Shown here one piece after another: positions 1-64,000 of a stretch of DNA of 64,000 nucleotides; positions within the stretch are counted from its first letter, which is position 1; each line of letters opens with the position of its first letter. The DNA is taken from contig NZ_UIHC01000014.1 of the NCBI RefSeq assembly GCF_900499075.1, forward strand, positions 1-64,000, given 5' to 3'. The translations under genes and the position numbers were made by a program. The notes under the pieces were generated by a model. It was not told where the DNA came from, did not search any database, and worked only from the letters and a program-made list of their open reading frames with translations. Origin of the DNA: Roseinatronobacter ekhonensis. GTDB lineage: Bacteria; Pseudomonadota; Alphaproteobacteria; Rhodobacterales; Rhodobacteraceae.

Positions 1-67
1 TGATCAGAGCTTGAAGCTCAGCACGGTCGGCGGGGCCAAGGTAAAGGCAAATGTCATTGCGTCTCAT
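1..67 (-). CDS. IS630-family transposase, N-terminal fragment (continues off window)
   Basis: Twenty-two codons are visible from an ATG at 65-67 on the minus strand; the rest lies left of the window. The peptide begins MRRNDICLYLGPADRAELQA. This resembles the N-terminus of IS630-family transposases, where a short leader precedes a '(S/G)PADRA.L.ALI' helix of the helix-turn-helix region. The match is recalled from the family, not computed. An extended -10-like TGTGCTATAT sits just upstream. Only the start is available, so whether the transposase is intact cannot be judged. Confidence 0.55.
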   Translation of the reverse strand, partial: MRRNDICLYLGPADRAELQALI

Positions 68-126
68 GTCCCGAATATAGCACATCAGGCCCTCAATGGG
101 AATCCTGTGTCAGGTGGGGAACACTA
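1..126 (-). mobile_element. Probable end of an IS630-type insertion sequence
   Basis: The transposase start (65-67) is followed on the plus strand by about 55 bases of non-coding sequence and then CTAG at 124-127. IS630-family elements are known to insert at TA, often within CTAG, duplicating the TA. The junction would therefore fall at 125-126, exactly at the stop codon of the neighbouring 326-aa gene. The other inverted repeat is outside the window, so the boundary is inferred. Confidence 0.4.
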
Positions 127-1104
127 GATATCGGCATAGTACAGCGCGCTTTCAGCCACTGCTGGCGCGGAGTGGTATGTCATCATTCCCGCCGGACGGA
201 ACAAGCCAGAGCCGCCGAGCATGGTCGCCAGATCAGCCACCATCGGATGGGGTGAATTGCCAAGTTTCACGGTGCAGTCGGGAAAGGCCACCCCGGCGGT
301 TTTCGCACTTTCCAAGGTCATGCAGGCAAACTGTCCGAACACATTCCGCCGCGACGCCACAAGCCGTTGCGACGCCGGATTGGTCGCCGCATGCGGATAC
401 AGGCTGAAATCGATGATCTCTGACTGGTTGGACCCGACAACCCCCGGCCCACCGACAAGATCATCCACCGACAGGCTGAACAGCGCGCTTGTCGCAGGCT
501 CCGCCACCGGCGCCGGAATTGTAAACTCCCATGATGTTCGGCCGGGATTGTTCGGGGCCGGATTCTGGTAAATGAACGGATAGGTCATGACCTTGTTTTC
601 ACCAAAATTATGCATGCCCCAATAGACCGCGATCCGGTCATCACAGGGCACCCATAGGCGGTAATTTCCAAGCGTCTTGGTATGGTCGCGCCCTTGTATG
701 AATTGCGAACTGGTCAGGCCGAACGGCGTTTGTGCCGTTTTCGCCGTCGCGTAGGACACGATGTTGATCTCGCATTCATGGGTCGGTTCGATGCCCATGC
801 TGGCGGGTGCCGGATCGGCATAGGTGATGGGCTTCAGGATATCAGCATAGGACTGCGGGTCATTGACCCCGGAATCGGACGAATAGCTCATGAAATTGAT
901 ATTCATCAGCCCGTAGTCCTGCCCACCTTCCGCCAGATCATCAAAGGGAAACGCCGCCAGAGCGTTGGACTGCTTGGCCAGAATCTGGTTCAGGGTTGCG
1001 ATTGGAACCTTTAGGTAAACCCAGATGGCTGAAAACGACCCATACAGAAAGGGCGGGTTTCCGACGGCGGGAATCTTGTCGCTGACTGCATTGGCTTTGG
1101 CCAT
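124..1104 (-). CDS. Hypothetical protein, 326 aa, possibly acetoacetate decarboxylase-like fold
   Basis: I do not recognise this protein with confidence. It has no signal peptide or membrane segment. It is rich in short beta-strand-like stretches with aromatic, Gly and Pro residues. A segment RIAVYWGMHNFGENKVM (about residues 158-174) faintly recalls the 'aGRe.wGfPKk.a' region of acetoacetate decarboxylase-like beta-cone proteins, but the catalytic lysine motif is not clearly present. The start ATG is at 1102-1104 with AGGAGAG upstream (reverse complement of ctctcct). The stop TAG coincides with the putative IS630 target CTAG, so the C-terminus (...ALYYADI) may be native or shortened by the insertion. 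It lies downstream of the cyclase gene on the same strand with a 66-base gap. Confidence 0.6.
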   Translation of the reverse strand: MAKANAVSDKIPAVGNPPFLYGSFSAIWVYLKVPIATLNQILAKQSNALAAFPFDDLAEGGQDYGLMNINFMSYSSDSGVNDPQSYADILKPITYADPAPASMGIEPTHECEINIVSYATAKTAQTPFGLTSSQFIQGRDHTKTLGNYRLWVPCDDRIAVYWGMHNFGENKVMTYPFIYQNPAPNNPGRTSWEFTIPAPVAEPATSALFSLSVDDLVGGPGVVGSNQSEIIDFSLYPHAATNPASQRLVASRRNVFGQFACMTLESAKTAGVAFPDCTVKLGNSPHPMVADLATMLGGSGLFRPAGMMTYHSAPAVAESALYYADI

Positions 1105-1170
1105 TCGTCTCTCCTGACTTGCGTGTTTCGGGCCTTTGGATGCCGATGCTTGCGACCCAGCCCTGTCGCG

Positions 1171-4100
1171 TTATGCGCCCCCTGTCGACGGCCCTGTCGG
1201 GATCGTTTCCAGCAAACGACGGGCCTTTTGATGGTCCAACGTTAACCCGCCATCCTGCAAAGCTGGCAATAATTTTTCCAATTTCGGTGCCGCGTCAGAG
1301 CAACCGCGAAGCTTGTGTTGCAACCCTGTCAGGCTGGTCAGGGCGCGGGACTGAAGCGCAACGCTCCCGCATTCCCCCGCTATTGCTGCGGCGGATTGGA
1401 AAAGCGCTTCGCTTTGGCCGCCATTTTCGGACGTCTGGGCGAACAAGATCTCGCCGCGCAGTCGCAACAATTCGGGCAACCAGAACCGCTCGTTGGTTTC
1501 GTCGCAAAAGCTTCGGGCTTCGTCCAGAATGCCAAGTGCCTTGTCATGCTCGCCATTGGCCGCCAGCAGGTCTGCCTGAAGATACAGAAAGTAGCTTAGC
1601 CCCAGGCGCGAGCGGGTATCCTTCCAGTCTGCAATGCCGGCGCTCAGCTTTTCCACGCCGACATCATACGCGCCGCATAGATGCGCGCGCGACCAAGCCG
1701 CGATCACCTCTGTCCAGCCGATCCAGAATTGGAAACCGTGCCGTTTTGACAGCACGAACGCCTCTTGCGACAAGTCCAACGCACGTTGCAGGTCGCCGCA
1801 GAAAGCATGCGTCCAAGATGCAAAGCAGATCGCAAAGGCGGTCGAAAACGGGTGTCCGGTCTGTTTGGCGGTTGTCATGGCTTCATCCGAGACGCGCCGC
1901 GCCGTATCGGCATGCCCCAACTGCCAATGCGCCCAGCTTGCATAGCCCAGCGCCGCAACCTTTATATCCACCACATCGAACTTGAGCGCCTCTGCGCGCT
2001 CTTCATCCGTCATCCCGGACTCGATCACATTGGACAAGGCATCAAGCGCGGCATGGGGTTCACCGCAATAAAAGCTGGCCGCTCCCTTGGCGCGATAGCC
2101 CGCGGCCATTATCAGGCGGCTTCCGGTCGCGCGCGCCATCTCTGCCAGATTTTCGCCGTGCTCGATGGCTTTGGCATAGCGTGCACCCAGCAGATGATAC
2201 CGCATCAACCCGTATGTCACGGGGAAGATCGCAAAATTATCATGCTGATCGCGTGCCAGTTCGCGGGCGCGTTCATACGAGCGGTTGACATGTTCATGCG
2301 AATAGCCAAGTGCGGCGGCCTGCGGCACAGCCAGCATGACCAGCAATTCGAATTCCTGCGCGTCGCGTGCATCGCTATGCGGGGTCTTGGCCAACGCCGC
2401 CAACGCGTTTTCCAGATGGTTGATCGCCTCCAGACTGGCCGATGACGCAAGCGCACGTTCGGCAGCGGTCACGAAAAACGGGAAGGCGCGCGCGTGCTCG
2501 CCACCGGCGGCGTAGTGATACCCAAGACTTTCGGGTTCATTGCTGCATACGTCCGGCATATGCTCTTCCAGCGCGTGCGCAATACGCCGGTGACACTCGT
2601 GCTGCGCCGTCTTGAGCAGTGATTGGTATGCCGCATCCTGCACAAGGGCATGTTTGAATTCGTAGCTTGCCTGTGTGGAACTGCCCTCACAATAAATCAG
2701 CTCTGCATCCAGCAACTGGTCCAGCGCGCCGCGCAGTTGGGCATCCCGATACCCAGAGACATGGCGCAGCAGGTCATGCGAAAAGCGGCGGCCGATCGTT
2801 GCAGCGATCTGCGCAATTTCCTTGGCGGATGGCGACCGGTCCAGACGCGCCATCAGCGAATCCTGCAAAGAGGCGGGGATCGCCTGTTCCATGTTCGCGC
2901 CACTCATCCGGTAGCGACCATCGACATCCTCTACCCACCCGGATTCGAGCACCATCTGGGTCAGTTCTTCGGCATATAGCGGAATGCCGTCCGCACGCTC
3001 TACAATCTGTTCCAGCAGACGCCTTGGCAGTGTTTTGCCGCCCGTCATGGCGTTGACCAGATTGATGACTTCGGCCCTGCGAAACCGGTTCAGGGAAAGC
3101 GATGTGACATGCGACATGCTCTGGAAGGGCGGCTTGTAATCCGGGCGGAAGGACAGCAACAGCAGCCACCGCTTGGTCTTGAGCTGTTCGATGAAATGCG
3201 AAATGACTTCCAGCGTGGTCGGATCGCACCAATGGACATCCTCGAATTCCATCAGCAAGGGGGTTGCGTCCGCCAGTGACTGGTAGAAATCCAGAACGGC
3301 AGAGAATGTTGCGCGCTTTATCTCTTCGGGGGCATGGGCCAGCCAGTCCGCCGTCGTATCCGTTTCGACCCCCAACAGGTAGGACAGGGCCGGCAGATGA
3401 TGCGCGTGACCTGGCCGCAGGGCGTCCTTGATCAGTTCTAGGTTTTCGCTGCTCGCGGCCTCCTTGCGCAGCCCGAAGCGCCGCTGCAATTCCTCGGCAA
3501 TCGGATGCATGGCCGAATGCTGGTGAAAGGCAGAGCCGAAAAACCGGACAATATTCATGTCCTCGTCGCCCAATTGGCGGTTGAAGCTGTGCAGGATGCG
3601 GGATTTTCCGACACCTGCCTCGCCGCTCAGCATCATCACCTGACCATCGCCGCTTTTGGCGGATGCCCAATGCTGCTGAATCAACCCAAGCTCTGCGGTG
3701 CGGCCGATCAGGGGGCGGGCATTTTCCCTCTGACTGCTGGACAAGGTCGTGCCGTCCAGCATATCGCCAGTAACTGAAAAGCAGTTTACAGGCTTCGAGA
3801 ACCCTTTCAGGTCATGGGCACCAAGGTCGGTGAACGCAAATAGCCCTTTGGTCAGGTTGTGCGTGGTCCGGCTGACGACGATCTGGCCGGGCTGGGCAAT
3901 ACCCTGTAGTCGCGCCGCGAGGTTGGGCACATCACCGATCACCGAAAGCTGTTCGCCCAAGGCCCCGGCCCCGTCACTGCCGACGACAACCTGCCCGGTA
4001 TTGATCCCGATGCGCAGGTTCAGCTTCACATTCAGGGCGGACAAATCGGGATGGCCACCAGTGATCGACCGCAGCATGTCCAGCGCGGCGCGAATGGCGC

Positions 4101-4575
4101 TGCCAGTCGCATGCTCATAGGCCACAGGGTAGCCAAACATGACATTGATGCCATCGCCCAGATACTGCATGACCGTGCCGCCGTGGCGCGCAACGATCTC
4201 AGAGCAGATTGCGCGGTAGGTCGCCAGAATGGCACGCAGGTCTTCGGGATCAAGGGCTTCGGCAAGCTGGGTAGACCCGACAAGGTCGCAGAACAGAACC
4301 GTCAACTGGCGGCGTTCCGCAGCCCTTAGCGCCAGATTGGACGACAATGGCTCGGCCACCGCCCTGTCACCACCCGCGTGACCTGCCGCGTCAAGAGAGG
4401 TCTTGGGCCGCGCGCCCGTATCAGTAGCTGTTCCACATTCAGGGCAAAACCGGTTCTGCGGTTGCAGCACCGCCGCGCATTCGCGACAGGCCAAAATGGC
4501 TGCAAGCCTGCTCCCGCAATGGTCGCAGAACTTGGCAGTTTCGCCGCACTCGTTTCCGCAAGACCCGCACAACAA
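1171..4575 (-). CDS. Class III adenylate/guanylate cyclase with zinc ribbon, AAA ATPase and TPR region
   Basis: A 1134-aa multidomain signalling protein. Residues 3-48 form a double zinc ribbon (CGSCG...FCDHCG, CRECA...FCPECG). Residues about 90-265 are a class III nucleotidyl cyclase domain with both metal aspartates (D97 in FCDLVGST, D141 in YLGDGINVMFG) and the DVPNLAARL stretch (215-223). Residues about 288-620 are a P-loop ATPase with Walker A GEAGVGKS (318-325) and a Walker B-like LLMEFEDVHW. The remaining half is helical and Ala/Leu-rich, as in the TPR part of this family. The start is a TTG (two adjacent TTG codons, 4575 and 4572); the zinc ribbon at the extreme N-terminus supports it. 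Known relatives make cAMP or cGMP in response to unidentified inputs. It is divergent from the gene for a cNMP-binding-like membrane protein, which hints at a linked output. Confidence 0.85.
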   Translation of the reverse strand: MLCGSCGNECGETAKFCDHCGSRLAAILACRECAAVLQPQNRFCPECGTATDTGARPKTSLDAAGHAGGDRAVAEPLSSNLALRAAERRQLTVLFCDLVGSTQLAEALDPEDLRAILATYRAICSEIVARHGGTVMQYLGDGINVMFGYPVAYEHATGSAIRAALDMLRSITGGHPDLSALNVKLNLRIGINTGQVVVGSDGAGALGEQLSVIGDVPNLAARLQGIAQPGQIVVSRTTHNLTKGLFAFTDLGAHDLKGFSKPVNCFSVTGDMLDGTTLSSSQRENARPLIGRTAELGLIQQHWASAKSGDGQVMMLSGEAGVGKSRILHSFNRQLGDEDMNIVRFFGSAFHQHSAMHPIAEELQRRFGLRKEAASSENLELIKDALRPGHAHHLPALSYLLGVETDTTADWLAHAPEEIKRATFSAVLDFYQSLADATPLLMEFEDVHWCDPTTLEVISHFIEQLKTKRWLLLLSFRPDYKPPFQSMSHVTSLSLNRFRRAEVINLVNAMTGGKTLPRRLLEQIVERADGIPLYAEELTQMVLESGWVEDVDGRYRMSGANMEQAIPASLQDSLMARLDRSPSAKEIAQIAATIGRRFSHDLLRHVSGYRDAQLRGALDQLLDAELIYCEGSSTQASYEFKHALVQDAAYQSLLKTAQHECHRRIAHALEEHMPDVCSNEPESLGYHYAAGGEHARAFPFFVTAAERALASSASLEAINHLENALAALAKTPHSDARDAQEFELLVMLAVPQAAALGYSHEHVNRSYERARELARDQHDNFAIFPVTYGLMRYHLLGARYAKAIEHGENLAEMARATGSRLIMAAGYRAKGAASFYCGEPHAALDALSNVIESGMTDEERAEALKFDVVDIKVAALGYASWAHWQLGHADTARRVSDEAMTTAKQTGHPFSTAFAICFASWTHAFCGDLQRALDLSQEAFVLSKRHGFQFWIGWTEVIAAWSRAHLCGAYDVGVEKLSAGIADWKDTRSRLGLSYFLYLQADLLAANGEHDKALGILDEARSFCDETNERFWLPELLRLRGEILFAQTSENGGQSEALFQSAAAIAGECGSVALQSRALTSLTGLQHKLRGCSDAAPKLEKLLPALQDGGLTLDHQKARRLLETIPTGPSTGGA

Positions 4576-4820
4576 AGACCAAACAATCCCAAGTTGTCTT
4601 ACCTAGGGGAAACCGTGACGCGGCCAAGACCCTCGGTCAAGTCTAGAATTCGCCCGCCTGAGCAAGGCTTTGTGCGCAAACGACGCCTACCAGGTGCGAC
4701 AGGCGGGGCGCCGGGTCCGTTGCGGCGCGCAAGCCCGGACAACCCATCGCCGCCAAAGAAAGATTTTGATTTTCGTCTGGCGGGCTGTTTTACACAGTCG
4801 GGAATGACGAAGGGCCGACA
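4576..4820. promoter_or_regulatory. Divergent intergenic region, cyclase / cNMP-domain protein
   Basis: About 245 bases between the divergent starts. It must hold promoters for both directions, but I see no strong -35/-10 pair, no inverted repeat of note and no small gene. Confidence 0.4.
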
Positions 4821-5528
4821 ATGGGGAATTTTTCGACCGACCAGCTTTTCGATGCCGCTGGCTTGGCTGGCGTAGTCCTGTATCTCGGCTCTTACGCGCT
4901 GTTGCAACTTGGCGTTTTGCGCGGGAACGGTTACGCTTATGCGACCCTCAACCTGTGCGCGGCCAGCATGGTTCTGCTTAGCCTGACCGTCGCATTCAAC
5001 CTGTCATCGGCAATCATCCAGATATCTTGGATCGTCATCAGCATTCTGGGCATTGCGCGCTTGGTCTGGGTCAACCGCAGAGTCCGCTTTTCCGATGAAG
5101 AGCGCGGCTTTCTGGCCGATGCGTTCCCCGACATGCCAGCCCCGATTGCGCGCCGCTTTCTGGACAGCGGAACCTGGATCGATGCCGAAGCAGGCGGCCA
5201 GCTTATCGAAGAGGGCGAGCCGGTCCAGAACCTGTTTTATCTGGCGCGCGGCAAGGCCGAGATCAGGTCCGGGGGCAAGCCGATCAGCACAGTGGAGTCC
5301 GGCTTGCTGGGCGAAATGAATGTGCTGACCAGCGGCCCGGCCTCCGCCTCTGTTGTGGTGGTGAATGCGGCACGGGTTTTCGTGATTTCCGGCGACACGC
5401 TCCGACGGATGGCCGCACGCGACTCCGAGTTTCGGATCTTGCTGGAAAACGGCATGAGCAGCGATACAGGGCGCAAACTGATGCGGGCCAATCAACGCCT
5501 GTCGACGATGACCGGGGATCGGGCATGA
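4821..5528 (+). CDS. Membrane protein with cyclic-nucleotide-binding-like domain
   Basis: A 235-aa protein. The N-terminal part (about residues 12-84) has two to three hydrophobic segments, of the type found in CBU_0592-like small membrane domains (GVVLYLGSYALLQ, AASMVLLSLTVAF, ISWIVISILGIARLV). Residues about 100-215 match a cNMP-binding beta-roll (DAEAGGQLIEEGEPVQNLFY..., STVESGLLGEMNVLTSGPASASV). In the phosphate-binding cassette the Glu of GE is kept, but the position normally holding Arg before the Ser/Thr-Ala pair is Ala/Ser (PASASV). Canonical cAMP binding is therefore doubtful. It overlaps the next gene by 4 bases and is divergent from the cyclase gene. It probably senses a nucleotide or another small ligand at the membrane. 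Confidence 0.75.
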   Translation: MGNFSTDQLFDAAGLAGVVLYLGSYALLQLGVLRGNGYAYATLNLCAASMVLLSLTVAFNLSSAIIQISWIVISILGIARLVWVNRRVRFSDEERGFLADAFPDMPAPIARRFLDSGTWIDAEAGGQLIEEGEPVQNLFYLARGKAEIRSGGKPISTVESGLLGEMNVLTSGPASASVVVVNAARVFVISGDTLRRMAARDSEFRILLENGMSSDTGRKLMRANQRLSTMTGDRA

Positions 5529-5911
5529 GTGTCGCGACAGTGCTTGCGGGGCTGGTCCTGTTTCAGATTAAACACTACTTGGCCGATTTTCATTGGCAGA
5601 CCCCGTGGATGCTGTCGACCAAGGGGTTTTATGGCCATCCGGGCGGCTTGGCCCATGCCGGTCTACACGGCCTGCTTACCCTGCCTGTGCTGGTTGTAAT
5701 CGCACCCGTCATGCCGGTTCTTTTTGCGCTGCTGATTCTGGCCGAGATCGCGGTGCATTATCATATTGACTGGATCAAGGCGCGCCAGACGACCCAGCGG
5801 GGGATACATGAAAACAACCCTGTGTTCTGGCGTTTGCTGGGGCTGGATCAGGCGGCTCATCAGCTCACCTATATCGCGATTATTGGCGCGCTGGTCACGT
5901 TCGGGCCGTAG
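5525..5911 (+). CDS. DUF3307 family membrane protein
   Basis: A 128-aa protein with hydrophobic segments at about residues 1-20, 45-75 and 105-125. It has the DUF3307 pattern QIKHYLADFHWQT..M...K near the N-terminus, then conserved histidines (HAGLH, AVHYHIDWIK) and a C-terminal LDQAAHQLTY. The molecular function of DUF3307 is not known to me. The ATG overlaps the stop of the cNMP-domain gene (ATGA), so the two are translationally coupled and probably act together. Confidence 0.8.
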   Translation: MSVATVLAGLVLFQIKHYLADFHWQTPWMLSTKGFYGHPGGLAHAGLHGLLTLPVLVVIAPVMPVLFALLILAEIAVHYHIDWIKARQTTQRGIHENNPVFWRLLGLDQAAHQLTYIAIIGALVTFGP

Positions 5912-6094
5912 AATGTCCGACCCATGACTGCAGCGTCAGAATCCCGCACGTTCAATCCGTAAAACCATGACTAAAACCAGCGCTTGGCCATGCACGGCGC
6001 TAGCGGACGTTGTCGCGCAGTGCTTTTCTTTTGCGAACAGATTGGCATAGTTTCCCGCATCGGACCGATGCGATAACCCCGGCACTGGGAAAAC

Positions 6095-7189
6095 ATGGAC
6101 AGTGAGCGCAAGACCTCGAAGGATGCGGCAGTAAGACGGAAGCTGGAAAAGCTGATCGCCGAAGGTCGACATGGCGACAGACTGCCCAAGGTGCGCGACC
6201 TCATGGTCGAATTCGCGACATCGCAAAGGGTTGTCCAAAGAGCGTTGGAGCCGCTGCTCGGACTTGGATTGATTGACGCGAAGCCGGGCGCGGGGTTGCG
6301 GATCGCACAGCACCAAGATGCACCCGAAACCGCCTATAGCGTTGATTGCCTGATCTTGTATCGGGACTCTGAAAGCAGGCTTGCACGGCGCTTGCTGATA
6401 GAATTGGTCAATCGCCTGCGCCGCAATGGCTACCGGGTCGAAATGAAAGGCTTTGACGACGAAGCCGATGTGCTGGACCATATAGATCGGCGCGGACGGG
6501 TTCGTTGCTGCCTGCTGCAAACCAATTTCGAGGTCGTTTCCGTCAGGTTCCTTGCCCGTATTCTGGAATGCGCCGATGCGCTGGTCGTGGATGGCGTGTC
6601 GGTCACCGGCATTGATGCGGATGTAATCGGCACCAACTGGCGCGAGGCGCTTTCGGTCGGATACCGGATACTGCAAGATCGCGGGCATTCGCGAATCGGG
6701 TTTCTTACCTCGGCACATGACGCACGCCAGATCGCGATGGCGCGGCGAGAGTTTCTACTTCTCAGCGGATGGGAGGGGCCGTCACCCCATCCCCGCCTGT
6801 ATACAGTCGGGGCGTTGCCGGGCTCCTACCGTCATGCCGATCTGGTCCGCGCCCTGCCCGACAGCGCGACCGAACCCGATGCCTCTACAGCCCTGATTGT
6901 CTGGGGGCTGGTCGAGGGACACATGCTGGACGCCGCGCTTCAAGAAAAACGCCTGAAGTCGGGGGTGGATGTCAGCCTTCTGCTGCTTGGCAGCGTGGAT
7001 GTGCCGTCCGAGCATGTCAGCCGGTTCGATATCGTCGGCAATTCGGACCGCGAAAAGCTCGACCTGTTCACCGAGGTTGTCACGGCACGTCTTGTGGGAA
7101 GCACAGAGCCGCCGCGCACGCATTACCTGCCGATCTATACCCATATGAACGGTTCTATTCAGCTTCTGGATGCCACAACGCGCGACTAA
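6095..7189 (+). CDS. GntR/LacI-hybrid transcriptional regulator (AraR-like architecture)
   Basis: A 364-aa regulator. Residues about 8-72 form a GntR-type winged helix (RRKLEKLIAEGRHGDRLPKVRDLMVEFATSQRVVQRALEPLLGLGLI, interrupted here only by normal spacing). From about residue 80 to the end is a periplasmic-binding-protein-like sensor of the LacI/GalR kind (GTNWREALSVGYRILQ, then RGHSRIGFLTS). This combination of GntR DNA-binding and LacI sensor domains is the architecture known from AraR of Bacillus. Sensors of this kind bind sugars or sugar phosphates. It lies directly upstream of, and on the same strand as, the sulfatase/sugar-import operon. A perfect inverted repeat just after its stop is the likely operator, so it is probably the local repressor, relieved by the imported sugar or a derivative. 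Confidence 0.85.
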   Translation: MDSERKTSKDAAVRRKLEKLIAEGRHGDRLPKVRDLMVEFATSQRVVQRALEPLLGLGLIDAKPGAGLRIAQHQDAPETAYSVDCLILYRDSESRLARRLLIELVNRLRRNGYRVEMKGFDDEADVLDHIDRRGRVRCCLLQTNFEVVSVRFLARILECADALVVDGVSVTGIDADVIGTNWREALSVGYRILQDRGHSRIGFLTSAHDARQIAMARREFLLLSGWEGPSPHPRLYTVGALPGSYRHADLVRALPDSATEPDASTALIVWGLVEGHMLDAALQEKRLKSGVDVSLLLLGSVDVPSEHVSRFDIVGNSDREKLDLFTEVVTARLVGSTEPPRTHYLPIYTHMNGSIQLLDATTRD

Positions 7190-7190
7190 A

Positions 7191-7228
7191 GTGAGTATAA
7201 GTTACGTTTTCACATGACTTATACTCAC
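7191..7228. promoter_or_regulatory. Perfect inverted repeat, candidate operator of the adjacent GntR-type regulator
   Basis: GTGAGTATAAGT at 7191-7202 and its exact reverse complement ACTTATACTCAC at 7217-7228, separated by 14 bases. It sits between the regulator stop and the oxidoreductase start at 7263. The arms are AT-rich with no T-run after them, so an operator is more likely than a terminator. Two palindromic arms with a short spacer fit a dimeric repressor or two bound dimers. Confidence 0.7.
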
Positions 7229-7262
7229 CTATCATCGACCCCAATGGATCGCAGGGGGCGTC

Positions 7263-8531
7263 ATGGCATCATCCAAGCCGGGCTTTGGAATAGCAATCAT
7301 CGGCGCGGGCGAGCGCGGTGTCTATTTCATCGGCAGCCGCATTGCCGAAGCGGCCTCTGACACGGGGCTTCGGGTGGTCGGCGTCTTTGACAGGTTGACC
7401 GACCGCGCGACTTTGGCCGCCGCGCATCTGAGCACGATTTACGAGTCTGGCGGACTGGACCATCAGGTGCAGGTCTTTGCCTCGCTTGAAGACGCGTTGG
7501 CGGACCCGTCGGTAGATCTTGTCATCGTGACCACCCACACTGACAGCCACCGCGAACCTGTGGAACGCGCCGTCGCCCATGGCAAACGGGTTTACCTGGA
7601 CAAGCCGATCTCTGTCACGCTCAGCGATGCAGAGGCGATCGCACGATCCGAACGCAGCGCGGGTCAGCCGATCATGATGGGCTTCACCCGTCGATATGAA
7701 CAACCATGGATCGAAGCTGTGAAAATCGCGCATGGTGGCCGTATCGGAACGCCGCGCATGGTGCTTTTGCGCTCGATTATCCCCTACACCCGCTATTTGC
7801 AGCTTTGGCATCGCAACGAGGCGCGGTCTGGCGGTGCCCTGAACGACAAGGGGTCGCACCATTTCGACGTTTTGAACTGGATCGCGGATGGCGCGCGGCC
7901 CGTCCGGGTCACAGCGACAGGCGGTGTGTCGGGCATCTTCGCCCCCGATCCGACCGCGCCCGCGCGCTGTAGCGAATGCGAACGCGATTGCCCTTACCGT
8001 CGCCATGAAACCCTGATCGACAAGTTCGAAGGCATCGGCCGCGTCCCGAATGATAGCTGGCGCACAGCGCATGCCGTTCATGACCGCAACGATACCTGCG
8101 TCTATCATCCGGGCGCGGATATAGACGACCATGCCGTTGTCACCGTGCAATATGACAGTGGTCTTGTAGCGACCCTATTCTTCGCGATTTTCGGACCTTG
8201 GGCAACGGATCAGGAAACTCTGGAAATCGTCGGCGACAGTGGGCGTCTGCGGATGGAGCGTCATAGCGGCGACATCGACCTTGTCGAAAACCATGGCCAC
8301 GCGCGCTCCGGGATTCAATTTCCAAATCCGGACCGCGCATCGTCGCATTACGGCGCCGACCGTGAACTTGTGCGCAAGCTGGAAAAATTCTTGCAGGGCG
8401 AAGTGCCTCCGGTGGGTGTGGCCGAGGGGCTTGCCTCTTTGCGACTGGTGACAGCCGCGCAGATCAGCCTGTCCGAAGGTGGCCGCCCGGTCGACCCGCG
8501 CGAGATGCAGGTCGAGGAGGCGGCCCAATGA
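7263..8531 (+). CDS. Gfo/Idh/MocA family NAD(P)-dependent oxidoreductase
   Basis: A 422-aa protein. The N-terminal Rossmann domain has the dinucleotide motif IIGAGERG (about residues 10-17) and the DKPIS motif (about 116-120), where most relatives have EKP with the catalytic Lys. The C-terminal alpha/beta domain contains FTRRYEQPW, the NDKGSHHFDVLNW signature and a cysteine cluster C-SE-C-ERD-C-PYR, probably metal binding. Members oxidise or reduce a hydroxyl of a sugar, inositol or sugar acid. It is the first gene of an operon that continues with a PHP-like hydrolase (4-base overlap), a sugar importer, a PfkB kinase and a sulfatase. It likely acts on the imported sugar in the cytoplasm; the exact substrate is not determinable from sequence. 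Confidence 0.88.
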   Translation: MASSKPGFGIAIIGAGERGVYFIGSRIAEAASDTGLRVVGVFDRLTDRATLAAAHLSTIYESGGLDHQVQVFASLEDALADPSVDLVIVTTHTDSHREPVERAVAHGKRVYLDKPISVTLSDAEAIARSERSAGQPIMMGFTRRYEQPWIEAVKIAHGGRIGTPRMVLLRSIIPYTRYLQLWHRNEARSGGALNDKGSHHFDVLNWIADGARPVRVTATGGVSGIFAPDPTAPARCSECERDCPYRRHETLIDKFEGIGRVPNDSWRTAHAVHDRNDTCVYHPGADIDDHAVVTVQYDSGLVATLFFAIFGPWATDQETLEIVGDSGRLRMERHSGDIDLVENHGHARSGIQFPNPDRASSHYGADRELVRKLEKFLQGEVPPVGVAEGLASLRLVTAAQISLSEGGRPVDPREMQVEEAAQ

Positions 8532-10072
8532 TCAATGCGTCCCTGCCAGAGCGTTTGTGCCCGCGCGCCACGGCTCTCGGGCTGCGGGCCTTTTATGGCG
8601 ACATCCACAACCATTCCGACCTGTCCTATGGCCATGGCGCCTTTCCCGACGCTTTGAAAAAGGCCGCGTTGCAACTGGATTTCGTGTCGGTCACAGGCCA
8701 TGCACATTGGCCCGACATGCCGGTGGATGACCCTTCGGTTGCCCACATTGTAGAGTTTCATGTGAAGGGGTTCGCCAAGCTGCGGGCCGCATGGCCGGAT
8801 CACTACGCAGTGCTGCGCGCGGCGGATGATCCCGGCACATTCACGGTCTTTCCGGGATATGAGATCCATTCTGCGGCGCATGGCGACTACACGATCGTTC
8901 TGGCCGACCTGGCGGACGGACCGCTAGAGTTGGCCGATGACCCCGCTGCATTGAAAGCGGCGCTGGATGCCCGATACGGCGCGCGCGCTTTCGCCTTTCC
9001 GCACCATATCGGCTACCGCACCGGCGCGCGCGGCATCAACTGGGACAGTTTCGACCCGGACCTGTCCCCTTTTGTCGAGATGCTGTCGATGCATGGTTGC
9101 GCAGAGCAGTCCGAAACCGAACGCGGCTACCTGCATTCCATGGGGCCGGTGGACGGGCAGTCCACCATGTCCCATGGGCTGGCGCTGGGGCATCGCTTCG
9201 GTATTGTGGGCAATACAGACCATCACAGCGGGTTTCCGGGGTCTTACGGGCATGGCCGCATGGCGCTATATGCGCCCGAACATGACCGCGATGCGTTCTG
9301 GACCGCGATGCGGGGCCGGCACACCAATGCCCTGACAGGCGACCGCATCCATCTGCTGGCGCAGATCGGCAGCAGCCTTCAGGGCGACTATGTTGCCGCA
9401 CAGGATGAAGCGACACTGGGGATAGAGGCCGTAGCCGGTGGCGCGGTCGACAGCATCGACGTAATCCGCAACGGACGGCTCTGGCACAGGATCAGCCCGG
9501 CAATCACCCCGCAGCCCATCGACCCCGAAAGCGCCGAGACCTTGATCCATCTGGAGATGGGCTGGGGCGCTCGGGGCCTGCGCCACGACTGGGACGGAAC
9601 GCTATGGCTGGAGGGTGGTGATATCCGCGCGGTCGAACCGCGCTTTCGCGGACCAGAGATCGTATCGCCTTTAGAAGGGCAGGATAGTGGCCACGCCATC
9701 CCGCAGATCAGCATGGACGGACACCGCGTTCGCTTTGCCGTGACCGCCGAGGCGAACCCCAACAACACAACCCCGGCCATGCAGGGACTGATGCTGCGCG
9801 CGGCCTTGACGCCGGATGCCGTTATCCAAGCATGTCTTTGCGGACAAGATATCCGCATACCGGCGGCGCGGCTGTCGCAAGGTGCCAAAAGCGGCAATCT
9901 TGGCCCGATCGACAGCCCCGCATGGCGGTTTCACCAGTTGCCCCGCATAGCGGACTGGCAATGGCACGGGGACGTGCCTTTGGGCGCGCTGTCCTCTGGC
10001 GAAACGATCTATCTGCGACTGAGGCAACTCAGCGGCCAGATGGCATGGACTTCACCGATCTTCGTTCGATGA
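8528..10072 (+). CDS. PHP-superfamily metal-dependent hydrolase-like protein
   Basis: A 514-aa cytoplasmic protein (no signal peptide). It has PHP-type metal motifs: GDIHNHSDLSYG (H27, H29), VSVTGHAHW (about residues 57-65), PGYEIHSA, FPHHIGY and GNTDHHSGFPGSYG (about 228-241). It resembles the DUF3604-type 'GDIH.HS' proteins found in polysaccharide and sulfatase gene clusters, then continues with a beta-rich C-terminal part of about 180 residues without a recognised motif. The function within this family is largely unassigned; a metallo-hydrolase or lyase acting on a sugar derivative is plausible. ATGA-type overlap with the preceding oxidoreductase gene and proximity to the importer place it in the same pathway. 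Confidence 0.72.
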   Translation: MINASLPERLCPRATALGLRAFYGDIHNHSDLSYGHGAFPDALKKAALQLDFVSVTGHAHWPDMPVDDPSVAHIVEFHVKGFAKLRAAWPDHYAVLRAADDPGTFTVFPGYEIHSAAHGDYTIVLADLADGPLELADDPAALKAALDARYGARAFAFPHHIGYRTGARGINWDSFDPDLSPFVEMLSMHGCAEQSETERGYLHSMGPVDGQSTMSHGLALGHRFGIVGNTDHHSGFPGSYGHGRMALYAPEHDRDAFWTAMRGRHTNALTGDRIHLLAQIGSSLQGDYVAAQDEATLGIEAVAGGAVDSIDVIRNGRLWHRISPAITPQPIDPESAETLIHLEMGWGARGLRHDWDGTLWLEGGDIRAVEPRFRGPEIVSPLEGQDSGHAIPQISMDGHRVRFAVTAEANPNNTTPAMQGLMLRAALTPDAVIQACLCGQDIRIPAARLSQGAKSGNLGPIDSPAWRFHQLPRIADWQWHGDVPLGALSSGETIYLRLRQLSGQMAWTSPIFVR

Positions 10073-10115
10073 AGTTGCACCACCAAGAAGACCATAATCA
10101 CGACAGGAGGTAACA

Positions 10116-11381
10116 ATGACACTGATAAGACATCTCATGACCGGACTGGCGGGCGCGGCCTTGCTGGCGACCGGCGCAATCGCCGAGGACCTGACGATCG
10201 TTCACGGGTCCGTCGGTCGAGACCAGGAAGTTCTGCGCAGCCAGCTTGACAAATTCGAAGCGCAGACGGGTCATACCGTCACGATCGTGTCGATGCCCGA
10301 AAGCACGACCGACCAGTTTGGCCAGTACCGGCTGTGGCTGTCCGCGCAATCGACAGATATCGACGTTTACCGGCTGGACGTGATCTGGGCCCCACAGCTC
10401 GCCGAGCATTTCGTCGATCTGACCGAGGCGACCGCCGATATCCGGGACCAGTTCATTCCCTCGACGCTAGAGGGCCAGACGGTTGACGGCAAACTCGTGG
10501 CCCTGCCGATGTTCATCGGCGCCCCTGCCCTTTATTACCGGCAAGATCTGCTGGAAAAATACGGTCAAGAGGTTCCAGCCACGTGGGCAGAGCTGACAGA
10601 GACGGCGGCACTGATCCTTGAGGGCGAGCGCGCTGAAGGCAACAGCGATTTGCAAGGCTTCGTGTTCCAGGGCGCTGCCTATGAAGGGCTGACCTGCAAC
10701 GCGATGGAATGGGTCGCAAGCTATGGCGGCGGTAATTTCGTCGAACCCGACGGGTCCATCGGCATCAACAATCCGCAAGCCGCAGAGGCGCTGACCCTCG
10801 CCGCGTCCTGGATCGGAACCATCGCGCCCGAAGGCGTGCTGAACTACAAAGAAGAGGACGCGCGCGGCGTGTTCCAGTCCGGCAATGCGATTTTCATGCG
10901 CAACTGGAACTACGCCTATGCGCTGGTGCAGGGTGATGACAGCCCCGTCAAAGGCATGGTCGGCGTCACCCAACTACCCTCGGGCGGAGAGGGGATGTCG
11001 TCTGCCGCAACACTGGGCGGCTGGGAACTGGGCGTCTCGAAATATTCCGAGCACCAGGAAGCTTCGATCGAGTTGATCAAGTTTCTGACCAACTATGAGA
11101 ACCAGAAGGAACGTGCGATTGTCACATCGCGCCCACCGACCCTGACCGCCGTGTATAACGACGCAGATGTGGCCGCAGAGCAGCCGTTCATCCCGCTGTG
11201 GAAGCCGGTGCTTGACGGGACGCTGGCGCGACCTTCGGCAGCCGCGAAACGCAAGTATAACGAGGCGTCTTCGCTATTCTGGACTGCCGTGCACAACACG
11301 CTGTCCGGCAATGGCGCGGCAGAAGAAAACCTGTCGCGGCTAGAGGCCGAACTGACGCGCCTGCGCGGTCCGCGCTGGTAA
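10116..11381 (+). CDS. Sugar ABC transporter substrate-binding protein (family 1)
   Basis: A 421-aa periplasmic binding protein. It has a Sec signal peptide (MTLIRHLMTGLAGAALLATG, cleavage after AIA) and a family 1 extracellular solute-binding fold: an early GRDQEVLRSQLDKFEAQTGH segment, DVYRLDVIWAPQLAEHFVDL, ALYYRQDLLEKYG, and a late GGWELGVSKYSEHQEASIEL. The pattern is close to ThuE-like (trehalose/maltose) binding proteins, but here it stands with a sulfatase, so the ligand may be a sulfated oligosaccharide or aminosugar. It has an excellent AGGAGGTAAC ribosome site ahead of the ATG. A 10-bp hairpin separates it from the permease genes, consistent with higher expression of the binding protein. 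Confidence 0.88.
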   Translation: MTLIRHLMTGLAGAALLATGAIAEDLTIVHGSVGRDQEVLRSQLDKFEAQTGHTVTIVSMPESTTDQFGQYRLWLSAQSTDIDVYRLDVIWAPQLAEHFVDLTEATADIRDQFIPSTLEGQTVDGKLVALPMFIGAPALYYRQDLLEKYGQEVPATWAELTETAALILEGERAEGNSDLQGFVFQGAAYEGLTCNAMEWVASYGGGNFVEPDGSIGINNPQAAEALTLAASWIGTIAPEGVLNYKEEDARGVFQSGNAIFMRNWNYAYALVQGDDSPVKGMVGVTQLPSGGEGMSSAATLGGWELGVSKYSEHQEASIELIKFLTNYENQKERAIVTSRPPTLTAVYNDADVAAEQPFIPLWKPVLDGTLARPSAAAKRKYNEASSLFWTAVHNTLSGNGAAEENLSRLEAELTRLRGPRW

Positions 11382-11395
11382 TCAGCCTTGATCCC

Positions 11396-11420
11396 TGTCC
11401 GGGCGGCCCACGCCCGGACA
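11396..11420 (+). other. Intercistronic hairpin after binding-protein gene
   Basis: TGTCCGGGCG / CGCCCGGACA, a perfect 10-bp stem with a 5-base loop, just after the SBP stop and before the permease ribosome site. There is no T-run, so it probably protects the upstream mRNA segment from 3' decay instead of terminating. Confidence 0.7.
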
Positions 11421-11438
11421 CCTTTGCGGAGCAGATCC

Positions 11439-12386
11439 ATGTCCAAGACCGTCCAGAAATCTCGCCTGTCGCGCAGCCGGACCCGGTCGGCTTGGCTGTT
11501 CCTTGCCCCGATGCTGCTGACGCTGGCCATTGTTGCGGCCTGGCCGCTGGGACGCACGATCTGGTTCAGCTTTACCGATGCGTCGCTGGACCTGATGGGC
11601 GAAGCGCGTTTCGTGGGTTTTCGCAATTACCTTGAATATGTCGCTTGGGGCGATGGCGAGGGCCAGTACTATGGCCTGCTGGCCGATGCCCGCTGGTGGC
11701 GCTCGGTCTGGAATACGATCCTGTTTGCCGTTGTCTCTGTCAGTTTCGAAACGGTCTTTGGCCTGATTATCGCGCTGGTGCTGAACCAGCAGTTCCGCGG
11801 TCGCGGTCTGGTACGCGCCGCTGTCCTTATCCCTTGGGCAATCCCGACCATTGTGTCGGCCAAGATGTGGGCATGGATGCTGCATGACCAGTTCGGCATT
11901 ATCAATGACATGCTGCAAACCATTGGACTGATCGCAGAGCCGATTGCATGGACCGCCTCTCCCGATACGGCGATGGTGGCGGTGCTGATGGTCGATATCT
12001 GGAAGACCACGCCCTTTATGGCGCTGCTTATTCTTGCCGGTCTACAAATGGTGCCCGGCGATATTTACGAAGCCGCAAAGCTGGACGGCGTGCCCCCATG
12101 GCGGGTGTTTCGCAAGATCACGCTGCCGCTGATCATGCCTGCCGTGCTGGTGGCCGTTGTGTTCCGCGCGCTCGACGCGCTGCGGGTCTTCGATATCGTC
12201 TATGTTCTGACACCCAACACCGATGCAACGCGGACGATGTCGGTCTTCGCCCGCGAGAACCTGTTCGATTACGACAAGTTTGCCTATGGCTCGGCGGCGT
12301 CGACGCTGCTGTTTCTGGTGATCGCACTGATCACGATCACCTTCATCATGGCGACCCGGATGGATCTGGAGGGCAAACGCTCATGA
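11439..12386 (+). CDS. Sugar ABC transporter permease (MalF-type)
   Basis: A 315-aa inner membrane permease from the ATG at 11439, which has GCGGAG upstream; an in-frame TTG at 11388 lies inside the intercistronic hairpin region and is rejected. It has six predicted transmembrane helices, starting with SAWLFLAPMLLTLAIVAAWPLGRTIWF. The conserved EAA loop that contacts the ATPase reads YEAAKLDGVPPWRVFRKITLPL (shown here as one motif, about residues 207-228). It is the first of two permeases and overlaps the next gene by 4 bases (ATGA). Confidence 0.9.
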   Translation: MSKTVQKSRLSRSRTRSAWLFLAPMLLTLAIVAAWPLGRTIWFSFTDASLDLMGEARFVGFRNYLEYVAWGDGEGQYYGLLADARWWRSVWNTILFAVVSVSFETVFGLIIALVLNQQFRGRGLVRAAVLIPWAIPTIVSAKMWAWMLHDQFGIINDMLQTIGLIAEPIAWTASPDTAMVAVLMVDIWKTTPFMALLILAGLQMVPGDIYEAAKLDGVPPWRVFRKITLPLIMPAVLVAVVFRALDALRVFDIVYVLTPNTDATRTMSVFARENLFDYDKFAYGSAASTLLFLVIALITITFIMATRMDLEGKRS

Positions 12387-13213
12387 AACCGCCCCTTTGG
12401 CAAAGCATTGGCTTTTACATCCTTGTCGGCGTTATCGTCCTTCAGGCGCTGTTCCCCTTCTATTACGCGATCCTTACATCACTGGAAGACGGTCAGGCCC
12501 TGTTCGAGGTGAACTATCTGCCGCGCGCCCTGAACCTAGCCAATTATCAGGCCATGCTGTCGGGTGGCGTGTTCGGCAAGCAGATTTTGAATTCGGTCTT
12601 TGTCGCCACTGTTGTGGTCATCCTGTCACTGTTTCTGGCCGTTACAGCCGCCTATGCGCTCTCTCGTATCCGGTTTCGCGGGCGTGGGTTGCTGCTGTTG
12701 ACGGTGCTTTCCGTGTCCATGTTTCCCCAGATCGCCGTGCTGTCCGGCCTGTTCGAAGTGATCCGCTATTTCGGCCTGTTCAATTCGCTCTGGAGCCTTG
12801 TCTTCTCCTACATGATATTCACCCTGCCCTTCACGGTCTGGGTTCTGACAACCTTCATGCGCAACCTTCCGATAGAAATAGAGGAAGCTGCGATCATGGA
12901 CGGGGCCTCGTCTTTCACCATCATCCGCCGCGTGTTCCTCCCGCTGATGTGGCCCGCGATGGTGACGACGGGGCTTCTGGCCTTCATCCACGCTTGGAAC
13001 GAGTTTCTTTTCGCGCTCACCTTCCTGTCGACCGACAGCCAGCGCACGGTGCCCGTGGCCATCGCGCTTATTTCGGGGCGCAGCGAATTCGAAATCCCTT
13101 GGGGCAATATCATGGCCGCTTCGGTCATCGTGACGCTGCCACTGGTGGCGCTGGTTCTGGTGTTTCAACGCAAGATCGTGTCCGGCCTGACCGCCGGCGC
13201 CGTGAAAGGATAA
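12383..13213 (+). CDS. Sugar ABC transporter permease (MalG-type)
   Basis: A 276-aa permease starting at the ATG at 12383, which overlaps the stop of the previous gene (ATGA). A longer reading frame upstream overlaps the MalF-type gene and has no support. It has six hydrophobic segments (first: GFYILVGVIVLQALFPFYYAI). The EAA motif is EEAAIMDGASSFTIIRRVFLP, about residues 171-191. It forms the channel dimer with the upstream permease. Confidence 0.9.
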   Translation: MKPPLWQSIGFYILVGVIVLQALFPFYYAILTSLEDGQALFEVNYLPRALNLANYQAMLSGGVFGKQILNSVFVATVVVILSLFLAVTAAYALSRIRFRGRGLLLLTVLSVSMFPQIAVLSGLFEVIRYFGLFNSLWSLVFSYMIFTLPFTVWVLTTFMRNLPIEIEEAAIMDGASSFTIIRRVFLPLMWPAMVTTGLLAFIHAWNEFLFALTFLSTDSQRTVPVAIALISGRSEFEIPWGNIMAASVIVTLPLVALVLVFQRKIVSGLTAGAVKG

Positions 13214-13216
13214 TCC

Positions 13217-14224
13217 ATGGCGACAGTCGAACTGAAAAACGTGTCCAAATCCTACGGCACTGTCGAGGTGCTGCGCGACATCAACCTGGAACTGGAGCAG
13301 GGCGAATTCGTTGTGTTCGTAGGGCCCTCCGGGTGCGGAAAATCGACCTTGCTGCGGATGATCGCGGGGCTTGAAGACATCACCGGGGGTGAACTCCGGA
13401 TCGACGGCCAGCCCATGAACGACGTGTTGCCCGCAAAACGCGGGATCGCAATGGTGTTCCAGTCCTACGCGCTATACCCGCATATGACGGTGTTCGAAAA
13501 CATGGCCTTCGGGCTGGAACAGGCCCGCTTGAACAAGGCCGAAATCCGCGAACGGGTCGAGAAGGCCGCGAAGATGTTGCAGATCGAAGCGTTCCTTGAT
13601 CGCAAGCCAAAGCAGCTTTCGGGCGGGCAGCGGCAGCGCGTTGCCATCGGGCGCGCGATCACCTGCGACCCTCGGGTCTTTTTGTTTGACGAGCCCCTCT
13701 CGAACCTCGACGCGGCGCTGCGCGTCGACACGCGCCTGGAAATCGCCAGCCTTGGCAAAAGACTGCCGGACACCACGATGGTCTATGTCACCCACGATCA
13801 GGTCGAAGCGATGACCCTTGCGGACCGAATTGTTGTGTTGAACGGCGGAATCGTCGAACAGGTGGGCACCCCGATGGAGCTATATGAGCGTCCCGCCAGC
13901 CAGTTTGTGGCAGGCTTTATCGGCAGCCCGCGGATGAATTTCCTGAATGGCACCGTGGCCGCCGCGCACGGGGCCGAAACCTACGGCATCCGGCCAGAAC
14001 ATATCAGCCTGTCGCCTGACGCTGGCGACTGGCGCGGACGCGTGATCCTGACCGAACGGCTGGGCAGCGATACATTCGTTCATGTCGAAGTCGACGGGGT
14101 CGGGCCAGTCAATGTCCGGATAGAGGGCCGCTCAGAAGTGCACGCCAACGACGAAGTCCATCTTACACCCGATCCGGCCTCTGTTCATCTTTTCGATGCG
14201 AAAGGACGGCCGATACCGGGCTGA
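13217..14224 (+). CDS. Sugar ABC transporter ATP-binding protein (MalK/UgpC-type)
   Basis: A 335-aa ATPase. Walker A is GPSGCGKST (about 37-45), the Q-loop is in [13 protein letters not shown], the ABC signature is [14 protein letters not shown] (about 133-146), Walker B is [12 protein letters not shown] and the switch His is in VTHDQVEAM. The C-terminal about 100 residues form a short TOBE/OB regulatory domain (GIRPEHISL). ATPases of this group energise family 1 sugar importers. It follows the permease gene with only 3 bases between, so the importer is complete. Confidence 0.92.
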
Positions 14225-14285
14225 CGAAGACCATGAACACAGGCTTGAAACCGCCCAACACTGCCGCACCCAGACAGGTCGCGTA

Positions 14286-15233
14286 ATGACCACGACACGA
14301 CCCATCGCCGTGATCGGAAACGCCAATCTGGACCTGATTGGCGGCGTCTTGTCCGACTGGCCCGACAGGGGCACAGAGGTTTTTCTGGACCATGCCGACA
14401 GCCGTGTCGGGGGATCGGCAGCCAATACGGCGCTTGTGTTGCAACGTCTGGGCGCGCGGTCCGGGCTGATCGCCTCTGCGGGGACGGACACGGTCGGCCA
14501 GATGATCGCGGACGCGTTCACAGGTCCGCTTGACCGGATCGCACGGATTGCGGGGCCGACCTCTGTCAGTTTCGGCGTGCTGCATCCCGGATCAGAACGA
14601 AGCTTTTTTTCGACCCCCGGGCATCTGGACAGCTTCGACGTGGGGCAGGTTCGGTCCGGGTTGAAAGACTGGCCTTTGAACGGGGCATATGCGCTTGTTT
14701 CCGGCGCGTTTGCCATGCCGGGGCTTACCGAGGATTGCCTGTCACTGATGGCTGATCTGAAGGCACAGGGCGCGCGGGTGGCCATTGACCCCGGCTGGCC
14801 CGGTGACGGCTGGACCGTCGCGATGCGCGGCCTGATGCAAGACTGGATCGCACAAAGCGCGCTTGTCTTGATAAACGACAAAGAGCTGTTGGGCATGACG
14901 GGTGCCGACACACTGAAAGCCGCAATCAGCGAGATCGCACCAACCCTTGCAAAAGAAACCGTGCTCGTCGTCAAATGCGGGCCGAATGGCGCCATTGCGT
15001 TGGCGAATGACCAGAGTTTTGCCGCCAGCAGCCCAAAGGCCGAGATTTTTGACACGATCGGCGCAGGCGATGCGTTCAATGCCGGATACCTTGCTGCGGC
15101 GCAGGCCGGGCACGATGTGGCGTCGTGCCTTTCAGCGGGTTGCGCGGTTGCAAGCGCGGTAATCCGCGCCTTCCCGCGCGCCAAGACTGCGCTGCACCTG
15201 CCGGAGCTTTTATCGCAAGGAACCAGCGAATGA
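14286..15233 (+). CDS. PfkB-family carbohydrate kinase
   Basis: A 315-aa ribokinase-fold kinase from the ATG at 14286 (MTTTRPIAVIGNANLD). An upstream in-frame start overlaps the ATPase gene and adds a non-family leader. It has the N-terminal IGNANLDLIGG motif, the GGSAANTALVLQRLGA substrate-binding region, and the C-terminal PfkB signature DTIGAGDAFNAGYLAA with the catalytic Asp (about residue 256). It phosphorylates a sugar or nucleoside with ATP in the cytoplasm. In this operon it most likely phosphorylates the desulfated or oxidised sugar. Its stop overlaps the sulfatase start (ATGA). Confidence 0.88.
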   Translation: MTTTRPIAVIGNANLDLIGGVLSDWPDRGTEVFLDHADSRVGGSAANTALVLQRLGARSGLIASAGTDTVGQMIADAFTGPLDRIARIAGPTSVSFGVLHPGSERSFFSTPGHLDSFDVGQVRSGLKDWPLNGAYALVSGAFAMPGLTEDCLSLMADLKAQGARVAIDPGWPGDGWTVAMRGLMQDWIAQSALVLINDKELLGMTGADTLKAAISEIAPTLAKETVLVVKCGPNGAIALANDQSFAASSPKAEIFDTIGAGDAFNAGYLAAAQAGHDVASCLSAGCAVASAVIRAFPRAKTALHLPELLSQGTSE

Positions 15234-16621
15234 ACATTCTTCTGATGATCGCAGACGACCTTGGCCGCATGGCAGGCTGCTACGGCGAAACTGCGATCCG
15301 CACGCCCAATATTGATGCGCTGGCGGCCCGCGGCACGCGGTTTGACATGGCTTTCACCTCAACCGCGTCCTGTTCGGCCAGCCGGTCGGTGATCTATACG
15401 GGCCTGCACACGCATGAGACCGGTCAATACGGACTGCACCACGACCACCATCATTTCATGACCTTTGCGGATGTGCCCACCGCGCCCCGCCTGCTGGCAG
15501 AGGCCGGCTATCACACCGGCATTATCGGCAAAGTGCATGTCGGCCCGTCAGAGGTTTACCCATGGCAGCACCGAGAGGAGAGCGGAACGCGTGATGTCGG
15601 TTGGGTGGCGGATCGGGCCCGCGCCTATTTCGGCGACCGCGCCGCCGACCGTGACCCGTTTTTCCTGACCATCGGGTTTGTCGACCCGCACCGCGACGAA
15701 ACACGCGGCGGCTTCGGCAATAACGCGTTCGGGGCGCTGGACCCCGTTTTCCCCGCAGATGCGGTCCACGTGCCGCCCTTTCTGCCCGACCTGCCAGAGG
15801 TGCGCGACGAGCTTGCCGCCTATTACCGGTCCGTCCACAGGCTTGACCGGGGTGTGGGCTTGGTCCTTGACGCGCTTAGCGCCGAGGGGCTTGCCGATGA
15901 TACGCTTGTGGTTTTCCTGTCCGACAATGGCGCACCGTTCCTGAACTCTAAAACCACCTTGTTCGATGCAGGGGTGCATTTGCCGTTAATCATGCACCGT
16001 CCGGGCCAAAAGACGGGCGTTGCAAACCCCAATCTTGTTTCCTTCACCGATCTGTTGCCGACCTTTCTGGATGTCGCCAATGCGCCTGCGACGCCCGGAA
16101 AACGCAAAGGCCGGTCCTTGTTGCCGATTCTAGAGCGGGCCGACCTGCTGCCGGATTGGCAGATCGTCTTCGGATCACACACGTTTCATGAGGTGACGAA
16201 TTACTGGCCGACGCGGTTCCTGCGCACACCGCGCTACAAGTATCATCGCAACGTCGCGTGGCAGTTGGATTTCCCATTTTCCGGCGATCTCTACGGGTCG
16301 TTGTCTTGGCAGGGCATTCGCAGAACCGACCCGGTGATGATCGGCCAGCGACCGCTGCGCAACTACCTGCGGCGACCGCCGGAAGAGCTATACGATCTGC
16401 AAACCGACCCGCAAGAAGTGCGCAACCTTGCAGATGCGCCCGAGCATGCTGACCGTCTGGCATCGTTCCGCCAGCAGATGGAGGCTTGGCAACGCGACAC
16501 CCGCGACCCTTGGCTCTATCGTGACGGGGTTTCGGTCATGGCGGTCGAGCACCATCTGGCGCATGGGCTGACCCTGCCGGACAGGTTTGATCTGGACCCT
16601 GACAACCCTCGCGACCGCTAG
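15230..16621 (+). CDS. Type I sulfatase, sulfamidase (N-sulfoglucosamine sulfohydrolase)-like
   Basis: A 463-aa formylglycine-dependent sulfatase. D9-D10 (MIADDLGRM) and the later SDNGAPF supply the calcium site. C48-S-A-S-R52 is the C-X-A/P-X-R motif whose Cys is oxidised to formylglycine. Several stretches closely recall human SGSH (heparan N-sulfatase): QYGLHHDHHHF, GIIGKVHVGPSEVYP, FVDPHRDE and FGSHTFHEVTNYWPTR. It has no signal peptide, so it acts in the cytoplasm on an imported sulfated sugar, in contrast with most bacterial polysaccharide sulfatases, which are exported. The start at 15230 overlaps the kinase stop (ATGA); a longer frame running back into the kinase gene is rejected. A sulfatase-maturating enzyme is not in the window. 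The subfamily assignment is from recalled similarity. Confidence 0.85.
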   Translation: MNILLMIADDLGRMAGCYGETAIRTPNIDALAARGTRFDMAFTSTASCSASRSVIYTGLHTHETGQYGLHHDHHHFMTFADVPTAPRLLAEAGYHTGIIGKVHVGPSEVYPWQHREESGTRDVGWVADRARAYFGDRAADRDPFFLTIGFVDPHRDETRGGFGNNAFGALDPVFPADAVHVPPFLPDLPEVRDELAAYYRSVHRLDRGVGLVLDALSAEGLADDTLVVFLSDNGAPFLNSKTTLFDAGVHLPLIMHRPGQKTGVANPNLVSFTDLLPTFLDVANAPATPGKRKGRSLLPILERADLLPDWQIVFGSHTFHEVTNYWPTRFLRTPRYKYHRNVAWQLDFPFSGDLYGSLSWQGIRRTDPVMIGQRPLRNYLRRPPEELYDLQTDPQEVRNLADAPEHADRLASFRQQMEAWQRDTRDPWLYRDGVSVMAVEHHLAHGLTLPDRFDLDPDNPRDR

Positions 16622-16750
16622 AACCACCACAAAGGCCAAAGTGCCGGTCCGGATCAGGGCCGCGTGGCTGGGCTGCGCGCGTCGCTAGCTGAACCCCGCC
16701 GGTTTGCCAGAAAACCCCGCTTTGTTGCGCTACTCAACATAAACTGTTGT

Positions 16751-16764
16751 CGAAACCGGTTTCG
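16751..16764. promoter_or_regulatory. Perfect 14-bp palindrome, LacI-type operator
   Basis: CGAAACCGGTTTCG, a perfect palindrome with the central CG typical of LacI-family operators (GAAAnCGnTTTC-like). It lies 34 bases before the LacI gene start, so autoregulation and control of the downstream transport operon are likely. Confidence 0.75.
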
Positions 16765-16797
16765 GAATAGATTTTGAGAGTTGGGAGGACGAATCAC

Positions 16798-17862
16798 ATG
16801 CAGGCGACAGAAACTGCGGAACCCTCGGCATTGCCCGAACGGGTGCGTATTGTGGATCTGGCCGCACAGCTTGGCCTGACCAAAGGCACGGTCAGCCGGG
16901 CCTTGAACGACCACCCCGATATTTCTGACCGCACGCGGCTGCGTGTTCGCAAGGCCGCCGAAAAGCTGGGTTACAGGCCCCTAAGCCATGCGCAGGCTAT
17001 TCGCACGGGCCGGGTTCGGTCGCTTGGGTTGGTGTTGCAGGTCAACGAGCATGACGCACATCGCCCGTTTGTTGCAGAGTTTCTCGCGGGATTGTCGCAA
17101 GCCGCCTCTGCCGAGGATTGGACGCTTACCGTCGCCACCGCAGGCAGCGATGAGCAAACGCTCGACCTGCTGGACCGCCTGACGGTCGAGAAAAAGGCCG
17201 ATGGGTTCATCCTGCCCCGGACAAAGCTGCACGATCCGCGCATTGATTTCCTGCGCACACGGGGCGTGCCTTTCGTTCTCTATGGCCGCACAGAAGATGC
17301 GGGTGGCTGCGCATGGTTCGATATCGAAAGCGAAAAATCCATCGAGGATGCGGTCATGCTACTGGCGGGTCTTGACCATAAGCGCATCGGCTTTGTGCCC
17401 GGCGCTGACGGTTATTCCTATGCCAAGCTGCGCCATGACGGCTACCTGGCAGGGCTGGCCCGCAGCGGGTTGTCGCATGACACGCAATTGATCGCGCCGC
17501 CCGCCATGGGGCGCGATGCAGGCGCGGCCGCGGCCGCAATCCTTCTGGACCTGCCGCACCCGCCCAGCGCAATTGTCTGTTCTGTCGATGCTGCGGCTTT
17601 GGGCGTCTATGACGCCGCGCGCCACCGCGGCCTGAAGATCGGCACGGACCTGTCGGTCATTTCCTATGACGGCATTCCCGAAACCACGCTTCTGGACCCG
17701 CCGCTATCGACCTACCGGGTCGACACGCGGGCGGCAGGAGCGCGGCTGGCTGAACTGTTGATCAAACGGTGTCGCGGGGCACCACCGGAAGACTTACGAG
17801 AATTGGGTCGCGCGGCGTTTCGGTCGCGCGGCTCGCACGGGGTTGCCCCTGCCAAGGCGTAA
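16798..17862 (+). CDS. LacI-family transcriptional regulator (AglR-like position)
   Basis: A 354-aa regulator. The start ATG at 16798 has GGGAGG at 16783-16788; an upstream TTG is less likely. The N-terminal LacI helix-turn-helix reads VRIVDLAAQLGLTKGTVSRAL, followed by NDHPDISDRTRLRVRKAAEKLGY with the hinge helix. The rest is a type I periplasmic-binding-protein sensor (SLGLVLQV..., DHKRIGFVPG, DLSVISYDGIPE). It precedes the SBP gene by 35 bases on the same strand and has a perfect palindrome in its own promoter. It probably represses the downstream alpha-glucoside-like import operon and responds to the imported sugar. Confidence 0.9.
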   Translation: MQATETAEPSALPERVRIVDLAAQLGLTKGTVSRALNDHPDISDRTRLRVRKAAEKLGYRPLSHAQAIRTGRVRSLGLVLQVNEHDAHRPFVAEFLAGLSQAASAEDWTLTVATAGSDEQTLDLLDRLTVEKKADGFILPRTKLHDPRIDFLRTRGVPFVLYGRTEDAGGCAWFDIESEKSIEDAVMLLAGLDHKRIGFVPGADGYSYAKLRHDGYLAGLARSGLSHDTQLIAPPAMGRDAGAAAAAILLDLPHPPSAIVCSVDAAALGVYDAARHRGLKIGTDLSVISYDGIPETTLLDPPLSTYRVDTRAAGARLAELLIKRCRGAPPEDLRELGRAAFRSRGSHGVAPAKA

Positions 17863-17897
17863 CCCACCGAACTACGGCACCAAAGGGAGAGAGAAGA

Positions 17898-19244
17898 ATG
17901 ACACGTTTCACCAAATTGATGACAGGGACGGCACTTGCGTTAAGCATGTCGGCGCTGGCGGTTTCGGCCGACACCATCCGGTTCTGGACAACCGAGGAAC
18001 AGCCCGAACGACTGGCCAAACAAGAAGAGATGGCGGCACAATTTCTGGAAATGACCGGGGTCGAGGTCGAGGTGATCCCGGTGACGGAAAGCGATCTGGG
18101 CACGCGCGCGACGGCAGCTTTTGCCGCTGGCGACCTGCCGGATGTGATTTACCACACCTTGCAATATGCGCTGCCATGGGCCGAAGCCGGAATTCTGGAT
18201 ACCGACGCCGCGACAGAGGTGATCGAAGATCTGGGTGTGGACACATTCGCCCCCGGCGCGATCTCTATGGCGGCGCATGAGGGAAACACCGCATCGGTTC
18301 CGGTTGATGGCTGGACGCAAATGATCATCTATCGCAAGGACCTGTTCGAGGCCGCCGGGCTGGAGGCACCTTCAAGCTATTCGAACGTGCTTGCGGCGGT
18401 CGAGGCACTGCACAACCCGCCGGAAATGTACGGCTTCGTTGCGGCCACCAAAGTGGACGAAAACTTCATGAGCCAGGTTCTGGAGCATGTGTTTCTGGCC
18501 AATGGCGTGTCGCCGGTCGGGCCGGACGGGTTTCAGCCGCTGGACGAGGCGAAAACCATCGAAGTGCTCGAATTTTACAAGGCGATCGCCGAAGCCTCGC
18601 CACCCGGCGACCTGTACTGGGACCAGTCGCGCACGCTGTATTTCAGCGGCAACGCGGCGATGATCATCTGGTCGCCCTTCATTCTGGATGAACTGGCCGG
18701 TCTGCGCGACAGCGCCCCGCCCACCATCAATGACGACCCGACATCTTCGGAACTGGCCAGCAAGACCGGCATCGTGACCAATTTCGCCGGGCCGTCCAAC
18801 CCCGATGGCGCGGCTTGGGGCGATGTGCGCTATTTCGGGATCAGCGCCGATGCCGATACCGACGCCGCGATGGAGTTCGTCAAATTCTCGGTCGATGCGG
18901 GCTACGGCCAAACCTTGTCCATCGCGCCAGAGGGCAAGTTTCCGGTACGCGCGGGCACAGCCGATGAGCCTACCAAGTTCAAAGAGCTTTGGGCAACGCT
19001 CCCGGTTGGCGTAGACCGCAAGGCCCCGTTGGGCGACCTGTATGACGCCGCGATGATCGACGAAATCGTCGGCGGTCTGGATGTGGCGCAGCGTTGGGGC
19101 GTGGCCGAAGGGCAGCTTGCGCTGGCATCGAAGATGATCAACAGCCAAGCCATCAACCGCGTGGTGCGCGACTATATCGACGGTCGGGTAGATGCCGCCG
19201 CAGCCGTAGCCGCGATGAATGCGGAATTGTCCGCCATCGAGTAA
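17898..19244 (+). CDS. ABC transporter substrate-binding protein, AglE-like family 1
   Basis: A 448-aa periplasmic protein. It has a Sec signal peptide (MTRFTKLMTGTALALSMSAL, cleavage after VSA) followed by DTIRFWTTEEQPERL, and a family 1 binding-protein fold. The true start at 17898 has AGGGAGAGAGAAG upstream; a longer frame running through the regulator end is rejected. The order SBP, two permeases, glycoside hydrolase, ATPase matches aglEFGAK of rhizobia, so the ligand is probably an alpha-glucoside or related compound. A 9-bp hairpin follows the gene. Confidence 0.87.
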   Translation: MTRFTKLMTGTALALSMSALAVSADTIRFWTTEEQPERLAKQEEMAAQFLEMTGVEVEVIPVTESDLGTRATAAFAAGDLPDVIYHTLQYALPWAEAGILDTDAATEVIEDLGVDTFAPGAISMAAHEGNTASVPVDGWTQMIIYRKDLFEAAGLEAPSSYSNVLAAVEALHNPPEMYGFVAATKVDENFMSQVLEHVFLANGVSPVGPDGFQPLDEAKTIEVLEFYKAIAEASPPGDLYWDQSRTLYFSGNAAMIIWSPFILDELAGLRDSAPPTINDDPTSSELASKTGIVTNFAGPSNPDGAAWGDVRYFGISADADTDAAMEFVKFSVDAGYGQTLSIAPEGKFPVRAGTADEPTKFKELWATLPVGVDRKAPLGDLYDAAMIDEIVGGLDVAQRWGVAEGQLALASKMINSQAINRVVRDYIDGRVDAAAAVAAMNAELSAIE

Positions 19245-19250
19245 TCCAGA

Positions 19251-19277
19251 CAGGGCCGCCCAACAGCGGCGGCCCTG
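19251..19277 (+). other. Intercistronic hairpin after binding-protein gene
   Basis: CAGGGCCGC at 19251-19259 pairs with GCGGCCCTG at 19269-19277 around a 9-base loop. It lies between the SBP stop and the permease ribosome site (CAGGAG). No T-run follows, so mRNA stabilisation is more likely than termination. Confidence 0.7.
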
Positions 19278-19297
19278 ATCCTGTCAGGAGAATTCCG

Positions 19298-20527
19298 ATG
19301 TCAGCCGTTCCACCCAACGGAACCACGCCGCTTGCGCGGCGCGAGGCCCGGCTTGCCTGGGGCTTGCTTGCGCCGACCCTTGTCAGTGTTGCGCTGGTTG
19401 TGGTGCTGCCGTTGCTGGCGATCTTCTGGATCAGCTTCAAGCCCATCGGGCTGGCCGACCTGCGCCCGCCAGCGCCCATTTTACGCGAGAGCGTGCGCGG
19501 TGCGGGCGATGATTTGCGGGTCGAATACCGGCTGCGCAATTCCAGCCAGGACATCGAGGTCACGGGCGTTACCCTGTCCGACACATTGCCCGAGGGCGTC
19601 GCCTTGCGCGGCGACCTTCCCGCGCCCTGCACCCTGAGCGGGCGTGACCTGACCTGTCCTATTGGAACGATCGAGGGCGGCTATAATGAGCGCATCATTA
19701 TCCCGCTTGTCGCAGAAGATGCCGACCGCACGGAAGAGCTGGCCGAATCCAGCCTGCCCACCGTTTCCGGCCAATCCGACAGCATCCTGACCAATACCAC
19801 GTTTACGCTAGATAATTTCGCGCGCATCTTCGACGGCGACGAATTTTGGGGCGTGTTCGGCGTGACCCTGTTCTACACGGTGTTCGGAACAATCGGCGCC
19901 TTGAGTGTTGGCCTGTTCGCGGCGCTTTTGCTGAACAAATCCTTTCGCGGGCAGGGCATTTTGCGCGGGCTATACCTGTTTCCCTATGTCGCCCCGATCA
20001 TTGCCGTCGCCTTTTCATGGCTGATCCTGTTCGATCCGTTCTCCGGCTCTGCCAACGCTTTACTGATCCAGATGGGCGTGACGAACGGCGCGATCAATTT
20101 CTTCGGCGAACGCCCGTTGGCGCTGATCATGGTCACGGTGTTTGAGATCTGGCGCTATTTCCCGCTGTCCTTCCTGTTCATCCTTGCGCGGATGCAGGCC
20201 ATCGACACGGACATGTATGAGGCCGCCGATATGGACGGCGCATCCCCGTTCCAGAAATTCTGGTATCTGTCGCTGCCACAGCTACTGGGCATTCTAAGCG
20301 TGTTGTTCCTGCTGCGCTTTATCTGGACCTTCAACAAGTTCGACGACATCTTCCTGCTGACCGGCGGAAACGCGGGCACGCGCACCCTGACCGTCAATGT
20401 CTATGAACAGGCCTTTGCCGTGTCGAATATCGGTGCGGGTGCCGCTGTTGCGGTGGTCATCTTCCTGTGCTTGCTCAGTTTCTCGGTGTTCTTCTTCAAG
20501 TTCATGAGCCGGGAGGACGGGCTATGA
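19298..20527 (+). CDS. ABC permease (AglF/MalF-type) with DUF11-like domain in first periplasmic loop
   Basis: A 409-aa permease, longer than the roughly 300-330 usual for AglF. TM1 is at about 24-47. Residues about 53-165 form a soluble insertion before TM2 (about 187-210). The insertion has the pattern of a DUF11 / conserved-repeat beta-sandwich: LRVEYRLRNSSQDIEVTGV, LSDTLPEGV, then two cysteines C111 and C120 around CTLSGRDLTC, followed by PIGTIEGG. The remaining core is standard, with an EAA loop YEAADMDGASPFQKFWYLSLP. The insertion would sit in the periplasm, where MalF of E. coli has its unrelated P2 loop that contacts the binding protein. The start at 19298 has CAGGAG upstream; the gene overlaps the next by 4 bases. 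Confidence 0.87.
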   Translation: MSAVPPNGTTPLARREARLAWGLLAPTLVSVALVVVLPLLAIFWISFKPIGLADLRPPAPILRESVRGAGDDLRVEYRLRNSSQDIEVTGVTLSDTLPEGVALRGDLPAPCTLSGRDLTCPIGTIEGGYNERIIIPLVAEDADRTEELAESSLPTVSGQSDSILTNTTFTLDNFARIFDGDEFWGVFGVTLFYTVFGTIGALSVGLFAALLLNKSFRGQGILRGLYLFPYVAPIIAVAFSWLILFDPFSGSANALLIQMGVTNGAINFFGERPLALIMVTVFEIWRYFPLSFLFILARMQAIDTDMYEAADMDGASPFQKFWYLSLPQLLGILSVLFLLRFIWTFNKFDDIFLLTGGNAGTRTLTVNVYEQAFAVSNIGAGAAVAVVIFLCLLSFSVFFFKFMSREDGL

Positions 20528-21735
20528 CGCACATCCGTCGCGGATACCTGACCGCCGCCGTCATTGGTGCGCTCTGGACGGTGGTGATCGCCACCAGCGT
20601 TGCCATAACCATGAGCTTTGCCACAGGCGATGCGTTCCGCCCGTCCGTGCTGCAAGCTCTGGTTATGGGCGCGGCTTTGGGCATGGTGCTGCTGCGCGTG
20701 CCGCAACGCGGCTTTGCCATGGCTGCCGCGGTGGCGCTGTTTGCCCTCACGCTTGGGGCCGGGTTCGGGCCGATGCTGACAGACGGTGTCGGCCCGGTAG
20801 CGCTTGGAATTGCGGCACTGCTGGCTGGGTTGGGCACGGGCTGGTCGCTGCATGTCATGTTTGCCGAAATCCGCCCCGGCACCCTGACCCGGCACGAATT
20901 CGAGGATGCGGTGATCCGTTTTCTGACGGGCTTTGGCTATATCTTCTTCACCGCGATCGTGGCGATCCCGTTCTATGTCATGGTGATGACCAGCCTCAAG
21001 AACCAGCAACAACTGGTCGCCAACCCGCTCGATTTCTCGCTGGATCTGACACAAGGCTGGGGCCTGTTCCGGTCATATTACGAGCTTTTTGCCAGCTATA
21101 ATTTCGGCACCTACATGGTGAACTCGCTGTTCATCTCTGTGATGACGGTGGCCATCACACTGCTGTTCAGCGTGCCGGGGGCTTATGCCGTGGCGCGCCT
21201 GCGCTTCAAGGGGCAGGCGGTTTTCTCGCGCTCCATTCTGCTGATTTACATGGTGCCGATCATCGTGCTGGCGTTGCCCATTTATATCGGCTTTTCCATG
21301 ACCGGGCTGCGCAACACAATTTTCGGCATCTTGCTGATCTATCCGGTCACGACCATCCCGGTCGCGCTGTATATGCTGCAAGGCTATTTCCGGGGCCTGC
21401 CGCAAGAGGTGGAAGAAGCCGGGCTGATGGACGGGCTGAACCGGCTGCAAGTGATCTGGAAGATCACCCTGCCGCTGGCGTTACCGGCGCTCGCAAGCGT
21501 GTCGCTGTATGTCTTCATGATCGCGTGGAACGAATTCCTGCTTGCCTTCATGCTGCTGGACGACCCGTCCAAATTCACCCTGACGCGCGGCATTGCTTCG
21601 CTCAATTCCTCCGAGATCCCGCGCCAGCACCTTATGGCGGGCGCGGTCGTTGCCACGGTGCCGATCATGGCGCTGTTTCTCGGGCTGGAACGTTTCATGA
21701 CCAAGGGCCTGACCGCAGGCTCTGTTAAAGGATGA
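20524..21735 (+). CDS. ABC permease (AglG/MalG-type) with extra N-terminal membrane helices
   Basis: A 403-aa permease, starting at the ATGA overlap with the preceding gene. Residues 1-115 contain about four extra hydrophobic segments (about 10-31, 42-58, 63-83, 90-112) before the usual MalG-like core, which begins near residue 134 (FLTGFGYIFFTAIVAIPFYV). The core has the EAA motif EEAGLMDGLNRLQVIWKITLPL (about residues 298-319). Extended N-termini are known for some AglG-type permeases, but four additional helices is notable. It pairs with the DUF11-containing permease. Confidence 0.87.
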   Translation: MTHIRRGYLTAAVIGALWTVVIATSVAITMSFATGDAFRPSVLQALVMGAALGMVLLRVPQRGFAMAAAVALFALTLGAGFGPMLTDGVGPVALGIAALLAGLGTGWSLHVMFAEIRPGTLTRHEFEDAVIRFLTGFGYIFFTAIVAIPFYVMVMTSLKNQQQLVANPLDFSLDLTQGWGLFRSYYELFASYNFGTYMVNSLFISVMTVAITLLFSVPGAYAVARLRFKGQAVFSRSILLIYMVPIIVLALPIYIGFSMTGLRNTIFGILLIYPVTTIPVALYMLQGYFRGLPQEVEEAGLMDGLNRLQVIWKITLPLALPALASVSLYVFMIAWNEFLLAFMLLDDPSKFTLTRGIASLNSSEIPRQHLMAGAVVATVPIMALFLGLERFMTKGLTAGSVKG

Positions 21736-22997
21736 CGACAATGAACCATCTTGCCCTAGACGAAGCGGCGCGCGCGATCCTGCGCAAGAACGATCAGGGC
21801 GGCTATACTTTGCCGACCTACGGACTGTATCCTTACCAATGGAATTGGGACAGTGCTTTCGCCGCTTGGGGCTTCGCGCAGTTCGACATTGACCGCGCAT
21901 GGCTGGAATTGACAACGCTGTTTTCGGGGCAGTGGCCCAACGGGATGCTACCGCATATCCTGTTCCACAAGCCTGATCCGAGGTACTTTCCGGGGCAGGA
22001 TGTCTGGGACACTGACGGCAAGGGGCCGATTGCGTCCTCCGGCATCTCTCAGCCACCTGTTGCGGCCACGTTCGCGCGGATGATTTATGACAAAGACCCG
22101 CAGGAAGGTCGCGCGCATATCGCGGCGCTCTTTCCCAAACTGGTGGCATGGCACCGCTGGTTCATGTCATGGCGCAATTCGGACGGCATGATTTTCATCA
22201 CCCACCCGTGGGAAGGCGGGCGTGACAACGCGCCCGACTGGGACAGCGCAATGCAGGCCATCGACCCTGTCGGCGTGGATGCATACACCCGCCGCGACAC
22301 TGCACATGTCGACGCCTCTATGCGGCCCACGAAAGAAGATTACGACCGGTATATCTGGCTGGTGCAGCGCGCACGGAGCTTGGGGTGGGATGACGCAAAG
22401 GTCGCGCAGGACCAACCGTTCAAAGTGGCCGACCCGCTCATGACCTTTGTTCTGCTGCGCGCCAATCGCGACCTTGCCGCACTGGCCGATGCATTGGGAG
22501 AGGATCGCCGCGAGTTGGACCGCTGGACAGCGGAACTGACCACTGGCGCGCAAGGTCTGCGCAATGACGCGGGCGTTTTCGACGGCTACAACCTGAACCT
22601 TGGCCATCACGCCGGAACGGTTTCAAACGCGTCGTTCCTGTGCTGGTTCGGGCTAGTCGAAAGCCCCAAAATGCTGGCAGAGTTGCAAGAGGCATTCGCT
22701 GACAGCCGCTACCCGGTGCCCAGCCAGAAGGTCGGAAGCGGTAGCTTCAACGCCAAACGCTATTGGCGCGGGCCGACATGGGCCATTGTCAACATGCTGA
22801 TCGGGTTGGGATTGGCAGATATGGGCCACACGGCCGAAGCGGACGAATTGCGCGCCCGCACCGCAAAGATGATGTCGGAACATGGGTTCGCTGAATACTA
22901 CGATCCGCTGACGGGCGCCCCTGCGGGCGGCGCCAGCTTTACATGGACGGCGGCGGTCTGGCTGGCATGGGCCTCTCCCTCGGCAGGAGGCGTGTGA
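21732..22997 (+). CDS. GH63/MGH1-like glycoside hydrolase
   Basis: A cytoplasmic 421-aa (alpha/alpha)6-type hydrolase. The start is either 21732 (ATGA overlap) or more likely 21741 (MNHLALDE), which has AAAGGA at proper spacing. It has the family pattern [16 protein letters not shown] (33-48), [13 protein letters not shown] (66-78), [17 protein letters not shown] (158-174) with candidate acid Asp residues, and near the C-terminus EYYDPLTG...FTWTAAVWL with E388 as candidate base. This is the pattern of glucosylglycerate/mannosylglycerate hydrolases and related GH63 members. In rhizobial agl operons this slot is held by a GH13 alpha-glucosidase, AglA, so here the imported substrate may differ. 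It is encoded between permease and ATPase genes. Confidence 0.82.
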
Positions 22998-24043
22998 TGG
23001 GTTTGATCCGGTTGAATGCGGTCGAAAAATGGTTCGGCGAGGTTCAGGTCATCAAGGGGATCGACCTTGAAATCGACAATGGCGAATTCGTGGTCTTTGT
23101 CGGCCCGTCGGGCTGTGGCAAATCCACATTGCTGCGCATGATCGGCGGGCTGGAAGATATCAGCCGAGGCAGCCTGGAGATTGACGGTCGCGACGTGACC
23201 GCAGAGCCACCCTCGAAGCGCGGGCTGGCGATGGTGTTCCAGTCCTATGCGCTTTATCCCCACATGTCCGTGCGTGACAACATGGGTTTTTCGCTGAAAA
23301 CCGCCGGAGCGCCCAAAGCAGAGATCACCGCGAAAGTGGACAACGCGGCCGAGGTGCTGAAGCTGGAACCTTACCTGGACCGTCGCCCCAAGGATCTGTC
23401 GGGCGGGCAGCGCCAGCGCGTGGCCATCGGCCGATGCATCGTGCGCGACCCGACCGCTTTCCTGTTCGACGAACCTCTGTCCAACCTCGATGCCGCCTTG
23501 CGGGTAGAGATGCGTCTGGAAATCGCCAAGCTGCATCACAGGCTGAAAGCCACCATGATCTACGTGACCCATGATCAGGTAGAGGCGATGACCTTGGCCG
23601 ACCGCATCGTGGTGCTGGAATTCGGCAAGATCGCGCAGGTCGGCACGCCGAAAGAGCTGTATGAGCGTCCTGCGAACCTGTTCGTCGCGCAGTTCATCGG
23701 CAGCCCCAAGATGAATGTCCTACCCTGTCGAACAGATGCAGGGGCATTTCACCTGGAGGGTGGCGGCACTGGCGCTTTCGCTGGCACGGCACCCGCCGTG
23801 AACCTCGGCATCCGCCCCGAACACATCAGTTTGGTCGAGCCCGGTAAGGGCGAATGTTCGGGCGTGGTCGAAGTGGTCGAGTATCTTGGGGCCGACAGCT
23901 TTATAGTGGCCGATTGCGGCGCGTTGGGACAGATCATGGCGCGCATCCAAGGTGATAGCCCTGTGAAGCCCGGCGCAGCTGTCGGCCTGTCCTTCGATAC
24001 CGAACGCATCAGTTTCTTCAGCGCGGATGGCCAGAGGGTGTAA
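22997..24043 (+). CDS. Sugar ABC transporter ATP-binding protein (AglK/MalK-type)
   Basis: A 348-aa ATPase from the ATG at 22997, which overlaps the preceding stop by one base and has AGGAGG at 22985-22990. A longer frame starting inside the hydrolase gene is rejected. Motifs: Walker [11 protein letters not shown]-loop [13 protein letters not shown], signature [14 protein letters not shown], Walker [13 protein letters not shown], switch VTHDQVEAM, then a TOBE domain with GIRPEHISL. It energises the two upstream permeases. It is the last gene of the operon and faces hypE, 74 bases away, tail to tail. Confidence 0.92.
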
Positions 24044-24117
24044 TGCGTGCCCGTCACACAGGACCGTTCTGGCCGTACGGATAGCACGGTGGCGCGCGGC
24101 CACACTCTACAAAGGCT

Positions 24118-25140
24118 TCAGCATATCCGGGGCAATTGGTCTCCGATCAGCATATCGACGATGCGCGCGCCCCCGAACAGGGTTTGCATGCGCACCTGAC
24201 CGGGATGTGCATCGGTGACATGCCCAATCACACAGGCGCCTTGTCCCTCTGGCAGGGTTTGCAACGCCGTGACAACCGCCTCCGCTTGCTCGGGCGGGGT
24301 AAAGCAGACAAGCCGCCCTTCATTCGCCAGATAGAGCGGGTCAAGGCCCAGAATCTCGCATAGCCCCCGCACTTCGTCCCGCAGCGGCAGGACGGCTTCG
24401 TCCAGCACCATACCCAGCTTGGCGTCACTCGCCAGTTCGTTGAGCGCCGAAGCAAGCCCCCCGCGCGTGCAGTCGCGCGCCGCCCGTATGTCGGGGGCAG
24501 CCTGCATCGCTGCGCTCATAACACCGTGCAACGCTGCGCAATCCGAAGCCAGCGTGCTTTGCAGCGCGAAATCGCCGCGCGCCGCCATAATCGTCGCGCC
24601 ATGATCGCCCAAAGGGCCATTGACGATGATCGCGTCGCCCGCGCGCAAATGAGCCGCGCCCAGATCCACCCCCGGCGCGATCACGCCAACACCGGACGTG
24701 GTGATGAACACGCCGTCCGCCGCGCCGCGCTCGACCACCTTGGTGTCACCCGTCACGATGGTCACACCGGCGGCCCGCGCTTCTGCATCCATCGTCGCGA
24801 CAATCCGGCGCAACATCGCGATCTCGCAGCCTTCCTCGATAATGAACGCCGCCGACAGCCACAGCGGCCGCGCGCCGCCGACCGCCAGATCGTTGACCGT
24901 GCCGCAGACTGCCAGCTTGCCGATATCGCCGCCCCGAAACTCCAGTGGCGACACCACGAAACTGTCAGTGGTAAAGGCCAGCCTTGCGCCCGGCTTTTGT
25001 AATGCGTCCACCATCAGCCGCGCCTGATCCTCGTGCCCCGGTGGTTGAAACACATCGGTAAAGACCTCTGCGATCAGGTCGCGCATTGCACGCCCGCCGC
25101 CGCCATGGGCCATGGTTACATGGGTGTCGCGCAGCGCCAT
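24118..25140 (-). CDS. hypE: Hydrogenase maturation protein HypE
   Basis: A 340-aa protein from ATG 25138-25140 (MALRDTHVTMAHGGGGRAM). A longer upstream frame covers the intergenic hairpin and is rejected. HypE is an AIR-synthase-like (PurM fold) enzyme that dehydrates the carbamoyl group delivered by HypF to a thiocyanate on its own C-terminal Cys, giving the CN ligand of the NiFe centre. The required C-terminus ending PRIC is present, as is the glycine-rich HGGGGR near the start. It is the last gene of the hup-hyp set on this strand and is separated from hypD by a hairpin. Confidence 0.97.
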   Translation of the reverse strand: MALRDTHVTMAHGGGGRAMRDLIAEVFTDVFQPPGHEDQARLMVDALQKPGARLAFTTDSFVVSPLEFRGGDIGKLAVCGTVNDLAVGGARPLWLSAAFIIEEGCEIAMLRRIVATMDAEARAAGVTIVTGDTKVVERGAADGVFITTSGVGVIAPGVDLGAAHLRAGDAIIVNGPLGDHGATIMAARGDFALQSTLASDCAALHGVMSAAMQAAPDIRAARDCTRGGLASALNELASDAKLGMVLDEAVLPLRDEVRGLCEILGLDPLYLANEGRLVCFTPPEQAEAVVTALQTLPEGQGACVIGHVTDAHPGQVRMQTLFGGARIVDMLIGDQLPRIC

Positions 25141-25149
25141 GCTTGCCTC

Positions 25150-25170
25150 TTCATCTTGCCAAAAATACTC
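25150..25170 (-). repeat. Intergenic repeat element copy A (GAGTATTT-n-GCAAGATGAA type)
   Basis: On the minus strand it reads GAGTATTTTTG-GCAAGATGAA. It lies immediately downstream of the hypD-hypE hairpin and upstream of the hypE start. Three more copies are at 44945, 51724 and 59739. Confidence 0.7.
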
Positions 25171-25213
25171 AAAAAGATGCCATGGACCGCAGGGTACCCC
25201 GTCGGTCCATGGC
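25171..25213 (-). terminator. Rho-independent terminator-like hairpin between hypD and hypE
   Basis: GCCATGGACCG at 25179-25189 and CGGTCCATGGC at 25203-25213 form a perfect 11-bp stem with a 13-base loop. On the minus strand the stem is followed by ATC and then five T (25171-25175). It begins two bases after the hypD stop. It should reduce read-through into hypE unless hypE has its own promoter. Confidence 0.75.
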
Positions 25214-25214
25214 G

Positions 25215-26351
25215 TTATTGTGCTGCCAGCCGCGCGCCACCGTATTGCCAATAGGCCGCGCAAGCCCCTTCGGAACTGACCATCAGCGCGCCAAGCGGTG
25301 TTTCCGGCGTGCAGCCCAACCCGTATTGCGGGCAGGCGGTGGGCTTGATGCGCCCGGTCATCACCGCGCCGCAAGCGCAGCCTTCGGGCTCGGGGACGTG
25401 GCGGCGTTCGGTGGCATAGCCCACGCCAAATTTCTCTTCTGCGTCAAAGGCGGCATAGGCCGGACGAATGCGCAGGCCAGAAGCGTCGATCTCGCCCAAG
25501 CCGCGCCACTCAAAGCTGGGGCGCCGCTCATAGACATCAGCGATTGCCGCCAAGGATGCCGGATTGCCATGCTCAGGCACCACGCGGGCGTATTGGTTTT
25601 CCACCTCGGCGCGCCCTTCGGCGATCTGGCGCAGCACCATGGCGACCGAATGCAACAGATCCAGCGGCTCGAACCCTGCCACGGCGATAGGCTTGCCGAA
25701 TTCCTCTGCAATGAAATCATAGGGGTGCGTGCCGATGACCATGCTGACATGGCCCGGCCCGACAAAGCCGTCCAGTTGCATATGAGGGTCATTGAGCAAC
25801 GCGCGCAGCGGTTCGGGTACCGTGATATGGTTGCAGAACACGCTGAAATTGCCCAAGCCTTCGCGGGCGGCGGCCTGAATGGCAAAGGCGGTCGAGGGGG
25901 TTGTCGTCTCGAACCCCAGCCCGAAGAACACCACCTCGCGGTCGGGGTTGCGGCGCGCGATTTCCAGCGCGTCCAGCGGGCTATAGACCATGCGAATATC
26001 GCAACCGCGCGCTTTGGCTTGTATCAGCGAGCCGCGCGTTCCGGGCACGCGCATCGCATCGCCAAAGGTGGTGAAGATGACGCCGGGCCGCTCTGCGATC
26101 TCTATGCACTCATCGACCCGCGCCATAGGCAGCACGCAGACCGGACAACCGGGGCCGTGGATGAACTCGATCCCCTCATGCACCAGCTTGTCCAGTCCGA
26201 AGCGAAAGATTGCGTGGGTATGCCCGCCGCAGATTTCCATAATGCGCGTCGGCTTGTCGCGCGTTGCCCCGATCTGGTCGGCCAGCCGGGCGATTTCGCC
26301 CAGCAGGTTGCGCGCCAGTGCCGGATCGCGAAATTCGGTGACATGTTTCAT
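25215..26351 (-). CDS. hypD: Hydrogenase maturation protein HypD
   Basis: A 378-aa iron-sulfur protein that works with HypC to hold the Fe(CN)2CO unit. Visible family features are ICGGHTHAIFRFG (Fe-coordinating Cys), HGPGCPVCVLP, GFETTTPSTA and a C-terminal region with CACGAVMTG...CPQYG cysteines for the 4Fe-4S cluster. The start overlaps the hypC stop. Length is normal for the family. Confidence 0.97.
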   Translation of the reverse strand: MKHVTEFRDPALARNLLGEIARLADQIGATRDKPTRIMEICGGHTHAIFRFGLDKLVHEGIEFIHGPGCPVCVLPMARVDECIEIAERPGVIFTTFGDAMRVPGTRGSLIQAKARGCDIRMVYSPLDALEIARRNPDREVVFFGLGFETTTPSTAFAIQAAAREGLGNFSVFCNHITVPEPLRALLNDPHMQLDGFVGPGHVSMVIGTHPYDFIAEEFGKPIAVAGFEPLDLLHSVAMVLRQIAEGRAEVENQYARVVPEHGNPASLAAIADVYERRPSFEWRGLGEIDASGLRIRPAYAAFDAEEKFGVGYATERRHVPEPEGCACGAVMTGRIKPTACPQYGLGCTPETPLGALMVSSEGACAAYWQYGGARLAAQ

Positions 26352-26638
26352 TGGCTGCCCTCCAGCGCTTTCTGGCCTTCTGCCATGGCGTCCAGCGCTT
26401 CCTGCGCCTCACCCAGATCGCGCAGCGCATCGAGCGTGCGCGCGGCCTCTTTCTCGTCGATGATCGCCATCGCGAAACCCACATGGATCAGCGCCCATTG
26501 CCCGATCAAATCGTCCAGTGGGCCGTCCGCCACGGGGGCCAGCGACACTTCGCGCCGCACGCCGGACACATCGGCCATGCCCGTCAGCCGGTCGGCATCG
26601 GTGATCGCGGTGATCTGGCCGGGAATACCTAGGCACAT
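26348..26638 (-). CDS. hypC: Hydrogenase maturation chaperone HypC
   Basis: A 96-aa HypC/HupF-family chaperone starting MCLGIPGQI, with the essential N-terminal Cys2. It carries the Fe(CN)2CO unit from HypD to the large-subunit precursor. The central strand (GQWALIHVGFAMAIIDEKEA) is typical. The cluster encodes a second member, HupF at 32138-32458, as in other hup systems. It overlaps hypD by 4 bases and follows hupR by 3 bases. Confidence 0.96.
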   Translation of the reverse strand: MCLGIPGQITAITDADRLTGMADVSGVRREVSLAPVADGPLDDLIGQWALIHVGFAMAIIDEKEAARTLDALRDLGEAQEALDAMAEGQKALEGSQ

Positions 26639-26641
26639 GGT

Positions 26642-28129
26642 CTACACCTCCTCGTCGGTTGTGGCACTTTGGCCGGTTGGGTCGTCTATACCGTAGCGGT
26701 CAATCTTGGCGCGCAGCCCCACGCGGCTAAGCCCAAGTTCGGCAGCGGTGCGGCTTTTGTTCCAACGGTGGCGCGTCAGCGTTTCGCGCAGGATGCGCAT
26801 TTCGACCAGTTCCACCCTGTCCTTGAGCGTGCCCTCACCCGTCAGGATCGGCCCGAGGCTCCGATCCGCGCCCTCTTCGCTGGGCTCTGACTGCAAAATA
26901 TGGCGCGAGATCAGGTCCGCGCCCAAGCTGGGGTCCTGGGCGAACACCAGCATCCGCGTCACCTCGTTCTCCAACTCGCGCAGGTTTCCGGGCCAGTCAT
27001 AGTTTTCCAGAAATTCCAACGCGGTATCGTCAAAGCCCTGCACCTGTTTGCCGTGGGTGGCTGCCGCGTCGAACAGCGCGGCCTGTGCCAGAATGGCGAC
27101 ATCGCCGCGCCGCCCGCGCAAGGGCGGCAGGGAGATTTCGCCAGTGGAAATGGCATAGCCCAGATCGGTGCGCAGCCGCCCTTCGGCCATCAATTCGCGC
27201 AGATCGCCGGTCAGCCCGCAGATCAGCCGCACCTGCGTGCGCACCGCTTCATGTGCGCCCAACGGCTGAAAGGCGCCTTCGGACAACACCCGCACCAGCG
27301 CCATTTGCAAATGTGGCCCCAAGGTTTCCACCCCGCCCAGATAAAGCGTGCCGCGATCGGCCTTTTGCAGCAGCCCGACACGGTTGGTGGCCAGCCCCGC
27401 CACAGCGCCGCGCTTGGCGCCGAACAGCTCCAGTTCCAGCAAGTCTTCGGGCAGGCCCGCGCAGTTGAGCGCATAAAACGGCTTGTCTGCGCGCAAGGAC
27501 GCATGGTGCATGGCCTGCGCGATATCACGCTTGCCGGTTCCGGCTTCGCCGCTTAACAGCACGGGAACGTCAAAACTGGCATATTGGCGCGCGGCCTCTA
27601 TCACCGCGTTCATGCGCGACTGCGGACTGCGCAAGATGGCGTCAAAACCCTGCCGCTCGCGCAGGTCGCGGCGGCGCTTTTCCAGCTTGGTTTCGGTGGT
27701 CGTGCCCAAATGCTTCATTTCCAGCGACAGGCGTTCATGCTCGCGGGTCATGGTGAACAGGTCGGCGGCGTTGCGCGCGACCATCAGCAGTTGTTCGGGA
27801 TGCCACGGCTTTGTCAGGAACTGGTAGATCCCGGCGGCATTGATCGCATCGGCCATGTCGCCGGGGTCGGTATAGCCGGTGATGATAACGCGCACGATTT
27901 CCGGCCAGCGTTCGCGCATCTCTGTCAGCAATTGCACACCGGTTTTTCCGGGCATCCGCTGGTCGCAGAACACCACCTGCACCCACTCATCCGACAGAAT
28001 GCGCAGGGCACCTTCGGCGCTCGTGGCGGTCAGAATGTCGAACTCGTCTTCCAGCGCCATCCGCATAGAGGCCAGCGAATGCGGCTCGTCATCGACCACA
28101 AGAATAGAGGGGCGGGCAGAGCGGGTCAT
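26642..28129 (-). CDS. hupR: Hydrogenase response regulator HupR (NtrC-type)
   Basis: A 495-aa regulator. The receiver domain (about 8-125) has the acidic pair DDEP and phospho-acceptor D56 ([10 protein letters not shown]), T/Y switch residues and K in FLTKPW. The central AAA+ domain has GEAGTGKRD as Walker A. The sigma54-contacting GAFTGA loop is not conserved: the position reads [10 protein letters not shown]. The C-terminal Fis-type helix-turn-helix is [23 protein letters not shown], within residues about 450-475. R. capsulatus HupR also lacks GAFTGA, uses the sigma70 polymerase and activates when unphosphorylated; the same is inferred here. It lies between hypB (ATGA overlap) and hypC. 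Its partner kinase HupT is at 41108. Confidence 0.95.
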
Positions 28130-28932
28130 GGTGCGGCCTTGGCGGCAAGCCCCGCGCGCAGCCAGTCAAGCCATGCCTCCATCCCCTCTCCGGTGCGCGC
28201 CGAGACGCGCAGCACGGTTATGTCGGGGTTCACACGGCGCAGATTGGCCTCGTAGGCGTCCAGATCCGCATCGCAATTTGGCGCAAGGTCGGTCTTGTTC
28301 AGGATCGCGAGCTTTGCAGCGGTAAACATGTCGGGGTATTTCAGGGGTTTGTCTTCACCCTCTGTCACCGACAGAATGGCGACCTTGGCATCCTCGCCCA
28401 GATCAAACGCAGCGGGGCAGACAAGGTTGCCCACGTTTTCGATGAACAGCATGCTTTGCGGTGCAAGGCGCAGATCATCCATCGCGTGGCCCACCATGTG
28501 GCCGTCCAAATGGCACCCCTTGCCGGTATTCACCTGAACCGCGCGCGCGCCGGTGGCGCGGATGCGGTCGGCGTCGTTGCTGGTCTGCTGGTCGCCCTCG
28601 ATCACGGCCAGAGGCTGATCGCCCAGCGCCTCGATGGTCTTGCACAGCAGCGTGGTTTTCCCCGATCCGGGGGAAGAAACAAGATTGACCGCAAGGCACC
28701 CCAGCGCGCCCAGAACACGACGGTTCGACGCGGCATGGACATTGTTCTTGGCCAGTATGTCGGTTTCGACCGCGATCAGGCGTTCTTGGCTCATGCCGGG
28801 AACAGAAACACCTGCCGCGCCATGCCCGTAATGATGGTGGTCATGTGCATGATCGTGATCATGCGCATGAGAATGTGCCGTGGCCTTGCCATCAATCTTC
28901 GGGCCTTCGCTACAACCGCAAACTGTGCACAT
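28126..28932 (-). CDS. hypB: Hydrogenase nickel incorporation GTPase HypB
   Basis: A 268-aa protein from ATG 28930-28932 ([10 protein letters not shown]); a longer frame through hypA is rejected. The N-terminus has the CxxCGC nickel site followed by a His/Asp-rich stretch (about residues 20-40, [19 protein letters not shown]), which in relatives stores nickel. The G domain has the P-loop [11 protein letters not shown], followed by [13 protein letters not shown] and the NKTDLAP specificity motif. It inserts nickel into the hydrogenase large subunit with HypA. Its ATG shares bases with the hypA stop. Confidence 0.97.
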
Positions 28933-29273
28933 CAGATCACCTCCATGTCTTTTATCCGCATTTCGTCGCCGCCTTGCGGCATCAGCTTGCCACCGCCGCA
29001 ATGCGGGCAGGGGTCCAGCCGGTCGTTGATTTCCACCTCTACCATGCAATCGTAGCACAGGGCCCGTCCAGGCAGGTCTATCAGGGACAGTTCCGCGCCC
29101 TCGGCGGGGCTGCCGCGCATGACCACGTCAAAGGCGAATTCCAGCGCTGGTTTTTCGACCCCGGCAAAGCGGCCGATTTCCAGCCGCAAACGGGTCACAC
29201 GGGTAAAGCCATGCGCCTGCGCCTGATCCATCACTGTGCTGCGAATACCTTCGGCGAGCGACATCTCATGCAT
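28932..29273 (-). CDS. hypA: Hydrogenase nickel metallochaperone HypA
   Basis: A 113-aa protein starting [10 protein letters not shown] at 29273; upstream in-frame starts add a non-family leader that overlaps hupK. His2 and Glu3 are the known nickel ligands. The zinc site is formed by two CxxC pairs, ALCYDCM and DPCPHCGG. It hands nickel to the HupL precursor with HypB. It overlaps the end of hupK by 8 bases. Confidence 0.96.
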
Positions 29274-30150
29274 GGGCGGTTTCCTCCAGCCTTGTGGGCA
29301 GGCATGGGTCATGTAGCGCCAGCACGATACGGGCCAGCATCATGTCGCGCACGCTGTCAAGCGCGCTGCGCAACGCGCCACCCGAAGCCAGCATATGATC
29401 CGTGGGGGTAGATCGCGATATGCCACCAACCCGCCCATCCTTTAGGTGTAACCGCAGTGCATAAACCCCGCGCGCGGCTGGCACCAGCGCCGTGCCATCG
29501 TCGCGGCGCTGCGGCGCGGGCAACCGGCCCAAAGCGGCATCCTCTGCATCGCAGATGCGGCCCAGCAACCGCCAGAGCGGGCCACGCCCATGCGCGGCCT
29601 CTGCCTGCCGTAAAAGCGCATCTTGGGCGTGGCGCATGGCGGGGCTGTTTTCCAACGGCTCAAACCGGCCCACGCTGGTGGCGCAGGCAAATGGCAGTGG
29701 GCGCGATGCTGCCAGCCGCCCCGGAAAGCGCGTGCAGACCGCATTGGCAAGTGGTGCAAACCCCCTGCCCCCGTTCAGCCAGTCCTGCAATACCATGGGG
29801 CGCGGTCCACCCCATAGCGCGCCCGACAGATCACCCATCGCTTGCCAATCTTGTGGCAGCGGTTGCACCGGCAAACCGCATATGCGCGGCAAGGTGATGC
29901 ACAGCGCCAACAGATGATCGCGCACCACATCGCGCGCCAAGCCGTCCAGCGCGCGAGGCCCGTCGGGACGCTGCGCCGACAGCCGCGCGGCCATGCCCTG
30001 CGCCGTTCCGCATAGATTGAAAATGCGCGCCAGTAGCTGCGCCGCGGCCTCGGGTGTCTTGCCAGCGAGCACCTGTGCCAGCGGCGGCGGGTCTGGCAGG
30101 TTGAACACCCAGCCTTGCGCGCCTTGGTTTATGACAAGCTCACCCGACAT
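29266..30150 (-). CDS. hupK: Hydrogenase expression/formation protein HupK
   Basis: A 294-aa protein from ATG 30148-30150 ([20 protein letters not shown], so only the family core). A longer frame through hupJ is rejected. HupK proteins are distantly related to hydrogenase large subunits (here [11 protein letters not shown] replaces the RICGxC motif, and there is a C-terminal TRLEE), but lack the NiFe cysteine pairs. They are thought to act as scaffolds in cofactor assembly. Position between hupJ and hypA is the same as in R. capsulatus. Confidence 0.9.
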
Positions 30151-30155
30151 GATCG

Positions 30156-30917
30156 TCAGACACGACCGGTGATAAAGGCGCGCCGCTCCAGCGGACGGGC
30201 CTTTTGCAATTTCGGGGCTTCGCCGCGCGGCAGATCGGGTTTTTGCGGTGTCAGTGACTCTGCCCCGTCTTCCAGCCGTTCCAACGCCTCCGGGTCGAAC
30301 AATGCCGCCATGACCGCGCGTGCGACATCGACCGCCTGCACCTGACTGTTGAAATCGGACATGGGCGAGAACAACGAACATGCCTTGTAGCCGCCGACCA
30401 TGTCACGGGTATTGTGGATGAACTCGTAATTGCCAGATGGGAAGCCGATCATCTCTTTCTCGCCCGAATGCAGGGCCGACCATGCGTCATCCGGCCCTGC
30501 CAGAAGCACAAGGTTCATGAACCACGGCGCGATCAGCACGCCAAGGTAATGCCCCTGCCAGTCGGAAAAGCCCACCGCCTGAACATGCAGAGAGTGATTG
30601 CACAGCGGCACATCGCGCATCTTCCCATTGTAGATTTCGCGGAAATCGGCCTCTAGCCGGGCAATGGCGCTATCCATCTGGCTTGCGCCTTGGCCCTCGT
30701 CGCGCAGCACCATGAATTGCTCGGGCGCGGCCCCGCAACCGGGGCAGGTCCAGTCATCGGGCAGCGCGGTAAAGGGCGTGCCCGCGCTGATCTGGCGGCT
30801 CTCATCGCCATGGGCAGGGTCATAGACCTGCCAGCATATCTTACATTCCATGACGGCCTGCGCCGAAATCTTGGCACCAGCGCCCAGATAAGAGCCCTCG
30901 AACCCGGGCGCGCTCAT
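30156..30917 (-). CDS. hupJ: Rubredoxin-HybE fusion, hydrogenase assembly protein HupJ
   Basis: A 253-aa protein from ATG 30915-30917 (MSAPGFEGSY), which overlaps the hupH stop. Residues about 22-75 form a rubredoxin (ECKICWQVYDP...WTCPGCG). The rest (about 80-225) is a HybE/HupJ-type small chaperone domain (DVPLCNHSLHVQAVGFSDWQG, LIAPWFMNLVLL). In Rhizobium these are two genes, hupI and hupJ; here they are fused, as I recall for R. capsulatus. The rubredoxin part is thought to protect or deliver electrons during assembly of the oxygen-sensitive enzyme. Confidence 0.92.
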   Translation of the reverse strand: MSAPGFEGSYLGAGAKISAQAVMECKICWQVYDPAHGDESRQISAGTPFTALPDDWTCPGCGAAPEQFMVLRDEGQGASQMDSAIARLEADFREIYNGKMRDVPLCNHSLHVQAVGFSDWQGHYLGVLIAPWFMNLVLLAGPDDAWSALHSGEKEMIGFPSGNYEFIHNTRDMVGGYKACSLFSPMSDFNSQVQAVDVARAVMAALFDPEALERLEDGAESLTPQKPDLPRGEAPKLQKARPLERRAFITGRV

Positions 30918-31741
30918 CGGATCGCCTCTATCACGTCGCGGATACGGTCGGCGCTGTCGGCCAGATCTTCTGGTGCGGCCAGCGCAACCTCGGGCATATC
31001 CGTGACTTCCCAAGTGTCCAGTATCAGCGTGTCGCTGGAGTTGAAGAACTGCACACGCCAGACATGCGGAACCGCTGCCGCCGTGATCCGGCAGTTGCCA
31101 TAGCCCCGCGACAGGATCGTGACCGCGCCTTCGCCCAAGACCGTTGCCATGTGGTCAAGGTCTTCGGGCGTGTGAGGCAAGAGCGTCAGGTTCACGACAT
31201 GCACCTGCGTGCCGGGGGCCCAAGCGCGGGCCTTGTCCGACAGCTCTTCCAGCAGCGCGGGCGCATTGACCACACCAGCCGCGCGTGGGGCGTCCGGCGC
31301 TGCGGCACGGTGCGGGCGGTTCGCGCGCAAAACGGCTTGTTCCGGCACGGGGCCGATTTCGGCCATATCCACGCCCGCGCCCTTTAACACCCAAACGCCG
31401 GCGAACACACTTTCCTGAACCGCGATGGCAGGAACACCGCGCAGCTTCATGGACACTTCGCCCTGACCGAGCGTATCGGCCAGAAACTTGCGGGCGATAC
31501 CGCTCAGACCCTCCAGCGCGACCTGTGCCCGACCGCCGCCTTGCGCGACGGTATCGCAGGCATGGGCAATCTGCGCCAACACGGCCAGAGCGGGCGCAAC
31601 AGAGGCGGGGTCATCCACTTCTGGCGTATGGGCGGTGTAGGTGCGCATGCCAGAGGGCAGCGCAATGTATTCCAGCGCGTCGTCATCGGCTTGGGTTCCG
31701 GGGCCAAACCCGCTGGGCGGCAGGGTGAAGGGGCTTTCCAT
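30914..31741 (-). CDS. hupH: Hydrogenase expression/formation protein HupH
   Basis: A 275-aa protein of the HupH/HyaF family. The C-terminal half has the family pattern LGEGAVTILSRGYGNCRI, VPHVWRVQFFNSSDTLILDTWEV, and ends DSADRIRDVIEAIR. These proteins act in maturation of the small subunit; no catalytic residues are known to me. Its start shares one base with the hupG stop and its stop overlaps the hupJ start. Confidence 0.93.
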   Translation of the reverse strand: MESPFTLPPSGFGPGTQADDDALEYIALPSGMRTYTAHTPEVDDPASVAPALAVLAQIAHACDTVAQGGGRAQVALEGLSGIARKFLADTLGQGEVSMKLRGVPAIAVQESVFAGVWVLKGAGVDMAEIGPVPEQAVLRANRPHRAAAPDAPRAAGVVNAPALLEELSDKARAWAPGTQVHVVNLTLLPHTPEDLDHMATVLGEGAVTILSRGYGNCRITAAAVPHVWRVQFFNSSDTLILDTWEVTDMPEVALAAPEDLADSADRIRDVIEAIR

Positions 31742-32127
31742 TACGCGTCGCTTTCGGCTGGGGTGGACAGGATATGCGGGACGCGCGCCATGTAGTCGTC
31801 CCAGTCGCGCACCTTGGCGATGCCACCAAGGAAACGGTCGCCATCATAGAACAAGAAGCCCGGCGTTTTCAGAACCCGCGTGGTTTCACGCAAGCCCGCT
31901 TCGATCGCGTCACCCACAAGCGCACAGTCGAACCGGCCTTGGAACGCCTGTTGCAATTCCGGCAGGATCACGGCGGCATCTGCGGTTTCCAGATTGCGCG
32001 CCGGGTCGCCGGGAATGAACAGGCAATGCAGGCCGGGGCACGCCAGATGCGCAGACAAGGCGTCGGCATCTGTCAGATGAGGCCAGCCCATCTCATTGGT
32101 CAGTCGTGTCAGAAGCGGGTGGGACAT
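31741..32127 (-). CDS. hupG: Hydrogenase maturation protein HupG (HyaE-like)
   Basis: A 128-aa protein from ATG 32125-32127 (MSHPLLTRL), with a strong AGGAGG at 9-base spacing; a longer in-frame start lies within hupF. It has the thioredoxin-like fold of HyaE/HupG, without a CxxC pair (CLFIPGDPARNLETADAAVILPEL, shown only as a landmark near residues 37-60; FLFYDGDRFLGGIAKVRDW near 98-116). HyaE-type proteins bind the Tat signal of the small subunit. Confidence 0.92.
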   Translation of the reverse strand: MSHPLLTRLTNEMGWPHLTDADALSAHLACPGLHCLFIPGDPARNLETADAAVILPELQQAFQGRFDCALVGDAIEAGLRETTRVLKTPGFLFYDGDRFLGGIAKVRDWDDYMARVPHILSTPAESDA

Positions 32128-32137
32128 GAAAACCTCC

Positions 32138-32458
32138 TCAACCGTTAGGGTGGCCCGCGTCGAGCGCGGCTTGCAAATGGGGCGGCAGTTGCGGTGCGCG
32201 GGCGTCCAGATCGGCAAACGCATCGCCGGCGTCGCCCCCTGCCATGATCGCGCGCAAACCTTCGAGCGCGGCCATGATCTGGCGCGCTTCGGTTTCTGAA
32301 ATCACCTCTCGGGCGCAGCCCAGATGGGTCAGCACCCATGTGCCGGGAGCCTGATCGCCCAGCAACGACAGATCGACCGTTTCGTGTTGCGTCCCGTCGG
32401 TGCAGGTCGCGGCAATACCGTCGACCGATACGATTTGCATTGGAAGACCCACACACAT
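32138..32458 (-). CDS. hupF: HypC-family chaperone HupF
   Basis: A 106-aa second HypC-family protein (MCVGLPMQI, Cys2 present). Its C-terminal tail (about residues 75-106) is longer than that of HypC. HupF is known to protect the large subunit precursor, particularly at higher oxygen. It sits between hupD (5-base gap) and hupG. Confidence 0.95.
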
Positions 32459-32463
32459 CGCAG

Positions 32464-33087
32464 CTACACCTTGGCCGGAAAGAAGCGGTCGTCACCGGTG
32501 CGGCAAGCGACATCCTCAGACGGGCGTCCGCCTTCATAGGCGTCGCGCGTCAATGAGGGGTCGGCAAGATCATGGGCGACGGTCTGACCCGGCTGCACTT
32601 GCACGCCCCATTCACGCAGCTTTTCGACGGCAATCTGCACAGAGGGCTGCACACGGCTGGCAGTCAGCGGGCGAAGGCCGCCGCCGAAATCCTCTAGTTC
32701 AACTGGCTGCACGCCGATCAGGAACAGCCGGTCCGGGCAGCGCCCCAGCAATTGCGCGGTGGCAATCACCTCCTGAAACCCGGTCTGGTGCAGGCTCATC
32801 TTCTTTGCGCCCATGAAAGCGGGCACTTCATCATCCTCGACCAGCTTCATGGTGCCGGGCTCGATGCCGTAATCCACCGCATCGAAGACGATCAAAGCAT
32901 CCGCAGCCTCTAGAAAAGGCAGCAGATACAGCCCCTGCGTGCCGCCATCCAGCAAGTGCACATTGGGCGGGACAGCCCAGTTCTGCGACAGATGTTCCAC
33001 GCAGCGCACGCCGAAGCCTTCGTCGGCCCACAGCAGATTGCCGATGCCCATGACAAGAATATTCTCTGGATTGGTCTGGCTGGCCAC
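32464..33087 (-). CDS. hupD: Hydrogenase maturation endopeptidase HupD
   Basis: A 207-aa protease of the HybD/HyaD family that removes the C-terminal tail of HupL after nickel insertion. The start is placed at GTG 33085-33087 because GGAGG lies 5 bases upstream; an ATG at 33097-33099 is the alternative. Features: [18 protein letters not shown] (nickel-binding Glu/Asp), IVFDAVDYG with the second Asp, and [13 protein letters not shown] with the third ligand His. The cleavage target is the 15-residue tail of HupL. A 295-base gap with a terminator separates it from hupC. Confidence 0.93.
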
Positions 33088-33382
33088 GGGATCCTCCATC
33101 TTGCCGGGCTGGCTGACTGCAAGCTTTGCACCTGCGGTCAAATACAAATTACAACTTTCCATGCGCTCAAGATGCAGGTTTTGATCGAAACAGTGAAAAT
33201 AAATAAATCCATGAAATATATACTATATTTCGGCATTCCACTGCATGCCGCGCCGCAGAAAGGTGGAAAGTTTGTTTTCACATTTCTGCTTTGTGGCAAT
33301 CCATCTTGCGGCTTATGACATGCAAAACGGCCCCGCAGGGCCGTTTTCCGGGGCTGATTCACCCCTGTGTGATATGCCGGGT
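33088..33382. promoter_or_regulatory. Long gap between hupC and hupD
   Basis: It holds the terminator at 33324-33347 and, nearer hupD, an AT-rich stretch (33195-33235) that could carry a secondary minus-strand promoter for hupD onward. No clear -35/-10 pair was assigned, and no small gene was found. Confidence 0.45.
33324..33347 (-). terminator. Rho-independent terminator after hupC
   Basis: AAAACGGCCC, loop of four, GGGCCGTTTT: a perfect 10-bp stem flanked by A and T tracts, 36 bases beyond the hupC stop on the minus strand. It should end most hupSLC transcripts, keeping the maturation genes at lower expression than the structural genes. Confidence 0.85.
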
Positions 33383-34108
33383 CTAGTCCGGGCGGTCGTC
33401 TTTGAAAGTGCGGTGCCCCGAAATCATGGTAGAGACGATGGATTGGCGAGACATGATATCTTCGCGCACCGCCACATAGATATGGATGACCACAAAGATC
33501 AGCATGGCCCACATGCCCATCCGGTGCAGCATATGCACGTCCAGACTGTTGCCCGCCAGTTCGATGACCCAGCCAGCGATCGAATACAACCAGTGGCTTT
33601 TGCCCAGGCCCTCGGCATACAGCGCAAAACCCGTCACGATCATGAAGAGCGTGGCCACGGTGATGAAAAAGAACATCGCCATTTGCGCCAGCGGGTTGTG
33701 CCCCTCGTACTTCTTCGGTTCGCGTTCCAAGAACATATACCAGCGTAGCTCGAACCAAACCTCGGCCCAGAAATGGGCCTTCCAGAATGGAAAGCTGAAC
33801 AATTGCTTTGCGTGGTGGTTGCCCACAAGCGCCCAATAGGCGCGCCCGAAAAAGCCCACGGTCAGCACCATTCCGGCGGCAAAATGCGCAAAACGCAAAT
33901 AGCCGAAAAAGAACTGGTAGGTGGCCTCTGCCCCCGAAAAGCTGGGCAGGGGTTTGCCGATGAAATAGCCGGTCAGGCACAAGACCATGATGGCCAGCGC
34001 ATTGACCCAATGCCAGATGCGTACCGGCGCTTCATAGACATAGATCGAGGTTTGCTTGTGCCGCCCCGCCTTGTGGAACGGCGTGTCGGTATCGGGTTGA
34101 ACGCTCAT
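33383..34108 (-). CDS. hupC: Hydrogenase b-type cytochrome subunit HupC
   Basis: A 241-aa integral membrane diheme cytochrome b. It has four hydrophobic segments (ALAIMVLCLTGYFI, FAAGMVLTVGFFGRAYWALVG, MFFFITVATLFMIVTGFALY, MWAMLIFVVIHIYVAV) and conserved His at RIWHWVNA, HFAAG, HMLHRMG and VIHIYV for heme. It anchors HupSL to the membrane and passes electrons to quinone. It follows hupL by 13 bases. Confidence 0.96.
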   Translation of the reverse strand: MSVQPDTDTPFHKAGRHKQTSIYVYEAPVRIWHWVNALAIMVLCLTGYFIGKPLPSFSGAEATYQFFFGYLRFAHFAAGMVLTVGFFGRAYWALVGNHHAKQLFSFPFWKAHFWAEVWFELRWYMFLEREPKKYEGHNPLAQMAMFFFITVATLFMIVTGFALYAEGLGKSHWLYSIAGWVIELAGNSLDVHMLHRMGMWAMLIFVVIHIYVAVREDIMSRQSIVSTMISGHRTFKDDRPD

Positions 34109-34121
34109 GTCATGCCCCCCT

Positions 34122-35912
34122 TCACCGCACGCGCACAGTGGTCAGTTCGTCCCCGTCGGGCGACATGACATGCGTGGAACAAGCCAGACACGGGTCGAAG
34201 CTGTGCAGAGTGCGCAGCACTTCCACGGGTTCGTCCGGGCGTTCCATCGGGGTGTTCATAAGGCTCGCTTCGAACGCCCCGATATTGCCCTGTGCGTCGC
34301 GCGGGCTGCCGTTCCATGTGGTGGGCACCACGCATTGATAATTCTCGATCCGCCCGTCCTTGATGCGAATCCAGTGGCCCAATGATCCGCGCGGCGCTTC
34401 GGTCATACCCACGCCCTTGGCTTCCTTCGGCCAGGTCTTGGGGTCCCATTTCTCGACATTGGCGGTGTGAGTGTCGCCGTTCTTGATATTGGTCACAAGC
34501 TTGTCGAAAAAGTACTTCTGCAAGCGCCCGCAATATTCCGACTCCAGCGCGCGCGCAGCGGTGCGCCCCAAGGTCGAGAAGATCGCCTCAAACGGCAGGT
34601 CCATCGTGCGGAGCAGCCCGTCGACCTGATCCTTGATGTCTTCATGCCCCTTGGCATAGCCCACGACGTAGCGGGCAAGCGGCCCCGTTTCCATCGCGTG
34701 CCCGCGCCAGCGCGGGGCCTTGATCCAGCTATATTTGGCCGCCTCGTCCAGTTCCTTGATGTTGGTCCGGGTGCCCTTGGCGTTCGGCCCAAGCTCGTAC
34801 TGCGCTTCCGAGATGCCATCCCAAGGGTGCAGCCCGCGACCGGGTTCGCCATAAGTATACCAAGAATGATCGACGAATTCCTGAACCTGTTCGGGGTCGC
34901 GCACATCGACATCATGCACTTCGTTCAGGTTGCCGTTGATGATCGCACCCCGCGGCAAATGCAGGTTTTCCGTGCTGAAATCATTGGCGTTTTCGGGAAT
35001 GTCGCCATAGGCCAGACAGGCTTGCGACGACAAGCCGCCGCCATGCAGCCATGTGCGGTAGAAGTTGCCGATGGCGATCACATCGGGAATGTAGACGTTG
35101 TTGTTGAACTCTATGCAGCGGTCGATGATAGAGCTTGCAAGGTTCAGCCGCTCCATGTTGATCGCGCCCGTGGCACCCACGCTGTCCATGTTGATCGGGC
35201 AAGGCACACCGCCCACCAGCCAGTTCGGATGCGGGTTCTTGCCGCCGAAAATGGTGTGAATCTTGACGATGTCCTTTTGCAGGTCCAGCGCTTCCAGATA
35301 ATGCGTGGTCGCCATCAGGTCGGCTTCGGGCGGCATTTTATAGGCCGGGTTGTCCCAATAGCCGTTCTTGAAAATGCCAAGCTGCCCCGATTCCACGAAT
35401 TTCTTCAGCCGGTTCTGCACGTCCCGGAAATAGCCGGGGCTGGAGAGCGGATGCGCGGGGCTGACCATCTGTTGCAATTCGCTGGTCGCCTTTGGGTCGG
35501 CGCGCAATGCGTTGATCGGGTTCACCCAGTCCAGTGCGTGCAGGTGGTAGAAATGCACGATATGGTCGTGAATTTCCAGGTTCAACTGCATGATATTGCG
35601 AATGGAATTGGCGTTGTCCGGGATCTGGATGCCCAGCGCATCTTCCACCGCGCGGACGCTCGTCAAAGCATGGGTGCCAGTGCAGACGCCGCAGATCCGC
35701 TCGGTAAAGGCCCACGCGTCGCGCGGGTCGCGGCCCTTCAGGATCACCTCCAGCCCACGCCACATGGTGCCGGTGCTGACCGCGTTGCGAATGACGCCTT
35801 GGTCATCCACGTTGATCTCGCAGCGCATATGGCCTTCGATGCGGGTGACAGGGTCGATGACGATCCGGCGGCCGGATTTGTCCATCGAATAACCGTTCGG
35901 AGTTTCCAGCAT
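34122..35912 (-). CDS. hupL: Uptake [NiFe]-hydrogenase large subunit HupL
   Basis: A 596-aa catalytic subunit. The NiFe ligands are present: [12 protein letters not shown] (C74, C77) and DPCLACSTH (C575, C578, ending at H581). The tail [15 protein letters not shown] (582-596) is the peptide that HupD removes. Group 1 membrane-bound uptake hydrogenase, oxidising H2 in the periplasm. It has no signal of its own and is exported with HupS by the Tat route. The gap to hupS is 3 bases. Confidence 0.98.
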
Positions 35913-35915
35913 GGT

Positions 35916-37067
35916 TTACGCCTCTTCCTTGTTGGCCTTGGCGGCCTTTTCATCATCCTTGACCGCGTTGGCATGACCTTGCGCCTTTTGCTGCGCGCGT
36001 TTCAGCGCGGACAGCGCGGCATGGCCCGCCACGGCCCCGCCCACGACACCCATCGCAGCCAGGCCCACACGGTCGGCATTCGCCTCGACCCCGAACTGGG
36101 TCACATCGGTCACGCGGTCATAGAAGCTGCCCTGATCCCAGAACCCGTCTTCGGAACAGCCGATGCAGCCATGGCCGGATTGGATGGGAAAGCTGACGCC
36201 CTCGTTCCAGCGCACGGTGGAACAGGCGTTGTAGGTGGTCGGGCCCTTGCACCCCACCTTGTACAGGCAGTACCCCTTGCGCGCACCTTCGTCGTCCCAC
36301 GCTTCGACGAACTGGCCTGCGTCGAAATGCGGACGGCGGTAGCATTTGTCATGGATGCGCTGCGAATAGAACATCAGCGGGCGGCCCTGCCGGTCCAGCG
36401 ACGGCATCTTGTCGAACGTCACCATGTAGGTAATGACGCCGGTCATCACCTCGGCAATCGGCGGACAGCCGGGCACCTTGATGATGGGTTTGTCGGTGAT
36501 GACCTTGTGAATCGGCGTCGCCTGCGTGGGGTTCGGGGCTGCGGCCTGAACGCAACCATAGGACGCGCAAGCACCCCATGCGATCACCGCCTTCGCGTCT
36601 TTGGCAACCCGTTTCAGTTTTTCCAGAAATGGCTTGCCGCCAGAGATGCAGAACATCCCATCCTCGTTCAGCGGCGGATTGCCTTCGACCGCCAGAATAT
36701 AGTTGCCCTTGTATTTCTGGATCGTCTCTTCCAGCGCGGCCTCTGCCTGATGGCCGGCAGCGGCCATCAGCAGGTCGTCATAATCAAGGCTGATCATGGA
36801 CAGGATCACGTCTTTGGCCAGCGGATGGCCCGACCGGATAAAGCTTTCCGAACAACATGTGCATTCCAGCCCGTGCAACCAGATGACCGGCGTGCGCGGC
36901 TTGGTTTCCATCGCATGGGCAATCTTGGGCACGAAGGCCGGGCCAAGGCCAAGGGCCGCTGCGGTGAGCGAGCAGTATTTCATAAAACTGCGTCGCGTAA
37001 TGCCCTGCGCGCGCATCACCTCGTAAAAGGTTTCGATTCGCTCGGTCGTGGTTTCTGGCTGGGTCAA
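35916..37067 (-). CDS. hupS: Uptake [NiFe]-hydrogenase small subunit HupS (TTG start)
   Basis: A 383-aa electron-transfer subunit. The best start is TTG 37065-37067, since GGAGGAGG lies 4-5 bases upstream and there is no ATG at that point; the longer frame without a ribosome site is rejected. The twin-arginine signal is [11 protein letters not shown] (about residues 25-35) with a hydrophobic stretch to AHA. Fe-S cysteines begin at [12 protein letters not shown] and continue with [10 protein letters not shown] and [11 protein letters not shown]. The C-terminus has the membrane-anchoring helix near [18 protein letters not shown] and a Lys/Ala-rich end. Confidence 0.97.
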
Positions 37068-37114
37068 AGCGGCCTCCTCCGGTGCTTGTCTGGCTGATTG
37101 CCCAAAAAAATGCG

Positions 37115-37130
37115 CCAAGATGCATTTTGG
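37115..37130. promoter_or_regulatory. Near-palindrome upstream of hupS
   Basis: CCAAGATGCATTTTGG, symmetrical except for one base pair, 48-63 bases ahead of the hupS start. It may overlap the core promoter of hupS. The binding protein is unknown. Confidence 0.45.
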
Positions 37131-37188
37131 TGGCAGGAAAAAGCGCGCCTGCCGCCGGATCGGGCTAAACGGTTGTTTTGGTGTGCCT

Positions 37189-37199
37189 TTGTATGCCAA
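37189..37199. promoter_or_regulatory. Candidate HupR binding site TTG-N5-CAA
   Basis: TTGTATGCCAA fits TTG-N5-CAA, the sequence reported to be recognised by HupR ahead of hupS in R. capsulatus. It is the only fit I found in the 311-base region and lies about 122-132 bases from the hupS start, a similar upstream distance. Confidence 0.6.
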
Positions 37200-37303
37200 G
37201 CGGCATTTTCGCTCCGGTGAGGGGGCTTCCAGTCCGAAACCGCCTCGGAAACGGGCTTTCCACATGCACCTTGCACAGCGTTTGAGCAGCGCCGACGGCA
37301 CGC

Positions 37304-37331
37304 TTGACAGGTGCCCGGGGGCGCGTATGAC
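37304..37331 (+). promoter_or_regulatory. Sigma70-like promoter of nickel operon
   Basis: TTGACA at 37304-37309 and TATGAC at 37326-37331, spacer 16. The -10 overlaps the left half of the NikR operator, so bound NikR would block polymerase. Confidence 0.6.
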
Positions 37332-37352
37332 AAATAAGCATATTCGTCATAC
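37325..37352. promoter_or_regulatory. NikR operator GTATGA-N16-TCATAC
   Basis: GTATGA at 37325-37330 and TCATAC at 37347-37352, separated by exactly 16 bases, identical in half-sites and spacing to the operator of the E. coli nik operon. It lies 27 bases ahead of the ATG at 37379. nikR itself is encoded at 40532-41005. Confidence 0.92.
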
Positions 37353-37378
37353 AATTCTGACCTAATGGAGAAATCGCC

Positions 37379-38095
37379 ATGCGCTGCCTGATCCTTGCCC
37401 TTGCCGCCACTGCCTTGCCGATCACCGTGCAAGCCAAGACCCTGAGCCTGCAAGTGACGGGAGAAGCGCTTGCGACCGAAGGCTTCACCGCGCCAGAGCT
37501 GACACGCGATGGCTGGACAATCAGCTTCGGCCGCGTGCAGGCCAGCTTTGCGGATGTCACAGCGTGGCGCACCGACCCACCCTTTGCCGCCGATGGACCC
37601 GGTATCGACGGTGCGGCGCTGCCGTTTGATGGCACCTTTACCGTCAATCTGGCCGAGGCGGGCGAGGACGGGCGCATTGATCTTGCCACGCTGCCCGCAG
37701 AGGCAGGCCATTACAACGCATTGTCATGGGGGCTGGTGCCCGCAACCGACGGGCCCGATGCAGGCTATTCGCTTGTGTTGCAAGGCATGGCGACCAAGGA
37801 CGGGCAAGAGGTTGCTTTCACCCTGCGCAGTGCCGACCGCATCGCCTATGCTTGCGGCGAATTCGTCGGCGATACGCGCAAGGGCTTCGTGACTGATGCC
37901 GCGCCGGGGCAGGTCGAGATCACGCTGCATCTGGACCATATCTTCGGCCGTGCCGATTTGCCCGCTGATGATGCAATGAACCAGACCGCGCTCGGGTTCG
38001 ATCAATTCGCCAGCGGCGGCACGCATGACATATCGCTGCAAGGCATCCATCTGGGCCATGTCGGCGAAGGGCATTGCCATGATACGACCCTGTAG
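37379..38095 (+). CDS. Unrecognised periplasmic protein, first gene of NikR-controlled nickel operon
   Basis: A 238-aa exported protein (signal MRCLILALAATALPITVQAK). I do not recognise the family with confidence; the beta-rich body (GWTISFGRVQASFADVTAW, AGHYNALSWGL, YSLVLQGMATKDGQEVAFTL) recalls DUF4382-like domains. It has potential metal ligands: C-terminal HLGHVGEGHCHDTTL, HLDHIFGRAD, and a lone ACGE. It lies directly behind a NikR operator and is the leading gene of a cluster encoding NikM, NikQ and NikO, overlapping the next gene by 17 bases. A role in binding or delivering nickel in the periplasm is inferred from that context. GGAGAAA precedes the ATG. Confidence 0.85.
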   Translation: MRCLILALAATALPITVQAKTLSLQVTGEALATEGFTAPELTRDGWTISFGRVQASFADVTAWRTDPPFAADGPGIDGAALPFDGTFTVNLAEAGEDGRIDLATLPAEAGHYNALSWGLVPATDGPDAGYSLVLQGMATKDGQEVAFTLRSADRIAYACGEFVGDTRKGFVTDAAPGQVEITLHLDHIFGRADLPADDAMNQTALGFDQFASGGTHDISLQGIHLGHVGEGHCHDTTL

Positions 38096-38507
38096 CCTGC
38101 TTCTGGCAATGGCGCTGCCCGCGTCCGCCTTGGCGCATGGGGCAGAGCTGACCGCCACCCCGGTACAGGCCATCGCCTTGGAGGCGCATTTCGACACGGG
38201 CGAACCGATGGCGGGCGCACAGGTTCAAGCCTTTGCGCCCGATGCGCCGCAAACGCCGATTGCCTTGGGCCAGACCGATGCCGACGGACGGTTCGTGTTC
38301 GTGCCAGACCCCGCGCCGGGGCGCTGGACCGTGCAGGTGCGTGCCGCGGGCCACGGCGCGATCACCTATTTCGAGCAAGGTGCAAACGCGCTGCGTGTCA
38401 CGGTAGAGCGCCCGCAGGATTGGGGCCAACGCGCGCTGATGGTCGCGCTGGTCGCTTGGGGCGCGCTGGGAACAGTGCTGTTTTTTCGCCGCAACAAGAG
38501 GGGTTAA
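38079..38507 (+). CDS. Small NikL-like membrane-anchored accessory protein of nickel ECF importer
   Basis: A 142-aa protein from ATG 38079 (GAAGGG upstream). It has an N-terminal signal or anchor (MIRPCSLLLAMALPASALA) directly followed by HGAEL, a CarboxypepD-reg/Ig-like domain (about 35-110, LGQTDADGRFVFVPDPAPGRW), and a C-terminal membrane helix (ALMVALVAWGALGTVLFF) with a positive end. This two-helix layout is that of NikL, which takes the place of NikN in some NikM/CbiM-type importers. The His immediately after the processing site may help load nickel. Confidence 0.75.
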   Translation: MIRPCSLLLAMALPASALAHGAELTATPVQAIALEAHFDTGEPMAGAQVQAFAPDAPQTPIALGQTDADGRFVFVPDPAPGRWTVQVRAAGHGAITYFEQGANALRVTVERPQDWGQRALMVALVAWGALGTVLFFRRNKRG

Positions 38508-38510
38508 ACG

Positions 38511-39134
38511 ATGCATCTGGCCGATGGAATCGTTCCGGTGGGCATGGCGTTGGCAGGCTACGGGGCCAGCGCAGGCCTGACCGCCTTGGCTTTGTCACGC
38601 ATCAACCGCTTGCCCGACCCCGGCGCAGGGCTGCCCCGCGCGGCCATGCTGGTCACGGTGTTCTTCGCAGCTTCACTCATCGCCATTCCCGTGCCGCCCG
38701 CGTCGGTGCATCTAATGCTCGCGGGGCTGATGGGCATCTGTCTGGGCTGGTATGCCATGCCAGCCATTCTGGTTGGCCTGTTCCTGCAAGCGGTCATGTT
38801 TGGCCATGGCGGGCTGACCACGCTGGGGCTGAACGGGCTGATCTTCGGGCTGCCTGCGCTGGCAGCATATGGGCTTTGGGCACGGATGGGCCAGCGCTGG
38901 CCCGATCTGGCGGCCGCGCTGGCGGGCGGCGGTGCGGTTCTACTGGCCTTGGGGCTATTCGCGGCGCTTGTGCTGCTTGGCCTGCCCCCGCAACTGGATG
39001 CCGGGGCAGAGCGCCTGGCCCTTGCTGCTTTGGTTCTGGCCCATCTGCCGCTTGTGCTGGCTGAAGCTGTGATCGTGGTGGTGCTGCTGCGCGTGCTCCG
39101 CCGTGTAGAGCCGCGCTTGCTGGCCCATGCCTGA
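38511..39134 (+). CDS. nikM: Nickel ECF transporter S component NikM (CbiM family)
   Basis: A 207-aa membrane protein with the absolutely conserved N-terminus MHLADG, in which Met1 and His2 coordinate the metal. It has about six hydrophobic segments and the internal MFGHGGLTTLGLNGL motif. CbiM and NikM share this fold; nickel specificity is assigned from the NikR operator, adjoining hydrogenase genes and the NikL-like partner. It overlaps the next gene by 8 bases. Confidence 0.92.
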   Translation: MHLADGIVPVGMALAGYGASAGLTALALSRINRLPDPGAGLPRAAMLVTVFFAASLIAIPVPPASVHLMLAGLMGICLGWYAMPAILVGLFLQAVMFGHGGLTTLGLNGLIFGLPALAAYGLWARMGQRWPDLAAALAGGGAVLLALGLFAALVLLGLPPQLDAGAERLALAALVLAHLPLVLAEAVIVVVLLRVLRRVEPRLLAHA

Positions 39135-39819
39135 CAGTATAGGCCCCCGCGCGCGTATCTTGGCCAGCCTTGTGCTGGCCTTTGCCGTATCGGCGGTGAA
39201 TAGCGTTGCCATGCTGCCGGTATTGGCATTGCTCGCGGGCGCTGCTCTGTGGCTGGGCCGCGCGCCGTGGCGGCGCTTTCGCGCGCCCGTCGCGCTGGCG
39301 CTGGCGTTCGTGCTGGGTTTGGGACTGTCCCTTGGCGACAGCACAGTGCTTCGGCTTGGCCCGGTCCCGCTCTATGCTGAGGGTTTGCAGGCCGGAGCCA
39401 TGATCGCGGTGCGGATGCTGACCATTGTCGCACTGGTCTGGGCACTTCTGGGCCGTCTGTCACCATTGCAACTTGCCCAAGGGTTGCGCGGGTTGCACCT
39501 GCCTGCACTGATAACAGATATGACCATGCTGACCCTGCGCTACCTGAATGAGGTCCGCGCGGAGCTGGCGCGGGCTGAACTGGCCCGCCGCTTGCGGGCG
39601 GGCCCAACCGGGTGGCGCGCCCTGCCTGACCGGGCGCTCATACTTGCCGCTAGTCTTATCCGCGCACAGGATCGGGCCGAACGGCTTTGGGCGGCAATGC
39701 GGCTGCGCGGGCATGGGGCGTCGCATCCCGTCGCAGGCATCGGCATGGGCGAACTGGCGGCGTTGGCGCTGGCGGTTGCTTGCGCCGCCGCACTGATCTG
39801 GCTGGACCGCGCCGCATGA
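39127..39819 (+). CDS. nikQ: Energy-coupling factor T component NikQ (CbiQ family)
   Basis: A 230-aa membrane protein with N-terminal hydrophobic segments and two cytoplasmic coupling motifs with the A-R-x pattern (ARAELARRLR and AAMRLRGHG, about 152-160 and 193-201). It couples NikM to the ATPase. It overlaps nikO (ATGA). Confidence 0.9.
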   Translation: MPDSIGPRARILASLVLAFAVSAVNSVAMLPVLALLAGAALWLGRAPWRRFRAPVALALAFVLGLGLSLGDSTVLRLGPVPLYAEGLQAGAMIAVRMLTIVALVWALLGRLSPLQLAQGLRGLHLPALITDMTMLTLRYLNEVRAELARAELARRLRAGPTGWRALPDRALILAASLIRAQDRAERLWAAMRLRGHGASHPVAGIGMGELAALALAVACAAALIWLDRAA

Positions 39820-40535
39820 GCTTGCTGTCGCTTTCGGATGTCGGCATCGGCTGGCAGGACGGGCCGCCGGTGCTGGAGCATCTGGGCTTTGACATGGCCA
39901 CTAGTGAGCGGGTCGGACTGGTCGGACCGAATGGCGCAGGAAAAAGCAGCCTGTTTCAGACCATCGCCGCAATTTTGCCAACCCGCGCGGGGCAGATCAG
40001 CTTCGACGGCACGCCCGTACGCGCCGGTCGGTTCAACCCGAAGCTGGCGATGGTGTTCCAGAATGCCGATGACCAGTTATTCTGCCCGACGCTGGCCGAA
40101 GACGTGGCCTATGGCGCGCGGAACCTGGGGCTGCCTGCGCCCGAGGTTGCGGCGCGCACCACCCAAGCACTGGCCGAATGCGGCCTGACCGGCTTGGAAG
40201 ATCAGCCTGTCCACAAGCTGTCGGGTGGCGAAAAACGGCGCGCCTGTATTGCGGGTGCGCTGGTCATGCGCCCCGCGCTTTTACTGCTGGACGAACCCAG
40301 CGCCGCACTGGACCTGCGCCAGCGACGCAACATGATCGACCTGCTGAGCAAGTTGCCCACGGCCATGATGATTGCCAGCCACGATCTGGAATTCCTGCTG
40401 GAGTTGTGCCCACGCATCCTGTTGATCGACCAAGGCCGCCTTTGTGCCGATGGCGCGGCGCATGACATTCTGAGCGATGCAGCATTGATGGCACAACACG
40501 GGCAAGAGGTGCCTGCGTCTCTGGCAAGAGGCTAG
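39816..40535 (+). CDS. nikO: Nickel ECF transporter ATPase NikO
   Basis: A 239-aa ATPase, starting at ATG 39816 which overlaps the nikQ stop; a longer frame inside nikQ is rejected. Motifs: Walker A GPNGAGKSS, Q-loop VFQNADDQLFCPTL (the ADDQ typical of ECF ATPases), signature LSGGEKRRACIAGAL, Walker B LLLLDEPSAALD, switch ASHDLEFL. It probably works as a homodimer. Its end overlaps the convergent nikR by 4 bases. Confidence 0.94.
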   Translation: MSLLSLSDVGIGWQDGPPVLEHLGFDMATSERVGLVGPNGAGKSSLFQTIAAILPTRAGQISFDGTPVRAGRFNPKLAMVFQNADDQLFCPTLAEDVAYGARNLGLPAPEVAARTTQALAECGLTGLEDQPVHKLSGGEKRRACIAGALVMRPALLLLDEPSAALDLRQRRNMIDLLSKLPTAMMIASHDLEFLLELCPRILLIDQGRLCADGAAHDILSDAALMAQHGQEVPASLARG

Positions 40536-41005
40536 AAACTGTCCTTCACATGCAAATGCGTGTGCGGTGTGCTTTCATGGCCATGTTCATGGGTGTGTTC
40601 ATGCCGCTCTATCGGGATCAGGAACAGGTTGCCATGTTTCACCCCCCGCTGGCCCAGAACCCCGTCGGCATAGGCGCGCAGCGCCGCGGCCGGACCGCGC
40701 AGGATGGCCGTTTCCAGACAGGTGTCATGGTCCAGATGCACATGGCTGGTTGTGACCGTCAGCGCATGGTGGTCGTGATGATGGTGCATCAAACGACTGG
40801 CCAGATCGCGGGTGTGGTGGTCATAGACATAGGACAGCACGCCCATCGCCTGACCATCTGGCTGCGCTGCCCCCGCGCTATCGCGGAGCGCGCCGCGCAA
40901 CAAGTCGCGCACGGCTTCCGAGCGGTTGTCATAGCGCCGCGCCGCCGTGAAGGCATCCAGCTCTGAGCAAAGCCCTTCGGGCAGTGTGACGGTCACGCGC
41001 TGCAT
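40532..41005 (-). CDS. nikR: Nickel-responsive regulator NikR
   Basis: A 157-aa ribbon-helix-helix/ACT-like repressor. The N-terminal RHH is MQRVTVTLPEGLCSELDAF...RSEAVRDLLR. The nickel site residues of E. coli NikR have counterparts: a His in MHHHHDHH, HVH in TTSHVHLDHDTCLE and the Cys of CLE. The C-terminus carries an extra His-rich tail (about 133-155, HEHTHEHGHE...HTHLH) not found in E. coli NikR. Its operator is at 37325-37352. It is transcribed towards the nik operon. Confidence 0.95.
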   Translation of the reverse strand: MQRVTVTLPEGLCSELDAFTAARRYDNRSEAVRDLLRGALRDSAGAAQPDGQAMGVLSYVYDHHTRDLASRLMHHHHDHHALTVTTSHVHLDHDTCLETAILRGPAAALRAYADGVLGQRGVKHGNLFLIPIERHEHTHEHGHESTPHTHLHVKDSF

Positions 41006-41107
41006 GATGTGCTATCCTTCGGCTTGCGGTTGTCCCAGACTGCCATGCGCGCAGGGCGCGGCGCAAGATGGCTTCAAACGCCGCGCAAGCTGCGTTAGGG
41101 TAACGTG

Positions 41108-42460
41108 ATGGAACCGTCGTCAACACCCATCGCTTCCAGCGCACCGCTGCTGACCCATCTGGATGACCGCATCGCCGATCAGGCATGGGGCGATGTCATT
41201 CAGGCTATGGACCGCACCTATGCGGAACTGGTCCACTATCAGGAAAAGCTGGAAGCACAGAATTCCGAACTGGAATCGATGCGCGGTTTTCTGGAATCGG
41301 TGCTGTCTTCGGTGTCCGATATTTTGCTGGTCGTATCGCGCACCGGCACGGTCGAGCAACTGTCAGACTCGTTGGCTGCGCGGTTGCAGCAAAACGCGGC
41401 CAACCTGCGGGGTGGGCAGGTCGCCGGGCTGTTTCGCGATCAGGCGGCGCTGAACGCCGCGCTGGACTCGTGCCGCACCAACCGTGCCCCGGTCACGCTG
41501 GAACTGGAGCTGGCAGCCAAACCCGACCCGATGCCCTATGAGATCATCATCTCGCCGCGCAGTGACGAGCGCGGGCGCGTGGCGGGCTATGTGCTGGCGG
41601 GGCGGTCGGTGGGCGAATTGCGCCATGCCTATCAGGCGCTGGAGCATAGCCATCACGAGCTGAAGGCGATGCAGGGACAGTTGGTGCGCAATGAAAAGCT
41701 GGCCTCGTTGGGCCGCTTGCTGGCCGGTGTCGCACATGAGCTGAACAATCCGATCAGCTTTGTTTACGCCAATGCGCATGCGCTGGAACGCTACGCGACC
41801 AAGTTCGAGACCTATTTTGACCGCGTCGCCGACGGGGCCAGCCGCGCAGAGCTGATCGCGCTGCGCGAAGACCTGCGGCTGGACCGCGAATTGCGCAACC
41901 TGCGCGAAGCAATCCACGGGGCGCGCGACGGGGCAGAACGCGTGCGCGACATCGTGGCCGACCTACGCCGTCTGTCGGCAGGCGGCGATGGCGAAATGGT
42001 CAGCTTCGATCTGGTCGAGGTTTCCCGTGTCGCCGCAGACTGGGTGAAGCGGGGCCGCGCAGGCGGGGTCGTCTTGCAGCATGACGGGTGCGAAACGCTA
42101 ATGGTCACAGGCCGCGCCGGTCATATCCAGCAAGTGGTGATGAACCTTGTGCAAAACGCGCTCGACGTGCTGGACGGGCAACCCGATGCGCGGCTGTGCC
42201 TGCGCCATTTCACCGAAAGCGGCTTTGCCGTTCTGGAAGTGTCCGACAACGGTCCGGGCATTGCGCCCGACGTCCAGGCCGCGATTTTCGACCCGTTCTT
42301 CACCACCAAGCCGGTGGGGCAAGGCACGGGACTGGGCCTGTCGATCAGCCACAAGATAGCAGAGGAACATGGCGGGCAATTGCGGCTGTGTCCGAACCAG
42401 CCCGATGGTGCGTGTTTCCGGCTGGAACTTCCCTTGCCACAAGCGGAGAGCACATCATGA
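41108..42460 (+). CDS. hupT: Hydrogenase sensor histidine kinase HupT
   Basis: A 450-aa soluble kinase (start ATG 41108 with AGGG upstream; an in-frame GTG lies immediately before). Residues about 20-60 are coiled-coil, about 60-175 a PAS domain, then the phospho-acceptor GVAHELNNPISFVYANAHAL and the ATPase motifs (NLVQNALDVL, DNGPGIA, PVGQGTGLGLSIS). In R. capsulatus HupT phosphorylates HupR when H2 is absent, switching hydrogenase synthesis off; H2 sensed by HupUV prevents this. Overlaps hupU by 4 bases. Confidence 0.95.
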   Translation: MEPSSTPIASSAPLLTHLDDRIADQAWGDVIQAMDRTYAELVHYQEKLEAQNSELESMRGFLESVLSSVSDILLVVSRTGTVEQLSDSLAARLQQNAANLRGGQVAGLFRDQAALNAALDSCRTNRAPVTLELELAAKPDPMPYEIIISPRSDERGRVAGYVLAGRSVGELRHAYQALEHSHHELKAMQGQLVRNEKLASLGRLLAGVAHELNNPISFVYANAHALERYATKFETYFDRVADGASRAELIALREDLRLDRELRNLREAIHGARDGAERVRDIVADLRRLSAGGDGEMVSFDLVEVSRVAADWVKRGRAGGVVLQHDGCETLMVTGRAGHIQQVVMNLVQNALDVLDGQPDARLCLRHFTESGFAVLEVSDNGPGIAPDVQAAIFDPFFTTKPVGQGTGLGLSISHKIAEEHGGQLRLCPNQPDGACFRLELPLPQAESTS

Positions 42461-43449
42461 ACCTGCTTTGGCTGCAAGCGTCTGGCTGCGGTGGCTGCAC
42501 CATGTCGCTGCTTTGCGCCGAAGACCCGGACGTGTTCGACAGCTTGCAGGATGCGGGCATAGAAACCCTGTGGCACCCCGCATTCAGTGCCAGCAGCGGT
42601 GCCGAGGTGCGTGGGCTTTTGGAACAGATTGAACAGGGCAAGATCGCGCTCGACCTGTTCTGTGTGGAGGGCGCGATCGCGCGCGGGCCGCGCGGCACCG
42701 GTCGCTTCCAGATGCTATCGGGCACAGGCCGGTCGATGATGGATTGGGTGACAGCCCTTGCCCCCCGCGCGCGCCATGTTGTGGCGGTCGGGTCTTGCGC
42801 AGCGTTCGGTGGTGTGACCACGGCAGGTGATAATCCCTCCGACGCGGCAGGCCTGCAATATGAGGGCGCGCATGATGGCGGCATCTTGCCCGTCGGGTTT
42901 CGCGACCAGACGGGTTTGCCGGTCATCAACGTGGCAGGCTGCCCAACCCATCCGGGCTGGGTGCTGGAAACGCTGATGCTGTTGGCCGAAGGCACTCTGG
43001 GCGCGGACGGGTTGGACAGTTTCGCAAGACCGCGCTTCTATGCCGACCATCTGGTGCATCATGGCTGCTCCAAGAACGAGTTCTACGAATACAAGGCCAG
43101 CGCGACGGCGCTGTCTGAATTGGGCTGCATGATGGAACATCTGGGCTGCGTGGGCACGCAGGCCGTGGGCGATTGCAATATCCGGCCTTGGAACGGGTCG
43201 GGGTCCTGCACCTCTGGCGGATACCCGTGCATCAACTGCACCGCGCCAGAGTTCGAGAACCCGCGCCATTCCTTTACCCAAACGCCAAAAATTGCGGGCA
43301 TCCCCGTGGGCCTGCCCACCGATATGCCCAAAGCGTGGTTCATGGCGCTGGCGTCACTGTCCAAGGCCGCAACACCGCACAGGTTGGCCCATAACGCAAC
43401 CTCGGACCGGCTGGACGTGCCGCCCGGTGTGCGAAAGCCCCGATCATGA
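42457..43449 (+). CDS. hupU: Regulatory [NiFe]-hydrogenase small subunit HupU
   Basis: A 330-aa subunit from ATG 42457, overlapping the hupT stop. It starts MNLLWLQASGCGGCTMSLL, with no Tat signal, so it stays in the cytoplasm. Cys ligands for three Fe-S clusters are visible (CGGC 11-14, VGSCAAFGG, AGCPTHPGW, HHGCSKNEFYEYKAS, LGCVGTQAVGDCN, CTSGGYPCINC). With HupV it forms the H2 sensor. The following hupV start overlaps its stop. Confidence 0.96.
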   Translation: MNLLWLQASGCGGCTMSLLCAEDPDVFDSLQDAGIETLWHPAFSASSGAEVRGLLEQIEQGKIALDLFCVEGAIARGPRGTGRFQMLSGTGRSMMDWVTALAPRARHVVAVGSCAAFGGVTTAGDNPSDAAGLQYEGAHDGGILPVGFRDQTGLPVINVAGCPTHPGWVLETLMLLAEGTLGADGLDSFARPRFYADHLVHHGCSKNEFYEYKASATALSELGCMMEHLGCVGTQAVGDCNIRPWNGSGSCTSGGYPCINCTAPEFENPRHSFTQTPKIAGIPVGLPTDMPKAWFMALASLSKAATPHRLAHNATSDRLDVPPGVRKPRS

Positions 43450-44879
43450 GCAATGCACGACTGGTGGTCGGGCCGTTCAACCGGGTCGAGGGCGATCTGG
43501 AAGTGCATCTGGACATCGCCGATGGCGCGGTCACAAGCGCGCGCGTGAACGCGCCGCTGTATCGCGGGTTCGAGCGCATGCTGGAAGGCCGTGACCCACG
43601 CGACGCGCTGACGATCACCCCACGCATCTGCGGCATCTGCTCTATCAGCCAATCCGCCGCTGCGGCGCGGGCCTTGGCTGCGGCAATGGGGCTGGCCCCG
43701 ACGCCACAAGGCGCCCGCGTGGCCGGACTTATCCACGCGGTCGAAAATGTCTGCGATCACCTGACGCATTTCTACCTGTTCTTCATGCCCGATTTCGCAC
43801 GCCCAGTTTACAGTGCGCGCCCGTGGCACAGGCAGGTGGTCGAGCGCTTTACCGCGATGCAAGGCTCTGGCGCGCGCAATGCCGTGACGGCGCGCGCGAA
43901 GCTGATGCATATATTGGGCCTGCTGGCTGGGAAATGGCCGCACACGCTGGCCATCCAACCCGGTGGCGTGACCCGTCGCCCCAGCGCCGCCGAACGCGTG
44001 CGCATCCGCTCAGACCTGCGCGGGTTCCGACGGTTCTTGGAAAACGAGCTGTTCGGCGCGCCGGTCGAAGAGTTCATCGCCCTTACGGCACAGGATAAGG
44101 CGCTTGATTGGGGGCGTGGCGATGCCGGGTTGTTCCTGCGGCTGGCGGGTGATCTGGACTTGGCCCAAATGGGCAAGGGCGCAGGGCGCTACCTGAGCTT
44201 TGGCGCGTATCCCGGCCCCGAAGGTCACGGTTTCGCGCCCGGCCTTTGGCAGAACGAAGCGCTACGCGCGCCCGACACGGACGCGATTGTCGAGGATGTC
44301 AGCCATGCCTGGATGCTCGGCGCGCCCTCACACCCCAGCCAAGGCCAGACCGAACCCGATCTGGACATGCGCGACACGGCCTATAGCTGGTGCAAGGCGC
44401 CACGGATGGGCGGACAACCCATGGAATGCGGCGCATTTGCAAGGCAGCTGATCGACGGCCACCCCCTGGCACGTGATATGGCGGCACAGGGCGGCGGCGT
44501 GCTTGCACGGGTGGCAGCCCGACTGCTGGAGATTGCGCGCACCCAATTGTTGATGGAAGACATGGCCCACGGAATCGACCCTGATGCCAGCTTCATGCAG
44601 CGCGCGGATCTGCCGCGTGACGGTCAAGGCGTGGGACTGGTCGAAGCCGCGCGCGGTGCGCTGGGCCATTGGCTGCGGATTGAGAACGGGCGCATTGCAT
44701 CCTACCAGATCATTGCGCCCACCACTTGGAATTTCAGCCCGCGGGATGCAGCGGGCACCCCCGGCCCGCTGGAAGCCGCGCTGGTCGGCGCGCCGGTCGC
44801 TGCCGGAGAGGACACCCCCATCGCCGTGCAGCATATTGTGCGCAGCTTTGACCCCTGCATGGTCTGCACGGTGCATTGA
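43446..44879 (+). CDS. hupV: Regulatory [NiFe]-hydrogenase large subunit HupV
   Basis: A 477-aa H2-sensing subunit. NiFe ligands are C62 and C65 (RICGICSIS) and C471 and C474 (SFDPCMVCTVH). The protein ends directly at the His (H477), so there is no C-terminal extension to process, as known for regulatory hydrogenases. It is expected to be O2-tolerant and slow, and to talk to HupT. Confidence 0.97.
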   Translation: MSNARLVVGPFNRVEGDLEVHLDIADGAVTSARVNAPLYRGFERMLEGRDPRDALTITPRICGICSISQSAAAARALAAAMGLAPTPQGARVAGLIHAVENVCDHLTHFYLFFMPDFARPVYSARPWHRQVVERFTAMQGSGARNAVTARAKLMHILGLLAGKWPHTLAIQPGGVTRRPSAAERVRIRSDLRGFRRFLENELFGAPVEEFIALTAQDKALDWGRGDAGLFLRLAGDLDLAQMGKGAGRYLSFGAYPGPEGHGFAPGLWQNEALRAPDTDAIVEDVSHAWMLGAPSHPSQGQTEPDLDMRDTAYSWCKAPRMGGQPMECGAFARQLIDGHPLARDMAAQGGGVLARVAARLLEIARTQLLMEDMAHGIDPDASFMQRADLPRDGQGVGLVEAARGALGHWLRIENGRIASYQIIAPTTWNFSPRDAAGTPGPLEAALVGAPVAAGEDTPIAVQHIVRSFDPCMVCTVH

Positions 44880-44907
44880 AATGGACGTTCAGGCGGCTTC
44901 GGCGCTT

Positions 44908-44922
44908 GGGGGCGCTGCCCCC
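44908..44922 (+). other. GC-rich hairpin between hupV and hypF
   Basis: GGGGGC-GCT-GCCCCC-type stem shortly after the hupV stop, part of the composite intergenic element with the repeat at 44945. No T-run follows. Confidence 0.5.
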
Positions 44923-44944
44923 CTCGCCTTCGGCGACTCCCCCG

Positions 44945-44965
44945 GAGTATTTGGAGCAAGATGAA
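44945..44965 (+). repeat. Intergenic repeat element copy B
   Basis: GAGTATTTGGA-GCAAGATGAA, ending 2 bases before the hypF start codon (ATG 44968). It is preceded by a GC-rich hairpin as in copies C and D. Confidence 0.7.
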
Positions 44966-44967
44966 GC

Positions 44968-47211
44968 ATGAGCATGCAGGGATGCCGGATCAGGGTGCGG
45001 GGACAGGTTCAGGGCGTGGGGTTCCGCCCGTTTGTCTGGACGCTGGCACGGCGCATTGGCATCCGCGGGCGGGTTTTGAACGATGCGGAAGGGGTCTTGA
45101 TAGAGGCCGCTGGCGCCGGGCTGGACAGCTTCGCCGCCGCGCTGCGCGACGAGGCACCGCCCTTGGCGCGGGTCGATAGTGTCGAGGTCGCAGCGGCTGA
45201 ATTCGAAGACCTGCCCGAAGGTTTCGAGATTGTCGCAAGCGCAGCCGGGGCGGCACGCACACGCGTGACACCCGATGCGGCGACCTGTGCGGCCTGTCTG
45301 GCGGAAATTATGGGGGACGGGCGGCGGGCAGGGTATGCGTTCACAAATTGCACCCATTGCGGACCGCGCTTTTCGATCTTGCGCGCTCTGCCCTATGACC
45401 GGGCGCAAACAAGCATGGCCGGGTTTGCGATGTGCACCGATTGCGCAACGGAATATGCCGACCCTGCCGACCGTCGCTTTCATGCCCAGCCAATCGCATG
45501 CCCCGCCTGCGGACCCCGCCTTTGGCTGGAACGGGCGGGCATAGAGCAGCCGGGTGACGGGATCGCACTGGCGGCAGAGGCTTTGCGCGGCGGGCAAATC
45601 GTGGCCGTCATGGGCTTGGGTGGCGTGCATCTGGCCTGTGATGCGCAGAATGACGCGGCAGTGACACTGTTGCGCAACCGCAAGCGGCGCCCCATGAAGC
45701 CCTTCGCGCTGATGGGCGATATGGACATGATCTGCACCGCCTGCGCCGTTTCGCCCAAAGAGGCCGCGCGCCTGTCGGACCCTGCCGCACCCATCCTGCT
45801 TTTGGCGCAAAAGGGCGTTTCTGTCGCCCCGTCGGTCGCGCCGGGGCAGACAAACTTGGGCTGGATGTTGCCCTACACGCCATTGCACCACCTGCTGCTG
45901 GCGCGGTTCGGCGGACCGCTGGTCATGACATCCGGCAACCTGTCGGGCGAGCCACAGGTCACAACGCTCGCAGAGGCCCGCGAAAAGCTGGCCGGGTTTG
46001 CCGATGCGTTTTTGCTGCATGACCGGCCCATCGCGCGGCGGCTGGACGATTCGGTCGAGCGCATCACGCCATATGGTCCCATGGTGCTGCGCCATGCGCG
46101 CGGGCGCGCACCCGGCACCACGCGCTTGCCACCGGGGTTCGAGGATGCACCTGAAATGCTGGCCATGGGCGGCCAGATGAAGGGGGCCTTGTGCCTGACA
46201 CGCGGCGGCGAGGCACTTTTATCGCATCATCTGGGCGATCTGGACGATGCGCTGACATGGGACGAATACAGGCGCGCCATGGCCGATTATGCTGCGCTAT
46301 TCGACCACTCCCCCGCCGGTGTTGCGGTGGATCTGCACCAAGGGTTTCGTGCCACGCAAGCCGGCCAAGCTCTGGGCCTGCCAGTGGTCGAAGTTCAGCA
46401 CCATCATGCACATCTGGCCGCCTGCATCGGCGAGCATGGCTGGCCGAAGGATGGCGGCGCGGTCGCAGGGATCGTGCTGGACGGGTTGGGCCTGGGACCA
46501 GACGGCACGATCTGGGGCGGCGAAGTGTTGCTGGGCGATTATCATGGGTTCGACCGGATTGCATGGCTCGCGCCCGCCCCTTTGGCTGGTGGCGATCTGG
46601 CACAAGCACAGCCATGGCGCAACGCGCTGGTGCGTCTGGACATGGCGGGCTTGGGGGGACTTGCCGACAGGGTGTTCCCAGACGCCCCCCGCGCGGCGCT
46701 GCGTCAAGCCGTAGCAGCGCAGGTCAATGCCCCGCTGTCCAGTTCCGCAGGTCGGCTGTTTGATGCCGTGGCGGCCCTTCTGGGCCTTTGCCCAATGCGC
46801 CAGACGCATGAAGCAGAGGCCGCAATGGCGCTGGAAGCGCAGGCGCAGGCATATGGCGTGGCCTCGCCCTATGTCTTGCCTGCCGCATCCGGCGCGATCC
46901 CGACCGATGCCCTGTTTCGCGCCATTGCAGCCGATCTAGAGACGGGACAGCCGACTACGCGCATCGCAGCGCGCTTCCATGCGACCATTGCAGAGATGTT
47001 CTGCAGTCAGGCGCGCGCCTTGGTCGACACAGGACAGGCGGCTGCGGTTGCCCTGACTGGAGGATGCTTTCAGAACGAAGTCTTGTTGTCGGCTTGTATG
47101 GCCCGGCTTGACGGCTATCGGGTGTTGCATTATCAAACCCTGCCAGCCAATGACGGAAGCCTTGCTTTCGGGCAGGCGCTGGTCGCCCTTGCGCAAGGGC
47201 TGCCTAAATAA
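44968..47211 (+). CDS. hypF: Carbamoyltransferase HypF
   Basis: A 747-aa enzyme that uses carbamoyl phosphate and ATP to carbamoylate HypE. Domains in order: acylphosphatase (about 5-90, VRGQVQGVGFRPFVW), zinc fingers with four CxxC pairs (CAACLAE, CTHCGPRF, CTDCATE, CPACGPR), YrdC-like nucleotide-binding domain (about 200-385), and Kae1-like domain with HHHAH (about residues 484-488). Length is normal. It follows hupV and shares its operon; its end overlaps the convergent gntR gene by 8 bases. Confidence 0.97.
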   Translation: MSMQGCRIRVRGQVQGVGFRPFVWTLARRIGIRGRVLNDAEGVLIEAAGAGLDSFAAALRDEAPPLARVDSVEVAAAEFEDLPEGFEIVASAAGAARTRVTPDAATCAACLAEIMGDGRRAGYAFTNCTHCGPRFSILRALPYDRAQTSMAGFAMCTDCATEYADPADRRFHAQPIACPACGPRLWLERAGIEQPGDGIALAAEALRGGQIVAVMGLGGVHLACDAQNDAAVTLLRNRKRRPMKPFALMGDMDMICTACAVSPKEAARLSDPAAPILLLAQKGVSVAPSVAPGQTNLGWMLPYTPLHHLLLARFGGPLVMTSGNLSGEPQVTTLAEAREKLAGFADAFLLHDRPIARRLDDSVERITPYGPMVLRHARGRAPGTTRLPPGFEDAPEMLAMGGQMKGALCLTRGGEALLSHHLGDLDDALTWDEYRRAMADYAALFDHSPAGVAVDLHQGFRATQAGQALGLPVVEVQHHHAHLAACIGEHGWPKDGGAVAGIVLDGLGLGPDGTIWGGEVLLGDYHGFDRIAWLAPAPLAGGDLAQAQPWRNALVRLDMAGLGGLADRVFPDAPRAALRQAVAAQVNAPLSSSAGRLFDAVAALLGLCPMRQTHEAEAAMALEAQAQAYGVASPYVLPAASGAIPTDALFRAIAADLETGQPTTRIAARFHATIAEMFCSQARALVDTGQAAAVALTGGCFQNEVLLSACMARLDGYRVLHYQTLPANDGSLAFGQALVALAQGLPK

Positions 47212-47977
47212 TCGTGCCTTCCGGCAGGAAACGCTGGGTCAGAACCGTCTCTTGCATGCGCATTAGCCGCTGGGCATTTTTCATGTGCTCTGCCAGAATC
47301 TGACGCGCCGCAGCGGCATCGCCCGCGCGCAGGGCGGATACCAGGCGTGACTGGTAATCCAACCCCGACGACCAGAGTTCTTGATTGGGCTGCGCATAGA
47401 GTTTGCGCGACACGGTGATATCCGCCAGCATATTGGCGGTGAAGCGGATCAGGAACCTTAGCAGCGGATTTTCCGACATCTCGGCCAGAAGCGCATGAAA
47501 CCTTAGCGAAGAGATATGCTGCTCGCGTTCTTCCTGCGCGGACCGCGCGGGGGCCGCATAGCAGGTCATCACCTCTTCCAGCGCATGAAGTTGCGCCTCG
47601 GACAGCTTGCCGGCAAGCGAGGCGGCGAGCTCCGGCTCCAGCACGGTGCGGATCTGGTAGACATCGTCTATCGTCAGATGCTGGAAGTAGAAATAATTCC
47701 CCAGAAGCGCTGTGGCCCGTTCCTCGGACACCTGATGCACGAACACCCCACCCCCCGGTCCGGTGCGCGATTTCACCAATCCTTGCGCTTCAAGAATGCG
47801 GATGGCCTCGCGGATGGTGCCCTTGGCCATGCCGAAACGGTCGATCAGGTCTTGCTCTGACGGCAACCTGTCGCCCGGCACCCAGCCATTCGCCATGACC
47901 CATGACTTGATCGCCTCTGCCACCTGCTGCGGGCGGGACAGGCGTTCAGGGATCGCGCGGATGATGGCAGGCGGCAA
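47204..47977 (-). CDS. FCD-domain GntR-family regulator (TTG start), last gene of peptide-importer operon
   Basis: A 257-aa regulator. The best start is TTG 47975-47977 with AAGGAGA 6 bases upstream; the frame has no nearby ATG. Residues about 10-75 are a GntR winged helix (QQVAEAIKSWVMANGWVPGDRLPSE in part, AKGTIREAIRILEAQGLV). The rest is an all-helical FCD/FadR-type sensor (about 95-225) with candidate metal His/Asp (RTVLEPELAA, RFHALLAEMSENP). Its start lies inside the end of the DppF-like ATPase gene, so it is translationally coupled to the transporter. It probably controls the operon through the palindrome at 53416-53431. Confidence 0.88.
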   Translation of the reverse strand: MPPAIIRAIPERLSRPQQVAEAIKSWVMANGWVPGDRLPSEQDLIDRFGMAKGTIREAIRILEAQGLVKSRTGPGGGVFVHQVSEERATALLGNYFYFQHLTIDDVYQIRTVLEPELAASLAGKLSEAQLHALEEVMTCYAAPARSAQEEREQHISSLRFHALLAEMSENPLLRFLIRFTANMLADITVSRKLYAQPNQELWSSGLDYQSRLVSALRAGDAAAARQILAEHMKNAQRLMRMQETVLTQRFLPEGTII

Positions 47978-48899
47978 ACTGGTCTCCTTCAATGGCGCGC
48001 AGGTCGGGCACGATGCGGCGGCACAGATCGGTTGCGCGCGGGCAGCGCCCGGCAAAGGCGCATCCCGCAGGCGGGTTCAGCGGGTCGGGCAATTCGCCCG
48101 ATTGCGCCCCGCCAAGCGCGCGCGCCACCACGGGTGCGGAATCCGCAAGTAGCTTGGTATAGGGATGGCGCGGCGCTGCAAAGACCTTTTCGGCGGGTCC
48201 GGTTTCCACCACCGACCCGAAATACAGCACCGCGATGCGGTCGCTTACGGCCTCTACCACGGCCAGATCATGGCTGATGAACAGATAGGTCAGGTCCAGC
48301 CGCTGTTTCAGATCGGCCAGCAGGTTCAGCACCTGTGCCTGCACCGACACATCCAGCGCCGAGACGGGCTCATCAAGGATCAGGATACGCGGGCTGGCGG
48401 CAAGCGCACGCGCGATCCCGATACGCTGCGCCTGCCCGCCGGAAAACTCATGCGGGTAGCGGGTCAGGAATTCGGGGCGCAGATTGACGGCATCGAACAG
48501 CTCCATGACCCGGTCGTCCAACGCCTGTCCCGTCAGCCCGTGCAGCAGGCGCAGCGGCGCTTCCATGATCTGCCGGATCGTCTTGCGCGGGTTCAGGCTG
48601 GAAACAGGGTCTTGGAACACATACTGAATGAGCCGCCCAAAGGCCGCCGGGTCGGCGCGGTCCAGCGCCCGCCCCTCTATTTCTATCGTGCCGGATGTGG
48701 GCGGGGTCAGGCCGACCAGCATACGCGCCAAGGTGGATTTGCCGCAACCGGATTCGCCGACAATGCCCAAGGTCTCTGTCTGCCGCACCTGCAAGGATAC
48801 GGGGTGCACTGCGTGAACCTGAGCACGCGGCGGGCCAAACAGCCGTTTGCCCATATCGAACGTCTTGGCAAGGTCTGTCGTTTTCAGGGCCAAGGTCAT
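47946..48899 (-). CDS. Peptide-type ABC transporter ATP-binding protein (DppF-like)
   Basis: A 317-aa ATPase with Walker A GESGCGKST (about 48-56), signature FSGGQAQRIGIARAL, Walker B ILILDEPVSALD, switch ISHDLAVVE and the C-terminal oligopeptide-transport module with four cysteines (CAFAGRCPRATDLCR...CHHP). It overlaps the fused DppC-DppD gene by 4 bases and the regulator by 32 bases. Confidence 0.92.
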   Translation of the reverse strand: MTLALKTTDLAKTFDMGKRLFGPPRAQVHAVHPVSLQVRQTETLGIVGESGCGKSTLARMLVGLTPPTSGTIEIEGRALDRADPAAFGRLIQYVFQDPVSSLNPRKTIRQIMEAPLRLLHGLTGQALDDRVMELFDAVNLRPEFLTRYPHEFSGGQAQRIGIARALAASPRILILDEPVSALDVSVQAQVLNLLADLKQRLDLTYLFISHDLAVVEAVSDRIAVLYFGSVVETGPAEKVFAAPRHPYTKLLADSAPVVARALGGAQSGELPDPLNPPAGCAFAGRCPRATDLCRRIVPDLRAIEGDQFAACHHPRDP

Positions 48900-50761
48900 A
48901 GCGCCACCTCTGGAAACAGGCAGCGCACCTTGCGCGTGTCGCCTGTCAGATCAATCTCTCCGGTCTTGCAGCTTGGCTGGGCCTTGTCGCAGCGCGGCGC
49001 AAAGGCGCAGCCCTCGGGCAAATTGTCGACCGCGGGGGGCAAGCCCGGAATCGCCGCAAGCGCGCGCTGGCCGCCACCCAGTTCCGGCACGCAGGCGATC
49101 AGCCGCTTGGTGTAGGGATGTGCGGGCGCTGTCAGAACATCGCCGGTTGGCCCCGCCTCGACAATTCGGCCACCATACATGACCGCCACCCGGTCACAAA
49201 GCTGGCCGACAACACCAAAGTCATGGGTGATGAACAGGATCGCCAGACCACGGTCGCGCCGCAGGTCCGACAAAAGCGCAAGTATCTGCGCCTGCACCGT
49301 CACATCCAGTGCGGTGGTCGGTTCGTCCGCGATGATGATGTCGGGATCATTGGCCAGCGCCATCGCAATGCCCACACGTTGGCGCATACCGCCCGACAGT
49401 TCATGCGGATAGGCCCTTGCGCGCGCACCCGCATTGGGGATGCGCACGTCTTCCAGCAGCTTGACCGCGCGCCGATGCGCTTGGGCATGGCTAACCGGGT
49501 CATGGACGCGGATCGCCTCTATCAATTGGTCGCCGATGCGGTACAGCGGGTGCAGGGTCGAAAGCGGGTCTTGAAAGATATACGCCACCTTACGGCCCCT
49601 GAGCGTGCGCAGCAGTTCATACGGCGCGCCGATCAGGTCTTGCCCTTGCAGATGCACGGCGCCGCCAGTAATCACGCCGGGGGGCGAGGCCACAAGCCCC
49701 ATGACCGACAGCGCCGTGACCGATTTGCCCGACCCGCTTTCGCCAACCAGCCCCAGACATTCGCCGGGATTCAACGCCAGAGACACCTTGTTGACAGCCT
49801 TGTACACGCGCGTGCCGACATGGAACTGTGTTTCCAGATCATCAATCTGCAACAGCCCGTCCTCAGGCTTGGGCATCGGTGCGCCTGCACGCTCCACCCG
49901 GGTGGTTGCCATGGGCCGCGCCAGCGCACCCGAGCGCAAGCGCGGGTCCAGCGCATCGCGTATCCCGTCCCCCAGCAGGTTGACCGACATCACGATCAGC
50001 AGGATCATCACGCCCGGCACCACCGAGGTGTGCGGCGCCGTGATCAGCGCCGAGCGGGCCTCGCCCAGCATGGACCCTAGATCGGCCTGCGGTGGCTGGC
50101 TGCCAAGGCCCAGAAAGGACAGCCCGGCGGTTTCCAGTATCATCCAGCCAATGGTGGTCGACATGGCGATTACCACGACCGGCACGATATTTGGCACCAC
50201 CTCGCTGAGCAGAATGCGCGTGTGCCCCATGCCCGCCAGTTTCGCGGCGTCTATGAATTCGCGATGGGCTATGCCCACTGTCACGCCCCGAATATTGCGC
50301 GCGAAGAAGGGAATGTTCACCACCGCGACCGCGATCAGCGCGTTCAACAGGCCCGGCCCCAGCACGGCCACAATGGCCAAGGCCAGCAAGATGTAGGGAA
50401 AGGCCATCAGCATATCGACGCCGCGCATGGTCACGTTGTCTGTGCGCCCGCCGAAATACCCCGCAACCACGCCGATCGCGGCCCCCACAAGTCCGGCCAC
50501 CAATGCGGCGGCAAAGCCGACCGCCAGCGACAGCCGTGTGCCCCACATCAGCCGCGACAGCAGATCACGACCCAGATGGTCGGTGCCCAGCAAATGCCCG
50601 CCTTGCAGAGGCCGCAGAAACCGGTCGGCTGTGTTGGTTTCATTCGGCGGCTGCAAGGGCAGGATCGGGGTCAGCACCGCCAGCACCACGATCACGCCCA
50701 GCACCACAGCGCCAAAGCCTGCCAACTTGTTACGAAACAAAAGGCGCAGGAACAGGGTCAT
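48896..50761 (-). CDS. Fused ABC permease-ATPase (DppC-DppD)
   Basis: A single 621-aa reading frame from ATG 50759-50761 (MTLFLRLLFRNKLAGFGAVV). Residues 1-275 are a complete DppC-type permease with TM helices and the EAA loop (EFIDAAKLAGMGHTRIL, about 168-184). After a linker (about 276-302), residues 303-621 are a DppD-type ATPase: Walker A GESGSGKS 340-347, signature LSGGMRQRVGIA, Walker B DIIIADEPTTALD, C-terminal Cys-containing OppDF domain (CAFAPRCDKAQPSC). There is no stop or frameshift at the joint. Start choice follows the DppC family and the 4-base overlap with the DppB-like gene. A normal importer has these on two polypeptides. Confidence 0.92.
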   Translation of the reverse strand: MTLFLRLLFRNKLAGFGAVVLGVIVVLAVLTPILPLQPPNETNTADRFLRPLQGGHLLGTDHLGRDLLSRLMWGTRLSLAVGFAAALVAGLVGAAIGVVAGYFGGRTDNVTMRGVDMLMAFPYILLALAIVAVLGPGLLNALIAVAVVNIPFFARNIRGVTVGIAHREFIDAAKLAGMGHTRILLSEVVPNIVPVVVIAMSTTIGWMILETAGLSFLGLGSQPPQADLGSMLGEARSALITAPHTSVVPGVMILLIVMSVNLLGDGIRDALDPRLRSGALARPMATTRVERAGAPMPKPEDGLLQIDDLETQFHVGTRVYKAVNKVSLALNPGECLGLVGESGSGKSVTALSVMGLVASPPGVITGGAVHLQGQDLIGAPYELLRTLRGRKVAYIFQDPLSTLHPLYRIGDQLIEAIRVHDPVSHAQAHRRAVKLLEDVRIPNAGARARAYPHELSGGMRQRVGIAMALANDPDIIIADEPTTALDVTVQAQILALLSDLRRDRGLAILFITHDFGVVGQLCDRVAVMYGGRIVEAGPTGDVLTAPAHPYTKRLIACVPELGGGQRALAAIPGLPPAVDNLPEGCAFAPRCDKAQPSCKTGEIDLTGDTRKVRCLFPEVAL

Positions 50762-51705
50762 GTGCGGATCCTCGGGTCCAGCAGGCTTTGCGCCACGTCG
50801 ACCACGATATTGAACCCGACGTAGCAGGCCGCGACAAAAACAACGCCCCCCTGCACCAGCAGGATGTCGCGCTTCAGGATGCCGTCGACCAGCATCCGGC
50901 CCACGCCGGGCCATTGAAACACCATTTCGATATAGACCGCGCCCGACAGCACGAACCCGGCTTGGATACCCAGCACCGGGATGATGCTGACCATCGCGGC
51001 GCGCAGTGCATGGCCCCAGATCACGCGGCGCTCATGCACGCCCTTGGCGCGCGCGGTGCGGACGAAATCCTGCCGCAGCACTTCCAGCATCGCGCCGCGC
51101 GACAGCCGCGCGATCACGCCCGTGGCCACGACCGACAGCGCCAGCGCGGGCATGGTCAGATGGCGGATCAGGTCGGGCAGATCGCCGCCGCCCCAGATGG
51201 AATACATGCCCGATACGGGAAACCATTGCAGTTTCACGGCGAATAGCAGGATCATCATCATGCCAAGGAAAAACGAGGGCACCGAAATACCCAGGATCAC
51301 CACGAAGGTGATGGCCTTATCCGCAAGCCCGTATTGCCGTGCGGCAGACACCACACCGGCCAGAATACCCAGCAGCGAACACAGCACAAATGCGGTGCCC
51401 GCAAGCACAAGCGTCGCCGAGAACCGGTCAAGGATTTCATCCAGCACAGGCCGGTTCAGCGCGAAAGAACGCCCGAAATCGCCCTGCACAAGATTGCCAA
51501 GCCAAATGAAATACTGCCGCCACAAGGGCTCGTCCAAGCCCAGATGGCGGTTTAGGCGCTCGACATTTTCAGGCGTCGCATAGCTGCCCAGGATCGCCGT
51601 GGCCGGATCACCAGGGATCATGGCCATAATCAGGAACACGATCACCGTAATTCCCAGCAAGACCGGAATGGCCGATAAAAGCCGTTTCAGGATATAGCCG
51701 CCCAT
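50758..51705 (-). CDS. Peptide-type ABC transporter permease (DppB-like)
   Basis: A 315-aa permease, MGGYILKRLLSAIPVLLGIT, with six hydrophobic segments and the family motif DFVRTARAKGVHERRVIWGHALRAA (positions about 211-235, only the RTARAKG core is diagnostic). The N-terminal YILKRL..IP.LLGIT is classic for DppB. Copy C of the intergenic repeat lies just upstream, between it and the SBP gene. Confidence 0.93.
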   Translation of the reverse strand: MGGYILKRLLSAIPVLLGITVIVFLIMAMIPGDPATAILGSYATPENVERLNRHLGLDEPLWRQYFIWLGNLVQGDFGRSFALNRPVLDEILDRFSATLVLAGTAFVLCSLLGILAGVVSAARQYGLADKAITFVVILGISVPSFFLGMMMILLFAVKLQWFPVSGMYSIWGGGDLPDLIRHLTMPALALSVVATGVIARLSRGAMLEVLRQDFVRTARAKGVHERRVIWGHALRAAMVSIIPVLGIQAGFVLSGAVYIEMVFQWPGVGRMLVDGILKRDILLVQGGVVFVAACYVGFNIVVDVAQSLLDPRIRT

Positions 51706-51723
51706 CCGCGCATCCCCTGCTGT

Positions 51724-51746
51724 TTCATCCTTGCCTAAATATCCTC
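51724..51746 (-). repeat. Intergenic repeat element copy C
   Basis: On the minus strand GAGGATATTTA-GGCAAGGATGAA, a slightly diverged copy, followed by the DppB-like start and preceded by the hairpin 51773-51792. Confidence 0.6.
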
Positions 51747-51772
51747 AGGGGGTGAATTGGCCAAAGGCCAAG

Positions 51773-51792
51773 AGGGGGCGCGAGCGCCCCCT
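51773..51792 (-). other. Hairpin after binding-protein gene
   Basis: AGGGGGCGC at 51773-51781 pairs with GCGCCCCCT at 51784-51792. It lies 9 bases past the SBP stop and precedes the permease gene, with repeat copy C between. It can stabilise the SBP mRNA. Confidence 0.65.
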
Positions 51793-51800
51793 GCCCCGGC

Positions 51801-53378
51801 TCAATTTTTGACCACGTCTTTCAGCAGCAGAAAGAAAGACGGTTCCAACTGGAAATTGTCGACCGCGTCCGATGTGACCGCGTTCTGCTTCCAGTTCGCG
51901 ACGAACACCCATGGCGCGTCTTCTTGCACAATGGCCTGCATTTCGCGGTACAACCGCGCACGTTCGGCCTGATCGGTTTCCACACGGGCGGCTTCCAGCA
52001 AGGCATCCACTTCGGGGTTGGAATAATAGCCCGAATTGAACCCGCCCGCGTCGGGCCAGGCATCGGTGCGCAGCGCAAGGAAGGGCAGCGTGTCGGGGTC
52101 GTTGGTCATCCACGCCATTTGCGCCATGTCGGCCTTGCCTTCCAGACCGGGGTTTACCTCGCCCAGAAATGTGTTCCACTCATAGGTCTCGATCTCGACA
52201 TCCAGCCCCACGGCAGCCAGATCGGCCTGAATGGCGGTGCCCATCGGGATCGGGTCCAGCATGCCAGAGCCACCTTCGGTGACGTAGAAGGTCAGACTGG
52301 CTCTTTCTGCGCCGGCCTCTGCCAACAATTCACGCGCGCGGTCGGGGTTGTAGGGGTAGGGTTCCAGCGCCTCGTTATAGGCCCATGCAAAGGCGGGCGG
52401 GGTCGGGCCCGCGGCAATGGTGGCCGTGCCTTCCAGCACGTCATCCACCAGCGCTTCCTTGTTGATCGCATAGTTCGCGGCCTGCCGCACGCGTTTGTCT
52501 GCGAACGGCCCTTCCTTGGCGTTCAGGATCAGAAACCAGACATGCGGGCCTGCCTGTTCATGTACGGTATGCGCATCGCTCTGGAACTGCGAAATTGCCA
52601 CGGGCGGCACTTCGACCATCAAGTCAATGCCACCGGCCAGCATTTCGGCCACGCGGGTGTTGGCGTCGGTGATCGGGCGGAAAATGACAGCTTCGGTGCT
52701 GGCGACACCGTCCCAGTAATCTTCGTTGCGGGTCACGACCACCCGCTCGTTAGAGCGCCATTCGGCAAACTGGAACGGGCCGGTGCCCGACGGGTTGCGG
52801 CCGAAATCGCTGCCATGTTCCATCACCGCATCGGGCGACACGATCAGCCCGGTCGGATAGGCAAGATTCGACAGGAACGGTGCATAAGGCTCGTTCAGGG
52901 TGAATTGCACGGTCGAGGCATCCAACGCGTCGACCGACTGGATTGCGCTGAAAAAGAACGACAGCGGGAACGGGCCAGTGTCGTAATAGGGATGGTCCTC
53001 ATTCAGCATGCGTTCGAAATTCCACACCACGTCCTCGGCATCGAATGTGCTGCCATCATGAAAGCTGACACCGTCGCGCAGGTTGAACGTGTAGACTGTT
53101 CCATCCTCGGAAATCTCCCAGGATTCGGCCAAGGCGGGCTCCACTTCCAGCGTGCCGGAGGCATAGCGCACAAGACCGTCATAGATATTCATCAGAATGC
53201 GGAAATCATTGACGGCGGTCACAGCATGCGGGTCCAGCGCCTGCGGTTCGGCGATCTGACCGACAACCAGCACACCGGGCGGGGTCTGGGCACTGGCAGG
53301 CGCAACAAGCGCCGAACTGGCCAACAATGCGGCTGTCAAAACCCCGAAGCCGCGACGGGTCAGTGAAGAAAAGGCCAT
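51801..53378 (-). CDS. Peptide-type ABC transporter substrate-binding protein (family 5)
   Basis: A 525-aa periplasmic protein from ATG 53376-53378 (GGGAG 8 bases upstream; the GTG nine bases earlier is less well spaced). The signal MAFSSLTRRGFGVLTAALLA includes TRRGF, so it may go by Tat or Sec; cleavage after ASA. The family 5 fold shows in EPQALDPHAVTAVNDFRI, the AESWEISEDGTVYTFNLRDGVSFHDG region and GRNPSGTGPFQFAEW. Ligands of the family include peptides, nickel, opines and glycosides; here the neighbouring amidase suggests a peptide or N-acyl/N-carbamoyl compound. Confidence 0.9.
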   Translation of the reverse strand: MAFSSLTRRGFGVLTAALLASSALVAPASAQTPPGVLVVGQIAEPQALDPHAVTAVNDFRILMNIYDGLVRYASGTLEVEPALAESWEISEDGTVYTFNLRDGVSFHDGSTFDAEDVVWNFERMLNEDHPYYDTGPFPLSFFFSAIQSVDALDASTVQFTLNEPYAPFLSNLAYPTGLIVSPDAVMEHGSDFGRNPSGTGPFQFAEWRSNERVVVTRNEDYWDGVASTEAVIFRPITDANTRVAEMLAGGIDLMVEVPPVAISQFQSDAHTVHEQAGPHVWFLILNAKEGPFADKRVRQAANYAINKEALVDDVLEGTATIAAGPTPPAFAWAYNEALEPYPYNPDRARELLAEAGAERASLTFYVTEGGSGMLDPIPMGTAIQADLAAVGLDVEIETYEWNTFLGEVNPGLEGKADMAQMAWMTNDPDTLPFLALRTDAWPDAGGFNSGYYSNPEVDALLEAARVETDQAERARLYREMQAIVQEDAPWVFVANWKQNAVTSDAVDNFQLEPSFFLLLKDVVKN

Positions 53379-53415
53379 ATCCGGCACTCCCTGTTGTGAA
53401 GTTTATTTTCAGCCT

Positions 53416-53431
53416 AATTATCATGATAATT
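53416..53431. promoter_or_regulatory. Perfect 16-bp palindrome in divergent promoter region
   Basis: AATTATCATGATAATT is a perfect palindrome in the 106 bases between the SBP gene (minus) and the DUF1028 gene (plus). Its core TCATGATAA recurs at 53449-53457. It is the most likely operator of the FCD-type GntR regulator encoded at the far end of the SBP operon. Confidence 0.7.
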
Positions 53432-53448
53432 TGCATCGGTCAAAATTT

Positions 53449-53457
53449 TCATGATAA
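53449..53457. promoter_or_regulatory. Second copy of operator core TCATGATAA
   Basis: Same nine bases as in the palindrome at 53421-53429, 28 bases further right. The flanks are only partly symmetrical (TTTTCATGATAAAT), suggesting a weaker second site nearer the DUF1028 gene. Confidence 0.5.
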
Positions 53458-53484
53458 ATTGGTGGCAACACGGGAAACAACCAC

Positions 53485-54147
53485 ATGACTTTTTCGATTC
53501 TTGCGCAAGATTTGAGCACCGGGGCATTTGGCGGCGCGGCGGCGACGGGGTCGCTCTGTGTCGGGGGATGGGTGTTGCGCGGCGATTCGCGCGGTGGCAT
53601 GTCGGCCTCGCAGGGCGCGTCACCGTCAATCCTGTGGGGCGAGGATGCGCTTGACCGCATGCGCGACGGCCATACCGCCAATGACACGCTTTCCGCGCTG
53701 GTGGCGCGGGATCGCGGGCACGATTGGCGGCAATTGGCGGTGCTAGACCGCAAAGGGGGCACCGCCTGTCACACCGGCGCGCAGAATACAGACTGGAAAG
53801 GGGCCTTGGTCGCTCCGGGATTGGTCGTGTCGGGAAATCTGCTTGACGGCCCCCATGTGTTGGTGGCGTTGCGCGACACATTCCTTGCCAGCCAGGGCGC
53901 ATTGCCAGAACGGCTGTTGGCGGCGCTGGCAGCCGCCGATGCCGCAGGCGGCGACACCCGTGGCCTGCAATCGGCGGCACTGCTGGTCGTGTCGAACGAC
54001 ACCCCCCCACTGACCCTGCGCATCGACTGGGCCGAAGCGCCGATCCGGGCGCTTCAGGATTTGTATGACCGCAGCCAGACAGGCGACTATGCTGAATGGC
54101 TGCCGACGGTGCCCACCCGAAACGACCCGGAGCGCGGGCATGGATGA
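53485..54147 (+). CDS. DUF1028 family protein
   Basis: A 220-aa cytoplasmic protein with an Ntn-hydrolase-like DUF1028 pattern: MTFSILAQDLSTGAFGGAAA, then SQGASPSILWGEDALDRM, RQLAVLDRKGGTACHTG, and GLVVSGNLL. Members commonly accompany peptide importers and amidases; no defined reaction is known to me. Gene overlaps the amidase gene by 8 bases, so the two are coupled. Confidence 0.85.
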   Translation: MTFSILAQDLSTGAFGGAAATGSLCVGGWVLRGDSRGGMSASQGASPSILWGEDALDRMRDGHTANDTLSALVARDRGHDWRQLAVLDRKGGTACHTGAQNTDWKGALVAPGLVVSGNLLDGPHVLVALRDTFLASQGALPERLLAALAAADAAGGDTRGLQSAALLVVSNDTPPLTLRIDWAEAPIRALQDLYDRSQTGDYAEWLPTVPTRNDPERGHG

Positions 54148-55369
54148 AACCGATTGGGGAACACAAGCGCAACACTGGCTGGACAGGCTTGCGCAATGCT
54201 CTGAACCCGGCCCCGGCGTGACCCGCCTGCCCTTTACCCCCGAACACAAGGCGGCCACCGATATCCTGACAGAGCTGATGCACGCGGCCGGGCTGGCCGT
54301 GTCGATGGATGCGGCAGGCACGTTGATCGGACGGCGGGATGGACCACGCGCGGCGCCGGTTTTGCTGATGGGCTCGCATCAGGACTCGGTGCGCGAGGGC
54401 GGTGCCTATGATGGGATAATGGGGGTTGTGCTGCCGGTTCTGGCCTTGATGAAATTGCAACAGGACGGGATCACGCTGCCCTACAGCATAGAGATTTTGG
54501 CCTTCGCCGATGAAGAAGGCGTGCGCTTCCCGACAGCCCTGATGGGACCGCGTGTTCTGGCAGGCACGTTCGACATGGCTGCGCTGGACCTGTGCGACCG
54601 CGATGGCATCTCGCTGCGGCGCGCAATGGAAGGCTTCGGCCTTCGCCCGGATACACTACCCGCCCTGAAGCGCGATCCGGCAGGCATATTGGGCTGGATC
54701 GAACCCCATCTGGAGCAAGGGCCAGTGCTGGAACATGCTGGCCAACCTGTCGGTGTTGTCTCGGCCATTTGCGGGATCGAGCGCCACAGGATCGCGTTTA
54801 CCGGCACAGCAGCCCATGCCGGAACTGTGCCGATGGCGCTGCGCCGCGACGCATTGGCTGGCGCGTCTGAACTGATCGGCAGGGTTGAGCGCCTGGCCCA
54901 AGACACTGACGCGCTTTTGGCGAATATCGGCACGTTGCAGGTCCGGCCCGGCGCGGTCAATTCGGTGCCCGGCCACGTCGAGATGACGCTGGAATTGCGC
55001 TCGGCCATAAACAAGCAGCGCGCGCAGGCCGGCGCTGACCTGGCGGATGCTGCCCAGAACATAGCTACCCGCAGAGGTCTGAAACTCGACACTACGCGCA
55101 CATATGCGCAACCGGCAACCCTTTGCGACGGAGCGATCATCAACCACCTGTCCCAAGCGGCGGCTGGGCTGGGTTTTGACGCGCCGACCCTTCCGTCCGG
55201 GGCCACGCATGACACATCTGCCATGGCGGATCTCTGCCCTGTCGGGATGCTGTTTACCCGCTGCAAGTCCGGTATCAGCCATAACCCCGAAGAGCATGTC
55301 GATGCAGTAGCGATGTCAGCAGCGATCGAGGTTCTGTGCCGCATGATGCAAACGCTTCCCGCCAAGTAG
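54140..55369 (+). CDS. M20-type amidase of the hydantoinase/carbamoylase family
   Basis: A 409-aa binuclear Zn/Mn hydrolase from ATG 54140 (MDETDWGTQAQHWLDRL). Metal ligands: MGSHQDSV (His), GGAYDGIMGV (Asp), FADEEGVRF (Glu), and later a His in SHNPEEHVD. The GTAAHAGTVPMALRRDA segment binds the carbamoyl or ureido group in relatives such as L-carbamoylase, beta-ureidopropionase and allantoate amidohydrolase. Exact substrate unknown. Encoded divergently from a family 5 importer which may bring the substrate in. Confidence 0.9.
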   Translation: MDETDWGTQAQHWLDRLAQCSEPGPGVTRLPFTPEHKAATDILTELMHAAGLAVSMDAAGTLIGRRDGPRAAPVLLMGSHQDSVREGGAYDGIMGVVLPVLALMKLQQDGITLPYSIEILAFADEEGVRFPTALMGPRVLAGTFDMAALDLCDRDGISLRRAMEGFGLRPDTLPALKRDPAGILGWIEPHLEQGPVLEHAGQPVGVVSAICGIERHRIAFTGTAAHAGTVPMALRRDALAGASELIGRVERLAQDTDALLANIGTLQVRPGAVNSVPGHVEMTLELRSAINKQRAQAGADLADAAQNIATRRGLKLDTTRTYAQPATLCDGAIINHLSQAAAGLGFDAPTLPSGATHDTSAMADLCPVGMLFTRCKSGISHNPEEHVDAVAMSAAIEVLCRMMQTLPAK

Positions 55370-55741
55370 GCGGTTCGGGTGGCTGCGCACTCTAAAGGCC
55401 GGAACGCGCCTGTTGATCCGCTGAGATTGCTTTATCCAATTCGCAAAGTCATACGCATGACCCTTGTGAACACTGGCAGGACGCGCCGGAAAAACACGTG
55501 ACCACCGATGTGGTGACCGAGCGGTGCACCTGCAAATGCAGGCGCAACCCTTGACATTATTTTTGTTGAAACAGGTTCTTACCCAAACACATACGAAATC
55601 GGCCAAGCTGCTGGGCGATACATGCTTGAAACCAGCGACGATGTCGCTTTTGATACACTGATGGCGCAAACTGACCGCGCACCTGCAAAACAAGCGCAAC
55701 CGGTCGACCAAAAAACGGCGAAATACACTAGGGAGACGACG
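55370..55741. promoter_or_regulatory. Intergenic region upstream of second peptide-type importer
   Basis: 372 bases without a convincing gene. It has a TTGACA (55551-55556) that could be a -35 with a weak -10 about 17 bases later, and a palindrome CCTGCA-AA-TGCAGG at 55529-55542. A run of in-frame codons from 55622 ahead of the SBP start does not look like protein of the family. Confidence 0.5.
55529..55542. promoter_or_regulatory. Palindrome next to putative -35, candidate operator
   Basis: CCTGCA, two bases, TGCAGG: perfect arms, located 9 bases before TTGACA. Regulator unknown; none is encoded beside this operon. Confidence 0.4.
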
Positions 55742-57373
55742 ATGACAAAAGACAGCAGCAACGGCCTGCACCAAGGGGTACGCGGATACGCGCGCGAGTG
55801 CAAAGATGGCAAACTAAGTCGCCGCGAGTTTTTGACCCGCGCCACAGCCTTGGGTGTTGCGGCACCCGCCGCCTATGGCCTGCTGGGGCTTGCTGCACCA
55901 CAGGCAACGGCTCAGACTGCCCAGATGGGCGGCAGCATGCGCATCCAGATGGCGATCAAGGCGCAACGCGACCCACGAACATGGGACTGGTCGGAACTGT
56001 CCAATGTCTGCCGCGGCTGGCTGGAATATCTGGTCAGCTATGAACGCGACGGCACCGTGCAGCCCGTGTTGCTGGAAAGCTGGGAGGCCAATGCCGATGC
56101 GACTGCCTATACCCTGAAAATCCGCCCCGGCGTCACATGGAACAACGGCGACCCGTTCACGGCCTCGGATGTGGCGCATAACATCGAACGCTGGTGCGAT
56201 GCCTCGGTCGAGGGTAACTCGATGGCCGGACGGATGAGCGCGCTGTCCGAAGATGGCAAGCTGCGCGACGGCGCCGTGGAGGTGGTCGACGATCTTACTG
56301 TCCAACTGAACCTGTCCAGACCGGATATCGCGATTATCGTCAACATGACCGATTATCCGGCCGCCGTGGTGCACCCGTCATTCACCGGCGATGATCCGAT
56401 TGCCGAACCGATCGGGACAGGCCCCTACCGCCCGGTCAGCTACGACACAGGCATTGGTGCCGTGATAGAGCGCAACCCCGATCACACCTGGTGGAACGAG
56501 GGAAATGGTGCCTATCTGGACCGTGTCGAATTTATAGACCTGGGCACCGACCCGGCGGCCTGGATCGCTGCGGCAGAAGGCGGCGAAATCGACCTGACTT
56601 ATCAGACGACCGGCGATTTCATCGATATTTTCGAAGCTATCGGCATGCCGTCCTCGCAAGCGATCACCGCGAATACACTGGCTGTGCGCTTCAACCAAGA
56701 AAGCGCGCCCTATGACAATGTGAATGTGCGCCGCGCCTTGCAGATGGCCGTCAACAACGCGCTAGTGCTTGAATTGGGCTACAATGAGTTGGGCGTCGTC
56801 GCGGAAAACCATCATGTCTGCCCGATCCATCCCGAATACGCGGAACTGCCTGCGCCGACCGTCGACCCCGCGCGCGCTGCAGAGATGATCGCTGAGGCCG
56901 GCCTTGCCGATCATGAGTTCGAGTTGATCTCGATCGATGATACATGGCAAGCTGCCTCCTGTGACAGTGTCGCCGCCCAGATCCGCGGGGCGGGCATCAA
57001 TATCAAACGGACAATCCTGCCGGGAGCAACCTTCTGGAACGACTGGCTGAATTATCCGTTCTCATCTACCGAATGGGCGCACCGGCCACTCGGCGTGCAG
57101 GTGTTGGACCTGGCCTATCGCAGTGGCGTGGCTTGGAATGAAAGTGCGTTTTCAGATTCCGAATTTGACACATTGCTGGACCAAGCCAGCGGTATCACGA
57201 ATGCCGACGAACGCCGCGACGTGATGAAGCGCCTGCAAGAGATCATGCAGGAAGAAGGGGTTGCGATCATACCTTTCTGGCGGTCCATCTATCGCAACTT
57301 GCGTCCGAACATTTTGAACGCGGAAATGCACCCGTCGTTCGAAATACGCTACCAGCATTACGCGCTGTCCTGA
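55742..57373 (+). CDS. Peptide-type ABC transporter substrate-binding protein with Tat signal
   Basis: A 543-aa family 5 binding protein. The start at 55742 has AGGGAGACGACG upstream. The N-terminus is unusual, with about 25 polar residues before the Tat motif LSRREFLTRATALGVAAPAA (about 25-44) and then APQATA. Body features: LLESWEANADATAYTLKI, NGDPFTASDVAHNIERW and GTGPYRPVSY. Tat export implies folding in the cytoplasm before secretion. Ligand unknown. It is followed by a hairpin and the permease genes. Confidence 0.9.
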   Translation: MTKDSSNGLHQGVRGYARECKDGKLSRREFLTRATALGVAAPAAYGLLGLAAPQATAQTAQMGGSMRIQMAIKAQRDPRTWDWSELSNVCRGWLEYLVSYERDGTVQPVLLESWEANADATAYTLKIRPGVTWNNGDPFTASDVAHNIERWCDASVEGNSMAGRMSALSEDGKLRDGAVEVVDDLTVQLNLSRPDIAIIVNMTDYPAAVVHPSFTGDDPIAEPIGTGPYRPVSYDTGIGAVIERNPDHTWWNEGNGAYLDRVEFIDLGTDPAAWIAAAEGGEIDLTYQTTGDFIDIFEAIGMPSSQAITANTLAVRFNQESAPYDNVNVRRALQMAVNNALVLELGYNELGVVAENHHVCPIHPEYAELPAPTVDPARAAEMIAEAGLADHEFELISIDDTWQAASCDSVAAQIRGAGINIKRTILPGATFWNDWLNYPFSSTEWAHRPLGVQVLDLAYRSGVAWNESAFSDSEFDTLLDQASGITNADERRDVMKRLQEIMQEEGVAIIPFWRSIYRNLRPNILNAEMHPSFEIRYQHYALS

Positions 57374-57379
57374 TCTGTT

Positions 57380-57411
57380 CGGGCGCGGCACGCAACGCCG
57401 CGCCGCGCCCG
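57380..57411 (+). other. Hairpin after binding-protein gene
   Basis: CGGGCGCGGC at 57380-57389 pairs with GCCGCGCCCG at 57402-57411 around a 12-base loop, 6 bases after the SBP stop. No T-run. Probable mRNA-stabilising structure. Confidence 0.65.
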
Positions 57412-57467
57412 GCCCGGATCGCTTGATGCCATCGCGCCAGATGGTGCCCTAGCAGACAGGAGGCAGG

Positions 57468-58559
57468 ATGCTGTTCTTCCTTGCCCGCCGTATCGGTGTG
57501 ATGCTGGTCACAGCCTTTTGCCTGACCTTTGTCGTTTTTTACCTCACCAATATTCCCGCCAAGCTGGAAACACTGGCCAAAACCCAAGCCGGCTCGCGCA
57601 TATCCGATGCAGAGGTGGCCAGTTGGCTGGACCGCAATGGCTACAACCAGCCGATGCTGGTGCGCTACGGCGAATGGCTGGGCGTGGCACGCGGCTGGAC
57701 TCATGCCGCCGATGACGGCGCGCAATCCGGGCGCTGTTACATCCTGAGCGGGACGACAGAGCCCGGCGCTGCACCGGCAAGATGCGGCCTGATCCAAGGC
57801 TACTGGGGCAATTCCACCCGCTTTCGGGCGCCTGTATCAGAGGTGATCGGCGCAAGGCTGGGGGCGACCGGCATGCTTATGTTATGGGTGCTGATCGTGA
57901 TGGTGCCGATGGCATTGGTGGTGGGCGTTCTGGCCGGGATGCGCGAAGGCTCGCGCACCGACCGCACGCTTTCGACCTTCGCCATCGCTTCAACCGCAAC
58001 ACCCGAATATGTGTCCGGCGTGGTGTTCATCGCGCTTCTGGCGTCCTCCACGGTGGGGCTGTCGCCGCTGCTGGTAAGTTGGGGCTGGATAGAGGGGCCG
58101 GTGCTGTTTCAGGGCAACGCGCGCTCGGCGCTCGACAACATTACCTTCTGGAATTTCGCGCTGCCGGTGATGACCGTCGCACTTTACGGTATGGGCTATG
58201 TCGCACGGATCACCCGCGCGTCGATGACCGAAGTCATGACGCAGCAATATGTCCGCACGGCGCGCCTCAAGGGCGTCAGCTTTCCCAATATCGTGTTGCG
58301 CCACGCGTTGCGCAACGCGCTGATCGCGCCCTTCACGGTGATCATGCTGCAAATCCCGTGGCTCTTGAACGGAGTGGTCATTGTCGAGGTGTTGTTCAGC
58401 TATCCCGGGTTCGGCTGGACCCTGTTCGAAGCTGCGGCCAACAACGATATCGAATTGCTGCTCGCCGCCTCGGTGGTCGCTGTTCTGGTGGTGCTCATCA
58501 CGCAGCTTATCTCGGATATTGGCTATGTGTATCTCAACCCACGCATCCGCGTAACGTAA
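57468..58559 (+). CDS. Peptide-type ABC permease (DppB-like), enlarged periplasmic loop
   Basis: A 363-aa permease (usual length about 310-340). It starts MLFFLARRIGVMLVTAFCLT with AGGAGG upstream. The loop after TM1 is long (about 35-130) and contains two cysteines near GRCYILSG and ARCGLIQG, which could form a disulfide. The core motif is QYVRTARLKGVSFPNIVLRHALRNA (about 257-281; the RTARLKGVS core is diagnostic). Confidence 0.9.
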   Translation: MLFFLARRIGVMLVTAFCLTFVVFYLTNIPAKLETLAKTQAGSRISDAEVASWLDRNGYNQPMLVRYGEWLGVARGWTHAADDGAQSGRCYILSGTTEPGAAPARCGLIQGYWGNSTRFRAPVSEVIGARLGATGMLMLWVLIVMVPMALVVGVLAGMREGSRTDRTLSTFAIASTATPEYVSGVVFIALLASSTVGLSPLLVSWGWIEGPVLFQGNARSALDNITFWNFALPVMTVALYGMGYVARITRASMTEVMTQQYVRTARLKGVSFPNIVLRHALRNALIAPFTVIMLQIPWLLNGVVIVEVLFSYPGFGWTLFEAAANNDIELLLAASVVAVLVVLITQLISDIGYVYLNPRIRVT

Positions 58560-58574
58560 GGGAGGCGTGGGAAG

Positions 58575-59735
58575 ATGGACCCGTTAAGCTGGCTCGATAT
58601 TCTTGGCCGCCTGTTTGTGCAACTGCTGCCCGTCTGGGTGGCGCTGGTGGCATTGTTCGCCGTTTCGATCACGTTCAAGCGCCGTCTGGGACTGTACGGC
58701 AAATTGTTCGATTCCACCGTCGGCATGATCGGTTTTGCACTGGTCATGTTCTGGGTCTTTGCGGCGCTATTCGCCAATATGATCCTGACCCATGACCCGC
58801 TGGCGCAGTTTTCGGGCATGCGCAATGCAGCGCCCGGCCTGCCACTGCGCGACCCGGCGGGAGGCTATGACTATTTCCTGCTGGGCGGCGACGCGCTGGC
58901 GCGGGACGTGTTTTCACGCATGGTGGTCGGCGCGCGTGAGGTGTTGCGCATCGCGCCCTTCGCCGCGATGATCTCTTTCATGATCGGCATCAGCCTTGGC
59001 CTGCCAGCGGGCTATATCGGCGGCAAGCTGGATACGGGGCTGACCTTCATCGCCAATCTGGTGCTGGCCTTTCCGGTGATCCTGCTGTTCTTCCTGCTGG
59101 TCGCACCCGAAATTCAGGACACACCCATCCCCCGCGCGATGGCCGGTATCCTGTTCCTTATGCCGGTCCTGTTCTTCACGGTTTTGCTGAACGCGCGGTT
59201 CTTCACCCAGCCCCCCAAACGCAACCTCTATGTCGGCGCGGTGCTGGTGATTGGGCTTTGGGCCTATTCGGGGCTCGCCTTCAACGCAGACCCTCTGGGC
59301 ATCTGGGGCATGTCGCCGAACCTGCTGAACGTGTTCGTGGCCGTGGTCTTCGTCAATGCGCCCACGGTGTTCCGTATCGTGCGTGGCATCACGCTCGACA
59401 TCAAAACCCGCGACTATGTCTCTGCCGCCCAGACGCGCGGAGAGGGGCCGTGGTATATCATGCTGTGGGAAATCCTGCCCAATGCGCGCGGGCCGCTTAT
59501 CGTCGATTTCTGCCTGCGCATCGGCTATACGACCATCCTTTTGGGCACACTGGGGTTCTTCGGCCTTGGCGTTGCCCCCGAAAGCCCCGATTGGGGGTCG
59601 ACCATCAATCAGGGCCGCCGCTTGCTGACGGTCTATCCGCACGCAGCGCTTGCCCCCGCATTCGCGCTTATGTCACTGGTTCTGGGGCTGAACCTGCTGG
59701 CCGACGGGCTGCGCGAAGAAAGCCTCAAAGACTGA
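58575..59735 (+). CDS. Peptide-type ABC permease (DppC-like), enlarged
   Basis: A 386-aa permease (usual about 280-300). GGGAGG precedes the ATG. Extra material is at the N-terminus (an additional helix, LPVWVALVALFAVSIT) and in the middle (about 175-250), where two more hydrophobic segments (AGILFLMPVLFFTVLL, LYVGAVLVIGLWAYSGL) come before the EAA motif TRDYVSAAQTRGEGPWYI. It pairs with the DppB-like protein. Confidence 0.9.
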   Translation: MDPLSWLDILGRLFVQLLPVWVALVALFAVSITFKRRLGLYGKLFDSTVGMIGFALVMFWVFAALFANMILTHDPLAQFSGMRNAAPGLPLRDPAGGYDYFLLGGDALARDVFSRMVVGAREVLRIAPFAAMISFMIGISLGLPAGYIGGKLDTGLTFIANLVLAFPVILLFFLLVAPEIQDTPIPRAMAGILFLMPVLFFTVLLNARFFTQPPKRNLYVGAVLVIGLWAYSGLAFNADPLGIWGMSPNLLNVFVAVVFVNAPTVFRIVRGITLDIKTRDYVSAAQTRGEGPWYIMLWEILPNARGPLIVDFCLRIGYTTILLGTLGFFGLGVAPESPDWGSTINQGRRLLTVYPHAALAPAFALMSLVLGLNLLADGLREESLKD

Positions 59736-59738
59736 TGT

Positions 59739-59759
59739 TTCATCTTTCCACAAATACTC
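59739..59759 (-). repeat. Intergenic repeat element copy D
   Basis: On the minus strand GAGTATTTGTG-GAAAGATGAA, opposite to the direction of the genes around it. It is next to the hairpin 59768-59790. Confidence 0.65.
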
Positions 59760-59767
59760 CACGGGGG

Positions 59768-59790
59768 CGCGGGGGTGTGAAACCCCCGCG
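59768..59790 (+). other. GC-rich hairpin between permease and ATPase genes
   Basis: CGCGGGGGT at 59768-59776 and ACCCCCGCG at 59782-59790, loop of five. It is part of the same composite as repeat copy D. Confidence 0.6.
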
Positions 59791-59817
59791 ACTGCCCCTC
59801 CAAAAGGAGCGCGACGG

Positions 59818-61911
59818 ATGACCGATTGGGACATGTCCAAACCCATCCTCGAAATCGAGACCCTTTCCATCTCGTTCTTCACACGCGCGGGCGAAATCCC
59901 GGCGGTGATGGACTTCTCCTGCTCTATCATGCCGGGCGAGGCGATGGGGCTTGTCGGCGAATCCGGCTGTGGCAAATCCACGGTCGCCTTGGGCGTCATG
60001 CAGGATCTGGGTGTGAACGGGCGCATTGTGGGCGGGTCGATCCGTTTCAAGGGCCGTGATCTGAACACCATGAGCGCGCAGGAACTGGGCAAGCTGCGCG
60101 GCTCTGAAATCGCGATGATCTATCAAGAACCCATGGCCAGCCTGAACCCTGCGATGAAGGTCGGGCGGCAATTGATGGAAGTGCCGATGATCCATCAAAA
60201 CATGGCCGCAGACGCGGCACGAGCGCGGGCGCGGCAATTGGTGGCCGATGTGCGCCTGCCGGACCCGGACCGCATCCTCAACGCCTATCCGCACCAGTTG
60301 TCTGGCGGTCAGCAGCAGCGCATCGTGATCGCCATGGCGCTTATGGCGAATCCCGCGCTTCTTATCCTCGATGAACCCACCACGGCGCTGGACGTGACCG
60401 TAGAGGCGGGCATCGTCGATCTGGTCAAGGATCTGGGCCGCAAATACGGAACATCCATGCTGTTCATCAGCCACAATCTGGGGCTGGTGATGGAAACCTG
60501 CAACCGGCTTTGTGTCATGTATTCCGGCGAGGCGGTCGAGACCGGCAATATTCGCGACGTGTTCAACCGCATGCGGGATCCTTATACGCAGGCATTGTTT
60601 CGCGCCATTCCGCTGCCCAGCGCCAACAAGGGCTCGCGGCCCCTGCGCGCGATCCCCGGTAATTTTCCGCTTCCGCATGAACGCCCGCCCGGCTGCAATT
60701 TCGGCCCGCGCTGCGACTATTTCAAGCAAGGGCTATGCGACGTCGGCGACATCAAGATGGATTTGATAGATGGCGACGACCGTCACCAAAGCCGCTGCAA
60801 TCGCATCCGCGACATCGACTGGACCGCCGTCTGGAGCCCCGACAAACAGGTCGCCGCCTCAGAGATTGGCGACGTCGTGCTGCAAATGGACGATGTTCGA
60901 AAATACTACGAAGTTGCGGCCTCCAGCCTGTTTTCAGGCGGCGACCCCAAAGTCGTGAAAGCCAATGAAACCCTCAGTTTCGATGCCCGAGAGGGCGAGA
61001 CACTGGCCATCGTCGGCGAATCCGGCTGCGGAAAGTCAACCTTCGCCAAGGTGCTGATGGGGCTCGAGACCGCCACCTCTGGCAATATCATGCTGTTTGA
61101 CGAGAACGTGCAATCCACTCCCATTCAACACCGCAACACCGAAACGGTGTCGCATTTGCAGATGGTGTTCCAAAACCCGTTCGACACGCTCAACCCGTCC
61201 ATGACCGTGGGCGCGCAGATCATCCGCGCGTTGGAAGTTTTCGGTGTTGGCAAGACAACCGCAGACCGCGAAAACCGGATGCTGGAATTGCTGGACCTTG
61301 TGAAGCTGCCCCGCGAATTTGCGACCCGCATGCCGCGCCAGCTATCGGGCGGGCAAAAGCAGCGTGTGGGCATTGCGCGCGCCTTTGCGGGCGATGCCAA
61401 GGTGGTTGTGGCCGATGAACCCGTCTCGGCGCTGGATGTGTCGGTGCAGGCGGCGGTCACGGAACTGCTGATGGACATCCAACGCGAAAACGGCACGACG
61501 CTCTTGTTCATCAGCCATGATCTGTCCATCGTGCGGTATCTGTCGGACCGCGTGATGGTGATGTATCTGGGCCATGTGGTCGAACTGGGCACCACAGATC
61601 AGGTCTTCGCGCCCCCCTACCACCCGTATACAGAGGCGCTGCTGTCTGCGGTTCCGGTGGCCGATACATCGGTCATCAAGAAGCGGATCGTGCTGGAAGG
61701 CGATATTCCCTCTGCAATGAACCCGCCGTCTGGATGTCCGTTTCAAACCCGTTGCCCCTGGAAAACAGAGGTGCCGGGCAATCTGTGCGAAACAGAGGTG
61801 CCACCCATGCGCGAGCTTGGCGCGGCGCATCAGATCAAGTGCCATCTTGCAGCCGATATGCTGGCAAAGATGGAGCCGGTTTTCACCCTTGCCGCGGATG
61901 CGGCGGAATAA
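59818..61911 (+). CDS. Peptide-type ABC transporter double ATPase (DppD-DppF fusion)
   Basis: A 697-aa protein with two ATPase halves. The first: Walker A GESGCGKST (about 48-56), signature LSGGQQQRIVIAMAL, Walker B LLILDEPTTALD, then Cys-rich OppDF module (CNFGPRCDYFKQGLC). The second: Walker A GESGCGKST (about 400-408), signature LSGGQKQRVGIARAF, Walker B VVVADEPVSALD and its own C-terminal module (CPFQTRCPWKTEVPGNLC). Such two-in-one ATPases are known in the peptide family. The start at 59818 has AAAAGGAG upstream. Confidence 0.93.
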   Translation: MTDWDMSKPILEIETLSISFFTRAGEIPAVMDFSCSIMPGEAMGLVGESGCGKSTVALGVMQDLGVNGRIVGGSIRFKGRDLNTMSAQELGKLRGSEIAMIYQEPMASLNPAMKVGRQLMEVPMIHQNMAADAARARARQLVADVRLPDPDRILNAYPHQLSGGQQQRIVIAMALMANPALLILDEPTTALDVTVEAGIVDLVKDLGRKYGTSMLFISHNLGLVMETCNRLCVMYSGEAVETGNIRDVFNRMRDPYTQALFRAIPLPSANKGSRPLRAIPGNFPLPHERPPGCNFGPRCDYFKQGLCDVGDIKMDLIDGDDRHQSRCNRIRDIDWTAVWSPDKQVAASEIGDVVLQMDDVRKYYEVAASSLFSGGDPKVVKANETLSFDAREGETLAIVGESGCGKSTFAKVLMGLETATSGNIMLFDENVQSTPIQHRNTETVSHLQMVFQNPFDTLNPSMTVGAQIIRALEVFGVGKTTADRENRMLELLDLVKLPREFATRMPRQLSGGQKQRVGIARAFAGDAKVVVADEPVSALDVSVQAAVTELLMDIQRENGTTLLFISHDLSIVRYLSDRVMVMYLGHVVELGTTDQVFAPPYHPYTEALLSAVPVADTSVIKKRIVLEGDIPSAMNPPSGCPFQTRCPWKTEVPGNLCETEVPPMRELGAAHQIKCHLAADMLAKMEPVFTLAADAAE

Positions 61912-62135
61912 ATCTACACCACGCGGCTCAAGGTCAAAGCCCCGGCACCCCCGGCGCGGGCCGGTGAGGGATCTCTCGATCTCTAGAGGCGGTGGATCGC
62001 CAGAGGTGACAAAACCGTCCACCACCACCCCCTGCGCTGGGCCTGATGAACGCCACGCCACACGACGCGTGAGGTTTCTGGCTGGGCATGACAGACGCTG
62101 AATACCCAAGACGACGGGCCGGCCCCGAACCTCAA
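61912..62135. other. Intergenic region between convergent operons
   Basis: 224 bases between the ATPase stop and the BKACE stop. GC-rich with some short inverted repeats (for example around 61955-61965), but no clean stem plus T-run was found and no gene. Confidence 0.4.
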
Positions 62136-63080
62136 TCAGAATCCCACGTTGTGAGACCCCTTCAGCGCAAGAATGTCGCGTGCCTCATCCGGTGTCGCAA
62201 CAGATAGCCCAAGGCCCTCTATGAGCTGCCGCGCTTTTCGGACTTGTACGGCGTTTGATGTCGCAAGTTCGCCCTTTCCCGCCCAAATGCTGTCTTCTAG
62301 GCCGACCCGCACGTTTCCGCCAAGGGCGACCGCTTGGGTTGCAATGCGCATCTGGTTTGCCCCTGCCCCGAGTACCGACCATCGGTAGTCGTCTCCGAAG
62401 AGCCTGTCGGCCGTGCGCTTCATGTGCAATACGTCCTCTGGGTGCGACCCGATCCCACCCAGCAGGCCGAATACCGATTGCACGAAGTAGGGCGCCTTGA
62501 CGAGCCCGCGATCGGCGAAGTGGGCAAGATTGTAGAGATGCGCGATGTCGTAGCACTCAAATTCGAACCGCGTCCCGTGGCCGTAGCAGGTTTCCAGAAC
62601 GTACTCGATGTCCTGAAAGGAATTGCGGAAAACGAGGTCGCGCGATCCTTCCAGATGCTGACGTTCCCAATCGAATTTGAACTCGGTGAACCTGCTCAGC
62701 ATGGGATACAGGCCGAAATTCATCGACCCCATGTTCAGCGATGCGATTTCGGGCCGATACGTTGCGGCCGGAGCCGCGCGCTCACTTACGCTCATGTAGG
62801 GGCTGCCGCCGGTGGTGATGTTGATCACTGCGCCCGTGGCCTGTTTGACGCGGCCGAGGATCGGCGCAAAGGCCTCCGGGGTCTGATCGGGTTGGCCGGT
62901 CTCCGGATTGCGCGCGTGCAGGTGCAGAATCGCCGCACCGGCCTCAGCCGCTTCGATCGCTGAGCGCGCAATCTCGTCGGCGGTGACTGGCAGATAGGGC
63001 GTCATCGACGGCGTATGGATCGCGCCCGTGATTGCACAGGTGATGATGACTTTTCCCGATTGTGACTCGGTCGTGGTCAT
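62136..63080 (-). CDS. BKACE family beta-keto acid cleavage enzyme
   Basis: A 314-aa TIM-barrel enzyme from ATG 63078-63080 (MTTTESQSGKVIITCAITG) with AAGGAAGG upstream. It belongs to the 3-keto-5-aminohexanoate cleavage (Kce/DUF849) family, which uses zinc to transfer an acyl part of a beta-keto acid to acetyl-CoA. Zinc-binding features: AAILHLHARNPETGQP with HxH and the FECYDIAHL stretch; a late GGNVRVGLEDSIW. Substrates in the family vary (dehydrocarnitine, keto-aminohexanoate, beta-ketoglutarate-like). It is 19 bases downstream of the lactonase gene, forming an operon. Confidence 0.93.
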   Translation of the reverse strand: MTTTESQSGKVIITCAITGAIHTPSMTPYLPVTADEIARSAIEAAEAGAAILHLHARNPETGQPDQTPEAFAPILGRVKQATGAVINITTGGSPYMSVSERAAPAATYRPEIASLNMGSMNFGLYPMLSRFTEFKFDWERQHLEGSRDLVFRNSFQDIEYVLETCYGHGTRFEFECYDIAHLYNLAHFADRGLVKAPYFVQSVFGLLGGIGSHPEDVLHMKRTADRLFGDDYRWSVLGAGANQMRIATQAVALGGNVRVGLEDSIWAGKGELATSNAVQVRKARQLIEGLGLSVATPDEARDILALKGSHNVGF

Positions 63081-63099
63081 GTCGTGGGCCTTCCTTGAG

Positions 63100-64000
63100 C
63101 TAGCCGGCGAAACGCGGTTCAGGCAGGCCACGTATGCCGAGGCCTTTGACGGCGAAAAGACTACCAGCGAGGAATTGCGGCTTTTCTTGTTGTTGGAACA
63201 TGTCGTGAACTGCTGGGTGCTTTACACGCGCCATCGAGGTCACATATATCACGTCGAGATTGTCGCCACCGAACATGACGCTGGTGATGTTTTTCACCGG
63301 CATCCCGATACGTCTTTCCACGCTGCCATCGGGGGCATAGCGCACAAGATCGCCGCTTATGAGTTGGGCGTTCCAAAGGTAGCCTTCGGCGTCGACCGTA
63401 GAGCCATCCGCGACACCTTCATCTGCCTTGGTGGTTGCAAGAACCCGCTTGTTCGCCAATCCTCCCGTGTCGATGTCGTAATCATAGGCCCAGAACTCTT
63501 CCACGAATGTATCGGCGAGGTAGAACGTTTTGTCGTCAGGGCTCCAGCAAGGCCCGTTGGTACACATTATACCGTCCTCGACCTTCGTGACGGAAAGGTC
63601 CGGGTCCAGCCGCCAGAGTCCGCAATTCTTGAGCTCTTCAAGATCGTCCATGCCACCTGCGAAGAAGCGGCCACGCCGGTCGACCTTGCCATCGTTGAGC
63701 CGCGTGCGCTCGATATCGGCATCGACATGCTTGATGAGTTCCAGATCAATCCGGTCGTCCTTGATATGCATGAAGTAAAATCCGTCGCACATCGCTGCGA
63801 CGTGACCGCCCCTCTCACGCAGGGCCATGGCACCGATATCCTTGGGAAGATCCCAGCTTTCCACTTTCCCTGACTTTGGGTCCATCCGCCAGACCGCCTT
63901 CTTGCCAAAGCGCGGGCCGGTACAGTCGAGCCAATAGAGGCGGCCCTCCTCTACGTCCCAAACCGGACCTTCACCCAGATGATTGTTGCATTCGAGGATG
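63100..64000 (-). CDS. SMP-30/gluconolactonase-family lactonase (5' end outside window)
   Basis: The last part of a beta-propeller lactonase; the reading frame is open to the window edge, where it encodes NNHLGEGPVWDVEEGRLYW, a typical SMP-30 N-terminal region with the metal Glu. Further features are GRFFAGGMDDLE, TNGPCWSPDDKTFYLADT and DEGVADGSTVDAEGYLWNA, with the metal-binding Asn and Asp. An internal Met at 63885 is not the start. About 300 residues are visible. It likely hydrolyses a sugar lactone; pairing with a BKACE enzyme suggests a catabolic route from a sugar or sugar-acid lactone to a beta-keto acid. Confidence 0.9.
   Translation of the reverse strand, partial: ILECNNHLGEGPVWDVEEGRLYWLDCTGPRFGKKAVWRMDPKSGKVESWDLPKDIGAMALRERGGHVAAMCDGFYFMHIKDDRIDLELIKHVDADIERTRLNDGKVDRRGRFFAGGMDDLEELKNCGLWRLDPDLSVTKVEDGIMCTNGPCWSPDDKTFYLADTFVEEFWAYDYDIDTGGLANKRVLATTKADEGVADGSTVDAEGYLWNAQLISGDLVRYAPDGSVERRIGMPVKNITSVMFGGDNLDVIYVTSMARVKHPAVHDMFQQQEKPQFLAGSLFAVKGLGIRGLPEPRFAG

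Follow-up and report, generated by a model that had tools for sequence, protein, structure and literature searches.

Human SGSH, the Sanfilippo-A enzyme, is homologous to SULF, the sulfatase of the operon analysed here, over residues 2-434 of the 463 in SULF, with about 42% identity. SGSH is classed in S1_8 (PMC5066984, in excerpt), and SULF can presumably be placed there too because SGSH is its nearest solved relative. A bacterial S1_8 N-sulfamidase, Phep_2826 of Pedobacter heparinus, acts on N-sulfoglucosamine (GlcNS); compared with SULF by description and not by sequence, it differs in being periplasmic and in belonging to a locus for heparan use that also encodes S1_9, S1_11 and GH88 (PMC10154612, in excerpt). 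Streptobacillus moniliformis likewise combines ABC import of sulfated sugars (Smon0120-0123) with a predicted cytoplasmic sulfatase (Smon0126), but its system is tied to lyases, GH88 and uronate metabolism and binds hyaluronan and chondroitin disaccharides (PMC5430744, in excerpt). The contrast drawn in the initial annotation with exported, TonB-linked sulfatases is thus fair but not absolute, given this importer and the other ABC-linked sulfatase genes that turned up during our analysis. For GFO, the Gfo/Idh/MocA-type protein of the operon, the nearest relatives by sequence and fold are the GH188 NAD-dependent sulfoquinovosidases, whose Lys107 is kept and whose Glu189-x3-His193 appears as Asp195-x3-His199 (PMC10755693, in excerpt).

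The operon fills positions 6095-16621 of the window (the whole 64,000-nucleotide stretch from Roseinatronobacter ekhonensis) on the + strand, in the order REG, GFO, PHP, SBP, two permeases, ATPase, PfkB kinase and SULF (Table 1). Pfam and NCBIfam scans with an ORF check agreed with the genes, strand and coordinates annotated initially, except that two start codons were corrected. The kinase starts at ATG 14286 and its stop codon occupies 15231-15233, overlapped by the SULF start at ATG 15230, where the mechanical ORF list had picked GTG 15125. Pfam, NCBIfam and profile matches showed that the SBP, both permeases and the ATPase make up a complete ABC sugar importer. The operon that follows in the window resembles an importer of glucoside-type solutes. 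In our best reading, SULF would be an S1_8-like sulfatase of the Lys type that works in the cytoplasm, as part of a pathway for an alpha-glycoside of the GlcNS type.

Table 1. Features of the operon and the evidence for each
Feature	Position	Strand	Evidence
REG, regulator: GntR-type HTH + LacI-like effector domain	6095..7189	+	Pfam; present in 17/20 related loci
Probable operator, inverted repeat GAGTATAA-N18-TTATACTC between REG and GFO	7192..7227	.	Shuffle test, conservation
GFO, Gfo/Idh/MocA-type NAD-dependent protein; dehydrogenase or oxidoreductive glycosidase	7263..8531	+	Pfam, PDB matches
PHP/CehA-type metallohydrolase, putative	8528..10072	+	NCBIfam, Pfam, invariant residues
SBP, periplasmic sugar-binding protein, alpha-glycoside/maltose type	10116..11381	+	Profile comparison
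ABC permease 1	11442..12386	+	Pfam BPD_transp_1 73 bits
ABC permease 2	12383..13213	+	Pfam BPD_transp_1 57 bits
ABC ATPase, UgpC/MalK type	13217..14224	+	NCBIfam NF008653 467 bits, above cut-off 432
Possible SIS-gene vestige, 17 codons	14233..14286	+	Read by eye, speculative
PfkB-family sugar kinase	14286..15233	+	Pfam PfkB 137.6 bits
SULF, cytoplasmic SGSH-like S1 sulfatase, motif C48-S-A-S-R52, Lys241	15230..16621	+	Pfam, phmmer, alignments

Related loci from Rhodobacterales and Rhizobiales shared the gene order in 17 of 20 cases, including L006, which has no kinase in the operon, and L017, with broken reading frames; the grouping is therefore more than chance, and the operon of the initial annotation is supported. 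Two incomplete loci (L014, L016) agreed across the portion present, and the truncated L019 comprised kinase and sulfatase only. GFO and PHP were both retained in all 17 loci spanning them. The cassette lay on plasmids twice and was found in 5/295 family genomes (E <= 1e-70, R. ekhonensis included), a patchy spread that is a lower bound, since the scan reached close relatives only, supplemented by H1 and H2, the only plasmid hits of >60% identity. The cassette is probably mobile, and many of its host genera are presumably marine. Beyond its borders, the sole neighbours recurring in at least three loci were ABC-transporter genes and one cluster of genes (L004, L005, L014), as surveyed with ORFs of at least 120 aa in flanks of at most 10-12 kb. 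Protein alignments exclude L017 and L019, as well as L014 and L016 for the genes absent from those partial loci and L006 for the kinase. The 19-genome counts exclude L017 and the hosts of both plasmids; L002/G677 and G020 are one genome, counted once, and G080 is the genome of L004. We found no description of the cassette in the literature searched, in which subscription papers were thinly covered.

The SGSH resemblance of SULF was borne out by phmmer against the PDB, with human SGSH 4mhx as the best match (2.9e-85, 290 bits) and S1_8A 9bb9 next (131.7 bits), and by the family profile (SGSH 357 bits vs 173 for the next). Pfam matched Sulfatase at 127 bits (cut-off 25) and SGSH_C at 50.1 bits (cut-off 29.3). 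The protein translated from ATG 15230 opens MNILLMIADDLG, straight into the first sulfatase strand, and has no signal peptide, unlike SGSH. In L012, L002 and L011 the open frame extends just 4, 9 and 11 codons upstream of the matching region, too few to encode a signal peptide; this agrees with the cytoplasmic, SGSH-type protein annotated initially. The relatives' start codons were chosen by script for their closeness to the match and hence do not independently confirm the SULF start. A Flammeovirga relative, 40% identical to SULF, has a signal-like N-terminus and adjoins genes for GH2 and a GLAA-B-type beta-helix glycosidase (GLAA-B being, we assume, GH110-like), and a Catenovulum relative lies near alpha-L-rhamnosidase and GH27 genes. 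The PF00884 scan of the R. ekhonensis genome (the own genome) returned only SULF and one further protein, which by eye we take to be an EptA-like phosphoethanolamine transferase.

The active site of SGSH is largely kept in SULF, with equivalents of Asp31, Asp32, Cys70, Arg74, Lys123, His125, His181, Asp273, Asn274, His368 and Asp401; Cys70, the formylglycine position, appears as S in the sequence taken from the PDB. Of the ten active-site positions listed for SGSH (PMC4014121, in excerpt), nine are conserved, as are the substrate contacts His368 and Asp401. SULF differs in Ser351 for Asp399, in Ala for Pro at motif +2 and in Lys241 for Arg282, this Lys being invariant in 19/19 aligned cassette sequences. 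Among the 15 sequences compared, Arg at position 282 occurred only in human SGSH; Lys also stands there in each of the eight aligned sequences that are neither human nor from the cassette. Arg282 sets SGSH apart from O-sulfatases, which have Lys, and the structure paper planned an Arg282Lys mutant, leaving its effect on N-sulfate cleavage as a question (PMC4014121, in excerpt). The cassette would reveal whether an SGSH-like enzyme with Lys at this position still cleaves N-sulfate. The motif reads CSASR in 16 of the 19 sulfatases, SULF included, and CSGSR in L016, L020 and L021; CSASR fits the pattern [CS]-x-[PA]-x-R, whereas CSGSR fails at the [PA] position (PMC5066984, in excerpt). The invariant Lys, the CS[A/G]SR motif and an own genome with neither FGE nor anSME matches argue against a plain sulfamidase.

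The SBP resembled known binding proteins by profile, scoring 449 bits with the 6jai group (6j9w/6jai, which we take to be a Thermus alpha-glycoside-binding protein), 341 with MalE3, 257 with SmoF and 246 with a trehalose/maltose-binding protein. For GFO, the best PDB matches by sequence, profile and fold (the last from a model with pLDDT 76) were GH188 sulfoquinovosidase entries, with inositol dehydrogenases close behind; the profile margin was slim (GH188 77.8 bits vs 77.4 for aldose-aldose oxidoreductase), and identity in the fold alignments was 21-22%. Membership of GH188 was rejected because Tyr136, the C2 residue of ArSqgA, and its sulfonate residues Arg166 and Lys172 (PMC10755693, in excerpt) are not kept but map to Arg143, Ile172 and Tyr178 in an alignment read by hand. 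PHP reached 41.2 bits with NCBIfam CehA/McbA (NF038032; cut-off 80) and 25.9 bits with Pfam DUF3604 (cut-off 20.4); its His/Asp motif pattern is kept, with H27, H29, H58, E112, H159, D231 and H233 invariant in 17 sequences, and its AlphaFold model (poor, mean pLDDT 63) gave no PDB match in Foldseek at E <= 0.001. The maltose/trehalose-like SBP, together with the retention of GFO and PHP wherever the locus spans them, makes a glycoside likelier than free GlcNS. No glycoside hydrolase of a classical family was found in the cassette.

An extra GlmS/NagB-II-like SIS gene lies between ATPase and kinase in L008, L012, L016 and L021, is frameshifted in L003, survives as a remnant in L020 and adjoins the ATPase in G207. 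Its best NCBIfam models were NagB-II deaminase and GlmS, all under their cut-offs (NagB-II NF046059: at most 47.7 bits against 430, three proteins scanned). Compared with the NagB-II of the own genome, the SIS protein retains the positions of Glu, His and the C-terminal Lys, residues with catalytic roles in GlmS; the Lys that precedes the Glu by three residues in NagB-II is missing. In the window, the TAA of a short frame overlaps the kinase ATG as TAATG, like the SIS/kinase junction of L012; this frame might, speculatively, be a vestige of the SIS gene.

A glucosamine-6-phosphate deaminase candidate was present in all 19 carrier genomes examined: free-standing NagB-II matches of at least 266 bits in 13, NagB-I matches of at least 229 bits in G080, G239, G683 and G690, and an intact SIS gene in G207 and G686, which have neither. 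None of 20 NagB-II matches passed the model cut-off of 430 bits, and the G080 NagB-I match (229 bits) was just under its cut-off of 236.9. The family background was 92/248 genomes with NagB-I or NagB-II, presuming that both scans drew the same 248 and including the matching carriers G000, G020, G080 and G239. The binomial tests on carriers placed G680 and G681, MAGs labelled only Alphaproteobacteria, with the Rhodobacterales-like 11 and treated genomes as independent, which carriers in fact are not. Together, the SIS gene and the deaminase candidates lend indirect support to a glucosamine product, and hence to the amino-sugar and N-sulfoglucosamine proposal of the initial annotation; the support is indirect because the Rhizobiales carriers fall outside this background, completeness of the G207 genome is just 83% and nagB has a further role in the use of GlcNAc.

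We tentatively favour, at somewhat short of an even chance, a catabolic role for the cassette: it would serve a small glycoside of a sulfated amino sugar, most likely of the N-sulfoglucosamine type, desulfated in the cytoplasm. Captured by the SBP, an alpha-glycoside with a sulfated glucosamine (most probably N-sulfoglucosamine) would pass uncleaved through the ABC transporter to the cytoplasm. Here the glycoside may be opened or processed by GFO, which would oxidise C3 as GH188/GH109 enzymes do, and by the PHP hydrolase, SULF would strip the sulfate, PfkB would phosphorylate the released glucosamine, and glucosamine-6-phosphate would become fructose-6-phosphate through the cassette SIS protein where present and otherwise through the cell's NagB-I or NagB-II. 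Synteny, SGSH kinship with its kept active site, the SIS gene and deaminases, the SBP type, GFO kinship, the upstream repeat and the patchy, partly plasmid-borne spread favour this proposal. Against it count the changes Arg282 to Lys and Asp399 to Ser, the own genome without FGE or anSME, the sub-cut-off NagB-II scores, the SIS protein missing one Lys, GFO without the GH188 residues, the cassette without a classical glycoside hydrolase and the kinase loss in L006. If true, it would amount to a compact way of using sulfated amino sugars within Alphaproteobacteria, distinct from PUL-based use by exported enzymes. A fuller version, new to the literature searched, we consider unlikely as a whole: a low-molecular N-sulfated glucosamine alpha-glycoside, perhaps marine, would enter intact, a Gfo/Idh glycosidase of the oxidoreductive kind would open it together with a PHP hydrolase, and a Lys-type sulfamidase in the cytoplasm would remove its sulfate, its formylglycine being made by some other maturase in hosts that have neither FGE nor anSME.

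A serious alternative, to which we give a minority share of belief, is that the substrate is an O-sulfated alpha-glycoside (perhaps a 2-O-sulfated glucoside, or a glycoside of O-sulfated glucosamine, of algal or osmolyte origin) and SULF an SGSH-like O-sulfatase. One point in its favour is the Lys that SULF, like O-sulfatases and the eight further sequences from outside both human and cassette, has in place of Arg282; others are the glycosidase neighbours of the Flammeovirga and Catenovulum relatives, the maltose/trehalose type of the SBP and the importer encoded next in the window, which looks to be of glucoside type. However, an N-sulfatase is the closest full-length match among solved structures, and an O-sulfated sugar alone leaves the SIS gene and the deaminase candidates in 19/19 carriers unexplained unless it is an amino sugar. 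Sulfotrehalose was considered as a substrate too and stays within this alternative, since the deaminase candidates speak rather for an amino sugar.

Scavenging of heparan or heparin disaccharides freed by other bacteria appears improbable. GlcNS is a heparan constituent, the Streptobacillus ABC importer with its sulfatase is a published precedent (PMC5430744, in excerpt) and the Pedobacter heparinus S1_8 enzyme is active on GlcNS (PMC10154612, in excerpt), but GH88, lyase and uronate genes are absent from the cassette and its recurrent neighbours, and the own genome offers no partner sulfatase among its PF00884 proteins.

Maturation of SULF may proceed by another path than the known ones. FGE (PF03781) and anSME (TIGR03942) had no match in the own genome, the sole genome scanned for anSME; PF03781 reached at least 200 bits in 8/19 carrier genomes and gave any match in 13/19. 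This does not prove SULF inactive, since formylglycine in E. coli sulfatases is made by an unknown enzyme (PMC5870055, in excerpt), and the cassette points to hosts in which no maturase can be recognised for the sole S1 sulfatase. That SULF is an alkaline-phosphatase-superfamily protein but not a working formylglycine sulfatase (unmodified, or another esterase or phosphonate hydrolase) would suit the missing maturases of the own genome, the 6/19 carriers without any PF03781 match and the Gly at motif +2 in 3/19 sequences, outside the published pattern (PMC5066984, in excerpt), but is very improbable given the E. coli case and the Cys, Arg, metal ligands and sulfate-binding His and Lys invariant in 19/19 cassette sulfatases.

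REG matched Pfam GntR at 34.4 bits (cut-off 27) and, in its LacI-like C-terminal part, Peripla_BP_3 at 21 bits, under the cut-off of 26.5. It probably acts through the 35-bp inverted repeat upstream of GFO, its predicted operator. Both orientations of the repeat match, none of 100 shuffles equalled it, and the 35-bp geometry was found with at most 2/15 mismatches in 17 of 18 sequences, the window included.

The cassette is a familiar architecture, an importer with cytoplasmic enzymes, around an unusual enzyme, and N-sulfoglucosamine would, judged from sequence, be the best single guess for its substrate. The initial annotation had placed its nine genes correctly on one strand, and the short gaps or 4-base overlaps between them suggest a single transcript. 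Pfam and NCBIfam assigned a GntR-type regulator, a Gfo/Idh protein (GFO), a CehA-like PHP hydrolase (PHP; match under the NCBIfam cut-off), a sugar-binding protein (SBP), two permeases, a UgpC-type ATPase, a PfkB kinase and the sulfatase. A putative operator precedes GFO; taking the best fit per 160-bp stretch upstream of GFO in 18 sequences (the window and 17 loci), we found it with at most 2 of 15 mismatches and identical spacing in 17. The exception, L002, had 5 mismatches, by eye owing to a one-base spacing change. Equally good matches occurred in 11 of 1800 random stretches from the same loci, some probably overlapping the operator.

Features of the window with coordinates
Feature	Position	Location or content	Evidence
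Cassette	6095-16621	nine genes	
Inverted repeat GAGTATAA-N18-TTATACTC, 35 bp	7192-7227	between regulator and GFO	0/100 shuffles
Sulfatase start	15230		
Second operon	16774-24043	directly 3' of cassette; LacI regulator, binding protein, two permeases, MGH1-like glycosidase, UgpC-type ATPase	
NtrC-type regulator and HypB	26642-29058 (- strand)		HypB TIGR00073 281.5 bits, above cut-off

The likeness to human N-sulfoglucosamine sulfohydrolase (SGSH, PDB 4mhx) and the lack of a signal peptide, both proposed for the sulfatase initially, were borne out. Among solved structures, SGSH was far ahead as the closest relative (290 bits across residues 2-434, versus 131.7 bits for S1_8A, PDB 9bb9), scoring 357 bits against the family profile versus 173 for the next, with identities over aligned columns of 42.3% to SGSH and 25.9% to S1_8A. 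The upstream frame stays open for only 4, 9 and 11 codons in L012, L002 and L011, respectively, so a signal peptide cannot fit. The 19 cassette sulfatases formed a single group (support 100/99) in a 28-sequence tree; their nearest neighbours were SGSH and relatives from Flammeovirga, Persicobacter and Catenovulum, on long branches that make these joins unsafe. Nine of the ten SGSH active-site residues tabulated in PMC4014121 were conserved, and so were the equivalents of His368 and Asp401, which contact the substrate. The exception was Arg282: all 19 family members, the window's included, have Lys241 in its place, and all 19 have Ser351 in place of Asp399, with which Arg282 forms a salt bridge. 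Arg282 is given as SGSH's distinction from O-sulfatases, and the Lys form lies outside the tests of that work (PMC4014121). An O-sulfate substrate is therefore possible, the Lys241 substitution speaking for it.

The N-sulfoglucosamine reading is strengthened by the pattern of candidate glucosamine-6-phosphate deaminases. Free-standing NagB-II matches were detected in 13 of 19 carrier genomes (E <= 5.3e-79, at least 266 bits; none above the 430-bit cut-off), and NagB-I in four of the other six (G080, G239, G683 and G690; G080 at 229 bits, slightly below the 236.9 cut-off). The remaining two, G207 (83% complete) and G686, had neither, yet keep an intact SIS-domain gene. Within the window's family, the background was 73/248 genomes for NagB-II (E <= 1e-60), 21/248 for NagB-I (E <= 1e-55) and 92/248 for either, with both in two genomes. 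Ignoring relatedness, p was 3e-6 for at least 17/19 carriers against this family-only background (the carriers also take in Rhizobiales), 0.003 for at least 9/11 Rhodobacterales-like carriers, and 0.035 for the two genomes without nagB both being among the four that have an intact SIS. The NagB-II of the window's genome sits, by eye, in an apparent GlcNAc operon. The SIS gene follows the ATPase intact in L008, L012, L016, L021 and G207, is frameshifted in L003 and is reduced to 67 codons in L020; a possible 17-codon vestige in the window shares the TAATG junction of L012. Top NCBIfam models for the three SIS proteins scanned were NagB-II and GlmS, far under cut-offs.

GFO and PHP were present in all 17 loci spanning that part (G207 left out), unlike the kinase, absent from L006, and SIS, absent from most; this constancy suggests that they work on the imported molecule itself. 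GFO was closest to the GH188 NAD-dependent sulfoquinovosidases by sequence, by fold and, only just, by profile, but key GH188 residues were not conserved and dehydrogenases scored close behind, so GFO may simply be a dehydrogenase. The SBP scored 449 bits with the 6jai group, which we take to be alpha-glycoside binders, 341 with MalE3, 257 with SmoF and 246 with a trehalose/maltose-binding protein, which makes an alpha-glycoside a likelier predicted ligand than a free monosaccharide.

The genome holding the window (estimated 100% complete) gave no match to the formylglycine maturases PF03781 (FGE) or TIGR03942 (anSME); its only other PF00884 sulfatase-domain match was EptA-like by eye. Across 19 carriers, PF03781 reached at least 200 bits in 8, matched at any score in 13 and was absent from 6. 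At the position of the sulfatase motif expected to be Pro or Ala, 16 sequences have Ala and 3 have Gly. Since E. coli, according to PMC5870055, matures sulfatases by an enzyme of unknown identity, the missing maturase is puzzling but not a refutation.

Among 20 related loci (18 from a scan of genome contigs, and two plasmids), 17 kept the whole order regulator-GFO-PHP-SBP-permeases-ATPase-(kinase)-sulfatase, counting L006, which lacks the kinase, and L017, whose frames are broken. The cut-off loci L014 and L016 were consistent over the parts present, and the truncated L019 held only kinase and sulfatase, preceded by unrelated genes. In G207, ATPase and SIS lie on contig C137 (L062) and kinase and sulfatase on another (L019), either a rearrangement or a MAG misassembly. 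Hosts include Tropicimonas, Thioclava, Oricola, Roseitalea, Martelella and Oceaniradius, with plasmid-borne copies in Marinovum and Salipiger. The cassette sulfatase occurred in 5 of 295 genomes of the window's family (E <= 1e-70), its own included, and in a phylum sample of 398 (E <= 1e-60) in none but its own. Beyond the cassette, recurrence was limited to ABC-transporter genes, in up to 9 loci, and a single gene cluster, in 3. This rarity, the few recurrent neighbours and the plasmid carriage suggest transfer as a unit. L017, named Marinicella sp. W31, has several broken frames, a best sulfatase segment 74% identical, and an identity pattern and operator similar to Martelella copies; Marinicella is gammaproteobacterial, and the assembly is either mislabelled or error-rich.

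Directly upstream of the cassette on Marinovum plasmid pMaD8 (L020, 1-2594), annotated genes for sulfoacetaldehyde acetyltransferase, a membrane protein, phosphate acetyltransferase and a cupin place two organosulfur modules side by side. In the window, the second operon looks like compatible-solute glucoside uptake; its first permease carries a long inserted segment, and its glycosidase scored 356 bits with PF22422 and 346 with the glucosylglycerate hydrolase model (cut-off 550). The NtrC-type regulator and HypB may belong to a hydrogenase cluster. Deinococcus deserti plasmid 3 (L030, 2541-10137) and a Streptomyces plasmid (L028, 1782-10649) carry other ABC-importer operons that include a sulfatase, with a ROK regulator and a gene of the FGE family alongside; import followed by desulfation may thus be more widespread, in those cases with a maturase of its own.
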